Source: Mya arenaria (taxonomy: Eukaryota; Mollusca; Bivalvia; Myida; Myidae). Taken from it: 64,000 nt of DNA. Below are positions 1-64,000 of this stretch, one piece after another (positions within the stretch are counted from its first letter, which is position 1; every line of letters begins with the position of its first letter). The notes beneath the pieces are model-generated. The model had not been told where the DNA came from. It searched no databases and saw nothing but the letters and a program-made list of their open reading frames with translations. Position numbers and translations under genes: made by a program. The DNA lies in the NCBI RefSeq assembly GCF_026914265.1, contig NC_069130.1, forward strand, positions 39,238,988-39,302,987, written 5' to 3'.

Positions 1-440
1 AAGCTCTTCACCCGAATTGAAATAGCCCAAATTGTACCAGAAAAGAATATCAGGTGGTTGCCTTGGTAACAGTAGTTGGTACTGTATCATAGTTAAGTCT
101 AGGCATCAAATTGATATTGACCTAACTGTGATTTTTTTCATATCATTTTAACAATATTCTTTCTGTACAATTTGGCCGATTTCAATAATTTTTAAAACAT
201 GCTAAAAAAGATCAACTCACTTTAAATTCTCTCCATTCTTTTAAAGTTTTTCCATCAAACTTTATTCTCAAGTCCATTTCTAATTTCCCTTAAAATTTAA
301 AACTTAATGATGAGTAATTTTATCCTCTACAATTTAGGTAACAATGATACTTCGAGAAAACTTTTTATTTCATGCTTTTTGGTGATTTATTGGAATATAA
401 CGGTAAATTATATCTTGATAAACGCACCAAATAAAACAGA

Positions 441-772
441 CAAGTTATCTAAATATAATTTCACTTTTTCTCTTACTTTAACCATTTTCTTGTAAAAAAA
501 CAACAAACATAAGAGCACAGTGTGAGTGCTGGGAAGAAACATCAATGATGTCATTTCCTGTATGTCGTTGTTGAATAAATTTTGGTGTGCTTGTTCACAT
601 TAGAGTCAAGTTATCGAAATATAATTTCACTTTTTCTCTTACTTTAACCCGTTTTCTTGTAAAAAAACAACGAACATAAGTGCACAGTGTGAGTGCTGGG
701 AAGAAAAATCAACGATGTCATTTCCTGTATGTCTGTGTTGAAAAATTTTTGGTGTGCTTGTTTACATTAGAG
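441..772. repeat. Tandem direct duplication, 166-bp unit, two copies
   Basis: The block 441-606 is repeated at 607-772 with about 90 percent identity by eye. Both copies run from CAAGTTAT to CATTAGAG and share the phrase CACAGTGTGAGTGCTGGGAA. A handful of substitutions separate them, so this is a fairly recent local duplication. No function is suggested. Confidence 0.85.
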
Positions 773-824
773 TTCAACTGATTTTAATGAATTATAAGCA
801 TGAAATAAAATTAATAACTGTATC

Positions 825-928
825 TTTCAGTGTAAGATATAATATATTTCCCCTCATAAATACCAAAAGTAAATAGTTCACCCTTGGTAAAGCCACTCTG
901 TGAAATATGTTCATATCTTACACTGAAA
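825..928. repeat. Short foldback (inverted repeat) with about 25-bp arms
   Basis: TTTCAGTGTAAGATAT at 825-840 is answered by ATATCTTACACTGAAA at 913-928, and the pairing extends imperfectly inward to about 850 and 902. The loop is about 50 bases. It could be a tiny MITE remnant; no target duplication was recognised. Confidence 0.6.
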
Positions 929-1147
929 CAAACAATTATTCTCTATGTATAATCATGTTACATGAACATTGTTAATGAAAGCATGATCTATGAACAGGAA
1001 ATAAAAAACAATAACAATTTCATTAAGTCCTGTACCCTGTACTTGTATGAATAAAACTTGCGTACGAAACAATGACCCTGATATATTGTAACAATGAATA
1101 TATACTTATATGTAATGATAAACATTAGCCATATCACATCCTTAGAT

Positions 1148-3158
1148 GTAACAATGAACCATGGACATGTAACAATGAACCATGGCCATGTAACAATGAA
1201 CCATGGCCATGTAACAATGAACCATGGCCATGTAACAATGAACCATGGCCATGTAACAATGAACCATGGACATGTAACAATGAACCATGGCCATGTAACA
1301 ATGAACCATGGACATGTAACAATGAACCATGGCCATGTAACAATGAACCATGGACATGTAACAATGAACCATGGCCATGAAACAATGAACCATGGACATG
1401 TAACAATGAACATGTAACAATGAACAATGAACCATGGATATGTAACAATGTACCATGGACATGTAGCAATGAACCATTGACATGTTACAAAGAACCATGG
1501 ACATGTAACAATGAACCATGGACATGTAACAATGAACCATGGACATGTAACAATGAACATGTAACAATGAACAATGAACCATGGATATGTAACAATGTAC
1601 CATGGACATGTAGCAATGAACCATTGACATGTTACAAAGAACCATGGACATGTAACAATGAACCATGGACATGTAACAATGAACCATGGACATGTAACAA
1701 AGAACCATGGACATGTAACAATGAACCATGGACATGTAACAATGAACCATGGACATGTAACAATGAACCATGGATATGTAACAATGAACCATGGACATGT
1801 AACAATGAACCATGGATATGTAACAATGAACCATGGACATGTAACAATGAACCATGGACATGTAACAATGAACCATGGACATGCAACAATGAACCATGGA
1901 CATGTAACAATGAACCATGGACATGTAACAATGAACCATGGATATGAACCATGGACATGTAACAATGAACCATGGATATGTAACAATGAACCATGGACAT
2001 GTAACAATGAACCATGGACATGTAACAATGAACCATGGACATGTAAAAATGAACCATGTACATGTAACAATGAACCATGGATACGTAACAATGAACCATG
2101 GATACGTAACAATGAACCATGGATACGTAACAATGAACCATGGACATGTAACAATGAACCATGGATATGTAACAATGAACCATGGACATGTAACAATGAA
2201 CCATGGACATGTAACAATGAACCATGGATGTGTAACAATGAACCATGGACATGTAACAATGAACCATGGATGTGTAACAATGAACCATGGACATGTAACA
2301 ATGAACCATGGACATGTAACAATGAACCATGGACATGTAACAATGAACCATGGACATGTAACAATGAACCATGGACATGTCACAATGAACCATGGACATG
2401 TAACAATGAACCATGGATACGTAACAATGAACCATGGATACGTAACAATGAACCATGGACATGTAACAATGAACCATGGATATGTAACAATGAACCATGG
2501 ATGTGTAACAATGAACCATGGACATGTAACAATGAACCATGGATGTGTAACAATGAACCATGGACATGTAACAATGAACCATGGATGTGTAACAATGAAC
2601 CATGGACATGTAACAATGAACATGTAACAATGAACAATGAACCATGGATATGTAACAATGAACCATGGACATGTAACAATGAACCATGGACATGTAACAA
2701 TGAACCATGAACATGTAACAATGAACCATTGACATGTAACAATGAACCATGGACATGTAACAATGATCCACAGATGTATAACAATGAACCATGGACATGT
2801 AACAATGAACCATGGACATGTAACAATGAGCCATGGACATGTAACAATGAACCATGGGCATGTAACAATAAACCATTGACATGTAACAATGAACCATGGA
2901 CATGTAACAATGAGCCATGGACATGTAGCAATGAGCCATGGACATGTAGCAATGAACCATGGACATGTAACAATGAACCATGGACATGTAGCAATGAACC
3001 ATGGACATGTAGCAATGAACCATGGACATGTAACAATGAACCATGGACATGTAGCAATGAACCATGGACATGTAACAATGAACCATGGACATGTAACAAT
3101 GAACCATGGACATGTAGCAATGATACATGGACATGTAACAATGATACATGGACATGTA
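1148..3158. repeat. Satellite array of a 21-bp unit, roughly 95 copies
   Basis: The unit is AACAATGAACCATGG followed by ACATGT, 21 bp, repeated with few changes for 2 kb. Variant positions (ACATGT, GCCATGT, ATATGT, ATACGT, ATGTGT) are clustered. A larger period is visible: a block beginning with a shortened unit at 1408 recurs at 1555, exactly 147 bp (seven units) later, and its start recurs at about 2617. Because 21 is a multiple of three, all reading frames stay open over hundreds of codons on both strands, giving long spurious frames of 7-residue repeats. These are artefacts, with no splice context and no non-repetitive extension. Confidence 0.97.
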
Positions 3159-4301
3159 TATATAGTAAAAACTATTAACATGTTACAATGAACCATATGT
3201 TTACTTTTTTATAGTATTTAAAACAAAATACTCCAATGTATATTTTAAACATGATTGATTAATAAAGACCAATAAAAAACCAATTAATCTTACATTGCAT
3301 GTCACAAATTCTTTACTTTTCACTAAATTTAAATTAAAATTGCCTTCAGATACTTACCTTGTTTCCTTATAAAGTTCAAACACACATTTTAAACAGGTAT
3401 ATGAAACATTTGAGTCTAATTAATGACTTTATAGTCTTAAGTTTCAGCTATAACCGCAGTTATACACATTAAATATATCGTATAAAGTACCTCGGTAACT
3501 AAATTAATATTCATACGGTTAATTAACCCATAAAAATAATAACTTCAAATTAATGAATTATTATACCATCCAAGAATTTTTAATCTCACCTGAGAGAAAT
3601 ATATGAAGCGGTATGATGATACTTTATAAATTTGTGACAATAGCTTGTAGGTTTTCTTCAATTATCTCAGCTTAATGCCATACCCTATCCATTATCTTTG
3701 GGAACGGAACCATATGGGTACATATCTGACGCCTGCAAAAATATCCTTATCTGTAAAATTTGAAATTCGAAAGTTAAACTGTGTTGGTGCTTATAATGTA
3801 CCTTGGGTTCTCTGTTTAACATTTCAGAAAGTTTTATCACTCAAAATTTAACATGTAATAGGCCAAATGGTATTTTATCCTCGACTTAGCTGCATTTTTT
3901 TCTTCTGAATTAGAAGTCATATTCTCCATGGAATTACTTAAGCTACAATAATGGGTGTTCAGGTAAACATTTTTTTTTTATCATTTGGACATTTTTATTT
4001 TTTTTATGTAAATTAAGCCACTACTCTCTACAGTTAATCCCATGCCCACGCCAACAATATGAATTTATAACCTAATTTAAAAGCTTAAATTTAATTTAAA
4101 TTTCACAGAGTAATAAAAAAAATTATTTGCCTTATTTGCCTACCAATAACACATATTATTACCTCTCCCCCCATACAGTCATACAAGTAAGTTTACTTTG
4201 AATAACAGTATAGGGGAAAGAAAGTATTACAATTCACAAGTTCCACCAGTTCAGACTCAAAATTGATAAAATTTTCTTTGGGGAGTACCCCAAAATTCAG
4301 A

Positions 4302-4345
4302 ACCATGGATATGTAGGAATGAACCATAGACATGAAACAATGAAG
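4302..4345. repeat. Isolated two-unit fragment of the 21-bp satellite
   Basis: Reads AACCATGGATATGTAGGAAT followed by GAACCATAGACATGAAACAATG, i.e. two decayed satellite units about 1.1 kb beyond the main array. It suggests either a former larger array or dispersal of the unit. Confidence 0.7.
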
Positions 4346-4388
4346 AGTACCCCCCTCCCCCCACCTGCCAACACTAAATAAATCTCGA

Positions 4389-4479
4389 TTCTGAGAGAGG
4401 TGTGCAAGTCAAAAGGTTACGCTCTTAAGTTACGCCCCTGAGTTACGCCCTCTCAAACGTCAAATCCTGGATCCGCTCA
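4389..4479. mobile_element. Fragment of dispersed GCGGATCC-type element
   Basis: Contains the hallmark CAAGTCAAAAGGTTACGC, TACGCCCC and TCCTGGATCCGC phrases that also mark the fuller copies at 7821, 10960 and 53131. Only one end of the element is present. Confidence 0.6.
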
Positions 4480-4840
4480 TGAAAGGTATGATCACAAGTG
4501 TTAAATCGTAAAAAAGCTCATGGACGTCTTTTTATGTGAACTAAGAATTACTCATACAACAAATTGGACAAACAAATCGAAGTGGTTAACAAACAAATGT
4601 TTATGTAACATATCAGGGCAAAAAAATGCTGGAAACCACATGTATGGTGTGAGTATATTGGTAATGCCTTAGGGTGTCAGCTTTCCTCTTTCATCAGTCA
4701 TTCCTAATAATGCTAAATTTTCATTCCAGCAGCCAATGATATCAAACTGAATAATTTGTCCTCTGGCAGACAAGTTAATTCTTTTGATTGGTTCAAAGTT
4801 AGTCAAAATATACCCCTAAACATTTTAAACTTAATTCATT

Positions 4841-4923
4841 TTGATTCTGAGGGCAAACGCAACTCAAAAGGTTATGCCCCTGAGTTACGCCCCCTTTAAA
4901 ATAAAATCCTGGACCAGCCCCTG
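4841..4923. mobile_element. Fragment of dispersed GCGGATCC-type element
   Basis: Shares CTCAAAAGGTTATGCCCCTG and the TCCTGGACCAGCCCCTG end with the family; more diverged than the other copies. Confidence 0.5.
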
Positions 4924-6379
4924 ATAATAATTTCAAAAAGTGTCATCTAGCCAAATGATAACCGAAAATTATACCAAAAAACATGTGGGCACTCAAAAAT
5001 CACATAATTGTACTCTGGATATTGTGAATTCAGACATATAGAAATTCAGAAAATATGACTCTTAACCATAGCAAAATGGTCAGTCATCACAAAAAAAAAT
5101 ATCTCAACGAATTTAAACACATTTTAAACAATGTTGCCAGCATGAAATAATGTTAGAATCTCTTATATTGTTACATACTTCTTTGACATTTACAGCATTT
5201 TTTGGCATACAGTTTAATTCCTTTCTGTTTTAAACCCCAGCCATTTGTATATATTTCCTCCAACAACAATACCCCTGCTGTTTTTAGAGTTTTGGTTTCG
5301 GTTTAATGAAAAAAATTAAATCATGTGAGAAACAATTAAAAATACAAAATGTTTAAAGTACAAAAGTATAACTGTATATATATACAAGTCAAAACTTAAG
5401 ATAATCAATAATTTAACTAACAGTTCAAATTCAGTAAAATTATGTTGTAAAGAAACTTAGATATGTATATAGTAAGAAATACATTTATTAACATTTTGAA
5501 TAGCCCTACAATTCAAATGCCTTAATTAATGTCTAAAATAGCAACTGTCATATTTTTGACAGATGACATACTTTTACCTACCCAAAATGTCAAATAGCCG
5601 TTGATATCTTCATAATAACATACTAAATCTACCCATATTTATTTATGTACTATAAACTCTGATTTACACCATATTAACTGTTGTTGTTGTTTTGTCAACA
5701 TTTCCGGAGGGGGGGAGGGGGGATTTACCATACTGGAAAACCTATTTTCACCATATTTACTGTTGTTTTTCCCAGCTTAAAGATGAGATACTAAAATGGG
5801 AAACCCTTAGAAACAATATAAGTAGATGATGTAAGCGGAATTCCAAAATGGTTTTAACACGTACTGTGCATCATTTTTGAAAAACCACCAAAATTAAATT
5901 TCAGTTTAAATTTGGGTTTATATTCTGCTTAATGCTGTTGTTTGTCTAGCAATTAGATAATTTTCTGGGAAGCGAAACTAAGCGTGTGACAGGGATTATT
6001 CATATCATAAATTTATTGTTCTAAAATTATAGCATTTACGTCATTCTTCAAGTGGCGTATATTTTGTTTGTTTTGAATATGTATAACATAGTTCAGTTAA
6101 AGGCAAATATCCACTTTGTTACATTAAACTAGGACAGTCTTACGGTTAAGCTGTTTTTCATCCATAACTGAAATTAACAATTCAGCAGCCCTCACACTTG
6201 ACTTATCCAAATAAATACTATTATACAAAGGAACCAGCTAATTGCTAAGACTCTTAAACAATTTAATCTACAAATATGTTACAAGGGCCAGTCGCTGTGC
6301 CTCTAACAGTGAACACTATGAAAAAACTGCTTTTATTAAATACAGAAGAAACATCATTCTCTGTGATATTTGCCTTTAA

Positions 6380-6871
6380 AGGGGCTGTAAACCAGATTGG
6401 CACCAAAATTATTTTTTTCTGTAACGAATCTCAGGACAATTATTAAATAGAATGTGTTACGCTTTGATATCATAATTGTAAAAAAAGTACCAAAATGTAA
6501 AAAAAGAATTGTGTCGGAGACTGGGTTCGAACCCCTGTCGCCAAAATTGCAGCCTAGCGTCGTATCCACTGAGCTATGAAGGCTTACTCTGAATGGGTGA
6601 TATAATTAAGCTATACACCTAACTCGGTAATATCACGTGATAACAACGACTAGCCAATAAGGCATAAGGAATGAAATCTACTAGGTAGAAATACCCAGTA
6701 ATCTTTTTTAATAAAAAAATATGAAATAAAGCTAAACTTAATTAAATTGTAAACTATGTGGTACTTCAGTTAGTAAGTTTCAATGCGTTGTACACATTAA
6801 TACCAAGTTTATGTCAGTTTTCGACAACTTTCTTTTTTTCTTGCAAACTAATCATCTGGTGCACAGTTGCT
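6380..6871 (-). mobile_element. 492-bp TTAA-flanked MITE with a tRNA-like core (copy 1)
   Basis: Starts TTAA|AGGGGCTGTAAACC and ends in GGTGCACAGTTGC|TTTAA, so the ends are inverted and flanked by TTAA as for piggyBac-type elements. Inside, on the minus strand, is a tRNA-like head with an A-box-like TAGCTCAGTGGATA and a perfect B box GGTTCGAACCC (about 6510-6585). The copy at 40621-41112 has exactly the same length and order of parts in the opposite orientation. The element therefore looks like either a SINE captured in a MITE or a tRNA-derived segment fixed in the family consensus. Confidence 0.75.
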
Positions 6872-8785
6872 TTAACAGAACCAGTGAAAACACACAGATC
6901 TTTGAAGAAATCAACATTTCCAATATTTTATTTGTATATTTAACAATAAAATGAAAACTACAGGGCCAAGCCCATTTGCCAAAAAACAAGCCATCTTAAA
7001 ATAAGACTTTTTTGTTTGAATTTAACATGTTTACAAACATCTGAAACTCAAAATACCCTCAGCTAAATACCCTCAGCTACTTCTGGGTATAATCTGCCAG
7101 TTTACATGTTTATTTATAGCTTATAATTCAGAAATTCAACAGCAAACACCAGTGTTTCAAATTAACCATATCTTCAAGTTTAGCTCCACAAAATGCTGGG
7201 TAGATTATCAAATTACAAAATGCTGTACATTTTCTAGTCTGGCTAGCCCCAGAGATTGGGGGTAGCTATGAAGTATATCAGAACAGGATACTCCATGTTT
7301 TATTAATATACACAAGGATGTTGAACAATTTGAGGTCTTTCACAAAGGAAATGCTCACTTGTTTCTCAATTAGTTTTTCAGGATATCCTGTTTTTGGTTT
7401 TTTAGAGTTTTCCATTAATTAGACTGCTAGGCAACATTAAATCTATTTTACAACAGTATCCTGTATGTTTCTTTTATATATAATTTATACCAAACAATAT
7501 GTTACTGTATACATTAAACTAATAGTTTATCAAATCTGCCTTGTTTATTAAATAAACAACAGAATTTTAATGTAACCATTTTTATATACACATGTGACAA
7601 ATTATGACATAATGAAATATGTGCCTGATTTTACTTTTATAAACAGAATTTCAATAATTAAAGCCATTTATAACTTAAAATGACAAAAAAAAACTAAAAT
7701 GTGTTTTATTATATATGTAAAAGTTCTATGTAGCCTGTGTACTGTCAGCATCTATCACCATGTGCTATACTACGTATTAAAGAACATAATTATCTTACGA
7801 GCATGGATAGATTTTCTTAGGGCACTAGCGGATTTAGAGGGGGGCGCATCCGGCGCGCGCCCTCTCTAAAATCGTCAAAGTTTACTTTTTTATGTCAATT
7901 TAGGAGATAAAAAATAATAAAATACGCCCATAGCATCATTTCCAACTACAAATTGTTAATTTTTCTTGATTGCTTAACCCCCAATCCATAGGCAAACAGT
8001 TTATGCCATACACTTTCGGTTCAGAGGGAGGGGTGCATGTCAAAAGGTTGCGCCCCTAAGCTACGCCCCCTCTAACGTTGATTCCTGGATCCGCCCCTGT
8101 AGGGTGTAAGTATATTTATAGATGTATAGGAATCCATTCTACAACATAATCAGAACACCCAGGAATTAGTCTGCGATGCCTAAATTTCGTGTTCCCAACA
8201 TTGTATTGTTTAAAACACTATAACTTCTTTCATATCCTACAGATAGTGTTTAATAGCTAAATATAAAAGTGATTTAATCATTCAATCACTCACGTATATA
8301 ATTTATCGTTAATTCGCAATTTGAGGATAATTATGCATTGTTAATTCACAATTTACGTTGTAAAGTCTAGACCCCTGAGCAAGTACTGTACTACGTAAAA
8401 CAACTTCGTATAAGACTTTTAAACAACGAGAAATGATGTAATTGTTTTCTAAATGTATTTTTTATTGTTACATGCATTCAAATTCATATCTCAAGCACCA
8501 CAAATACAGACATATATGGATAAATACTCATGCACAACATTACCATAAGCGCAATTTCACCCCTTACCGACATTAACTGTTGTTTAAGCCTTTCTGACAT
8601 ATGGTATTTACATGCACAATAAAACGTTTACAAATATAAACCTTTAACATTAAACAACGTTGCTTTAAAAATAACCAACATACCCCTACAGATTTTTCCG
8701 GTTTATTTTGCTTTCTTCTCATTGTCCTTAAATCAAAACCTCTGATATAACTCCATTATTTTTTCCATCCATATTCTCCCTCCGA
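6872..8785. other. AT-rich intergenic DNA, no gene seen
   Basis: Apart from one dispersed element (7821-8100) nothing is recognisable on either strand. Short frames are at chance level. Confidence 0.55.
7821..8100 (-). mobile_element. Dispersed GCGGATCC-type TIR element, near-full copy
   Basis: About 280 bp running from GGCACTAGCGGATTTAGAGG to CTGGATCCGCCCCTG. The two ends are imperfect inverted repeats built around GCGGAT. Internal landmarks are AAAATCGTCAAAGTTTAC, AATACGCCC and GGTTGCGCCCCTAAG. It is inverted relative to the copy at 10960-11222. No coding capacity, so non-autonomous. Confidence 0.7.
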
Positions 8786-9075
8786 ACGTCAAGTTATAAA
8801 CGTGACAGCTTGTCAGTTAAAGGGTGCGCTACGCGCTACCACTAACTGCTATACTCGGGTGTATTAACATAGTCGAGCCATATTTGCCGTTTTAACAGCG
8901 TAGCGCAGTGTGCGACACTCGTTTTTCGTCGGGTAAACACCCCTTAATGTCGAAATGGGCCAATCCACTTGATACTGAAGCTGGACTTGACTTTTAAAGG
9001 GTGGAATTTCGATGCTCGGGTACTTGATAAGACCCGGAACGCGCTGTACAAACCTTATGGACAATTAAGATATGG
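8786..9075. other. GC-richer block of unknown nature
   Basis: Stands out from its AT-rich surroundings, with many CpG steps (for example GCGCTACGCGCTACC). TGCGCTAC near 8824 is answered by GTAGCGCA near 8899, so a hairpin is possible. An open frame of 66 codons on the minus strand has no family resemblance that I recognise. It may be an old repeat or a piece of an exon/promoter; unresolved. Confidence 0.35.
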
Positions 9076-9439
9076 GTTAAACTTCCGAGAGGGCTGTTGA
9101 GTTATACACATAATTAATGCAAATTGTAGCTAGAATGTTTCAGGCAAGCAATTAATCTAAATGACATTCTACCCATGTTAAAAGCAAGAGTCGTTTAGTA
9201 ACAGATGTCTACATGCAGATTTATTGTTAACATCGGAGAAAAATAAATATATTCATACGTTATTGTTTCCCGAGTATATTACTTGAACGTGCTTCGAACA
9301 TTTAACCGCTGTTGTTGTTGTTTTAACATTTTATTTTTATATAATTTAACAGTTTATTTCTTAGTCAGAAGTCATTCGATCAAGGCTGTATATATACATA
9401 CTGGAACAAATATTAAACAAACACATGTATTCTCAAATA

Positions 9440-9600
9440 AAGAAAATGAGTTGGACAAGTCATGTACCCTTCTCGTACCCACTGTGACACAGGTTCGATC
9501 CTCACTAGGGAAATTTTCTCTTGACCTCTTGAAAGAGTTCACTTGGATATATGCTTTTACCGTAGCTACCCTTAAAAATTGAGCTAAACCGAAATTTAAT
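9440..9600 (+). mobile_element. Possible tRNA-derived SINE remnant
   Basis: ACACAGGTTCGATCCTCACT at about 9489 matches a Pol III B box (GGTTCGATCC). The A-box region upstream is too degenerate to be sure. No poly-A or simple tail was identified. Confidence 0.3.
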
Positions 9601-10469
9601 GAAGACAAATAATAGTTCTGTAAGATGGTGCTAGCCATATGAAGCAGGTAGATTTCTCCGTGTTGGATCCTTTGGAAGATAATACTGCGAATGCATGAAT
9701 TTACAGATCATTTGAATTTATTAAAAAAAATTAAAAACATTGAAACTCGTCCTTTTTCACGAAGCAAGGGAAGCAACCGCTGTTCCATGTCAATTTCTAA
9801 AAGAAGTGTTATCCTTCTTATGTAGGTTCGAAATAATGTGCACTTCCTATGGAAACGTATACCGACTCTAACCAGTAATAAAAAATGTTCGAGATATATC
9901 ATTGTGAATAAGATGTCATTAAATACAAACCTCCCATTATCATTCGTTTTCCGTTCGTATCTTTGTCCGTTACGGCAGTGTCCAATCGTTACATTTGATT
10001 TTATAAACCGTTTATTGTGATTCTCAAAACTCTAAACAGAGGGGAGAAAATTGCATTGAATTAATTATGTATTCTATATATGAGTTCCCTCCCCTGTAGT
10101 ACCTAATTTCTAGGATTGTTATGCATTCCAATGAGCGAGGTTATCCCCAGATTGCGACGAGTTCTACATATCATAGGAGTTTCCCTTTCATATATCCGTG
10201 TTTATAAGTGTGTTAACTGTTAATATACGCACAATATTACACACTCTTACGTTTAATTAAAAATGAACTTATTTTGTATACAAACATATTTTTTTTCCGG
10301 GTATGTTTCATGAATTGATTTTTTTATTGAAATCAGGTATACTCTAGTATGATGTTCAACTCAGTTGAATTTCTGTGGTCAGTTACAAAAGTCTTGAGCT
10401 AACGCTCAAATCTAAAAATAAGAGTATTATGCAAATTAATTATACCGCTAAACAAACATGATTCTTTTA
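9601..10469. other. Intergenic DNA, nothing recognised
   Basis: No gene, repeat family or RNA gene recognised. Base composition is ordinary AT-rich. Confidence 0.5.
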
Positions 10470-10959
10470 TCAGGGACGTGCGATTATTCGAGATTTTCAG
10501 GTCATGGTTTAATGTCACAGAATGGTATCAAATGTTCAGCCTTTATTTTCTGTCTGCTCCAAATCTTAAGCCTTTTGAATGTGTTTGTTTGAATAAAACT
10601 TGACCTTATGGAATTGATGTACTCATACAGGGTTGAGGTCATTGTTACTGTAAAAGGTCAAGGTTGAGCCTTGAATTCTTGTCGGTCACATATCTCTTAG
10701 CCGCCATGAGTGGATGTAATGACACTCTCATCGGATCAAGGCCAAGGTCATAGAACTTGGTAGAAGGTCATAGTCTTTATATTTTTTGTCCGTTCTATAT
10801 TTCTGACACCCCTTAACGACTTGAATGTGGGTCAAATATTCTACTCGTCAAGGCGATCTTCGTAACTTATTTGTATCTATCGGATCAAGGCCGATGTCAC
10901 AGTGCAATATATACTATTTGTGCCTCAATTTTCTGTCTGCTCCTTGTCACCCCTTGTAA
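10470..10959. repeat. Degenerate tandem repeat with AAGGTCA motifs
   Basis: TTTTCTGTCTGCTCC occurs near 10546 and 10929, with a weaker version near 10784. GGATCAAGGCC and AAGGTCA-type phrases recur between them. Units are about 145-240 bp and diverged. It reads like an old internal repeat of a dispersed element rather than a gene. Confidence 0.45.
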
Positions 10960-11222
10960 GGGCGGATCCAGCAATTGACGTTAGAGGGGATGTTACTTAG
11001 GGGCGCAACCCTTTGACATACGCCCCTACCTCAGAACCGAAACTATATGGCATACACTATTTGCCGATGATGGGGATTTGAGTTTACTCCCTCATTTTTT
11101 TTAACCCTTTGAAGTAGAAATGGTCCATTTTAAGCGTACTTTATTGCTTGTTTTTCTCCCATTGAAATAAAAAAGGAGTGGCGCGGGCTGGTTGCGCGCC
11201 CCCTCAAAATCCGCTAGTGCCT
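10960..11222 (+). mobile_element. Dispersed GCGGATCC-type TIR element, near-full copy
   Basis: Runs from GGGCGGATCCAGCAATTGAC to CAAAATCCGCTAGTGCC, the reverse orientation of 7821-8100. It sits directly against the degenerate AAGGTCA repeat and another copy lies 160 bp downstream. Confidence 0.7.
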
Positions 11223-11381
11223 AGTATGATTTTAGCTCGCTTGTTTTACGTAGAAAAAGTCGCGGTATTAACCTAGCCTTGGTGTCGTAAGTGGTGTGTT
11301 CGTCGTAAAAGTGCTCTTTAATCGTATGGAACTAGGTACACGAATTGCCAGAGATAAGGCACACATAAATAACAGCAATCA

Positions 11382-11605
11382 GGGGCGGATCCAGGAATTT
11401 ACGTTAGTGTTGGCGTAATTGAGGAGCGTTAGCTTTTGATTTGCGCCAATCCATTATTTATTTGGCTTAAAATTTTGGCTACATTATTTTAACGATTTCT
11501 ATTCCGAAATGGTGCATTTTAGGCGTGTTTTATTACTTTTTATCCTATATTTAACTAACAAGTATACGTGGACGATTTAGGGTGGAGGGGGGTGGCGCCC
11601 CAGGA
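11382..11605 (+). mobile_element. Dispersed GCGGATCC-type element, truncated copy
   Basis: Begins AGGGGCGGATCCAGGAATTT and keeps internal family landmarks such as GGTGCATTTTAGGCG; the far end is decayed to GTGGCGCCCCAGG. Confidence 0.6.
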
Positions 11606-12016
11606 TTATGTTTCATAAGTATTGCATTTCTTCGGCAAAGAGGCGCATAATATAGGTTGGTGCACACATTATTTTTTTTATTTAAATGCAAAATCATTTT
11701 TAACTCATTAGACTTAAATTATTAGAACAAAATAATGCATATGATTAAGGTACAAATAAAATAAACAAAAGCAATATCTTAGCGCTTTTTAAATGGGGAA
11801 TTTGTGGCCACGTAGCCTTTAATAAGAACTAAACTGCTAGTAAAGGCTAATACCGACTACAGAACACGGGTATGGAACAACATGCTAAAGTTTATACCCT
11901 GGCATTTGATATCAGAAAATGATGCATTCTGTGTGATGCCAATGATATAAGTTTAATGTTGCAATGAAATGAATCTTACAATTGTGAATGGTCAAGAAGG
12001 GACTAAGGAGGCGCTG
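11606..12016. other. Intergenic DNA, nothing recognised
   Basis: AT-rich with no gene or repeat that can be supported. Confidence 0.5.
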
Positions 12017-12020
12017 GGGC

Positions 12021-12603
12021 CGTATTCACAAAACTTCTTAAGTCATTTCTTAACTTAAAGCTGCACTCTTACAGATTGAACGTTTTGACAACTTTTTTTA
12101 TTTTTTGTCGTGGAACGAGCCAATTTTTGCGAATATCCATGGAAACCAGTTATATAAGACAAAAAACATATTTCGCAGATTTTTTTATTTAAGTTCAAAA
12201 AATGATGTTTTATGCACTTTTCTAACGGTTTAAGCCATAAAACATTAATTTTCGAACGGAAATATTATAATCTACGATCTGATTTTTTGTCAGCAATCTT
12301 ATCATTGGTTTGCAGATATTTATGCAAAAATTTGCTCTTTCCAAGACAAAAAATAAAAAAGTTGTAAAAATGGTATATCTGTGAGAGTGCAGCTTTAAGT
12401 CACTTTACTTATTTTATTATCTCTTGAGTCATATAGAAATTCAAAATAAAGATTTTTCAAAATACTGTATTTGTATTGACCTTATTGAAAAAAAACATAC
12501 TTTAATGTTTAAAACCTCTTATTCATTTCTTTTCATTTGCATATGAAAATATTAAGAAATTGACTTACGTTAGGAAATGACTCAAGAGGTTTTATAAATA
12601 CAT
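12021..12603. mobile_element. Outer TIR element hosting a nested piggyBac-type MITE
   Basis: GTATTCACAAAACTTCTTAA at the left and AAGAGGTTTTATAAATAC at the right form inverted ends. A TTAA-flanked MITE (12059-12394) is inserted close to the left end. A related outer element at 38261-38755 is organised the same way. Confidence 0.6.
12059..12394. mobile_element. piggyBac-type palindromic MITE, copy 1
   Basis: TTAA|AGCTGCACTCTTACAGAT at the left and GTGAGAGTGCAGCT|TTAA at the right. The two halves are imperfect inverted copies of each other through the whole length (both contain GACAAAAAATAAAAAAGTTG-like and GCGATCTGAT-like phrases). The TTAA at both ends is the usual piggyBac target duplication. 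Confidence 0.85.
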
Positions 12604-12985
12604 ACCCTGGTATACTACATTGGATGTCACTCATTTAGTCATCGTTTTTTTTTTCAGGGGTTTGTTTAATTTTGCAAAATAGCTAGATATGTTTCGTACT
12701 CAGGGTTGACGCTAATCATAGGACTAATTTGGAATGACCTAATTCCATATTGCTGTAAGTCAAAAGATTTTCGATATTTTTGAGATATTTAACGGCAGCA
12801 ATCGTCTTGATAAGATATATCGAATGGTCTATATATACTATCTTTATGGAAGTATTAAAAAAGATTAATCAAAGTTCCACAAAGCCCATAGTCCGATGTT
12901 TAGCGCTTTGAGGCACTTTTTCTCAAAAACTGAAAAACATCTTTAATTAACCAATAGTATTAAAACAAAAACATTGCAAAAAAAG

Positions 12986-13058
12986 TGATCCCGCTGAGGA
13001 TTGAACTCAGGACCTTCCGCGTGTTAAGCGGACGTGATAACCACTACACCACGGGATC
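12986..13058 (-). tRNA. tRNA-Val (anticodon AAC), copy 1
   Basis: A 73-base gene folding as a complete cloverleaf: acceptor GATCCCG/CGGGATC with discriminator A, D arm GTG...CAC, anticodon stem TCCGC/GCGGA with loop TTAACAC (anticodon AAC, valine), T arm CTGAG/CTCAG with loop TTCAATC. A run of seven Ts follows the 3' end and would end Pol III transcription. No intron. First of five tandem copies. Confidence 0.97.
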
Positions 13059-13283
13059 TAGATGGAAGTAAGGCTATATTTGTTGATTATATATTTGTCA
13101 TATCGTTATTTTGCTTGAATAAGTTTAAAGACATCGCATTGTTTTAAAGTAGTTACAGTGTTAGCTGAATTAACATAATAAAATTAAACTGTTTCATTAG
13201 TTTACCTTTCTCCTACTCGTAGCCTAACCGTAAGTTTAATTGGTTGATGAAATATGCAGATTGTAGAACTTACAGTTGCTTTA

Positions 13284-13343
13284 GATCCCGTGCTGAAGTG
13301 GTTATCACGCGGAAGACCCTGCGTTCAATTCTAAGCGGGATCA
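13284..13343 (+). pseudogene. Broken tRNA-Val copy lacking the anticodon arm
   Basis: Reads GATCCCGTGCTGAAGTGG then TTATCACGCGGAAGACC and ends AGCGGGATCA. Compared with the intact genes it has lost most of the anticodon arm (about 12 bases). It lies on the opposite strand to the intact gene of its unit, and this inverted pair is repeated in each unit of the array. Confidence 0.85.
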
Positions 13344-13672
13344 CTTACTTTTGGTCATTTTTTATTCAATTTTAATTTTCAGATTGATAGACGATACGTA
13401 CTGCCCTAGAAGCTTAAGTTCTACATGACTGTCAGTCATTTTTCGAACATATTGAGATATTGGTACGACTGCATTCGTCTTGGAAATATATATGCAATGC
13501 TGTCTATATATCAGTCTATGTGGAGGATTTTTTTTTATAAAAAAAATGGAAATCAGAGTTCCACAAAGCCAAAAGTCCTATATTCAGCGATTTGAAGCCT
13601 TTTTCTCAATCACTGAAAACTTGAATTCAACTACTAGTATTATAGTATAAAAACAAAAACATAGGAAAAAAG

Positions 13673-13745
13673 TGATCCCGCTGAGGATTTAACTCAGGAC
13701 CTTCCGCGTGTTAAGCGGACGTGATAACCACTACACCACGGGATC
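13673..13745 (-). tRNA. tRNA-Val (AAC), copy 2, with a T-loop change
   Basis: Identical to copy 1 except that the T loop reads TTAAATC instead of TTCAATC, replacing the near-invariant C56, which normally pairs with G19 and is part of the B box promoter. All stems and the AAC anticodon are intact and a T6 terminator follows. It may be transcribed poorly or be on the way to becoming a pseudogene. Confidence 0.85.
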
Positions 13746-13862
13746 TAGTTATGTTCCTTCGACAATTATCATTATCTCATTATTTAACCTTGATCCTTCT
13801 CTAAGCCTAACCCTATTAAAGTTCAATTGAATGATGAAACATGTATATCGAATATCCTACAG

Positions 13863-14241
13863 CATCCTCGGCACCCAGCGTATCATAACATATGATACCC
13901 TGGGCAAATCAGCTGTTAAGATTTCGTACTCATGAATAATTAATGAGGTGAAATCCAGCCGCTTGATTGGTCGCATGAGACGCACCTTATGCGGTGCGGA
14001 AATGGCCGAGAAATTACGGATGTAATCTCGGTTCAAAATAATCCAATGGGATCACGGCTTACAAATCGTTTTAAGCAGGATACTGTTAAATATGCCAATA
14101 TCTCTTCACAAAGGAGATTCTTTCCTTTTTGTTATCGGCTACTTCTTAAAATGCTTATGAATATTCATGATTTACGAAGTTTCCCTAGCCAATTTGCCCA
14201 GGCTATCATATAGGTTATGATACGCTGGGGTGCCGAGGATG
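13863..14241. mobile_element. 379-bp Mutator-like MITE in a tRNA unit
   Basis: Long inverted ends: CATCCTCGGCACCCAGCGTA at the left is mirrored by TACGCTGGGGTGCCGAGGATG at the right (21 bases, last 20 pair), with the pairing continuing further in to about 45 bp. The insertion is flanked by a perfect 9-bp duplication ATCCTACAG (13854-13862 and 14242-14250), the length typical of Mutator-like elements. No transposase is encoded. It has split the unit just upstream of a broken plus-strand tRNA copy. Confidence 0.85.
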
Positions 14242-14258
14242 ATCCTACAGTTGCTTTA

Positions 14259-14304
14259 GATCCCGTGATGAAGTGGTAATCACGCGGAAGATTCAAGCGT
14301 CATC
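14259..14304 (+). pseudogene. Broken tRNA-Val copy, strongly shortened
   Basis: GATCCCGTGATGAAGTGGTA then ATCACGCGGAAGATTCAAGC to ATCA. It has lost the anticodon arm and much of the T arm. Same relative position as the other plus-strand remnants. Confidence 0.7.
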
Positions 14305-14550
14305 ACTTACTTTTTGGTCATTTTTTTTCAACATCAATATCACGGTGGTATTATATCCATGTTAATGAATAGCGGACGATACGGTACATCGTCAAAACAG
14401 CCCAGATTGATAGACAATACCGCGCAGATCGGCGGACAATCCGGCGCAGATGGGTCCTGACAAACATGTAGATAATGACGAAAATAATTTCAATATATAT
14501 GCCATTCAAGATAAGTAATGGTCAAAAAGCAAAATCATAGCAAAAATAAG

Positions 14551-14623
14551 TGATCCCGCTGAGGATTGAACTCAGGACCTTCCGCGTGTTAAGCGGACGT
14601 GATAACCACTACACCACGGGATC
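14551..14623 (-). tRNA. tRNA-Val (AAC), copy 3
   Basis: Base-for-base the same 73-base gene as copy 1: 7-bp acceptor stem, AAC anticodon, TTCAATC T loop. The 3' flank has a T5 terminator after a short spacer. Spacing from copy 2 is 878 bp, lengthened by the inserted 379-bp element. Confidence 0.97.
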
Positions 14624-14846
14624 TAGATGTTTCATGAAGCAATATTTATTGATCATAATGATAGTTGTCATATCTTTATTTTGTTTGAACATCGCCGTGT
14701 TTTTAGGTAGTTACTGTGTTAGCTGAATTATTAAAACTGAAAAAAAATAAACTGGGTCAATATTAACTTTCTTCCTAATCTAAGCCTAACCCTAAGTTCA
14801 ACTGAAAGATGAAATACGCAGATTGTGGGTTCGTACAGTTGCTTTA

Positions 14847-14906
14847 GATCCCGTGCTGAAGTGGTTATCATACGGAAGACCATGCGTTCAATACTCAGCG
14901 GGATCA
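14847..14906 (+). pseudogene. Broken tRNA-Val copy lacking the anticodon arm
   Basis: GATCCCGTGCTGAAGTGG, then TTATCATACGGAAGACC and CTCAGCGGGATCA. Shares the missing anticodon arm with the other plus-strand remnants, so the deletion predates the duplication of the unit. Confidence 0.85.
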
Positions 14907-14987
14907 CTTACTTGTTGGTCATTTCTTAACATCAATATCACGGTCGTTCACTATCTTAATGTTAAAGAATAGCGAACGATACGGCCC

Positions 14988-15757
14988 ATTGTCGATACAG
15001 CCCAGATTGATAGGCAATACCGTCCAGATTGGCGGACGACACGGCCCGGATCGTCTGACAATACGACCCAGATTGATTGGCAATACCGCCAAGATCGGCG
15101 GACAATATGGCCCGGATCGGCGGACAATACGGCCCAGATTGATAGGCAATATCGCCCAGATCGGCAGACAGTCCGGCATGGATAGGCGGACAATACGGCT
15201 TGGATAGGCGGACAATACAACCTAGATCGGCGGACAAAACGGCCCGGATCGGCTGACAATACGGCCCAGATTGATGGGCAATACCGCCAAAGATCGGCGG
15301 ACAATACGGTCCGGATCGGCGAGAAATACGGCCCAGATTGATAGGCAATAACGCCCAGATCGGCGGACAATCCGGCACGGATCGGCGTTAAAAACGGCTT
15401 GGATCGGCGAAGAATCCGTCCCGGATCGGAGAGCAATTCGGCCCAGATCGGCGGACAAAACGACGAAGATCGGCGGACAATACGGCCCGGATCTGCGGAC
15501 AATCCGGCCCGGATCGGTGGACAATACGGTCCGGGTCGGCGGACAATACGGCCTAGATCGGCGGACAATTCGGCCCAGATCTGCGGACAATGTGGGACAG
15601 ATTGATAGGCAATACCACCCAGATCGACGGACAATCCGGCACGGATCGGTGGGCAATCCGGCCCGGATCGGAGGACAATACGGCCCAGATCGGCGAACAA
15701 TTCGGCCCAGATTGGCGGACAATACGGCCCAGATTGATAGACAATACGGCCCAGATG
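14988..15757. repeat. GC-rich minisatellite, 22-bp unit, about 35 copies
   Basis: The unit is GATCGGCGGACAATACGGCC plus two bases, alternating with a GATTGATAGGCAATAC-type variant. CpG content is far above the surroundings. Three-unit 'seeds' of the same sequence sit at equivalent places in the other tRNA units (about 14397-14455, 15955-16010 and 16728-16775), so the array grew from a seed in one unit. A 22-bp unit cycles through frames every 66 bp, giving long open frames on both strands that are artefacts. Confidence 0.95.
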
Positions 15758-15894
15758 GGTCTACAAATATGTAGCAAAAATGACGAAGTTAAATTTGTTT
15801 ATGTCATTCAAGATAGATTCCAATTTACTTTGCAGACGAGCGTGTGGTGCTCTTATATGAAACCGTTCTAAAAGTTGTCCTTTTGAAATAGTTG

Positions 15895-16135
15895 CAGGGG
15901 CGGTTCAAGGGTTTGAAGATAGAGGGGGCGTAACATAGGAACGTATCGTCAAAACAGCCCAGATTGATAGTCAATATCGCGCAGATCGGCGGACAATCCG
16001 TCCCAGATGGGTCCTGACAAACATGTAGAAAAATGACGAAAATAATTCAAATATATGCCGTTCAAGATAAGTAATAGTTTAAAGGCAAAACAAAAGCAAA
16101 AAAGTTATCACGCTGAGGATTGAACTCATTTTACG
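15895..16135. other. Junction of repeat fragments between tRNA units
   Basis: Holds a scrap of the GCGGATCC-type element (GCAGGGGCGGTTCAAGG at about 15895), a minisatellite seed (15955-16010), and at 16107-16130 a truncated tRNA-Val 3' end (CACGCTGAGGATTGAACTCA) that stops abruptly and joins sequence normally found 180 bp away. This marks an unequal recombination or deletion joint. Confidence 0.7.
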
Positions 16136-16326
16136 GCAGCAATCGTCTTGATAAGATATATCGAATGGTGTATATACTATCTTTATGGAAGTATTAAAAA
16201 GGGTAAATCAAAGTTCCACAAAGCTCAAAGTCCTATATCTAGCGCTTTGAAGCCTTTTTTTCTCAAAAACTGAAAAAACTTAATTTATAGAGCAAAAGTA
16301 TTAAAACAAAAACATTGCATAAAAAG

Positions 16327-16399
16327 TGATCCCGCTGAGGATTGAACTCAGGACCTTCCGCGTGTTAAGCGGACGTGATAACCACTACACCACGGGATC
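16327..16399 (-). tRNA. tRNA-Val (AAC), copy 4
   Basis: Same 73-base sequence as copy 1, with all four stems paired and anticodon AAC, and T5 directly after the 3' end. The approximately 190 bases on its 3' side match those of copies 1 and 2, showing duplication of a whole unit. Confidence 0.97.
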
Positions 16400-16606
16400 T
16401 GGATGAATATGACCGCAATAAATGTTGATTATATATTTGTCATATGTTTTATTTGTTTTAATTATGAATTAAAGATATGAGGTTACAGTGTTAGCTGAAT
16501 TAAATTGTTGAAATTAAATTGTGTCATTATTTAACCTTGTTCATACTCTGAGCCTAACCCTTAGTTCAATTGAATGGTGAAACGTGTAGATCGTACAGTT
16601 GCTTTA

Positions 16607-16656
16607 GAACCCGTGGTGAAGTGGTTAACACGCGGAACTGACAATGCGTTCAATTC
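16607..16656 (+). pseudogene. Broken tRNA-Val copy
   Basis: GAACCCGTGGTGAAGTGG then TTAACACGCGGAACTGACAA and GCGTTCAATTCT. Acceptor stem altered and anticodon arm missing; the 3' half fades into unrelated sequence. Confidence 0.7.
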
Positions 16657-16945
16657 TTTGTCATTTTAAAAAACAAAATCTTTATGTTAGTGTAAACGAA
16701 CACCGGAGGATACAGTCCATTATCCAAACAGCCCAGATTGATAGAAAATTCCGTCCAGATCGGCGGACAGTCCGGCCAGGTGATCTAAAAAATATGTTGC
16801 AAAAATAACGAAAATAATTAAAATTATGCCATTCAAGATATATGCCAATTTACTTAACAGACGAGAGCGCGGTGCTCTGATGTGAAACCTGGTTGACATG
16901 TTGTCCATATAAAATCGAAGTACGGAACATTTGTTCAAACCTGGG

Positions 16946-17085
16946 GTGGTATTCAATATGAAACTTAAGTCAATCTTATGGTCATGCACCATTGACACCA
17001 TTCACTGTATATGTATTATTTTAATCAAGTAATCCGATTAGCTACACCGTTCTTAGATCCATTTAATACCAATATTGAATACCAG
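16946..17085. mobile_element. Small TIR element, about 140 bp
   Basis: GGTATTCAATAT at 16948 is mirrored by ATATTGAATACC ending at 17083. No coding capacity. A similar end is seen near 58632. Confidence 0.5.
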
Positions 17086-17141
17086 CCCGTGTTCATCTAC
17101 AGTTAAAGAAAAGTGTAATAGCAAAAATAATTGCTAAAAAG

Positions 17142-17214
17142 TGATCCCGCTGAGGATTGAACTCAGGACCTTCCGCGTGTTAAGCGGACGTGATAACCAC
17201 TACACCACGGGATC
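17142..17214 (-). tRNA. tRNA-Val (AAC), copy 5
   Basis: Same 73-base gene as copy 1, with T5 downstream. Last intact copy of the array. Confidence 0.97.
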
Positions 17215-17423
17215 TGGTTGACTATCAGGTCGATTATATATTTGTCATATCTTTATTTTGTTTGAAAAAGTTTAAAGACATCGTCTTGTTTTGAGGTTGT
17301 TACAGTGCAAGCTGAATTAAACTAATAAAATTAAACTGTTTCATTATTTAGCCTCGTTCCTAATCTAAGCCTAAGTTCAATTGCATGACGAAACACGCAG
17401 ATTGTGGGCCGTACAGTTGCTTC

Positions 17424-17479
17424 AGATGCCGTCGTGAAGTGGTTATCATATGGAAGACCATGCGTTCAAATTTCAGCGG
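17424..17479 (+). pseudogene. Broken tRNA-Val copy, most diverged
   Basis: GATGCCGTCGTGAAGTGG then TTATCATATGGAAGACC and TTTCAGCGG. It has the same missing anticodon arm as the others with extra substitutions, and is the partner of copy 5. Confidence 0.7.
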
Positions 17480-19115
17480 CCTAGATGGGTCTACGATATT
17501 GTGACATGTATTGTAGGATTGAATAAGGAATGTTATTGGTCACAGGTTGCATTCATGAATATCCGGATGCAAACAGACCCCAAAACCCTCTTGCTGGTGT
17601 CAGCCGAAAGCAGGGTTAAATGGCCATGGACCTCCGTTTGAATTGTGTTCAGAGTCATTTCCATATAGATCCATTTCAAAGTACATCTTACTATTTTTAC
17701 TGCATATTACCGGTCCCAAAATGTCAACCAACAAAAAGTTATAGATTAATCCTAATCTTTATCAAGCCCAGTGCAACTTTTGAAAATATGCAGTATATTC
17801 ATTGTCCAAACTTTTGGTTACACTTTGCAGTGTACCTTAAACACTAGATAGCTGTAAGGCCAAAAGAAAAAGTTCTTAGTTTCCACTGACATCTCTAAAA
17901 ATAGGGAAGGTAGGTAGGAATAACTTTTTTTCGATTTATTTTCGAGGACCACGATTCTATACCAAACCAACCTATATTAGGGTATAAATTATCACATAAT
18001 ATAAAATATAAAATAGTCAAATTTTAACATGTTCAATTTAAAAAATGCACTTTTTTTTCAAGAAATTACAAAAAATACACACTAAGGCAAAAAATATGCA
18101 GGGTCGGTCAGGTTTAGTGGAAACTCCCTATTTTTTACACTTTATATGGGAACATCCATGACAGTTTGTTTTATTTTATATTTATTATTTTCATTCGCTC
18201 ATAATGCTGGAAGGATAAAGAAGAAATTCAAGCAACAAGACATGTGTTTTGGTGTTTTTATGTTCATAATACATGGTCATACTTGATACAACAATTGCAA
18301 TATCATTTGGTTATTACAAAGCCGTTATAAAAAAATACATGTGAATGAATGAAAAATAAATGTAAAATATGAACAAGAACGCCCTAACCTAGTCAATTCT
18401 GAAAAATAATATAACAGAAAAAAGCAATGGTGATCGAAACAAAAAAACTGAACACAAAGCTATTCTATGACGACAAAATAAATTCAGATCTTTAAACATA
18501 GACTAACAAAAGGTGTATACATAAACAACAGACTGAAGCCAAGGCAATGCCAAATTGATTCAATGTTTGAGGTCATTATAGGGATAGGGTTTCAGAATGA
18601 AAAACAATCTGAATTTAGCAAAGAAATATTTTTTAAGGAGCTAACTAGCTAAATTACAATTGTCAGATTCAAGAAATCAAGCAATACAGTAAAAGGTTCA
18701 ATATTTTAGATGTATGGTCCTTTTATAGTATAATTATGATGATTTCTTTATAATTTTCATTCATTTGGTGGAATCTGCTATTAAGGGCAATTGTTGACAC
18801 CACTGTATTGTAATTAATGATGTATATATTATAGTATGTATTTTGGGCCGGAGGCCTTTATGTACTGAATAAAGTTGAGTTGAGTTGAGTTGTTGCTAAG
18901 AGATATTAAGATTATTTAAGATAATGTGTTTTTGTTGCTGAGGAAAGCCAGGAAGATTTGGTTTGAAATTTGAACCTGACGCGCTCAACATAAAACCAAT
19001 TTGGCATGGCCTTATATTGCAGGGTGTTAAAACTACACTTCCCTCCAAAAAAATGTATTTTTTCTTGACCAAATATCAGAATAAAATGAATACAAGAATG
19101 GTATGCATTGCTTAA
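17480..19115. other. Intergenic DNA with a retroposon-like tail
   Basis: No gene supported. At about 18835-18895 GGGCCGGAGGCCTTTATG precedes CTGAATAAAG and a (TTGAG)n run, which looks like the 3' tail of a non-LTR retroposon or SINE. The 5' extent could not be defined. Confidence 0.4.
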
Positions 19116-19443
19116 AGCTGCACTCTCACAGATTGAATGGTTTAACAACATTTTTATTTTTGTCATGGAACGAACCAATTTTTGCATAATTGCATGGACA
19201 CCAGTTATATAAGACTGCTGACAAAAAATTAGATCTCAGATTTTTATATTTAAGGTCAAGAATTAATGTTTTATGCATTTTTCTTAAACTGTTTAATTTT
19301 CAAATGGAAATATGAAAATCTGCGATATGATCTTTGGTCAGCAATCTTATATCATTGGTTTGCAAATATTTACGCAAAAATTGCTCTTTTCAAGACAAAA
19401 AATAAATAAGTTGTATAAACGGTATATCTGTGAGAGTGTAGCT
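19116..19443. mobile_element. piggyBac-type palindromic MITE, copy 2
   Basis: TTAA|AGCTGCACTCTCACAG ... GTGAGAGTGTAGCT|TTAA with inverted halves, as in copy 1. Confidence 0.85.
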
Positions 19444-20360
19444 TTAAATGGCATACAAGTATGCATAGTTATTTGAATTACATTATACATAATGTTGTTT
19501 TATTCCAGAAGCAATGTAGAATGGTTTGAAATTCTTAAAATATAAATGTGAATAACATAATCTTATATTAATATAGGACAAATTGGAAAAAAAAATCTAA
19601 AATGTTAAGGGTGCGATCAAATACCCTGTTAATGAGTTTTTTGTTCAAATTTCATTTTGATCGAAAAGGTAAATTGAAGTTTAAAATACTTAATTATTTA
19701 TAATCAATCAATATTTAATTATGACGAGAAGTGTATTTTTAACATTCAAAATGTTAAAAAAACAACAACAGTGATAGTGAAATAAAGAACAAGACACAAG
19801 TTCAAGCATACACATGTACCTACAAAACAGCGCAGACTCGTGGAAGAAACAACATTTTGTAAAGCCGTGAAAATGCTCCAACGCATCTTCTGTATAACTC
19901 TTTTTCATTATTTTTTTATAGCATTAATCTTAACAAAAACATTAACAAAGCCAGGTTTTTAAGCTGCCACCATTTAGTTCAATCAAGTTAAACAAGTTCT
20001 AGATGATGAGATTTTGAATTCTGTTCAAAACTTTTGCATTTAACATAAAACACAGTAAATTCCTATGTGGAACTAGATTCCTGCATATTTTTGTTTCTGC
20101 CCCTTAAACCTTTGACAAGGAAAATCAACAGGGCATACTCGCCATCTAACTCGATTTTCAAGTAATTGGCACCACAAGGGAAGACACATTGGAGCATTTT
20201 CAAATCATAACAAAATGTTGTGGCTCCAATGATTCCCTGCGGTGTAAAAGCTGAAGATATATTTTACCCTTTCGAACCACAAAACAATGCTTAATCAGGT
20301 ACAAACATGAATAAATACAAATCATGATAAAGCTGCTGTCATTTCATTCTTTAAAGGACT
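19444..20360. other. Intergenic DNA, nothing recognised
   Basis: AT-rich; no gene, RNA or known repeat could be supported. Confidence 0.5.
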
Positions 20361-20522
20361 ATAGGCGGCAGTGCTGCTCGGAAAGGGGATTTTATATATG
20401 ATTATATCCATATAATCTTGTATATGAGTATATGAATAAATTTATATACAATGTATATCTCAATATATATCCCAATATATATACATATAAGAAACCATTT
20501 CCTGACTGATACTGCCGCCTAT
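20361..20522. mobile_element. 162-bp TIR element
   Basis: ATAGGCGGCAGT at the left and ACTGCCGCCTAT at the right are perfect inverted ends around an AT-rich core dominated by TATA and ATAT phrases. Non-coding. Confidence 0.7.
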
Positions 20523-20813
20523 GTACAGAATAGGAGGCAAAAAAAGCGTATGTCTCATCAATGACTTGATTTAAGAGCTCACTAACATTGCTAAGTATTT
20601 ACTATCATATTCAATCTGAACCACGTCAGGCAGAAATTGGCCTTATAGTATGTTTTGAAATATCAAATACCCTTTACACAGAAAAGATACATAAACCAAC
20701 GACCTTAAACTCGCGTCACACCATGGAGTCGCCATTTTGTTTTTCACTCACAGGAAACTATGATATTAAAATATTTGCTTGGTCTGTATTTACTTATGTT
20801 TTAAGTCCAATTT

Positions 20814-22110
20814 GAGACCTGCAAGGCTCAGAAAATTGAAATCTTAATTGTTTAAAAATATCTATAATACATCTTTTTAAAAAAGATGTCTGTTTGATTG
20901 TACAAGAGATTATTTGTAGTATATGCAACAATTTTTGGCATCTTTGCTCCAATAACAGCATTTTTACAACAAAATCAAAATTTAGCTTTTCTGAGTCTGA
21001 GTTTCAAACTCAGACTTAAGACATAAGTGCATACTGACTCTGGAGCAGCGATAACTCAAGACTCAAGACTCAAAATTGCATTGTAACTTTCCTTCTACTG
21101 GGATGTATTGAAGGACTCTGGAGCAGCGATAACTCAAGACTCAAAATTGCATAATAACTTTCCTTCTACTGGGATGTATTGAAGGACTCTGGAGCAGCGA
21201 TAACTCAAGACTCAAAATTGCATTGTAACTTTCCTTCTACTGGGATGTATTGAAGGACTCTGGAGCAGCGATAACTCAAGACTCAAAATTGCATTGTAAC
21301 TTTCCTTCTACTGGGATGTATTGAAGGTCAACTTTGATAAATAATATAACTATTAGAATGTTTTACTAATATGTTTACATTTATTCTTTTTAAAGGAAAT
21401 GGAATCATTATGATTTTTGTTATAACATAAAAATGCTATTCTGAGTCTGAACTGAGTCTGAACTCAGACTTTAGACTGTTCGTAATCATGGCTCCCGATG
21501 TCATTTTTACCATAAGACCTGTTTCTGCCTGTCTGGGTTCTATGATGAATGTGCTATAAACATTAAACAGCACTTAATAGTAAATCAGTATATTAAAACT
21601 ATACAAAAAATAAATATTTCTTATCAAAAGACATAATTTCATATTAAAACGTAAAAGAAGAAAAAAATAAATCTAAATGAGAACAGATGTTTAAACATCA
21701 TTTGTTCACAACTACGCAATGTTTTTATAATTATCTAAAAAGAGCACAGCAACATGACTGCCAACACTCCTCTGATTTCTGCAGGTAAAATAACAACTAA
21801 TAAAGCTCGAGTTATGGGCTTGCTACATGTGCATATTGTCTTTGTCAAAATGTACACTTAGTTTGATCTGAATTTTACTTAATATCATTTTAAGGGCCAA
21901 AAGGGTCTGAATTCACTAACAACTCGAATCTGGGTTTGAGACTTAAGCTCTGAAAACTGAATTCTTACAAAATGTTACAAAATATTATAAAATGTTACTT
22001 ATTTGCACAAAAGATGCTTGCTGCGTTGTAGAAAATATTATTTGTGACAAATACAGCGATTTTTACCATCTTTGCTCCTTTATAATAGCATTTTTTACAA
22101 CCACATTAAG
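20814..22110. repeat. Cluster of a dispersed GACTCAGACTC-type repeat
   Basis: Phrases such as GAGTCTGAGTTTCAAACTCA and TTTTTACCATCTTTGCTCC recur at about 20814-20970, 20990-21030, 21440-21480 and 21925-22100, in both orientations, with another diverged copy at about 57780-57905. The family has no coding capacity and its borders are unclear. Confidence 0.5.
21037..21327. repeat. Tandem repeat, 71-bp unit, four copies
   Basis: Each unit starts ACTCTGGAGCAGCGATAACT and ends GGGATGTATTGAAGG. Copies begin at 21037, 21115, 21186 and 21257; the first has an extra ACTCAAG heptamer. Near-identical copies show recent expansion. Confidence 0.95.
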
Positions 22111-24134
22111 AGGTTGCTTTTATGGGTCTCTGTCTTAAACCTACACTCAAGACATTAGTGATAACGAGCCGAGACATTTTTCCAAAGACGAAGACAACAC
22201 CAAGACTACCACAATATAACAGCGTTTTTTTCTTTGAAAAAATGAACGAGTTAAAAGTGTACACAATAACTTATCACAGTGGCTATTTATATACAGCTGT
22301 TTTACACACAAAGCATAAGTTTATACAGCGATTGTGAGTGTGTGATTCTAATACGTCCAAGTATTTACACACAAGTTCATTGATTAATTAATACATTTTA
22401 AACATAGCTTTTGGGGCATTGGTTTCAAATTTAATTCTCTGAAAAATAAAATAATTTTCTTAATTTTAAAATAAGCCTGAAAATGTTTTGTAATGTTTTT
22501 TTATGGTTAATGGCCTTGCAGAAAATGTTATAATACTTTTTAGTTTGAATATTCCAGATGAAATAAAAAAAAATTAAAAATGTTATATTCTAATGTTCAA
22601 ACATGATATCATTTAAAACAATCAATGAAAGGATGGATATTGCAGTTACTATATTACTGGGGATATATATATCAACAAACCTTTAAAAGGTGAATTAAAA
22701 AACTGCAATATAGTACAAATTTCAAACATCTCATAAAAAGAAATAACACTAAAGCTTAAGGACAAAATGGTATCATGACATGTACACATAAACAATGGAA
22801 AACCAATAAAAATAATAAAAAAGTAATTTTGGTGCTACTAATTGGAAACTATGTGTGAATCTGGTTAATTGTAATTCTGATAACTTAAATTTCAGTATTA
22901 TGTTCAAACTTAACGCTCAAAACAACAATAAACACTTTAGATATAACGCAATGTTAACATTCTACAATGTTATTACTAGTTTTCAAATTAATAGAATTCC
23001 ATGTTTACCATATTTTTTTTCTAAATATTACCATGTTCATACGTTTTATCATAATAAAATTCAAACTTTTTCATTATTCATACAAAATACCAAGTTCATA
23101 TTTCAATACCTCAACTCTTACATGTTTTTTTTTAAATAATACCACCTTATATCCAGTATATAAAGTCAGCTTTATGTTATATGTATATAATACAATGTTT
23201 AAACGTGTATATAATACCATGTTTTAAAGTAATACTTTAATAAATGAACGACATATTTTCAAAAAAGCAATCTCACAAAGCAAATATTTCAATTGGCAAG
23301 AAAATTGTACCATACAAAATTTCATACTTATATAACTTCTATGAATAAATTCAAAACAAAACAACAACCTCTGAATTAAATATACAGTCATATAAACTTA
23401 TTTGTTTGACTTCATAGAACCAGTTTTAACATAAACTAAGGTTCCCACTGGGAGAATTGTTAAGGCTTAAATAAATAATAGTATAATAAGAGTTTCCTTC
23501 ATCTCAATTTGGAACAAAGATATAAGCTTATAAATATAACACATACCAGTACCTGTATTCAAAACACTATCCAGGAAAAAAACAGATCAAAAGTTGTATT
23601 AATATATGTATAAAATGTTGTCTTCAACCACATATAGGATTCAGTGATTCCATTCACTGTATCATCTGGTCAATCAATTTTATGCTCTAGTGAGAACATC
23701 CTGATTTTTATCCTTATATAAACATCATCTAGGGGGTTTATTGATTACGGCTCCTTGGGTCCATTTTGGAAGTTTATGTGAATGCACCCAAACAGGTTGT
23801 TTTTTACACTGATACCTTAAGGGAAAAAAGATTTGAAATCCACATCAACCTCAAACAATACATAAGAGTGCCTTAATTTTTCAAGAGCTTTATTTTAACA
23901 TGTTTCGATTTCGTCAAATTCAACTCGGTTTTATTTTCGTGATACCACTATTAAATCAGCAAAGGTGAATTAAACAATTTACCATGAGATGAACAATTAG
24001 CAAAACTCGGAAAAGAAATAAGCCCAAGAAAAATTTAACAATATTCAGTATTTAAATGTAAATTGTGTCTACTTTGGAAACTCGTCCAACATCAATATGG
24101 CAATTCTACATACACACACTGTGTATCAGACCGT
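22111..24134. other. 3' flank and possible 3' UTR of the LPP gene
   Basis: AT-rich, with no further exon of the LPP gene and no other gene supported. The 3' UTR of the minus-strand gene must lie somewhere left of 24135, but no single polyadenylation site can be chosen from sequence alone. Confidence 0.45.
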
Positions 24135-24266
24135 TCACAGCTCTGTTGACAGTTTTGTGGTCAGAGCGTTAATGCGTTTAGCATTACATGGCTTGCATAG
24201 AATGTGGTCGTCGAGAGGATAGCATCCTCGTCCCTCCGCCTCTGATGACAGCAAATCTCCGCAGTC
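24135..24266 (-). CDS. LPP: LPP coding exon 12: end of LIM3 and C-terminus
   Basis: After an acceptor TTATTTGTAG it reads [20 protein letters not shown] and on through the CKPC ligands to STEL and TGA at 24135-24137. Enters in phase 0. It matches the final exon of vertebrate LPP in sequence and position. Confidence 0.95.
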   Translation of the reverse strand, partial: DCGDLLSSEAEGRGCYPLDDHILCKPCNAKRINALTTKLSTEL

Positions 24267-27200
24267 CTACAAATAAGAAGTAAAATAAACTTACAAATGG
24301 GGTACTTTCAGTTATGACATATGCTTTGTTAACTGTGTAGCATATGGACCAGTTGCCAAAGCATATAATGGGAATAGTAAACTACAAATTCGGTTATCGA
24401 AATTATATATCAAAAGGGTAACTGGTAGGCGGAGCAATCTTCCATGCAATAAACAGTGTGAGAATAAGTAACTACACTAGTTCAATCAGGGCGTCTAAAA
24501 GTTTGAAACCTCAATCGGTCCGGACTCGGATTGAACCAACAACCCAACCCCGTACTCCTAATTCGGACACACATTATTATTTTTTGTACTGATCAATATA
24601 TGAATGCTATTTATTGCATGGTGTAAGCCTGACCATATTTTACAGAACCATTACTAGAGCCAGCAATGATGACTGATATTATACACAACTTAAGCTGCAC
24701 TCACTTTTTGTATGATTGCAATCACTCTGATAAGTGAGAGAAGAAACTATTAATTAACCCATTGAAAAAGACCAGTCTGAGATTTTACAACCAATCTGCC
24801 AACATGCTAATCAGTACTGGTAGTAGTGAATATAGCAGCTATAGTCCATGGTTACCAGCCTAATTTTCAGTCTACTATAGTACTTTCAGCCCCATTCTTG
24901 GTAAAGAAAAACCCATAATTCCTCACAGAGATGGGAAGAAAAAATCAATGACACCATTTCCAGTATGGGATAAATATGGTAAAATAAGGACATTTTTAGT
25001 GCTATGCTTCTCATGAAATAATTTGTGGTGCTCATTAGTTGAAATATATTGCTATCAGAGATCTTATTCAGATTTCCTACCCTTACCAATGCATTTTTGG
25101 TTGAACATTAAAATAATGGTAACAAATCAATAAATCATGGTAACAAATTCCATGGTTACACACATCTTGTCTATAACAGTCTATATGGAAGCTTTTATCC
25201 ATGGCAACCACCCAGACTGCCGACACATGGCCTTACCCCGGTTTTATTGCTTAGTCATTAAAATCACGGTTAGAAATCAGTTTCCATGGCTACCCATCTG
25301 TAACAATCTATGTGGAAGCTTTTAACCATGGCAAATACCCAGACTGTTGACACCTGGACTTACCCCAGCATTATTGGCTAAAACATTAAAATCACGGTAA
25401 CAGATCAGTTACCATGGCTACCCTTCTCACTACTGTAACTGTCTCTACAGAAACATTAATCCATGGCAACGACCCGGACTGCTGACACCCAGCCTTGACC
25501 CTGCTTTATTGCTTGTTCATTTAAATCACAGTTACAAATCAGTTACCACGGTTACCCACCTCACATCTGTAACAGTCTATATGGAAGCTTTTATCCATGG
25601 CAACCACCCGGACTGTTGACTCCTGACCTTGCTCCGGCATAATTGGTTTATGGCACACACAGCAACGAGGGGCAAACTTCCTGGTGAATAAAAAAGCAAC
25701 AATAATTATAAATTAGAAATAGAAAAGCACTTTTAATACTCTATTTTATCATGCTAAATTACTTCCAGGTGAATAAAAAAGCAAAAAATATATAATTATA
25801 TAATTAGAAATAGGAAAGGGCTATATAATTTTTCATTAATCAAGCTAAAATAAATGTGAACTGTTAAAGGAAAGCTATAAATGATTATTATTATTATTAT
25901 TATTAAAGTTTAATATGTATTTTTAGCTACTCCTTTATGTTTTCTGAACCTGAAGCAGTACTTATAAAACATCTTAAGTCATTTCTCAACTAAAGTCTAT
26001 TTCTTAAAGTTTTCATAGTCAAATTAAAATACATTTATTATGTGATATCAAATAAGTGTTCATTTTGAGCTAATTTTATGAAAATGAAGTAGTTTTTTAA
26101 ATATTCAAGAAAAAATATCATATGACAAATGAGATACTTAAATTAGGAAACTGACTTAATATAACCCTGAGGCTGTATCCAAGAAGCATCTTAGTAACAA
26201 TTTTCATTTTCATCTTAGTGAAAAATTGTAATTTTTCTAATTTGGTTTTGTAAGAAAATGGACAATGTTTATCCGCCAAAAATATGAAAATAAGCAAGAA
26301 AATGGTCTTAAGTTGAAAAGTAGCGGGTATTTAAACTAATTGTCAAAAATTACAAAATTATCACTAAGTTGAAAATATTCACTACGATGCTTATTGAATA
26401 TGGCCCATAGGTATCTATACAACATAACACAACCTCCACAAGTAGGGTAAAATGTAACAGAAGGTCACTTTATTGTGAATAGGGTCCTTCAGTTCTATAA
26501 ACATAGTACTCAGTTGTTAGAATCTAAGGGGATTTCTCTAAAAATAATTTCTACACCTCTCATCTAACCTGTGAAAGTCCTCTATACAGTGTATCTGGTT
26601 AGTAGTGTCAACAGGAAGGGGGTTTCCCCACAGACAACACACGTGACCCACACACATGTAATCTACACCTACCCACTTACCTGTGAAAGTCCTCTATACA
26701 GTTTATTTGGTTAGTAGCGTCAATGGTGAAGGTGATTTCTCCACAGACAACACACGTGACCCACACAATGTAATCTTCACCTACTTACCTGTGAAAGTCC
26801 TCTATACAGTTTATTTGGTTGGTGCCATCAACGGTGAAGGGAATTTCCCCCCGGACAACGCACGTGACCCACGCACATATAATCTACACCTACCCACTTA
26901 CCTGAGAAAGTCCTCTATACAGTGTATCTGGTTGGTAGCGTCAATGGTGAAGGGGATTTCCCCACGGACAACACACGAGGATTTCCGCACAGACAACACA
27001 CATGACCCACACACATGTAATCTACACCTCTCCACTTACCTGTGAAAGTCCTCTATACAGTGTATCTGGTTGGTAGCATCAACAGTGAAGGGAATGCCGT
27101 CTAGAGATATCCCACAGACAACGCAAGTGAAACACGCTGGATGGTACGGCTTCCCTGTTGCTCTGAGAAGCTAAACAATCAAGGAGAATAATATCAATTT

Positions 27201-30200
27201 AGTTTTATGATTATTGAAGATTATTTTTAAGGTAACAACCATCATTTCTGGGGCAAACAATAGCCTTGATGCCAACGTTTTACTCGATGTCTTACCGAGA
27301 CAGTGATATGCAAATGTGCACGCTCTTCCTGCTAGGGGGTTTTTGCAAGATTTTTTTCATTATATTATGTCCTGGAGGCATTTTTGTATATACCGGTAGA
27401 TATATAAGACTAAAAATGATGTGCAGTCTGGCCAACTTTGCAAACATGAACCTAGGTCAGTGTTTAGTGAAAAGCTTATTGCAATACATTTTCCATCTAC
27501 TAAAATTGACTGGCTCTTATTTATTTTTTCCAGTCAAGAGGGTGCAAAACACTACTTGTATGGGAATTTGAACGTGAATATCCAGGGGTATGACATTGTA
27601 CTGAATGTGAATATCCAGGGGTATGACATTGTACTGAACGTGAATATCCAGGGGTATAACGTGAATATCCAGGGGTATGACATTGTACTGAACGTGAATA
27701 TCCAGGGGTATGACATTGTACTGAACGTGAATATCCAGGGGTATGACATTGTACTGAACGTGAATATCCAGGGGTATGACATTGTACTGAACGTGAATAT
27801 CCAGGGGTATGACATTGTACTGAACGTGAATATCCAGGGGTATGACATTGTACTGAACGTGAATATCCAGGGGCATGACACTGTACTGAACGTGAATATC
27901 CAGGGGCATGACACTGTACTGAACGTGAATATCCAGGGGTATGACATTGTACCGAACGTGAATATCCAGGGGTATGACATTGTACCGAACGTGAATATCC
28001 AGGGGTATGACATTGTACTGAACGTGAATATCCAGGGGTATGACATTGTACTGAACGTGAATATCCAGGGGTAGGGGCATGACATTGTACTGAACGTGAA
28101 TATCCAGGGGCATGACATTGTACTGAACGTGAATATCCAGTGGTATGACATTGTACTGAACGTGAGTATCCAGGGGCATGACATTGTACTGAACGTGAGT
28201 ATCCAGGGGCATTACATTGTACTGAACGTGAATATCCAGGGGCATTACATTGTACTGAACGTGAATATCCAGGGGCATGACATTGTACTGAACGTGAATA
28301 TCCAGGGGCATGACATTATACTGAACGTGAATATCCAGAAGGAAAGTGATTTTTGCGAGCCTACAAGTACAAGATTAAAACAAAATATTCATAAACGACT
28401 TTTAAACTAAACTGCAACTTTTACTTGTATGTAAGGCTACACACACAAGAACACGTCCACATCTCGCTTCATTTTCTCTTTAATGCTTTAATTGCTACAT
28501 ATTTTTGTTCTGTTTCATGAAAACAAAATGTCCACCTACCCTGTCTGTGACTGGTTTTGAACAAATGGAACACTTCTCAAGGGTATTCTGAAAATAAAAA
28601 TTCAATTAAACAGTGACATAATCCTTATACAGCAACATCTATATTTAGGACATGGTTTGTTTAAGTATGCACAGCTACCTTATTCTGACAGTTTTATATA
28701 TCACTTATTCAGATCATTCTCCGTACTACCGGTATTAAACTCGGAAATGGTTTGCACACCGCTAGTTTTCTGTCTGAGAGAATTACTAACTATCCAAATC
28801 AACTTCTGCCATTTTTTTTTTAAGCTAACAATCCACATGTAAATGATATTAGTAACTTCCTTTAAACTTTAAAAACATTTTTAGCTAGATATGTAGCATT
28901 TTTTATTGACGTAAATGTTCATTTTTCTTTATCTATTGATGTATATGTTAAATTTTATTTATTTGTTAATGTAGTTTTATTAAATACATAGTAGATTAAT
29001 ACCATTCTAAGTGTTATTTTAACCTTATAGTATACCGATTCCAATTCATTAAAAAGTTTTTATATATTACATGTAAATATCAAATTTTACCCAATTTTTT
29101 TACAGGGTTTAGTCTGTGATGAATACTTTAACATAACACTTACTAGATTTATCATATGTCATACTTAATATTGCTTTTGTTCTAAAATAAATTCCCACAG
29201 AACAAAAACGTAAAAATGTACAAATTAGTGTACGAGTAACAAGCACCAGGTTACACATACCAGATAGCATGGCTCACAATGGGGTTTGGTTTCCATGGAG
29301 TAAAACGACCTCCCTCTCAGCAAAGTACCTGTAAATTACAGATTGGTATCAGACATTATTTATATATAGTGTGTACAATGATATACCAAAAGTTAGCATA
29401 TAAAAAATACATAACAGTACAGTCATTTTACAAACTACCCTCAAATATTGATATAGTCATATAAAAGATACATAACATGAACAATACAGGTACTTGATAA
29501 ACTTCCCTCAATACTACATTCAAACCAATATTGATATGATCATTTATACTTAATTTATACAACTATACCCCCAGAAGAGCTATATATTGAAAAAGTGTCT
29601 TCTTACAGTTGTAAGCGAACCCTCCACGAGGATTTTGTGTAATCCCACTAGCCGATATGTGGTTTTTAGAAAGGCTATGATTATCTAATGTTTATCTTTC
29701 AGAAAAATATTTCTATTTATCTAATTATAAATCTGTGTTTATTTATTTATTTATTAGTGCATTTATTTGCTATCTAGTATATGCAATATACTTATTGTCA
29801 TATAAGTCAGATACAGTAACTCTTTTTCTTCAGAACCGTTTCGCTAGGACGAACACCAATTTTATCCTCGGCTTCACCTCCTACAAAATTGGCGTTCTTC
29901 CTAGTAGCAAAACGCCTTCTAACATCTGTAAGCGGACACCTTTGTAGAAAAACGCGTCCTGTACCTATTACGGTACATAAAAGATACATAACCATACAGG
30001 TACTTTATAAACTACCCTCAACACTTGAGTCAATTATTGATATGATCATTGAATGATCACAAAATAATGAATTATAGAAATCATTCTTTCTTGAATTCAT
30101 GTATAAATTAAGCCAACAACAGCACCAGAAGCAACTCAGATGGCAGATCAGACAAAAAATGAAATAGTGTCAAAGGGGGTAAAGCACCCTGCTGATGACG

Positions 30201-30831
30201 CAAAACTGGCTATTTTGGAAGCCCTTTAGAAGGCTCTACTGACTTCAAATTTGAAGCAAACCGGAGTGTCAATTTTAACAGAGAGACATGTTCAGTGGGA
30301 TACACAATGGTGGGTTTGTATTTTTTAAGGATATTTTGACGCTGAACAATTCCCTCACTCAAAATTCAACATATTTTTTACATATTTTACTCCCTGTTTT
30401 TTCATGTTTAAGTAACAGTCAACATTTAAGTTTTACATGACACAATGGTCAAGATGTCTACAGCACAAGGCTACCAAACAAACCTCATTGTTTCGCTTTG
30501 ATAAACAAACAAAATTAAGGCCAATGAAACAGTACCATTCTCATATCATAATTCCTATAAAGGCAGTGTAATGGAGCTAGAAGTAAAATGGCATACCGCA
30601 GGAGATGCAGATGAAGCAGCCGATATGGAAGACCTGGTCCATGGCCGTACAGCCGTTACTCTCCCCAACAACCTTCTTTCCACACTTTGCACAGATACCT
30701 ATGGAAGATACAAATAGGAAAAATATTATTGGTTTGATAATGCCAGATTTTTTTTTTGATTTTGTTATGGTTGCGTCATTTTTTTTTTGGCTTGATGTAG
30801 ACTACATATTAAAAAACGCACTTAAAAAAAA

Positions 30832-30864
<33 letters not shown>

Positions 30865-33800
30865 TAACCAACTCTAAAAACAGTAGGGTTGTCGCCTATT
30901 TCGCAGGTAAGGTCAGAAGACCTTAATCAAACATTTTTTTTTAAACCTAAGTTTAAGAACATAATGGGCTAATTGTTCAGAGCTTTATTAAGGTTAACAG
31001 CAATGTTTACGTCATCACTGTTAACTTTAAAATCTTTTCTGCTCTTGAAGTTTAATACTTGTGATCTGGAGATTTTCTAACAAAATTTGAGACAACTGTT
31101 TCAGCTTGAACTCTATTTAAAAAAATACATGAGAATGTCATCATCAATTTCACATCTGACAGTTAACAACAATGTCGTTCATCATTTTGTTATCTTAAAC
31201 AAAGTGGGTAGTAATCTGATTTGTTCATGGCTATCGAGCAGTTACCCTCGCTGTCGCTCTCTTGGAATAACTTTGTTTAAACTTGTAATATCATACATGA
31301 ACTATAACCTTTTCATACAAAATAATTCTGAGTTATTTTAATACCGGTAATCTACATGTTTATCTAAGAATGTTGTGCTACATCGTGTGTGTATGGAAGA
31401 CTTATTATAATCACAGAACTTACTGTCTATGCATACTAACTCTATTTCAAGTTATACTTAATGAACACATGTACTGTGAAATCATTAATGTTCGTGGGCA
31501 TGAAATTTCGTGGTTTGCCGAATAAAAACAATTTCGTGGGTACTTGAATTCGTGGATTTTCATTTTTGAAAAAAAAAATCCAAGATGCGATCGTCCTAGA
31601 TCGTCTGCATAATATCCACGCGCTGGCCCGAGATTTCCGTCTTCTACGTCACTCGGTTTATGACACTCGCTAATGTGGTATGACATGCTAATTAGTGCAT
31701 ATACCCATGTCACTTATCGATTTAATTGGGAATAAAGGTAATAAAAGAAGATGTACCCTGATCATAAATACAGATATGGGAAGCCATTGGATGCCAATTA
31801 AGAATTTTGCAAACTGTGAAAACACCGAAAAGGTGTGTATATTGTCAAGTTCGGTGCTTAGTAACCTTCCATGTACTAGTAATCGATTAATTATTTCATT
31901 AAATAAAAAAATCGAGTACAGACACTCATCACGCACATCTTGTAAACTTGGGAGATTTTCATAAACAGCACACGTTTAAACACGTGCTTATAACTGTCAT
32001 TTGCTGTATAAAACACATTTAATTGATTTGGTTCATTATTTGTTAAAGGCAGTTATAATATATTAACAGAATAATGATCGTAAGTTATACAGTGAGACAG
32101 GTTTAAACACTGTATACTGCGACCTCTGTAAATAATATACTATGTACGTAACAAGGCAATTGAAAAAGTGAATAAAGGGTTTATATTTCGTGGGATCTTG
32201 AATTCGTGGATCACCCAACCCACGAAAACCACGAACATTAATGCCCCACGAACATTAATGATTTCACAGTATAAGATTTGTTCCCCTTTCAATGACAAAA
32301 GTCAGACACTGAATATTTCCTATCATTCAGAACTCCTCATCCATTTTTTATCGAAATCAACCCCAGACATATGCCGTATATCTGAAGTAGTTCGTAAAAT
32401 TTTAAATAATAGTATTAATTAGATTTATTGTTTTAAAGTGTATTTCGGTATATATCTAAATTTAAAATGATTGCCAGTGAAGTGATTTATTGCATAAATA
32501 ATTCAGATTCCTAAGAGTATAGTCATTAAGTTTAACTGCTCAATTAAAATTACTAAGCGATCTATTTGCAGTGTAGTTAAATATAAGGATTTCAGACATA
32601 ATAAACCGTCAATATGACTCCGAGGTTGATTTCGATGGAAAATGGCCAAGGAGTTCCAAATGCTTTCCTATAATATAACTCATGATAGTTACGTCCCTTA
32701 CACCAGCTCAAGCCCTATGGGAAACACTTCATATAAGCATAGAGACCAAACAAAAAACCACTCCACTCTTCAAGGACATTTCCAGTCAAACTTACAATAA
32801 ATACCTCTGCATACAAATCTCTTGTGCTCAGACCCCTCTTGACATTATTGTTATCAAAGCCAATTATATCCATGTCAATGTTAACTCCTTACCCAGGGTG
32901 AGGAATCACGTGACTGCAAAAAGTTTTTCACATAGGTCACCAAGGGTCACAACCAATGTAAACAAACAAGTAAGTGATTTTATTTTCTAAATAACTTTTT
33001 TGACAGAAAAGATATGAAAACATTTCTTAGCCTGTAAAAGACTATGCTATTTTCTGCTTCTACATGTGTGAATATTTTAGATTTGCTTGTATTTAAATGA
33101 TGCAATCCTTGGCCAAAATTTCATCGAAGCATTGTCTACAAAATTCTGTCAAGTTGAAATTTCGCCGAACATTTCCCATTTGAAGTCACATGATTCCACA
33201 CGCTGTTACCATTCAAACCTATGTATAATACAGAAATTGAAAGCTCTTTATCAATACTGAATATCATCTTCCCTGTACATACATGCCATATTTCTGAGAG
33301 GCTTCCCAGGGAATTTGGGTCTGAATTCCAGGGGATTTTGATATTACACCAGGGGAATTTAGCGCGATATCTACATTCATGATATATTAAGAATAATTAC
33401 AGAAACACACTCTTCTTACAATAAATTTTGGACTAAGTCATCATGGTCCTTCATGGAATTTACACTCATAATGTTATGGCTGCTTTCCACTGTCAACCTT
33501 GAGCTAGTTTTTAAAAAAAAAATCAATAAAAATCCAGGGGCAGGGACGTGATTGACCTAACACCTGCAGGGCTGAAACCATTTCGGCCATGGGATCTTGG
33601 GGGTACTTTTGGGGTCAAAAGCAAACTGCCGTATAAGAAAAACTGGCTTTTTAGAAGCTCTTTTGAAGGTTCTTCTGACTTCAAATTTGAAGCAAACTGG
33701 AATATCAACACTTACACCCAAAAGCACTCTATAAACTTTTTATTTTTATTTTATTTTATTTATTTATTTTTTTTGGGGCGGGGGTGGGGGGGGGGGGGGG

Positions 33801-36800
33801 CATTAGATCCGCGGAATTCCCCCGGATATGGATACCCGGCAGGGGACCATGGGATGGCCCGGAATTCCAGGGGATTTTTCCCACTGCCGGGGGATATGGC
33901 ATGCATGCCTGTATCCGTGAAAACAAAGTACCGTAGAAATCCGGGTCCTTGGTTCCCTCAAGGCCCTGCATCAACATCTGAGTGAGGGCATCTACTTCTT
34001 GTTCCTTACTGCCAGTCCCACCCCGGGGCTCACCTCCAGCCCCACCCCGGGGGTCTAGAGAGGGTCGAGAGGCCTGCATGGGGGCTATTGGAGGAGGAGC
34101 ATATGACTGCTGACTGGGAGAATGCCTGCATTGAAAAGATATGTTCACATAATTACACATAAATTAACACAAAAGACAAAGCTTTAAACATGGATTTTTT
34201 CAACAATGATAACTCAAAAGGTAATTAACGCAGATTATCCAGTATTGTTATGTTCTATAAGGAAATTAGCATTTAAATAATGACCAAAATTAAGATCATT
34301 GTAAATTTGAAATTCATGAATTCTCAAAATCTGGAAGATTTTGACAAGACAGCTGTATTATCATAATAGGAATTGTTCTCAATCTCTTGTATTCAGACAG
34401 GCCAGACTTGATATACAAGTTACCAGGGATGTACATGTACACCTATTATGTTCAGGAAACTGGAAAATGAGCGAAGATAATGTGGGTTTGATCCCCATGG
34501 CCTCTCTTAATGTACTTTCTAGTTTCTACATGGTAAGTGAACTAGGGCATGATGCTATCAGCTTTTGTCTAAATTGAGCTTATAGAGAATCTAGCTAAAA
34601 AAATAAGTATAATATTAAAGTTAAGCCTTCAACACTATTGCACCTTTGATACTGTGCCGGACTGGGCTGCATGTACGTGTTGTCACTGTGAACATCCTGA
34701 ACCTTGATCTGTATAGGCATCTGGGGCCCCGGCTGGGCTCGCTCAGATCTGGGCTTCACCTGGGCGTATGTGACACCTGTGTCAGCTAGTGAGGCGTAGG
34801 TCACGCCTGAGCTAGACCCGTCCTGGTTAGAAGGGCTTGATGTGTATGCCAAAGGGCTCGGGGCACGGTTTGAAGAATACTGGCTGTAGTTGGCTGTAAA
34901 TACAATAAAGGAGGAATCTTGTACCTCTGTGTTTACCTTTTTCATCGTACAGCAACATGTACGATCCAAACCTTTTTTTAGCAGAGAAAATCACTTTTGT
35001 TCAGTCCTCTTTGAAACAAAAACTTTTGGGTAGGGTTTTTAGCTTAAGATGGAAGGGTGCTGCCTGTCATTTTTTGGTAGCACCCTTCTACCCTTATTGC
35101 CACCAGCATCAGCTGGTAGCATGGGTTCCCTTCTGCCTTCATAGAATTCAATCCTTAACACTAAATATCAGTCTTAAAAATTTGATTAGATCCTATAATA
35201 CGATTATAATATCTGTGGATACAACAAACATAATTGATGGTTTAAACCTAAAATTACTTCAATTAAACACAATTCTTAACATTTTTAATGTTAATGTTCA
35301 AGTTCTTCACAGCACCCTGTCCCTCTTCTGCAGCACCCTTTAGTGTTAGAAATTGTGCTTATTTGGAGGAATATTCGGTTTTAACTACTAAATATATAAA
35401 GTTTGTTTGAATTTATAATCATATTTCAAGTTTTAACAAAAAGAAGAAAAATTATTTGATTATCTTAAGCATTTAATTCTTTGAAGTCAGGTGGGTGCAC
35501 ATTCTGGTCTTCATGATGGCAGAAGGGCGCTTCCAAAATAGGACAGGGTGCGGTACCCACCGATAACCTTCTAGCTAAAACCATACAAATGGTACACAAT
35601 TTTCACCCACCATTAGAGCTATATGTTTGTGGCTGTCCATATGAGACAGGGCTCGACTTGTAGATACCAGGATCATATGAGCCCGAACTATACGTGCTGG
35701 GCTGGCTGGTGTAGCCACCATAGTTGCCTGTTGATGAGTAGTTTGTGGCGTACGGCGAGGATCGGGGAGAAGATTTACCGCTACCTGTAAACAGTAGGCA
35801 ACTCAACATAATTCTTGTGAATCTTATTATTGTATTACCTGTAGGTAACTTTTCTTATTACAATAGCCATGGATGAATAAATAAAAGACTATTTGTCCAT
35901 GCCCAAAGATGAGCCTTAGTTCTATAATGTTTATCACCCTGGTTATGTTCAAAGTTTTTCTACAATAACAATGTTGAATAAAAAGTTCAAAACAATAGAA
36001 GAAAGTAAAAAAAATGCCTGTTAAAAAGTGGCAGTGTCATTGACATTGCTTGGTGCATTTAAACCTCATTCCACCAATAATAAGTGTTGTTTTTGTACAA
36101 TAAGAGGTATTCAAAAGACATTACAATAATTGGAAAATCACATATAAAAATAATTGTTGCCAAGTAATTTTGGTGACATCAATTCAATTTTTTGTAACCC
36201 AGCATTTTAGTAAACCGAATGCTACATTACTATTTTTAAGTGATACATGAACTAAAATGATGAAAAAATGACAGGAGTGAAATAACATCAGTAAAATAAC
36301 ATCATATTTCACCGAAAAGCTAAACAAGAGCTGTCACAGAGACAGCGTGCTCGAGTATTCCGCCGCTTTTCGGTGTATGGATTGAAAAGTTTTGGCAAAA
36401 CATGCATAGATCAATGTTAGATTAGATTTTAATGCAATAAATGATGTGCTGAGATATTTACATAAATTGAATGGAAAATATTTGAGGTTGTACGCAAACT
36501 TTAACGTAAATTCTAAGTCGAAAAAGGGGCATAATTTTGTCAAAATGCTTGATAGAGTTATCTCCTCCAGTGTACAGGTTGGGGGCATAATGGTAAACAA
36601 TTGTGCAAAGTTTCAAAGCCAGATGTCAATGGACTTTGAAAATATTTGAGGTGGTACGCAAACTTTAACATAAATTCTAAGTAAAAAAAGGGCCATAATT
36701 TTGTCAAAATGCTTGATAAAGTTACCTCCTCCTGTGTACAGGGTGGGGGCATGATGTTGAACAAGTGTGCAAAGTTTTAAAGCAATATGTCAATATTTGA

Positions 36801-39800
36801 GGTGGTACACAAACTCTTACAAAAACTTTAACATAAGTGGTTCACCGACGCTCGGGTGACTCGAATAGGCGAGCTAAAAAACAACAGGTTTTTAATCTAT
36901 CAATACAGCATTTTACCCAAAAGAATGCAACGTTACTTTTATTAAGCAATATGTGAAATGATTTTTAATGATGTGGGATGCTGTGAAAATAACAGCAGTG
37001 AAATAACATGCAATTTCACTGAAAGGCATATAAGAAATAAGCTTTTTTTCTGATCATAAATTTCCACGTACTATCAGTGCTTTGGATGCTGTACGTGGCC
37101 TGCTTCACCTCTCGTTCATAGCGACCCGAGGGCTGGTGTAACGTCTGTACTTCCTGTCTACTCTCATATGACGACCCAGCCGGTCCACCGTACTGAGTGT
37201 AACCTGCAAACCAGAGAAATGGTTATTTATCATACATTGATCAAAATCTTGAATGGAATTATAATTATTGGAATAAAATATGAAGGCAGGGCTTCCATTA
37301 AGAATTTGAAACTGGAAGTTTGAACTTCCTTACCATTAATATTTGTTTTTCACTGAAATGTGGAAGTTTAAGTCTCTTGAACACAGCACTTAGTTCCACT
37401 AGTTTTCAAATTTATGTTAAAAAATAAATATAAATCAACGATATCTTGCCAACTTCACAATTTTATATTATAATAGTTCATGTTGCTTCCGAAATGTCAT
37501 TATTTAAGTAACATTGACACCAGGTTTTGATATTTTAATCTTCCAAGCCTTCAACTTCAGAAGAAATTTTTTTTTATAAAATTATAAAAGGAAGTTTTTT
37601 TTGTACTTCCAAGGCATCAATTTTGGAAGTTTTATCCCATGACTAGGAAGTAATATACTTCCAAACTTCCCTTAACAGAGCCCTGGAAGGAGTCAAATTT
37701 CCTTGGACCACTGCTTTGTGAGAATGTGATTTTAGGCTAACAATTACTGTAAAAACAACCAAATTCAAGAATTGAAATCCACTGCCAAAGGATTCTCATT
37801 CGAAGAAAAATAAACAATTCAAAAAAGTTATTCAAATTATGATCATTTTAAATGCATGCTTTTTTCAGAGTTTCATATCATATGAATATGGATTGCGTAA
37901 AAATAACACAGCTTATTTTCTTGTTTTAAAGTTGTTAAGTATAATATTTTCATTTGTTAGCTCATAATATATTAATTATACTTTATATTGATGAATATTA
38001 CTATAATTAAGTTTATCTAGTATTCAGCAAAAAACATATCGCTTTTAAAGGACAATTTGAAGTATTTCATTAATTGGAAAGGCAATAAACACTTAAGGCA
38101 AAGTTGCGAACTCATAACACAGGAAGTAATCAATTAATTTAATGTCAATTCAATAAAGGACATCCTAGATTTCAATATTTATGTGCAAGTTTAATAACTG
38201 AGTAGTTGTTTTAAATAAAAATGTTATAAAAGCCTAAGTTAAAAATGTCTGTGACTACAGGCCCCAATTTTCGAAACTTCTTAAGCTTAAAGATGCACTA
38301 TTACTCCCAATTAAGATTTAACACATTTTATACAATTGTTTTAATATACACAAAAGGATGAACAATTGTCAAAAACAATGGTTCTTATGAAGGAAATCGA
38401 GTATAATTTAAAAGAAATGTGCAGAAAACACGGTATGCACTATTTAGTAAGAAGTTGAGGTTGTATCACTCAAAATGTTTGTTTTACATGTGTATGTATT
38501 GATTTTGCATAAGAGTGCCACTTTAAGTGGCTTAAGTAGCTTATTTCAATAAGGCAGAGTACATTTTTAAATTGGAATTTGATTAATAAAAAATGGTTAC
38601 CAGTTCATGTGATTATCATAATGATATATAATACCCATCTAAAGCATAAAAACTCTTAGATAAGTAAAGATTACGCAAATTTTTGAAAGACAAAAATAGT
38701 GAGCTTAGCTTAATCCTGTTATAAGGGATTTGAGAAGTTTTGCGATATTGGGGTCAGGTGTACAGTCATTGAAATAGCTCACCTGCCTGGTGCCGGTGAC
38801 AAAAAAAAATTGCAGTAGGGCTGGTTAAAATTCGAGTTAATTTGAGTGCTTGCCGAATAAAGTGAAATCATTATTAAGCTCTAAAAGTTATTATTGCTGA
38901 ATTTGCATCTAACTTACAAACGTGCATATGCACATTACATTTATACTAATAATTTATATTTGTTTTATATTTTTTATTATTAGAAATGTAACATTTATTG
39001 TATTTATAATCACAAAGTGACTTGTTCATTATAATAATTATTGACATGAAAAAAAAAATGGCCAGCAACTCGCACTAGCTGAGGAACTAAGGTTACACAC
39101 CACTAGATCTGCCGGCATACATGGGCTCCGGACCGCGGAAATCACTCTGGCCACTGGAGAGTGGGGGAGGGGGGAAATCAGCGTCTTGTATCTCGTGGTA
39201 GATGTTCTCCTTGGTTTCTGGGGGAGGAGGGGGGAAGTTCTGGTCCATGTATGCGCTAGTGGGTGGGGGAGGGGGTGGCATAAACTCCTCTTTGTTGTCA
39301 TGGTAACTACGGTATGGGGCCGGACCTGTAATGTAACGAGCTTTATGCTGAATCTTGCACAAAATATATTGAATCTTCAAATCAACATCTTAAAACATAT
39401 AAATTTAATATTCTTTTAATCATTGTTTTAAAAAGAAAAGCTATGTATTGAATTTAATTGTTAAAGATTTGTGTTCCAATTATTTTCAAATATTTAAGGA
39501 AATAATTTATCAATATACTGTGAGTGTCCACTGCAATACTTTTCTCTGATAATTAAGATTTTGTTCTACCAACAATATGTTTTTTTTCTGACCAATTTAA
39601 ATCCAGCCCTTTCTGATTACCGTACTAAAACATACTTTTTCCGAAATATTTCAAATAATTTCCTTAATTTCTGCTTGAATTTTTTTTACATTTTGTAATA
39701 AAAAATGGACCTTTAATCATTTTTGTATATATTCTTAACGAAACAGACTTGATCACATTTTTCTTCCTCTCTGTCTATTTTTAAAAAGCATTCTCAAAAT

Positions 39801-42161
39801 TTGATTTCTCAAATTCAAATAAAATGTCCATTTTTTTCACAATCGACAAGGCCTCGCCCATCCAAAAAATCCTTGAGTTTGCCAATTTTCTATAATACTA
39901 TTCAACTAACAAAAATAATTCTAATGTTGTTGATTTTCAGTCTGACTCTGGTACAAAACTACAGTTGTGGCAATCTCTTTAACATTACTTGCTCTACCCA
40001 AAGAAAAATGCCCTCAACTTCATTATTAGCCTACTTGCCTATGCAGACTTCTACATTTAGTCGTAATGTATTACAGAAATACGTGATCAACTGACTTGAC
40101 TTTCACCGACAGACTAAATTTACTAATTGTATACTATTTTCTATCAGCAAAATATACTATAGTTTGTGTCTTATAAATTAAACAAACGTATTTCACCGCC
40201 ACTAAACGCCAGCCCCACCGCTTATTGGTTTTGCAAAGAAAACGTGTTGATGTCATTTACGTGGTGCAGCTGTGCCTTGTGTTTACTTCTACACATGTGA
40301 ATATGATCAATATTGTATTTGATAATTTAATTAAAGGGAAATATTTCTAAAATCAGCAAATGTGGTACCGTGTAAGGACACTTTTGCTGCAGGTTGGCTA
40401 TGATTTCGCTTCGATATTGTGCAAACTGTGGTTCCAGGAGATTTTCTCTCGAAGGGACTTTTAAAATGTTGAAATCTGCTAGTATTTCAAGTACACTTCG
40501 CTGCTTACACACATTGTAAGAACATTCAGGCACATGCAAAAATATCTGTTATGTTAAGTATTTACGCTGGACACACCACAACTATTAAAGCACTTCTTAA
40601 AAAAGGAAATATCCACTTAAAGGGGCTATACACTGTATGATGAAATAGCAAAAAAAAGAGAAAATTGTCGAAAAACTGACATAAATTTAGTATCGATGTG
40701 TACAATGCATTGTAACTAACTAACTGAAGTACCACATAGTTAACAATTAATTTATTTTTCGCAGTTTTTTGGTATTTTTCCATTAAAAAGATTACTAGGT
40801 ATGTATACCTAGTAGAATTCATTCTTATGCGTGATTGGCTAGTTAATGTTATCACATGATATTACCAAGTTAGGTATATAGCTTAAATATTCCAACCGAT
40901 AAGGGTAAGCCTTTGTAGCACAGTGGATACAACACTGGACTGCAATTTTGGCGACACTAGTTCGAACCCGGTCTCCGAATTGATCTTTTTTTACATTTTG
41001 GTATTTTTTTTACAATTATGATATCAAAGAGTAAAACATCTTATTAAATAATTGTCCTGAGATTCGTTACAGAAAAAACTTTGGTTTGGTGCCAATCTGG
41101 TGTATAGTCCCTTTAATAATAAACAGTGAAATATCAATCTCTATAAACAACAGGAAAGCAAATATTAATGTAACTGCTTTTCAATATCACATTATAAAAA
41201 TATAAATAAATAGCACATATTGAAATATTTTTAATAAATGTATTGACTGATATAAAATTTAAACTTATATTAACTCACAATACAGCACTTTATTGTTATT
41301 CATTCATACACATTCACTTTAGTTTTAAATTGGAGATGGATTATTTGTCATTGGTCCCAGTTTTTAATTAATAGGAAGCAGCATTAACATTATGTCATTG
41401 TGTCTATTTCGCCAATATGCAACTGATGGGCCTTTGCAAACTGTGGTGCCAGGAGTTCTTCTTCCAAATCAGACTTGTGCAAATTTTTACATAAATATGA
41501 ACATATTTCCTTTTTAAGAAGTATTTATTAGTTTTGTTGTGTTCCCAGTAAGAACTATACATAATAGTTATATTTGCATGTGCCAGTTTGTTCTTATGGG
41601 GTGTGTAAGCAATGAAGTGTACTTGAAATTAAGGTTAATAGCCTTAACTTCAAGTACACTTTGATGCTTTATTCACTTACTACACACAACATGGAAAATA
41701 CTGGTAATATTTTCATGCACCTTTTAAACTTGTGACCATTTTTGTTAAACAATCTGCACATTTGTTAATGCTTACGGTCGAAAAATAACACAACGCCGTT
41801 TAAACACGTATATTAGGAGCCTTACATTAAATGCCAGCAGATCTCATAATATGCACCATAGAGGTGCTGACAGCTCATTTTCTTTGCACCACTGTTAAGT
41901 GTGAAGCTGGCATTAAGTCTGTTTGCATTTCAGCAATCGTTATTTGAATATTTCCCCCTTGAAATTAATTTAATTTGCAATACATAAATTTTAACCCATA
42001 CAATTACATACTTGACGAGCTGAGTTCAGTTTAACACTATGAACAGAATATTTCATACCTGCTCTGTAAGTTGGTGCTGGTTTCTTCCCAACGGGTGGGG
42101 TAATCTGACTGCGTGACTCGTGCAGAGTCAGGCGCTGAAAGTCCTGATCTGTAAGGTCCAT
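24135..42161 (-). CDS. LPP: LPP/zyxin-family LIM protein, whole gene (12 coding exons, 559 aa)
   Basis: Adaptor of focal adhesions and actin-linked junctions that can also enter the nucleus. Twelve coding exons join in frame with GT-AG borders throughout (total 1680 bases including stop). The N-terminal half is proline-, serine- and tyrosine-rich. Two perfect Ena/VASP EVH1 ligands (FPPPP at residues 65-70 and 85-89) and a looser FMPPPPP at 49 recruit actin polymerisation factors in this family. A leucine-rich stretch [14 protein letters not shown] (about 338-351) lies where zyxin and LPP carry a nuclear export signal. Three LIM zinc-binding domains follow (about 362-414, 422-475, 482-543), with cysteine and histidine ligands in place. 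LIM1 holds CGKKVVGE and [12 protein letters not shown]3 holds KFAPRC, and the end [10 protein letters not shown] resembles the VLTAKASTDL end of vertebrate LPP more than zyxin or TRIP6. A single invertebrate orthologue of LPP/TRIP6/zyxin is the likeliest identity. Two exons have tandem partial copies beside them. Confidence 0.95.
25117..25559 (-). repeat. Tandem decayed copies of the LPP LIM3 exon 3' half plus intron
   Basis: Three units of about 127-135 bp abut the real LIM3 exon on its downstream (intronic) side. Each carries the exon phrase GTTGCCATGG-(A/T)T-AAAAGC or a variant (CCATGG landmarks at 25199, 25326 and 25461, and 25595 in the real exon), the exon/intron border region and about 70 bases of intron containing GTAACTGAT. 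None keeps a good donor, so these are decoys no longer likely to splice. Confidence 0.85.
25560..25680 (-). CDS. LPP: LPP coding exon 11: first half of LIM3
   Basis: Acceptor TTATTCACCAG, then [18 protein letters not shown]... to [10 protein letters not shown] and donor GAG|GTGGGT (phase 0). Contains C482, C485, H509, C512 and C515 of LIM3. Its 3' half is the source of the adjacent tandem copies. Confidence 0.95.
25883..25905. repeat. (TTA)n microsatellite
   Basis: Seven to eight TTA units in an LPP intron. Confidence 0.9.
26170..26407. mobile_element. Foldback TIR element, about 240 bp
   Basis: GCTGTATCCAAGAAGCATCTTAG at the left pairs imperfectly with the CGATGCTTATTGAATATGGCC end at the right, with inner pairing of TCTTAGTGAAAAATTG and CACTAAGTTGAAAA. 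It lies in the intron after LPP exon 10. Confidence 0.6.
26569..27033 (-). repeat. Tandem partial copies of the LPP LIM2 exon with donors
   Basis: Four units (exon-end positions 26569, 26691, 26789, 26902) repeat the last 70 or so bases of the true LIM2 exon, its splice donor and about 40 bases of intron. The reading IPFT[13 protein letters not shown] is still recognisable. Three of the four copies keep a perfect CAG|GTAAGT; the first has CAG|GTTAGA. No copy includes the first half of the exon or a convincing acceptor. Read-through from the true exon to any later donor meets TAA at once (AG-G-TAA). Confidence 0.9.
27040..27170 (-). CDS. LPP: LPP coding exon 10: most of LIM2
   Basis: Acceptor GTTTAG, then [20 protein letters not shown] and on to [13 protein letters not shown] and donor CAG|GTAAGT. 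Carries H442, C445, C448, C451 and C470 of LIM2. Ends in phase 2; the split codon AG|G makes R476. Confidence 0.95.
27566..28337. repeat. Minisatellite, 33-bp unit, about 23 copies
   Basis: Unit GAACGTGAATATCCAGGGG then TATGACATTGTACT. One unit is truncated near 27655 and another carries an extra GTAGGGG near 28073. Since 33 is divisible by three, both strands stay open with an 11-residue period ([11 protein letters not shown] on plus), which is a repeat artefact. Located in the LPP intron between exons 9 and 10. Confidence 0.97.
28540..28587 (-). CDS. LPP: LPP coding exon 9: start of LIM2
   Basis: A 48-base exon, TTATTTTCAG|AATACC... to AGG|GTAGGT, coding [16 protein letters not shown] with C422 and C425 of LIM2. 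Symmetric phase 0-0. Confidence 0.93.
29261..29328 (-). CDS. LPP: LPP coding exon 8: second half of LIM1
   Basis: A 68-base exon after TTTACAG, coding (G)[20 protein letters not shown] then YL, with C411 and C414 of LIM1. Donor CTG|GTATGT. Its first two bases complete a glycine codon begun in exon 7. Confidence 0.93.
29837..29914. repeat. Imperfect hairpin of about 78 bases in an LPP intron
   Basis: CGTTTCGCTAGGACGAACAC pairs with the mirrored arm GCGTTCTTCCTAGTAGCAAAACG, each continuing into CAATTTT/AAAATTG. The loop is about 22 bases. Could be a foldback remnant; a small-RNA precursor cannot be excluded. Confidence 0.5.
30597..30698 (-). CDS. LPP: LPP coding exon 7: first half of LIM1
   Basis: Acceptor CTTCCATAG, then [33 protein letters not shown] and donor G|GTATGC. 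Contains C362, C365, H384, C387, C390 and C393. Very close to vertebrate LPP LIM1. Confidence 0.96.
31473..32271. mobile_element. TA-flanked TIR element, about 800 bp, Tc1/mariner-like
   Basis: Left end TA|CTGTGAAATCATTAATG and right end CATTAATGATTTCACAG|TA are perfect inverted repeats with TA at both borders. Sub-terminal TTCGTGG phrases repeat several times near each end, also inverted (TTGAATTCGTGGAT occurs at both sides). No transposase frame is present, so a non-autonomous element. Lies in the LPP intron between exons 6 and 7. Confidence 0.8.
32324..32662. mobile_element. Mutator-type MITE family B, diverged copy
   Basis: CATTCAGAACTCCTCATCC at the left and GCCAAGGAGTTCCAAATG at the right match the inverted ends of the better copies at 56848 and 59561. 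The most diverged copy in the window. Confidence 0.7.
33770..33800. repeat. G-run with possible quadruplex
   Basis: GGGGCGGGGGTGGGG followed by a continuous G run lies just after a T-rich stretch, about 130 bases beyond the donor of LPP exon 6. On the transcribed-sense strand of LPP this is a C-run, so a quadruplex would form in the DNA template rather than the RNA. Confidence 0.6.
33932..34125 (-). CDS. LPP: LPP coding exon 6: linker with export-signal-like region
   Basis: Acceptor TTTCAATGCAG, coding [20 protein letters not shown]... then [17 protein letters not shown] and DPDFY, donor G|GTACTT. The leucine-rich part aligns with the zyxin/LPP segment just before LIM1. The exon has a glycine-rich [10 protein letters not shown] stretch. 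Confidence 0.92.
34644..34893 (-). CDS. LPP: LPP coding exon 5: proline/serine-rich linker
   Basis: Acceptor GTATTTACAG, 82 codons from [20 protein letters not shown] through [17 protein letters not shown] to PSPAQYQ, donor AG|GTGCAA. Tyrosine-rich low-complexity sequence with likely phosphorylation sites. Phases 1 and 2 fit both neighbours. Confidence 0.9.
35611..35784 (-). CDS. LPP: LPP coding exon 4: tyrosine/serine-rich linker
   Basis: Acceptor GTTTACAG, coding [20 protein letters not shown] and on to GQPQTYSSN, donor G|GTGGGT. Low-complexity Y/S/G composition typical of the unstructured N-terminal half of the family. Confidence 0.9.
36330..36880. repeat. Dispersed element with internal tandem units of about 150-165 bp
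   Basis: TATTTGAGGT(T/G)GTACGCAAAC marks unit starts near 36479, 36643 and 36794, each followed by GGGGCATAATTTTGTCAAAATGC-type text. The flanks CGAGTATTCCGCCGCTT and ACGCTCGGGTGACTCG suggest a defined element. Intronic in LPP; the open frames in it are not coding. Confidence 0.65.
37072..37203 (-). CDS. LPP: LPP coding exon 3
   Basis: Acceptor GGTTTGCAG, 43 codons from [20 protein letters not shown] to ATYSIQSTD, donor A|GTACGT. Its split codons (G|GT and A|GT) join exons 2 and 4 in frame. Confidence 0.9.
38261..38755. mobile_element. Outer TIR element with nested TTAA-flanked MITE
   Basis: GCCCCAATTTTCGAAACTTC at the left pairs with GAAGTTTTGCGATATTGGGG at the right. Inside, TTAA|AGATGCACTATTACTCC to AGAGTGCCAC|TTTAA (about 38288-38523) is a diverged relative of the AGCTGCACTCTCACAG family. 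Confidence 0.65.
39101..39325 (-). CDS. LPP: LPP coding exon 2: Ena/VASP-binding proline motifs
   Basis: Acceptor CATTACAG, coding [20 protein letters not shown], then [20 protein letters not shown] and [12 protein letters not shown] to AGRSS, donor G|GTGTGT. F-P-P-P-P is the known EVH1-domain ligand of ActA, zyxin and LPP; two perfect copies flanked by acidic residues are present. Confidence 0.95.
40345..41760. mobile_element. Foldback element split by a TTAA MITE
   Basis: Sequence at 40480-40612 (with AGTATTTCAAGTACACTTC) recurs inverted at about 41505-41640 and again directly at 41640-41700. The core AAGTGTACTTGAA ... TTCAAGTACACTT near 41618-41664 is a perfect palindrome with 20-odd bp arms. 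The 492-bp MITE at 40621-41112 sits inside. No gene. Confidence 0.55.
40621..41112 (+). mobile_element. 492-bp TTAA-flanked MITE with a tRNA-like core (copy 2)
   Basis: TTAA|AGGGGCTATACAC ... GTGTATAGTCCCT|TTAA. The tRNA-like segment GCCTTTGTAGCACAGTGG to GTTCGAACCCGGTCTCCG (about 40905-40980) has good A and B boxes and GCA at the anticodon position. Same length as copy 1 to the base, so both derive from one defined element. Confidence 0.8.
42059..42161 (-). CDS. LPP: LPP coding exon 1 with start codon
   Basis: ATG at 42161-42159 lies three bases after an acceptor (TTTTTAG|AGCATGG), so a 5' non-coding exon must exist upstream. Codes [20 protein letters not shown] and on to APTYRA, donor G|GTATGA. 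The start is chosen because it is the only ATG in the exon in the frame that joins exon 2. Confidence 0.9.
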
Positions 42162-43448
42162 GCTCTAAAAAGAAAAAAAATGTTGTATCACTGTGAATCT
42201 AAATTTGAAGCAACATATTTTATTTGTTGACACCCGCTTCCTTAGAAATCAGATAAGCAAGCAAGTTGCTTGGCACAAGGGACATTTCTGTATATTATTG
42301 GGTCTGAATTTCTAGAGAGATTGTTCCAATTTTTTAAGTCTGACAAAAAAGAATTAAAAATATCTGAATTTGTGTACACTTGCTTGAAAAACTATTGATT
42401 CAACAAGATTATCAGTTACAGTTTTAGCCTTTGAATGTCTCTAGCCCTAGGGTTAGTCTAAAATAATAGACGTGTTATACGGGATTCTTCCTATCCCTAA
42501 CGTCTAAATGGGTTTGTGCAAAAACTGGGTGGGTTTAAAAAATATTGAAATTGTATTAAAAAGTGAAGAAGTTTATGTTTGAAATGGATAATAAAGGTTT
42601 ATATTCAGATTTTACCATGTAAGTGCAAAGCTATTTTGCACAAAACAAGTATTAAATGCATCAAAAAACATTATTTACCTTTCCAATAAAGCGAAACTTG
42701 ACTGACACAGAAAACAATTATGCCAAGCAGAACAACTCAACCAATCGTAATTTAACTCGGCATTTATGTTTTGACAGAATGAAATGAAGAAAACCCCATC
42801 AAACTCATAATTATTCGTTGGATATTTATTTTTTGTGTACGGAACTAATATAAAATAACATTATCTGGTAATATTTCTTGTTTTTATGATATTAGATAGA
42901 TGCAATATGCTTTAACCCGAAATCCCGATAGGAATAACTACCCACTTTTGGTACCAAACAATTTGTACGTGAAGGATTTGCCATATCAAAATCTTAAAAA
43001 AATCCGTCAATTATTTGGACTAGCCCTAGGAGTGAGAAAAGGTTTAACCCTAAAACTACAAAATTTTTTTAGAAAATTTCAATACACATTAATATATATC
43101 ATGTGGGTAAAAGAAAATAGAAATTTACGTGCAGGACCAATTATAAGCACAAGCCAGGTGACGAGTTGAATACATACATGTCTAACACACATAAATTAGT
43201 CGGCGCTAATTGTGTTGTCAATTATCTTACCCCACCCACATATACAACACGGAAATGAACGACATATGCCCAAAATTATGAATCTTAGACACACTCTTCA
43301 CGATTCCGCCCGCACCAAACTCAAAAAATTATTAAATACGCACCTTATCCAATGAATTCTGAGATTATCAGTTATCAGGTAAGACGTAAAATGTCTTAAA
43401 AACGGCGTCTAGATGTTGTCTAGCTAATCGACTCCATAAATGGTAGTG

Positions 43449-43456
43449 TGACGTCA
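43449..43456. promoter_or_regulatory. Consensus CRE palindrome TGACGTCA
   Basis: A perfect 8-bp CREB/ATF site with a near-match GTGACGTAA about 95 bases away (near 43545). Position between divergent genes makes a regulatory role plausible, but an 8-bp match by chance is possible. Confidence 0.4.
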
Positions 43457-44088
43457 CATCCGTTATATTTATGGCAGTTGTATGACCTTTAACCCCAGGT
43501 AAAATATTTTGTGAATGAGTTTCAGTTGAAATATTTTACTATTCGTGACGTAATGCGAAGAATTTTACAGGTTGTTCTTATTTTTGAAGAGCTTAATCTG
43601 ATAAAAACGATTTCAGAAACAATACGAAGTTTTTAAATGAATACTTAAATTACACCATACATGTATGCACGTGCAAATATTGGGTTTAACTCATAAGCAT
43701 CATGAATGATTTTGAGGGGATGTAAACAACGCGGCGTTTGGCAACCAAAAGGGAAAGCATTTTTCACGACTTAATCATACTAATTAATATGATTTAATCG
43801 TACACATCAAATTCGTCCTTCTAAAATGCATTTTATATTTTATCTGAAATTATTTAAACTGCAATGCATGGGTGTTAAAAAAAAAGTTTTGTTGTTATTA
43901 AAATATTTCTTAATGTCCTTGTGTGCCACTCAAAGACAGAAAACGCCCTGCGGTACCAGTCCGTATAAACCACTGACTGTATAACGAGATCAAATATAAT
44001 GCAATTCTAGCTTAATGCAAAAGATACTTTTTCTAACGAACACGAATACATGCAAGTCAGTGAAAACCATACATATTGAACCTTACCG

Positions 44089-44320
44089 TACCAAATACTA
44101 TATACATGCATGAACATGCATTTTGCGTACCAAAAGTTTGCGTACCAAATACTACATTGATGCATGTGCATGCAATTTGCGTACCAAATATTGTATAATT
44201 ATATATATATGCATGTACATGCATTTTGCGTACCAAATACTACATAGATGCATGTGTTTGTATTTTGCGTACCAAATACTACATAGATGCATGTGCATGC
44301 ATATTGCGTACCAAGTATAC
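44089..44320. repeat. Short tandem repeat, 39-bp unit, about five copies
   Basis: GCGTACCAAATACTACATAG followed by ATGCATGTGCATGC recurs; GCGTACC occurs at 44140, 44179, 44228, 44267 and 44306 (spacings mostly 39). The ATGCATGCAT parts are palindromic. Confidence 0.85.
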
Positions 44321-44865
44321 TGATTTAATATTCTTCCACTAATATTACACACCGTGTTCAGCCGCTATATACATGTAGTCATTAATTCTAATTATATCAT
44401 GAGAAAATGTGTAAGCGTAAGCCTTTATTTACTGCGCGTACGTCTATTTTTAACTTACGCTACGTATTGTAAACACGTCAAAATAGTACGAACCATGTTT
44501 AACGTTTAGCAGCGGCGTAGCAATACGTGAGCGTTGCCGGTGTTTTACCACTTACCTCCCCACAATGGACCCATGCAGACACTCAGTCTCAAGTCGGATT
44601 TTAGAGTTAAACAATGTCAGAACGTCATATTTATTACATTCGTTTCACAAAATATGTTTGCATACAAAATTGCTTGCCGAGAATACTGCCGTACAACATT
44701 TTGTAAACAAATCACTGGGTACAGTGTTAAACGTTCGACAGAGAGGTTGACGCACGTTCGTGCCCCTCTCCCCCCCCCCCACACCCACACACCAATACTG
44801 TATACGTTAACGTACTGTAAGCGTTCTCTCTAGATAAATACGTACGTTTACCACTTGAACGCCAG

Positions 44866-44872
44866 ACTCACC
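44866..44872 (-). promoter_or_regulatory. Strong splice donor, possible end of a 5' non-coding LPP exon
   Basis: On the minus strand CTCTAAAG|GTGAGT is a near-ideal donor in a CpG-richer stretch, 2.7 kb upstream of the LPP start-codon exon, which begins at an acceptor. A fitting but unproven partner. Confidence 0.25.
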
Positions 44873-44924
44873 TTTAGAGATAGAATCACCTGTAGAGGTG
44901 GGAGAAGATCTACAGGTAAAATTA

Positions 44925-45255
44925 CTTCAACTCTTGCTTTTCTATTTGAACTCTTGCTTTTCACTTTGTACTCTCGCTTTAACTTGAAACTCTCGCTATT
45001 CACTCTGTACGATTTTCACTTGGAATTCCCGCTATCATTTTAAACTCTCGCTTTACACTTTGAACTCTCGCTTTTCACTTTGAACTCTCGTTTTTTTTTA
45101 CTTGAAACCCCGCTTTTCACCTGGAACTCTCACTTTGAACTCTCGCTTTTCACTTTGAACTCTCGCTTTTCACATGGAACTCTCACTTTGAACCTTCGCT
45201 TTTCACTTAAAACTCTCGTTTTCACTTGGAACTCTCGCTTTTCACTTGGAACTCG
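44925..45255. repeat. Minisatellite, 19-bp unit, about 17 copies
   Basis: Unit TTGAACTCTCGCTTTTCAC with many variants. It ends about 500 bases upstream of the TMED start codon, so it may lie in or near that promoter. Confidence 0.9.
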
Positions 45256-45748
45256 CACTCGCTTCGTTTTATAGAATCACGCAAAGGTAGTTTAGGGCAA
45301 CAACGAACACAACTTTATGATTTATTAGCTAATTACACATTAATATATTTACGGTAGTTGACAGACTGTATTGCTACGCCCTATTGTCGCCACATATTTC
45401 GATCAACAGGCTGTCTGAAGGCTGTATGTTTGTAATGGAGTTGATTTTAACTAGGTTGACAGTGCAAGTTATCAGTAAAAATAGATAAGAAATACTCAAC
45501 ACTCCACAAAACTAGCTGCACTGTTCTCAAAGGATGTAAAATTATCATCGTAGAGAAACTTTAGTGCTCCTTCAAACTTTCTGCATATGGAATATTGTAA
45601 TTATTATATTATCTTTAAACGTGGACAAACATACATGTATACAGCAGCGTTTTGACGAAGATTGTGTGGAATCGGTGTGGAATAAGACAAATTAAGGGTG
45701 TAGCTTCATTATATACGTCATCTAGTGATATTTCATTAACATTTTTAA

Positions 45749-45961
45749 ATGACCATGATTTTGACCACATTGAGTCTGGTTATGATATTATTTACATCGT
45801 CGGCGGCCGGAGAGAAAGTTCTGGGTGAAGAAACGGACGAGTTTGATTTCGACGGTCTTCCTGGAGCCCAGCATGAGTTCAAGATTGAAATAGGAGCTGG
45901 GAGGGAAGAGTGTTTCTACCAGAAGATCGTGGCTGGTGGAAAGATCCACGTATCGTTTGAG
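45749..45961 (+). CDS. TMED: TMED exon 1: signal peptide and start of GOLD domain
   Basis: Opens MTMILTTLSLVMILFTSSAAG, a clear signal peptide, then HEFKIEIGAGREECFYQKIV and ends HVSFE, donor GAG|GTTGGT in phase 0. The upstream ATG is used; a second ATG two codons later is also possible. The cysteine of ECFYQ is the first of the conserved GOLD disulfide. Confidence 0.93.
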
Positions 45962-48900
45962 GTTGGTAATATAAAATGAACTTTAAAGCTGCACTCTCAC
46001 AAATATACCATTTTTACATTTTTTTTGTCTTGGAAAGAGCAACTTTTTGCGTAAATATCTGCAAACCAATGATATAAGATTGATGACAAAAAATCAGATC
46101 GTAGATTTTCATATTTCTGTTCAAAAAATAATGGTTAATGGCTACTAAGGGTTTAAGAAAAATGCATAAAACATCAATTTTTAAACTTAAATATAAAAAT
46201 CTGCGATCTATTTTTTGTCAGCAGTCTTATATAACAAGTTTCCATGGAATTTCGCTAAAAATTGGCTCGTTCAAAGACAATAAAAAGTTGTCAAAGCGTC
46301 CAATCTGTGAGAGTGCAGCTTTAAGAAATTATATATCTTACGTATTGTTACACAATATTTAAGCGTGCGTTCTTTGTTTGTGTTTATACGTTAACTCCAT
46401 TATCTGCACGGTAACCAAGAGGGCGGAGCTTGACCGTTCAATAAGTTGCGTGCGGATAAGCTAAAATGATATCCATATATATATATATATACGCACGGCA
46501 CTTGTTAAACTCCGTCCCTGTAATATGGCACAAAATTGGTACCACTACCACAACAACTTCCCAGCAGCCTTGTGGTTAAAATCATACAACTCCGAATACA
46601 TGTATTTGTATTATACTATGTGGAATACACGTTTAATACTATGTGGAATACATGTATAATACTATGTGGAATACAAGTATAATACTATGTGGAATACATG
46701 TACACTACTATGTGGAATACATGTATAATACTCTGTGGAATACATGTATAATACTTTGTGGAATACATGTATAATACTTTGTGGAATACATGAACAATAC
46801 TATGTTGAATAAATGTACAATACTATGTGGAATACATGTATAATACTCTGTTGAATAAATGTACAATACTATGTGGAATACATGTATAATGCTTTGTGGA
46901 ATACATGTATAATACTATGTGGAATACATGTATAATGCTTTGTGGAATACATGTATAATACTATGTGGAATACATGTATAATGCTTTGTGGAATACATGT
47001 ATAATACTTTGTGGAATACATGTACTATACTATGTGGAATACATGTATAATGCTTTGTGGAATACATGTATAATACTATGTGGAATACATGTATAATACT
47101 ATGTGGAATACATGTACAATACTATATGGAATACATGTATAATACTTTGTGGAATACATGTACTATACTTTGTGGAATACATGTACTATACTATGTGGAA
47201 TACATGTATAATGCTTTGTGGAATACATGTATAATACTATGTGGAATACATGTATAATACTATGTGGAATACATGTATAATGCTTTGTGGAATACATGTA
47301 TAATGCTTTGTGGAATACATGTATAATACTATGTGGAATACATGTATAATACTATGTGGAATACATGTATAATGCTTTGTGGAATACATGTATAATACTT
47401 TGTGGAATACATGTACAATACTATGTGGAATACATGTATAATGCTTTGTGGAATACATGTATAATACTATGTGGAATACATGTATAATACTATGTGGAAT
47501 ACATGTATAATACTTTGTGGAATACATGTACAATACTATGTGGAATACATGTACTATACTATGTTGCCAGGAATACATGTATTGTTTATTTAAACGTTCA
47601 AACTTTATATTTTATTTCTATGCACTTCTTAACAGTTGCCTGAAGCGCAAGTTTATCTAGTGCTTAATACAAGGTGGTCGATGTTCGAACTTAATGATTA
47701 TAATCAGTAAAGCTAAACATTCCCTTAAATTTAAGTTAGTTAAACAAAGGGTATTGGATGCAACTGTAACTCCCCTCCCCTCGTTGCTAACTAAATACCA
47801 TATACTGTGTTATAGGATTTCAATCAGAGTCTTGCGTAGCAACTATTAAATGACTGAGACTGCTTACCAAATATTGCTATATTTAGATTTTTTGTGTACC
47901 TCAGTTTCTTTCTTCTCACTTCTCGTGTAAGCTACGTTAAAGCTGCACTCTCACAGATTTACTGTTTTGACAACTTTTTTTATTTTTTGTCTTGGAATGA
48001 GAAAATTTCTGCCTAAATATCTGCAAACCAGTGATATAAGACTGCTGACAAAAGATCAAATTGCAGATTTTCATATTTCCGTAGAAAATTAATGTTTTAT
48101 GGCTTAAACCGTTACTAGCGGTTTAAGAAAAATGCATAAAACATCATATTTATTTTAACTTAAATATGAAAATCTGCGATCTGATTTTTTGTCAGCAGTC
48201 TTATATCACTGGTTTGCAGATATTTACGCAAAAATTGGTTCATTCCAAGACAAAAAAAGGTTGTCAAAGCGGTAAATCTGTGAGAGTGCAGCTTTAAAAC
48301 ATACTTTGAATTATTATTTTTCGAATTTCTGGAAAGGCATTATTTAATTTTAAAGCTGCACTCTCACAGATTAAACGTTTTGACAACGTTTTTATTTTTT
48401 TGTCTTGGAACGAGCCATTTTTTGCGAAAATGCATGGTAACCAGTTATATAAGACAGCTGACAAAAAATAAGTCGCAGATTTTTATATTTAGTTCAAAAC
48501 GGTTTAAGCCATAAAACATTAGTTTTCGAGCGGAAATATGAAAGTCTGCGATCTGATCTTTTGTCAGCAATCTTATATCATTGGTTTGCAGCCAGTTACG
48601 CAAAAAAATGCTCTTTCCAAGACAAAAAATAAAAAAAGTTGTAAAATTGGTAAATCGGTGAGAGTGCAGCTTTAAGGTAATCCAATATAAAAATGCTACT
48701 GGTAAAGTTTGTTTAAACGTTACACAATGTTAAGTTTGCATGTTATTAAAGTTTTCACCGTCTTTGCATCCTAATGGTGGATGGCTTACCTTTGGACTCA
48801 CTGAAATTAAAACTATTGATTTGTAATTGACGTTATAATTGTAACTGAAGGAAAGCTGTCCGACACTGCATACATACATGTTTATTGGCTGTTCCGTAAC

Positions 48901-51900
48901 CTCTTTTACTGTTTTCTTTTTAATTTATTGATTTTTTTACGTGAAACCGATTCTGGTCAAGGCCTAGAAATGTTTTTTTTAGGGTAGCATCCCCAAAATT
49001 ATTTGGTATGGTAGGTAGGGATTTCATTTTCCCAGATGTACTTTGACGATATCATTTTCTTGCAAATAGCACTATATTTTGCAAATGTCACTCATATATT
49101 GCTGTTGCTATGGAGCTTTATTCCATGTCAAAAAGTTAATTTCAGTTTATGTTTAAACAAAATTATGTACTAGGGTCGGCGTCTATTATTCGGTAAGGTC
49201 GGGTTACCCGAAACAATGTTTTTTGTAAGGGCTTATGTGAAATTGAATCGTAAGCATATTCTTTTTACATGACAGGGGGACATCAAAGGATGACAAATGC
49301 GCATATCAACCATATGTGACGCCTCCCCCGGGCATTTAAACACATGTTCACATGTCACAACATAATTATATTGAAAATTCTCTGTTGTACCACACTGATT
49401 TTTTTTCGATATTTACAAAGCCCTTTGCCTTCCAAAATGGAAAAATCTTTGTGAGCAATTAAATTTTTGTATATTTCCTTCAAGAAAACCGCGTCACAGT
49501 ATTAGGAAAATATTATGTTGTTGTTTTTCTGACTGAAAAATTGACCAGTCCTTTTAAGGCATACACAATTCGGAACTCCTCGGTCATTTTTATCGAAAAA
49601 AAACATCGGATGTATTTGGACGCTTTACAATGTCAGAAATCGGTACACTTTAAGTCCGCCGCAAGTAGATCGCGTAGTTATTTAATTTAGCACTTAAACT
49701 TAATGGCTTAACTCATAGGCATCTTTTGTTATGATTATGTTTGCAATTATACACTTCACTGGCAATTAATTTAAACTTAGATCAACAAGTACAAGCTACA
49801 ACACTACATTTAATTACTGATGTAATTAAAAAAATACGAACTATACTGATGTTCCGGCATACATCCTCTCTGTTATTGTTATTCGATATGTTAGATATGT
49901 TTGTTATTCATGTCTGAAAATAGCTCATTGAGCTAATATTTCTTGTTAACACATACCCGACTTTAAATAAAGATTCTTGTATCTTGTATCTTGTTGGTTT
50001 CGATAAAAATGGAGGAGCTCCGAATGAACGAAATGCACCAGTCAATTGTAACCACGGCCCAAGAGGTCCGGGTGTATACCGGGGAAAGACGGGGAAATGG
50101 GCCGTGTTTTTACTTTCCAGGTGGCCCCGCAGTGCCGGGTGACTGCGGTGGGTTTGTCTTCACGCTAAATGTAGCGGGAAATTGGTCTTATCTAGGGTCC
50201 CATGGGTGCGGGGGCATTTGGCGGGTTTTTTACCAGCAGATTGTCCCCGCAGGGCGGAGACTTTGCACGGGCTTGGCTCGACCAAAAGTAAGTCAAAGTC
50301 CCCGCTATACCTCGGACCTGGGGGGGGGGGCGTGGTTACAAGTGACTGGTGCATAAACAAATCCCCGACTATAGGATATATGTACAACTATTTTTTTCTG
50401 GCTTGTTTTTGAAAATAGAATACAGATTTAGCATATTTATCCAACATTACAATGATATAAAAGCGATTGTGTAAAGTGGCTTTTCTTGTGGCAACTGCAT
50501 GCCTCATTCGGAACTCCTCGGTCATTTTTTTTCGGAAGTGTATTATTGCAAACATAATTAGGATTCTCAAGAGTTAAATCATGAGTTCCGAATATTGTGC
50601 CTACAAATACCGGAAAGTGGAGAGCATTCTTCTCGAGGTTTGTAATGGCCAAAACATTAGGAAAAAATATTTCACGACGGTCTTTTTTTTTCGAAGTGAA
50701 GATTGAGTTATTAACCGAAACTAGACGAAAATTTAATTTCACGACGGTCCAATATTTCTTAATATATACAATTTAAAGAGCAAACCAATTCATCATTCTA
50801 AATTATTTTATTGGGAAATACATCATTACATATGTTTTGAATTTTATAAATACAGTATACTATACACTTACACATACTTTAATTTTCTAATAAATTTTAA
50901 GCTTGGGTTTTTGGTATAAGATTGAGATCAATTTCTTTTTTTTCTATTATAATAACACAGTTCTGTTTCTTTTAACTATTGGTCCATCGAGTATTTCCCC
51001 ACACCACCTTCAGCAATCACTTGTTAGCTGCAATGTTCATTGTAAGTTTCTTGAATTGCTTGCAGTAGTAAAACATGGGCCCCGTTATGATGATCATGAG
51101 CACCACACCGTGAAGGTACTTTATCTGGAATGACAAAAAGATAAAGACATATTAAATAATATAATTTTTAATTATATCAGTTATTACGAATAATCAGGCT
51201 GTTTAATACTAGTTACAGTCTCTCCAAGGTTTTTATTAGTTACAGTTCCCTATAGTTAGTACTAGGTACAGTTCCCCATGGTTAGTACTAGTTACAGTTT
51301 CCATGGTTAGTACTTAATTGTTCCTGTTACCCATGATTAGTACTTGTTACGGTTCCCCCTGGGTAGCACGAGTTACAGTTACCCATGGTTAGTACTAGTT
51401 ACAGTCACCCATGGTTAGTACTAGTTACTGTTACCCATGGTTAGTACTAGTTACAGTTTCCATGGTTAGTACTAGTTACTGTTACCCATGGTTAGTACTA
51501 GTTACAATACCCCCTGGGAAGTACGAGTTACAGTTACCCATGGTTAGTACTTGTTACAGTTCCCCTTGGGTAGCACTATTTACAGTTTCGCATGGTTAGT
51601 ACTACTAGTTACAGTTCCCCCTTGGTAGCACTAGTTACAGTTCCCCATGGTTAGTACTAGTTACAGTTCCCATAGTTAGTACTACTAGTTACAGTTCCCT
51701 CTGGGTAGCACTACTGCAGTTACAGTTCCCCATGGTTAGTACTAATTACAGTTCTCATGGTTAGTACTATTAGGTATAGTCCCCATGGTTAGTACTACTG
51801 TTACAGTTACCCATCATGGCATGGGTTGTACTAGTAATTGTTACCCATGGTTAGTACTAGTTACGGTTTCCCCGCGGTAGCACTAGTTACAGTTTCCCTT

Positions 51901-54900
51901 GGGTAGCACTTGTTACAGTTCCCCCTGGGTAGCACTACTGCAGTTACAGTTCCCCATGGTTAGTACTAGTTACAATTCCCATGGTTAGTAATACTAGATA
52001 CAGTCTGTCCCCATGGTTAGTACTGGTTACAGTCTCCATGGTTAGTACTAGTTACAGTCTCCATGGTTAGTACTTGTTACAGTCTCAATGGTTAGTACTA
52101 GTTACAGTTTCCATGGTTAGTACTAGTTACAGTCTCCATGGTTAGTACTAGTTACAGCCACCATGGTTTGTACTAGTTACAGTCTCCATGGTTAGTAGTA
52201 GTTACAGTCCCCATGGTTACTACTAGTTACAGTCTCCATGGTTAGTACTAGTTACAGTCCCCATGGTTACTACTAGTTACAGTCTCCATGGTTAGTACTA
52301 GTTACAGTCCCCATGGTTAGTACTAGTTACAGTCTCCATGGTTAGTACTATTAGTTACAGTTTGAATGGAATTGAATTGCCATTTGTAAATCCTGAATGA
52401 TTTTGATGGTTCTCGAAACAGTTGCATTGTAATTTCCTTATTTATAACAGAATAAAGCTAAGGTCATTACTTTTGTTTAGTTTTTATTTGAATAAATAAT
52501 ATTTTTTTTTAAGTTAGTGGCCCGTTTAGTTTAATCTTCAAATACTTTTCTGTCAAGAAATAACAATAAAGCATAAAGACATTTTGAACGATCAAAGTTC
52601 GACTTCATCATCAACTTTATGTATATATTATACATGAATTGATATTGTAAGAAAACGTACGTTTTTCGGCATGCGGTACTTGGGAAGTCCATATGTAAAT
52701 TTGGCCTGCTGAATAAGCGTAGAGCGATGTGTAAAAGTCATCAGACCTTTTGAAATTTGACCCAGTCCTCGCATTGTGCTTGTTATGCAAGGTTATTTAG
52801 CGGAAGTAGCATTATAATTTCTACGTCATATCCGGCAGATTGATAATGACGTAATGGCACTGCCCTATTGTTGATAATTTAATTGAAGTTTGTTAAAAGA
52901 AACGTATTTTAAAATAACTGTTTAATAGTATATTATTTGTGAAGTTTTAAAAAGAAATCTCTGCTTCATTTTCTCCAGTATATTTCTACCGTTATTGTGT
53001 ATAAATCTACCATTTTTTATAGCGGAAAGCGGAGAGCTGGGGTGGGGGCTGAAATTTGTCAAAATTTTACGAGGTGAGGGCCAATCCCACCATACCAACT
53101 TCGCAATATAAGTATACCCCCCCCCCCCCCCCTAAAATCGTCAAAGTTTACTGTTTATTTCAATTCAGGTGTATACAATAAAATACGCCCGCAATGCACT
53201 ATTTAGGACTAAAGGTTTTTTCTGGAGGGACTAACCCCTAAAACCCATCCATGCACTATATAAACCAAATGTATTTTAGTTCTGAGGGAGCGGTAAAGGT
53301 CAAAAGGTTACGCCCCTTATCTACGTCCTCTCTAGTGTCAAATCTTGGAGCCGCCCCTGGGGAGCACGTCCTCAGTAGCGGGCCCAAGGTACAATCCCTC
53401 TGTCATCAAAACCTGAGCTCTCCTGTTAAAGATATATTTTAATATTTACATTCATTTGCTCACTATAGACTTAGTGAACTTTTCCTAATTCTTGACCAAC
53501 GCTGTCATAAAATGCTCTCTACTTTTCGTCAAATTTATTAATACGCATATTTATATCATTTACTTCTTGTAGTGCCTATACTGACGTTTTCGATGTGTAT
53601 CATTTTTAGGTTTCTTTAATTTTAGCTTGAAAATAACAACAATTTTAACCCTCTATGATTACCTATGGTGGCATACAACTGCCGTAAGATAACCTGTTAA
53701 AGCTGCACTCTCACAGATATACCATTTTTACAACTTTTTTATTTTTATTTTTTTGTCTTGGAAAGAGCAAATATTTGCACAAATATCTGCAAATAAATGA
53801 TATAAGATTGCTGACAAAAATCAGATCGTAAATTGTCATATTTCCGTTCGAAAATTAATGTTTTATTGCTTAAACCGTTACTAACGGGTTAAGAAAAATG
53901 CCTAAAACATCATTTTTTGAACTGAAATATAAAAATCTGCGATCTAATTTTTTTTGTCAGCAGTCTAATTAACTGGTTTCCATGGATTTTCGCAAAAATT
54001 GGCTCGTTCCAAGACAAAAAATAAATAAGCTGTCAAAACGTTCAATCTGTAAGAGTGCAGCTTAAATAAATAACGTCAGCGGATTGTTTCGTGTTTACCA
54101 CTTAATTTTCGCCATAATTATCTAGCTTTCTAGTTAATATTCGTGTTACCTTTTTGGAAAGATAAATATCAAGAGACTAAAAAATGGCTTGAAAATGCCC
54201 AGAACTGTCACATATTATCTTTTTACACAACACTAACACGATAACTAGTTTATGGTTTTCGAAATCCACTAAATAAGTAATGCACCAGTCAATTGTAACC
54301 ACGGCCCCTCCAGGTACGGGGTATACCAGGGAAATGGGCCGAGTTTTTACCTTTCAGGTGGCCCCGCAGTGCCGGGTGAATGCGTTGGTTTTGTCTTCGT
54401 TTTAAATATAGCGGGAAATTGGCCTTATCTAGGGTCCCTGGGGTGCGGGGGCATTTGGCGGGGATTTTACCATCTGTTTGTCCCCGCAGAGCGGGGATTT
54501 TAGCCGGGGTTGGCTGGACCGAAAGTCAAAGTCCCCGCTATTCCCCGGACCTGGGAGAGCCGTGGTTTCAATTGACTGGTGCATAACCTACATGTACTAA
54601 CTGGTTAACGTAATAAGATTCGTGTTACCACTTAGCTAACAGGTTATCTTACGGCAGTGTTTATGCCACATTTTTACCCTTTTCCCTATTCATTGCACGT
54701 ATTGTATATTAGTATGACTATAAATGATAAAAATATGATAATAATATTTTCATTTTTAGAATGCAGCATATACGATGTAGTTATTATTAAAGGTATTGGA
54801 GGGCGGGAGCATCGACGTGTACATGCCCAACCTCTTCAACCCCCAGGGTCACCATCTTGACCAATCGACAGGGGAATCGGACGGGGTCTTGTTGACAATG

Positions 54901-57900
54901 GCTGACGTCACCGGTAACCATGCCTACCGACTAATATTTTGGCGTGGACAATTTATTTACAGCATGGCAGTGGTGGCAGAATATGTTTTAAGCTATTAGA
55001 TATACAATCATGTAAATATTGGATTCATGGTGATTCCATTTTGTTGAAGTGGTACCATTTGAAAGGACTTTATGGGTATAAAAACAATCAGTACAAACTA
55101 TACCGAAAACAATATCGGAAACAAGTTATTTAAGCATTTATTCGGATCTCCTCGGCCATTTTTATCGAAAGCAACCTCGGATGTATATGGACGGTTTACA
55201 ATGTCAGAAATCGGTACACTTTAATTACGCTGCAATCTCTTTATGTATAATGTATTTAATGTCATTTATTTTGGCATTGGTGCGTTTACCGATTGGCATT
55301 GGTGCGTTCACCGATTGGCATTGGTGCGTTCACCGATTGGCATTGGTGAGTTCACCGATTGGCATTGGTGAGTTCACCGATTGGCATTGGTGAGTTCACC
55401 GATTGGAATTGGTGCGTCGACCGATTCGCATTGGTGCCTCTACCGATTGGCATTGGTGGGTCCACCGATTGGAATTGGTGCGTTCACCGATTCGCATTGG
55501 TGCCTCTACCGATTGGCATTGGTGGGTCCATCGATTGGAATTGGTGAGTTCACCGATTGGAATTGGTGCGTCGACCGATTCGCATTGGTGCCTGTACCGA
55601 TTGGCATTGGTGCCTCTACCGATTGGCATTGGTGAGTTCACCGATTGGCATTGGTGAGTTCACCGTTTGGCATTGGTGGGTCCACCGATTGGAATTGGTG
55701 CGTTCACCGATTCGCATTGGTGCCTCTACCGATTGGCATTGGTGGGTCCACCGATTGGAATTGGTGAGTTCACCGATTGGCATTGGTGAGTTCACCGATT
55801 GGCATTGGTGGGTCCACCGATTGGCATTGGTGCCTCTACCGATTGGCATTGGTGAGTTCACCGATTGGCATTGGTGAGTTCACCGATTGGCATTGGTGGG
55901 TCCACCGATTGGAATTGGTGCGTCGACCGATTCGCATTGGTGCCTCTACCGATTGGCATTGGTGAGTTCACCGATTGGCATTGGTGCGTTCACCGATTGG
56001 AATTGGTGCGTCGACCGATTCGCATTGGTGCCTCTACCGATTGGCATTGGTGGGTCCACCGATTTGAATTGGTGCGTCGACCGATTCGCATTGATGCCTC
56101 TACCGATTGGCATTGGTGGGTCCACCGACTGGAATTGGTGCGTCGACCGATTCGCATTGGTGCCTCTACCGATTGGCATTGGTGAGTTCACCGATTGGCA
56201 TTGGTGCGTTCACCAATTGGAATTGGTGCGTCGACCGATTCGCATTGGTGCCTCTACCGATTGGCATTGGTGGGTCCACCGATTGGAATTTGTGCGTCGA
56301 CCGATTGGCATTGGTGCCTCTACCGATTGGCATTGGTGCCTCTACCGATTGGCATTGGTGCCTCTACCGATTGGCATTGGTTGGTCCACCGATTTATACT
56401 AACAACACTAGTATCAACTAACATCAAGGGGCAGAGTTACTATAGTTAACTCATTACACGGGACAATGTTGTTGTTGAAGGCTATTATAGTTAGGCCATA
56501 TCAAATTAAATATATGTTTAGCGTTACATTCATATTTCAAAACATACATACTCGGATGAAGAAAAAAACAAGTGCCGTAAAAAGGATTGTCTTTGCTAAG
56601 TAAGTATCTAATATCTATGGGACTAACATGTAACATAACCACTGACTTGATAACATAATATGAAACATACAAGATACAAGACTCTTTATTTAAAGTCGGG
56701 TGTATGCTGACAAGAAACATTAGCTCAATGAGGTATTTTTCGACATAATAACAAACATGCATACCATATCAAGCATAATATAGCGCTGGTGATCAGGAAA
56801 ATAACTCAACAGGCTGAACAACACATAACTTCCATGGTATCAAGGTACATTCGGAACTCCTCGGCCATTTTCCATCGACGACAACCTCGGATGTATATGG
56901 ACAGTTACATTGTCAGAAATCTAAACATTTAACTACGCTGCAAGTAGATCGCGTAGTAATTTCAATTTAGCAGTTAAACTGAATGACTTTACTCTTGGGA
57001 ATCAATATTATTTATGCAATAATCATGTGACACTATAATGACTATCAGTTTAGACTTGGTAATAAACAATACACGTTAAAACACTTCAATTATTAATATT
57101 CTTATTCAAAATCTTACGAACTACTTCTACCGATGAACCGCCATACATCCGAGGTTATTTTCGATGGAAAATGGCCGAGAAGTTCCGAATGATCAAATTA
57201 CTTACTTCAATAGGTTAGAACGCATGTGAGTTATCTTTGCTAGATAGGTCAGTTGGTATAATATCTGACTTGTCAGAATGGGTCCCGGGTTTAATCCCAA
57301 GAAATGCCACGTACTTTCCGGATCTTGTGGCATTACTAGCTTTGCTAAAAAATAATGACCCCTGATTTAACGGGTTTCAACACAGGTTCTACGCGGAGGG
57401 GACGGGAATTCCGCCCTGTATCTGCTCGACCATGACCACGTCACGGACCGGATATCCGTCCTTGAGAAGACGGACCAGGTGCCCCGCGGGGGCTTCCAGT
57501 ATGGGCCCTTCGAGGAAACAAGTAATACGGGCTCTCCATGGGAAACACCTGTCGGGGCTTGACCTACATAATTCCGTTCCTCGACTTCTCTTTCCCTCCA
57601 AACCCTTAATGGTTTCTGTCTATACCTTCAGCCGTTTGTCATATTTAGTTTCCCTGGTTCCTTAGCTTAATGACCATTTGGTAGATGGAATCCTTCTTCC
57701 TCTCTAGCCATGGCGTGGGTCTTGTGGAACATCTTTAGTTTTGCAGTGAAACTTTTCTCCTGGTGCAGTATTCCCGAACGTATTAAGTCTTAGTTTGACT
57801 CTCAGACTCAGAAAACTGCATTCTTAAATATACTTTGACTACAGACATGCGTTTGAGTTCAGCACATATTATTTGTAACAGATACACCATTTGTATCCAT

Positions 57901-60789
57901 ATTTGCTCATAAAAATTAACATTTTAATTACTACAGTCGAAATTCGTTGGCTCGATATCCCTGGGACCAGTCAAAATACCTCGAGCCTCGCGAGTTTCGA
58001 GCAAAGCGGGAATGCGCACACAGAGTAAAATAAAACCTGTCATTCAATCGAGCCAACAAGGAAATCGAGCCAAGCGAAATCGAGCCAACGGGTTTCGCCT
58101 GCTGCTGATCAAATATCAATCGTTAAAAATCGGTAATTTCCGGCAAGCTTCGGAATAGGCTGTTGGAGTGATACGAGTGTAAAAACATATGGAAATACTA
58201 TGTATTTTAGAATCAAAGCAATACGTTTTTATTATTTTGTTTATTCCTTCCTCAGCGTTTTCCAGAAACTAAAAATGCTGTCCTTGGTTGTATGCATGCT
58301 CTTTAAATTGTATGCATGAATATGGCTAGCACGGGAAATGTTTGCATGTATACGCGTGTGCACGGGGAATGTCTGCATGTTTGTTTGTGCATGTTTGTAG
58401 GTGTTAAGGGGAGGTGATCAACTCATGGACTTTTACATTCGGAAACCCTCGCTCATTACCCCGGTACAGGAGGCCCGAGCGACGGAACGCTGGATAGCGG
58501 TAGTTGATCCCGAGGAAGAAGGTACCCAAACACCGCCCCATATGGTTAATTTGTTGTAGCATTGCTGCGTTTTAAGTCTTTGTGTGGTGTTGGTATAACA
58601 ATCACGTTGAACATTGATATTATTTGTTTGTTATGGGCTGTTATTCAATATTGGTCTTAATTGAATATAAAAGCGATGTAGCTAATCGGATAAATGTTTT
58701 TTTTAATTACTGACCAAAAGAATGATTGAAGTCAATGATGTATAAATTAAGTTGAATATTGAATAACCAAAAACATTTTAATGAATTTAAAATTTCTAAA
58801 AAAAAAATAATCAAAATATAAATATGATATGTATGCTCTATAAGATTACATAAGTTCACATTACAACCCCACGCAGGGCCGTACGCGATATGTCTGGACA
58901 ACACCCAGTCGAGAATGGCCTCAAAGTTGGTATATGTGTACCTGGTTACCTACGTGGAGGAGGAATGGTCCAAGTACAGACAGGAAATTGAAGATCTCTC
59001 GTTGACAGTCTCTAACTTTACAGTAAGTTATCTCCTCTGTTTCGTAGAAAGCAAAGAACATTAGAAACTAGCGCGTAGAAAGAGGGACCCCTCTGAATAT
59101 TTCAAGTCAAATTATGTATTTCCATATTGTAAAATCAGCCTGCATTGTACCATATTTTTGGAAAAACTTTCACAACACAATACTGAGTATTTTCAGTACC
59201 GAGGAATAAGTCGCAACTTGAGGAGGGGGAGTACGTGCCAAGTTGCGTCCCTTTAACGCCGCCCCATGTTGTCTTTGCGTCCTTATACGCCACGTATGAC
59301 TATAGGGCTATTTTTTAACCATACATTCAGTCACTTACAAGTATGTTGTTGTCTTCACTGATTGCACCATGTTGGGGAGAGTGTCCTTTGATTTTATTTT
59401 CACATTACCGCCAATATCGAAATAGTATCAAGTAGGCGGAGCTTATGCGTGCGATAAGTAGAGTGCCGATAAATTACAACGCTGTTCACTTTATATACAT
59501 CTATATATAAATGAAAGCTAGTTATTAAACGTTGCTCTTGACAGCGTTTGACTAAACAGTCATTCGAAACTCCTCGGCCATTTTTATCGAAAACAACCTC
59601 GGATGTATGCCGGTACACCGGAAGAAGTAGTTCGTATTTTTTTTTAATTATATCATTAATCAAATGTAGTGTTTAAGCTTGTATTTAATGATCTAAGTTT
59701 AAATTGATTGCCAGTAAAGTGTATTATTGCAGACGTAACTAAGATTCCCAAGACATTAAGTTTAACTGCTAAATTAAATTACTACGCGATCTACTTGCAG
59801 CGGACTTTAACATATCAATTTTTGAGTATGTAAACCGTCCAAATACATCCGATGTTGTTTTCGAGAAAAATTGACGCGGAGTTCCGAATGACTAAACAGT
59901 TTCTTAATCCATCGACCTTGTGATTAAAAATGATAAATCTCGCGGCACGCGCTCGTGTATAATCTTCATAACTCGAGCAACGGATGCAGACACTATTACA
60001 GTGCCAGGAAATACTAAGTAACGGTATTCATTACGACTTAATATAATACATTTTGATATAATGGAATTATTTCACTGGTTAGCAACGGAATACCTAGAAC
60101 CGTTTTCGTATAAAAATTCTGAATAAATGGAGTTCTTTAACTGATTAGCCATCAGAGGTGTAGCTAGCCCTCTATTTATATGGATTCATAATTGTGCTGG
60201 GGGAGTGTACCGGGGGCATGCCCACACGGACATTTTTGAAAAACCATGGTGCAATCTGGTGCATCCTGGGCGTTATGAGGTGCCTTATTTAGTACTGGAA
60301 AAAAGACAGTATTAGGATCATGTAGTCAAGAACGCATACTGCATCGGTTTTAATTTTGTTTTTGTCAAAATTATGTGGATTCAGTCGCGTACCCGCGTAT
60401 AGGCAGCTACGCGCCTGGCCATGCACTACTAAGTAACCGTATTCTTTTAGAGTTCTGATAAAAATATGGAGTTCTTTCACTGACAAGCCTCGAACTACTT
60501 AGAATCGGTAATCGTTGAAAGTCCGGTAAATGAAGAATATATTTATACTTTTCAGGACACAATCCAGCACGTGCAAGAATCAATCACGGACGCTCTCGTG
60601 CACCAGGCCAAGAGTCGTATGGATGTTATTCGCGACTGGTATACGATAACGGGAAATAACTCTTACGTTCAACGTTGGTCCATGTGTCAATGTGTAGTTG
60701 TCGTTCTTAGTGCTTGCATTCAAGTTTACTTCGTGCGAAGACTGTTTAGATTCACGACTGTCACTGGAACACATAAACCAAGGGCATAG
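45749..60789 (+). CDS. TMED: p24/TMED cargo receptor with three alternative GOLD exons, whole gene
   Basis: A type I membrane protein of the early secretory pathway; p24 proteins act as cargo and coat adaptors between ER and Golgi. Exon 1 gives the signal peptide (MTMILTTLSLVMILFTSSAA) and the start of the GOLD domain with GREECFYQ. Exon 2 (2a, 2b or 2c) continues it from VLxGG. Exon 3 gives PYAICLDN and most of the coiled coil. Exon 4 gives the rest of the coiled coil, the transmembrane helix (WSMCQCVVVVLSACIQVYF, about 201-219) and a short tail VRRLFRF... The product is 237 residues with 2a or 2c and 242 with 2b. The invariant p24 cysteine pair is in constant exons 1 and 3. Exon 1 and the tail look most like the gamma group (TMED1/5). 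The tail has aromatic residues but no C-terminal KKxx. Confidence 0.93.
45987..46320. mobile_element. piggyBac-type palindromic MITE, copy 3
   Basis: TTAA|AGCTGCACTCTCACAA ... GTGAGAGTGCAGCT|TTAA, inserted 25 bases after the TMED exon 1 donor. Confidence 0.85.
46607..47562. repeat. Minisatellite, 23-bp unit, about 42 copies
   Basis: Unit TGTGGAATACATGTATAATA plus CTA. Two main variants, one with TACTATG and one with TGCTTTG, alternate in irregular blocks. Lies in TMED intron 1. Confidence 0.96.
47941..48293. mobile_element. piggyBac-type palindromic MITE, copy 4
   Basis: TTAA|AGCTGCACTCTCACAGAT ... AATCTGTGAGAGTGCAGCT|TTAA with well-preserved inverted halves. Confidence 0.88.
48354..48671. 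mobile_element. piggyBac-type palindromic MITE, copy 5
   Basis: TTAA|AGCTGCACTCTCACAGAT ... GGTGAGAGTGCAGCT|TTAA, only 60 bp from copy 4 in the same intron. Confidence 0.87.
48672..49567. other. TMED intron 1, no recognised feature
   Basis: AT-rich intronic DNA. GGTATGGTAGGTAGGGAT near 49005 resembles text near 17905 and may be an old repeat. Confidence 0.45.
49568..50026. mobile_element. Mutator-type MITE family B, copy with an inserted retroposon-like tail
   Basis: Ends ATTCGGAACTCCTCGGTC and GGAGGAGCTCCGAATG. The right part is interrupted at about 49866-49995 by sequence ending CTTTAAATAAAGATTC and a (TTGTATC)n tail; the same tail is seen inverted at 56669-56770. Confidence 0.75.
50034..50353. 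mobile_element. GC-rich TIR element family E, copy 1
   Basis: TGCACCAGTCAATTGTAACC at the left and GTTACAAGTGACTGGTGCA at the right are inverted ends of a GC-rich, 320-bp element (GTGGCCCCGCAGTGCCGGGT, GTCCCCGC phrases). It sits 7 bp from the preceding element. The open frames in it mirror its high GC content and are not genes; the second copy at 54281 does not keep them. Confidence 0.8.
50504..50593. mobile_element. Mutator-type MITE family B, short deleted copy
   Basis: CATTCGGAACTCCTCGGTC to ATGAGTTCCGAAT with most of the middle lost. Confidence 0.6.
51206..52360. repeat. Minisatellite, about 25-bp unit, about 46 copies
   Basis: Unit GTTAGTACTAGTTACAGT plus CTCCATG, with length variation in the pyrimidine part (TCCCC, TTCCCC, CC). 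Contains palindromic ACTAGT and CCATGG. In TMED intron 1. Confidence 0.95.
52361..53130. other. TMED intron 1, no recognised feature
   Basis: AT-rich intronic sequence ending in a C run at 53106-53130. On the minus strand ATG with GCATGCCG near 52670 is not accompanied by a coding-like frame. Confidence 0.4.
53131..53361 (-). mobile_element. Dispersed GCGGATCC-type element, partial
   Basis: Starts AAAATCGTCAAAGTTTAC and ends CTTGGAGCCGCCCCTGG, matching 7821-8100 in order and orientation. The left end is replaced by a C run. Confidence 0.65.
53701..54061. mobile_element. piggyBac-type palindromic MITE, copy 6 (nested)
   Basis: TTAA|AGCTGCACTCTCACAGAT ... CTGTAAGAGTGCAGC|TTAA. Confidence 0.85.
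54281..54583. mobile_element. GC-rich TIR element family E, copy 2 (nested)
   Basis: TGCACCAGTCAATTGTAACC ... CAATTGACTGGTGCA: its two ends are a better match to each other than in copy 1. About 300 bp, same GC-rich phrases. Confidence 0.8.
54793..54913 (+). CDS. TMED: TMED alternative exon 2a (GOLD domain)
   Basis: Acceptor TTATTATTAAAG, 121 bases, donor ACCG|GTAACC; phase 0 in, phase 1 out. Codes VLEGGSIDVYMPNLFNPQGH, then a GESDGVLLTMADVT stretch and the first base of a glycine codon. The closest of the three to a canonical p24 GOLD segment (P-Q-G and E-S-D-G-V motifs). No cysteine. Confidence 0.9.
55137..55236. mobile_element. Mutator-type MITE family B, left half only
   Basis: ATTCGGATCTCCTCGGCC to TACGCTGCAA, after which the family sequence stops and within about 40 bp the 22-bp minisatellite begins. 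Confidence 0.7.
55272..56393. repeat. Minisatellite, 22-bp unit, about 51 copies
   Basis: Unit ACCGATTGGCATTGGTGNNN with the five-base insert varying among GTTCA, CCTCT, GTCGA and GTCCA. A multi-unit order (GTCGA-CCTCT-GTCCA) recurs, so a higher-order period exists. Open frames on both strands are artefacts. Lies between TMED exons 2a and 2b. Confidence 0.96.
56669..56770 (-). mobile_element. Retroposon-like tail
   Basis: (GATACAA)n followed by GACTCTTTATTTAAAGTCGG is the inverse of the tail found at 49866-49995. Confidence 0.5.
56848..57191. mobile_element. Mutator-type MITE family B
   Basis: CATTCGGAACTCCTCGGCCA ... TGGCCGAGAAGTTCCGAATG with about 50-bp inverted ends and no coding capacity. 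Confidence 0.8.
57236..57310 (+). mobile_element. tRNA-like SINE head
   Basis: GCTAGATAGGTCAGTTGGTA has an A-box shape and GGGTTTAATCCC is close to a B box about 35 bases on. The anticodon region is not a clean 7-base loop, so it is a SINE or relic rather than a tRNA gene. Lies just upstream of TMED exon 2b. Confidence 0.45.
57386..57521 (+). CDS. TMED: TMED alternative exon 2b (GOLD domain)
   Basis: Acceptor GGGTTTCAACACAG, 136 bases, donor ACAA|GTAATA; phase 0 in, phase 1 out, as for 2a and 2c. Codes VLRGGDGNSALYLLDHDHVT, DRISVLEKTDQVPRGG and FQYGPFEET. Five codons longer than the other two and GC-richer than its surroundings. The pyrimidine tract is weak and the donor only fair, so this copy could be rarely used; the open frame and matching phases argue it is real. 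Confidence 0.75.
57780..57905. repeat. Diverged copy of the GACTCAGACTC-type repeat
   Basis: TTGACTCTCAGACTCAGAAA and ATATTATTTGTAACAGATAC match the family seen at 20814-22110. Confidence 0.45.
58401..58521 (+). CDS. TMED: TMED alternative exon 2c (GOLD domain)
   Basis: Acceptor TGCATGTTTGTAG, 121 bases (the same length as 2a), donor GAAG|GTACCC; phase 0 in, phase 1 out. Codes VLRGGDQLMDFYIRKPSLIT, PVQEARATERWIAVVDPEEE and the first base of a glycine codon. D-F-Y-I-x-x-P and E-E-G-P-Y fit the p24 pattern. No cysteine. Confidence 0.88.
58877..59022 (+). CDS. TMED: TMED exon 3: end of GOLD domain and coiled coil
   Basis: Acceptor CCCCACGCAG, coding PYAICLDNTQSRMASKLVYV, then YLVTYVEEEWSKYRQEIEDL and SLTVSNFT; donor ACA|GTAAGT in phase 0. 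I-C-L-D-N holds the second conserved GOLD cysteine and the L-rich part starts the coiled coil. Constant in all forms. Confidence 0.93.
59561..59890. mobile_element. Mutator-type MITE family B with a clean target duplication
   Basis: CATTCGAAACTCCTCGGCCA ... GACGCGGAGTTCCGAATG, flanked on both sides by ACTAAACAGT (59551-59560 and 59891-59900), a 10-bp duplication of the size Mutator-like elements make. In TMED intron 3. Confidence 0.88.
60150..60420. mobile_element. Possible dispersed element
   Basis: AGGTGTAGCTAGCCC at the left loosely mirrors GGCAGCTACGCGCCTGGCC at the right, around GTGTACCGGGGGCATGCCC. The borders are uncertain. Confidence 0.3.
60556..60789 (+). CDS. TMED: TMED exon 4: coiled coil, transmembrane helix and tail
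   Basis: Acceptor ATACTTTTCAG, coding DTIQHVQESITDALVHQAKS ... NNSYVQRWSMCQC, the hydrophobic VVVVLSACIQVYF and the tail VRRLFRFTTVTGTHKPRA, stop TAG at 60787. W-S-M-x-x-x-x-x-x-V ... Q-V-Y matches the p24 membrane anchor. The tail has a basic-aromatic VRRLFRF stretch but lacks a terminal dilysine. Confidence 0.93.
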   Translation, partial: DTIQHVQESITDALVHQAKSRMDVIRDWYTITGNNSYVQRWSMCQCVVVVLSACIQVYFVRRLFRFTTVTGTHKPRA

Positions 60790-60843
60790 ATACTAGATAG
60801 TGTATGAGTGTCGCCTCCGAAGGATGGTAGACACAAAGGGATT

Positions 60844-61531
60844 CATTCGGAACTCCTCGACCATTTTTATCGAAAACAACCTCGGAAGCATTCGGAACTC
60901 CTCGGCCATTTTATCGAAAACAACCTCGGATGTATTTGGACGGTTTACATACTCAAAAAGTGGTACGTTTAAGTCCGCTGCAAATAGATCGCGTAGTAAT
61001 CTTAATTAGTTGTTAAACTTTAGGACTTATCTCTTGGGAATCTTAATTATGTTTGCAATAATACACTTCACTGGCAATCAATTTAAAGTGAGAGCAATGA
61101 ATACAACTCTTAAACACTACATTTAATTAATGATATTATTCAAAAATTTACGGACTACTTCTACTGATGTAACGGCATACATCCGAGGTTGTTTTCAATA
61201 AAAATGGCCGAGGAGCTCCGAATGCCTCGGAAGTATTTGGACGGTTTACAGACTTAAAAAGTGGTCCGCCTCAAGTAGATCGCGTAGTAATTTTATTGAG
61301 CAGTTAGATTTTATGACTTTACTCTAAAGAAACTTAATTATGTTTGCAATACACTTCACTGGTAATCAATTTAAACTTAGATCAATTAATACACTCTAAA
61401 ACCTAAAACATTACATTTAATAAATGATATTATGATTGATATAATCAAACACAATACAAACAACTTTAAACGGATGTACGGGCATACATCCGATGTTGTT
61501 TTCGATAAAAATTGCCGAGGAGCTCCGAATG
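60844..61531. mobile_element. Mutator-type MITE family B, outer copy with a self-insertion
   Basis: Outer copy begins CATTCGGAACTCCTCGACCA at 60844 and ends GAGGAGCTCCGAATG at 61531. A second copy (60889-61224) is inserted 45 bp into it. Only 54 bases downstream of the TMED stop codon, so probably part of that transcript's 3' UTR. Confidence 0.85.
60889..61224. mobile_element. Mutator-type MITE family B, inner copy nested in its own kind
   Basis: CATTCGGAACTCCTCGGCCA ... GAGGAGCTCCGAATG, flanked by a perfect 9-bp duplication CCTCGGAAG (60880-60888 and 61225-61233) of the outer copy's own sequence. Confidence 0.9.
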
Positions 61532-61617
61532 ATAGGGATTACTTTGGCCAGTGTCGTCGTCCAAGGCGTCGGCGTAACACTTTCGTTTCTGATTGATAAC
61601 TTTTGTAAAGTCTTTAA

Positions 61618-62047
61618 AGGGGCTAGACACCAGATGATACGATTGCAAGAAAAAAAGAAAATTGTCAAAAACTTAAATAAAATTGACACTTACTTACTGA
61701 TGCATCGCATCTCTTACGACATATATGCATCTTTTGCAGTCCTTGTGCATGTTTCCAATTCGAAATTTACTGGGGTTGTATACCACATAAATCAAGTAAG
61801 TTTGAAAATAGCGTCGGTATATTTATCTTAACTCATAATCAGATATGAGTTAAACTTGGAAACCATTATGCGCTGTTTTTAAACTTGGAAACACTGGTGA
61901 GACAGCAACATGAATGTTGCGTTTATTATTTCAATCATGTAAAATGATGTATTATCGGTCTCCTATTAGCTGGCATTGACAATCCCGTGCTTGGTTTGAC
62001 GAAATACTGTAATTGCCGATTGTTGGACCATCTGGTGTCTAGCTCCT
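61618..62047. mobile_element. TTAA-flanked MITE, 430 bp, same ends but no tRNA-like core
   Basis: TTAA|AGGGGCTAGACACCAGAT ... ATCTGGTGTCTAGCTCC|TTTAA. The ends match the 492-bp elements, but the interior is different and lacks A and B boxes. Confidence 0.75.
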
Positions 62048-62860
62048 TTAAACTGAGAAATGGCCCATATTGGTTTTGGAGTCAGTAGACTTAATGTTAG
62101 GGTGTTGGTGGAGGGCGCTCCCGACAGACGGCACATCCGATTCGCAGATTTCTTGTTATTTATATTGTTTAAGTAAATAGGTTCATTAGTTTTATTTCAG
62201 TTGTTGACGGGTTCTAAATTGCTTAACTGCTATAGTGGACCACAGTTTCAACAGCTCATGCGTTTCTCTACACATCATACATAAATCATGGCTTAAAAAA
62301 TATTTTTTTATTAAAAAATGAGAAAGTTCTTCAACAAAAACATATCAAGTTCTGGTTAACAAAAAATATATATTATAACTGGAAAACTTTGAACTTGCAC
62401 TATTGAGTAAGGAACGTGAGTATTGCTGGAAAATTTCCTAAAAAGTCAAATCAAGATGGTAGGTTATTAAAACTGTTTATATGTACTCTTAAACAAATGT
62501 GACATTTGACGATCATGACTAACTATATCTACATAGTATGTACTTATATGTGAATAAAGACCTCGAAGAAATAAAACTGAGAATGAAAAACTGACTTAAT
62601 TTCTACCCCCCCCCCCCCCCCGAGCCCGAACCCGAGGTGCCTTGATGAAAAGTGAAAGCTCTAATCGAATATTTCAGAGTGTAGATCGTAGGTCCATTCA
62701 CGGTGTCCTATGGTCAAAATAATTGTCTCAATGAACTTTCGTAAGCAAGCTGGAAGAAATAATTGCCGTTTCTATAAACGAGATCAAACACCATTTTTTA
62801 GTCTATGGACAATAAATTTGTTATCGCTGATGTTGTATAACTGATTGAAAATGATGTATT
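62048..62860. other. Intergenic DNA, nothing recognised
   Basis: AT-rich, with a C run at 62607-62622. No gene supported on either strand. Confidence 0.5.
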
Positions 62861-62864
62861 TTCC

Positions 62865-63175
62865 CCAGATTTGGTTCAAAGTCGAAAAGATTTAAAATGG
62901 TGAAGAAATAGTGAAGTTATCTTTGTTTAAAGTCTTTTTTCAAATCAAAATATTGCCTTCCGACTTAGCATATATGACATAATTTACCACGTGGTATACA
63001 CACACTGATGAAGCTTGGTTATCTATTAGTAAAAATGTAATTTGAAAACTTAATGCTATAACAGTGTGTGTATACCACGTGATGCTACGTCGGAAGGCAA
63101 TATTTTGCTTCAAATGAAGACTTTAATACACAAAGATAACTTCTTTATTTTTTCACTATTTTGAATGAAACAAAG
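62865..63175. mobile_element. Foldback element, about 310 bp
   Basis: AATATTGCCTTCCGACTTAG ... ACCACGTGGTATACACACACTG is mirrored by CAGTGTGTGTATACCACGTG ... GTCGGAAGGCAATATT, with outer pairing of GTGAAGTTATCTTTG and CAAAGATAACTTC. A second copy at about 63255-63590 is split by a palindrome. Confidence 0.75.
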
Positions 63176-63254
63176 TGCAGCATATGTACGTCGAAGTGTT
63201 TGAGGAAACTTATCACCTAATAAAACTCCGGTAATATAATAAGCATTAACTGCC

Positions 63255-63590
63255 CTATGTTTCATTTAAAATGGTGAAGAAAAAGAAAATTATCTTTGTT
63301 TTTAGTCATCATTCCCACAGGGGCAGGTTGCGTTGTTTTGACACACCACGCCCCCGTCCGTTTTTTGATATTTTTTTATCATTTTTTTATCAAATTTTAG
63401 TAAGAATATGATGTGGTAAGTTACCACATCATATTCTTACTAAAATTTGATAAAAAAAAAAAAAAAAAAAAAACGGACGGGGGCGTGGTGTGTCAAAACA
63501 ACGCAACCTGCCCCTGTGATCATTTTAAGCAAAAAGGTGTTTTCCGACGAAGCATTTATGACGTAATTCATCACGTGGTATCCACACACT
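63255..63590. mobile_element. Second foldback copy, interrupted by a palindrome
   Basis: Left part AAAATGGTGAAGAAAAAG ... ATTATCTTTGTTTTTAGTC and right part TTTTCCGACGAAGC ... CATCACGTGGTATCCACACACTGG match the element at 62865-63175; the 203-bp palindrome lies between. Confidence 0.65.
63316..63518. repeat. 203-bp near-perfect palindrome
   Basis: CACAGGGGCAGGTTGCGTTG begins the left arm and the exact reverse complement ends the right arm at 63518; the centre is the G at 63420 in GTGGTAA-G-TTACCAC. Arms of about 100 bp are identical except in a T/A tract, where the left has interrupted Ts and the right a continuous A run. Confidence 0.95.
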
Positions 63591-64000
63591 GGTGAAGGTA
63601 ATTGTAATATATCTAAATGGGATACACGTCGACAGAAAAGCGTCCTATCATATTATTCCTTTTACTATAATATGTCTCCTGTGAGTATTTCAAACTTTAA
63701 ACACACTGCGGAAATAAAAAAATAAAACTAGAACTGAGTTTATGTTTGAACCAATGAAATTGCAATTACTTTTTACACACATAGGGCGTCTTTGGGCGCT
63801 TGTTTCCAGGATAGAATCGAGTCGATTCGGAATGTGTAACTCGCGCAAAACGCCCTAACACCGGGAACCGGTAGTAGAGTTGTTCGCTGTAAATCATGCA
63901 CGCATCGTTCTTACCTTTACTTTCCGCCATTTTGTTCTTGTGTCCCGGTTTGTAGGTAGTGTGGAATTTTGACCCGAGAACAATGTTCTTGGACCTTGTT
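63591..64000. other. Right-edge region, possible promoter
   Basis: The last 250 bases are richer in CpG than the preceding DNA (CGCGCAAAACGCCC, ACCGGGAACCGG), fitting a promoter for the candidate minus-strand start near 63930 or a gene beyond the window. Confidence 0.35.
63914..63930 (-). CDS. Possible first coding exon of a minus-strand gene (MAESK)
   Basis: On the minus strand, AACAAAATGGCGGAAAG TAAAG|GTAAGA reads M-A-E-S-K with a strong start context and an almost ideal donor. The AAAATGGCGG core is also a YY1 site, often found overlapping starts of housekeeping genes. No following exon could be identified to the left, so it could equally be a promoter element. Confidence 0.3.

Follow-up and report, generated by a model that had tools for sequence, protein, structure and literature searches.

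A gamma-p24 gene of Mya arenaria with three tandem versions of its second exon, probably used one per mRNA

A single gamma-p24 gene of the bivalve Mya arenaria contains three tandem versions of its second exon, and comparison of the genomic sequence with public protein records makes it very likely that one version is used per mRNA. The gene lies on the forward strand of the window, a stretch of 64,000 nucleotides of contig NC_069130.1 (positions 39,238,988 to 39,302,987), which belongs to a genome assembly of 1.2 Gb in 18 contigs. The parts of the gene considered here are listed below in coordinates of the window.

45749..45961, plus strand: exon 1, constant; start codon, hydrophobic N-terminus and early GOLD domain with the first conserved cysteine; ends in phase 0
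54793..54913, plus strand: exon 2a, alternative; 40 residues plus 1 nt; a type, apparently fast-evolving; corresponds to public isoform X2
54914..57385, plus strand: intron between 2a and 2b; contains a 22-bp minisatellite at 55271-56394
57386..57521, plus strand: exon 2b, alternative; 45 residues plus 1 nt; b type; corresponds to public isoform X1
57522..58400, plus strand: intron between 2b and 2c; 879 nt
58401..58521, plus strand: exon 2c, alternative; 40 residues plus 1 nt; c type; matches the exon of Dreissena isoform X3
58522..58876, plus strand: intron between 2c and exon 3; 355 nt
58877..59022, plus strand: exon 3, constant; end of the GOLD domain with the second conserved cysteine, and start of the next region
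60556..60789, plus strand: exon 4, constant; remaining lumenal part, putative membrane span, short tail ending in KPRA, stop codon

The second slot of the gene, between exons 1 and 3, holds three exons, all of which run from phase 0 to phase 1. Each has a length of 1 mod 3, is open and is bounded by AG and GT, and the G+C content of the three (0.55-0.62) stands out against that of their 150-base flanks (0.27-0.45). Exon coordinates, phases and splice dinucleotides had been proposed by an earlier reading of the DNA alone, termed the sequence-only reading in the following, and all were found to be correct on recheck. The common VLxGG start described there is present in 2a, 2b and 2c, and the likeness between 2b and 2c extends to VLRGGD.

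The introns of the gene contain minisatellites at 46607-47564 (23-bp units, about 42 copies), at 51203-52350 (25-bp units, about 43 copies) and, between 2a and 2b, at 55271-56394 (22-bp units, about 51 copies). For 88 nt of the 22-bp minisatellite a fold of -38.5 kcal/mol was calculated, a value without shuffled control. Two short patterns of one element are found in both orientations within and after the gene (55150, 56859, 57156, 59572, 60900, and 61213), recurring as a small inverted-repeat transposon would. Elsewhere in the window, a very long array of short-unit repeats (988-3196) produces spurious ORFs of large size on either strand, and a tRNA gene or a copy of one is located on the minus strand at 13673-13745 (61.3 bits). 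Two further open frames on the minus strand (33756-34160 and 34595-34969) show no Pfam match; they are reminiscent of a zyxin/LPP-like LIM protein in its N-terminal region.

The isoforms containing 2a, 2b and 2c match the Pfam family EMP24_GP25L (PF01105) with 100.4, 87.5 and 100.1 bits, respectively, at a cut-off of 25.9, and 67 out of 67 aligned relatives match this family at E <= 0.001. When the profile of these 67 proteins was compared with solved chains, TMED5 scored highest (121 bits), followed by TMED2 (80 bits) and TMED1 (GOLD only, 74 bits), and the lowest scores were obtained for TMED9 (37 bits) and TMED10 (30 bits). With all three isoforms falling into the p24 family and TMED5 being the solved chain closest to the profile, the gene is, by its profile scores, a TMED5/6-like, logjam-like gamma-p24. 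The translation shows hydrophobic stretches at the N-terminus and in the C-terminal part. The KPRA end, in which each position is at least 90% conserved over the 67 relatives, also occurs in Lingula and Owenia. Two cysteines, C55 and C122 (numbering of the Mya protein P0001), are invariant in the 67 aligned proteins. C55 is encoded by the constant exon 1 and C122 by the constant exon 3, with exon 2 situated in between, so that the variable segment is indeed bracketed by constant cysteines, as had been suggested from the DNA. In human TMED5, each exon 2 aligns to one common segment, in the case of 2b with gaps.

Two of the three versions are represented among the public proteins of Mya: isoform X1 (P0001) is letter-identical to the 2b protein and isoform X2 (P0002) is letter-identical to the 2a protein, exon 1 being the same in both. 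The isoform labels denote database models. Multiple isoforms are also on record for five other bivalves. Among 17 proteins from six bivalve species, all within-species pairs (17 of 17) differ only in the exon-2 segment and the junction residue. Three isoforms, of the b, a and c types, are recorded for Dreissena, four isoforms for Ruditapes, three for Mizuhopecten, two for Argopecten and at least three for Mercenaria, where the labels go up to X5. No exon-2 swap beyond the six species was detected among the matches listed (90%-identity clusters; best 120 of 397). For two records from insects named isoform X1, no sibling is among these matches.

Ruditapes and Mercenaria each possess a separate p24 protein that carries a b-type exon (P0015 and P0115, respectively). 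A stand-alone b-type paralogue of this kind was sought in Mya and rejected, a genome search with P0015 matching only the gene of the window (7 candidates scored). Other p24 matches of the Mya genome are paired on contig C11, at 67.88 and 68.85 Mb and at 28.63 and 30.41 Mb; in one of these pairs a single open frame covers the whole domain, and in the other each member has one TGA inside.

On translation, single use of 2a, 2b or 2c leads to a full p24 of 237, 242 or 237 residues, respectively, and each of the other five combinations tested shifts the frame and reaches a stop after 113-127 residues. This stop is located about five codons into 2c if 2a or 2b is joined to 2c, 16 codons into 2b if 2a is joined to 2b, inside 2b if all three are used together, and late in exon 3 if all versions are skipped. 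The stops that the sequence-only reading had assigned to the three pairwise joins and to full skipping are thus all reproduced. Its conclusion that only single use gives a full p24 holds for the five combinations. An exception is the partial GenBank model P0016, which is without exon 1: here 2a, cut short by a donor after 54885, is fused in frame with 2c, so that double use of exon 2 is not impossible.

How far the three exons stand out from chance differs between them. An exon-2 HMM, built from peptides of relatives with Mya excluded, was run against 1183 AG...GT cassettes of phase 0 to 1 from both strands of the window. Exon 2b ranked first (40.2 bits, E 1.8e-11) and 2c second (35.2 bits, E 6.6e-10); 2a came third at noise level, with 5.8 bits and an E of 1, equal to a chance cassette. 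In a stop-to-stop scan of the 2099 frames of the window, the exon-2 model matched significantly at 2b and 2c alone, 2a was not among the best six rows, and exons 1, 3 and 4 gave one significant match each. A fourth exon 2, or a second exon 1, 3 or 4, did not rise above background in the HMM scans of the window. A genome search with Dreissena X3 found 2c at this locus with an E of 5.9e-13, whereas no other match in the exon-2 region had an E better than 4.7 (12 candidates scored), and a search with an a-type query from Mercenaria did not find 2a. Exon 2a is accepted as real because the public protein X2 is identical to its translation.

Comparison between species reveals a similar gradation. 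Between Mya and Dreissena, the protein identity amounts to 92% for the mature part of exon 1, 90% for exon 3 and 71% for exon 4, and within the second slot to 71% for 2b (32/45), 80% for 2c (32/40) and 35% for 2a (14/40). The corresponding values between Mya and Ruditapes are 70% for exon 4, 63% for 2b, 51% for 2c (20/39 identical residues against the longer c exon of Ruditapes) and 34% for 2a. Judged by these identities, 2b, and at the shorter distance also 2c, has been kept about as firmly as exon 4. Exon 2a, by the same comparison, is a fast-evolving sequence, and of the three it is the one least securely assigned to a type. Among themselves, 2a, 2b and 2c of Mya are 25-30% identical, which bears out the strong divergence noticed in the DNA; beyond their first five residues 2b and 2c show no significant likeness (z 1.7), and homology among the three Mya exons does not reach significance by itself either. 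Broken versions of 2b and 2c in related species would have spoken against the sequence-only reading; in the proteins on record, Dreissena and Ruditapes instead have uninterrupted b and c exons. Types shared across species accord with the proposal that the exons are old and have been kept open, 2a being poorly conserved.

The age of the cassette was approached with two trees, each based on only 39-40 columns. Tree 1 comprises 35 hand-chosen exon-2 peptides, whose types had been named beforehand from pairwise similarity; tree 2 was calculated with a mixture model from 32 rows, three long rows having been dropped. In both, exons of one type cluster together across species, and exons of one species do not, with support values of 98/88 for b, 96/92 for c and 80/78 for a in tree 1, and of 98/90, 91/88 and 88/81, respectively, in tree 2. 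A clade uniting 2a, 2b and 2c of Mya is rejected by the AU test with p 4e-6 in tree 1 and p 3e-11 in tree 2. Tree 1 likewise rejects a clade of Dreissena X1-X3 (p 5e-4) and one of Ruditapes X1/X2/X4 (p 6e-4). Single forks are unsure because of the small number of columns and the flagged long branches: tree 1 carries flags for long branches meeting and for an unsettled bootstrap, and tree 2 carries one for the long row of Mya 2a. Mya belongs to the Imparidentia, order Myida, as does Dreissena to Myida, and Ruditapes and Mactra belong to Venerida. Since the types group across these species and a Mya clade is rejected, the cassette is, by sequence comparison, probably older than the split between Myida and Venerida. 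The scallop isoforms form types of their own without clearly joining the types of the clams. They constitute a group in tree 1 (44/87) and are not one group in tree 2, and this inconsistency makes independent origins of the clam and scallop cassettes possible.

In the mechanism suggested by these results, splicing would pick one exon 2 for each mRNA, and transcripts with two versions or none would be lost via premature stops. Exon 2c, by orthology, would be used in Mya too. The exchange of about 40 residues between the disulphide cysteines would then alter what the lumenal GOLD domain binds, be it cargo, Tango1 or a p24 partner, with the other parts of the protein staying constant across the isoforms. 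The swap may accordingly tune cargo choice, anchoring or the choice of partner.

It is quite conceivable, though somewhat short of an even chance, that the swap tunes complex assembly or anchoring at ER exits, involving partner p24s and Tango1, and not the choice of cargo. In TMED9, as described in the available portion of PMC11414720, a cargo contact is made by the β2 strand after the first cysteine, through E52, three residues behind C49. Counting residues from the first cysteine, the equivalent contact in the clam protein would fall in the constant exon 1 and not in exon 2. Moreover, Drosophila gamma-p24 Logjam binds Tango1 through its GOLD domain (PMC10932740, in the part available), and GOLD domains are reported to mediate TMED dimers in the accessible text of PMC7045115. 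However, one contact in TMED9 says little about the cargo of a gamma-p24, since exon 2 could hold others, and the portion of PMC10932740 cited above also makes the case that p24s may be held to each other by something other than GOLD.

Somewhat less probable, yet well worth weighing, is the absence of any active exclusivity. Exon 2 versions would then be included at random, and the reading frame, by way of premature stops and mRNA decay, would remove double and zero use; the cassette itself would be the passive outcome of duplicating an exon flanked by a phase 0 and a phase 1 intron. The uniform length of 1 mod 3 is what the slot demands of any exon. The splice sites are compatible with such leakiness: scored with a consensus matrix that has a maximum of 8.64 and is indicative only, the donors of exons 1, 2a, 2b and 2c reach 0.05-1.14, which exceeds 89-93% of the GT sites of the window, and these low values would fit regulated as well as leaky exon choice. 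With lengths of 355-2472 nt, the introns exceed what simple steric exclusion would tolerate. Paired intronic sequences that could enforce exclusivity had been envisaged by the sequence-only reading, and none convincing emerged from 28 pairs of intron pieces, where a single pair fell below z -2 (z -2.8), as expected from multiple testing. However, all three types have been retained in different species, which suggests that none of them is produced only in negligible quantity.

It is improbable that only 2a and 2b work in Mya and that 2c, albeit conserved, is silent or very rare. A full-length 2c isoform of Mya was not present in two protein searches (69 and 70 proteins), and the donor of 2c is the lowest of five scored (0.05 of 8.64 in the indicative matrix). 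Against this stand the open frame of 2c with its AG and GT ends, the 32 of 40 residues shared with the c exon of Dreissena, and the c-type proteins found in Dreissena, Ruditapes and Mactra and on a contig of 1298 nt. The latter encodes a full-length c-type protein (P0014) and is too short for kilobase introns, thus probably representing a spliced transcript.

The view of one gene with three exons for single use, at which the sequence-only reading had arrived, is supported by Mya X1 and X2, by five other bivalves and by the conserved types, with the qualification that 2c enters it in Mya by orthology only.

That the exons are remnants of tandem whole-gene duplicates, or belong to separate genes wrongly joined, is hardly credible: unionid and abalone relatives do comprise several distinct full-length proteins, some of them on equally long contigs, but in the Mya window exons 1, 3 and 4 score once each, a genome search with P0001 matches only this locus (6 candidates scored, E <= 0.001), and the constant parts are letter-identical between the isoforms.

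Taking the gene as a cassette for single use, a wider and rather doubtful reading would regard the bivalve cassette as a cell-type secretion code, in which every type of secretory cell would choose its exon 2 and so give one p24 complex a different lumenal face for a different set of products. As part of the same tentative reading, other lineages would reach a similar variety by copies of the whole gene, as in unionids and abalones, or by swapping another exon, as in Owenia. In the annelid Owenia fusiformis, the p24 family proteins P0060 and P0072 are identical in 112 N-terminal and 77 C-terminal residues and differ only in 49-50 residues matching exon 3, as if Owenia swaps exon 3.

Tandem alternative exons, p24 proteins and the clam isoforms deposited in databases are already known. 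Among the open-literature matches listed (titles and abstract starts), none deals with a p24/TMED gene whose exons are alternative or mutually exclusive, in line with the earlier remark that no description of a p24 gene of such design was known. On the questions of what p24 GOLD domains recognize and why the gamma subfamily is so diverse, the clam gene provides natural matched proteins, which differ only by about 40 residues flanked by the GOLD cysteines and are of types common to Myida and Venerida, and a comparison of the partners of these isoforms would assign binding directly to the exon-2 segment. Moreover, the range of tandem alternative exons would come to include the early secretory pathway, in the form of a cargo receptor.

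Mutually exclusive exons are also known from Dscam and muscle myosin, and to our knowledge the Mya variants, being 25-30% identical, are more diverged than typical tandem exon cases. The clam gene resembles the mutually exclusive tandem exons treated in PMC9741552 (available portion) in that exons of the same slot and phase generate proteins differing in one segment, with old types being kept. Among tandem duplicated exon substitutions no p24 case was seen, the main text of that article giving 0 hits for TMED. With the gamma p24/TMED proteins (TMED1/3/5/6/7 and Drosophila logjam) it shares a near-full-length EMP24_GP25L domain and the two GOLD cysteines; unlike in these, the central GOLD segment of the clam gene exists in three exon versions. 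In the accessible portion of PMC7045115, diversity of p24 proteins is described as arising via separate genes, and the word 'isoform' occurs 0 times. A functional parallel is offered by TbERP3 and TbERP4 of Trypanosoma brucei, where, according to the available text of PMC5506558, one p24 is exchanged and the rest of the set is kept, as in the swap of the clam. This exchange is stage-specific and has been proposed there to fit different GPI anchors. However, in T. brucei it is brought about by separate genes and post-transcriptional control (PMC5506558, same portion), whereas the clam would achieve it with alternative exons.
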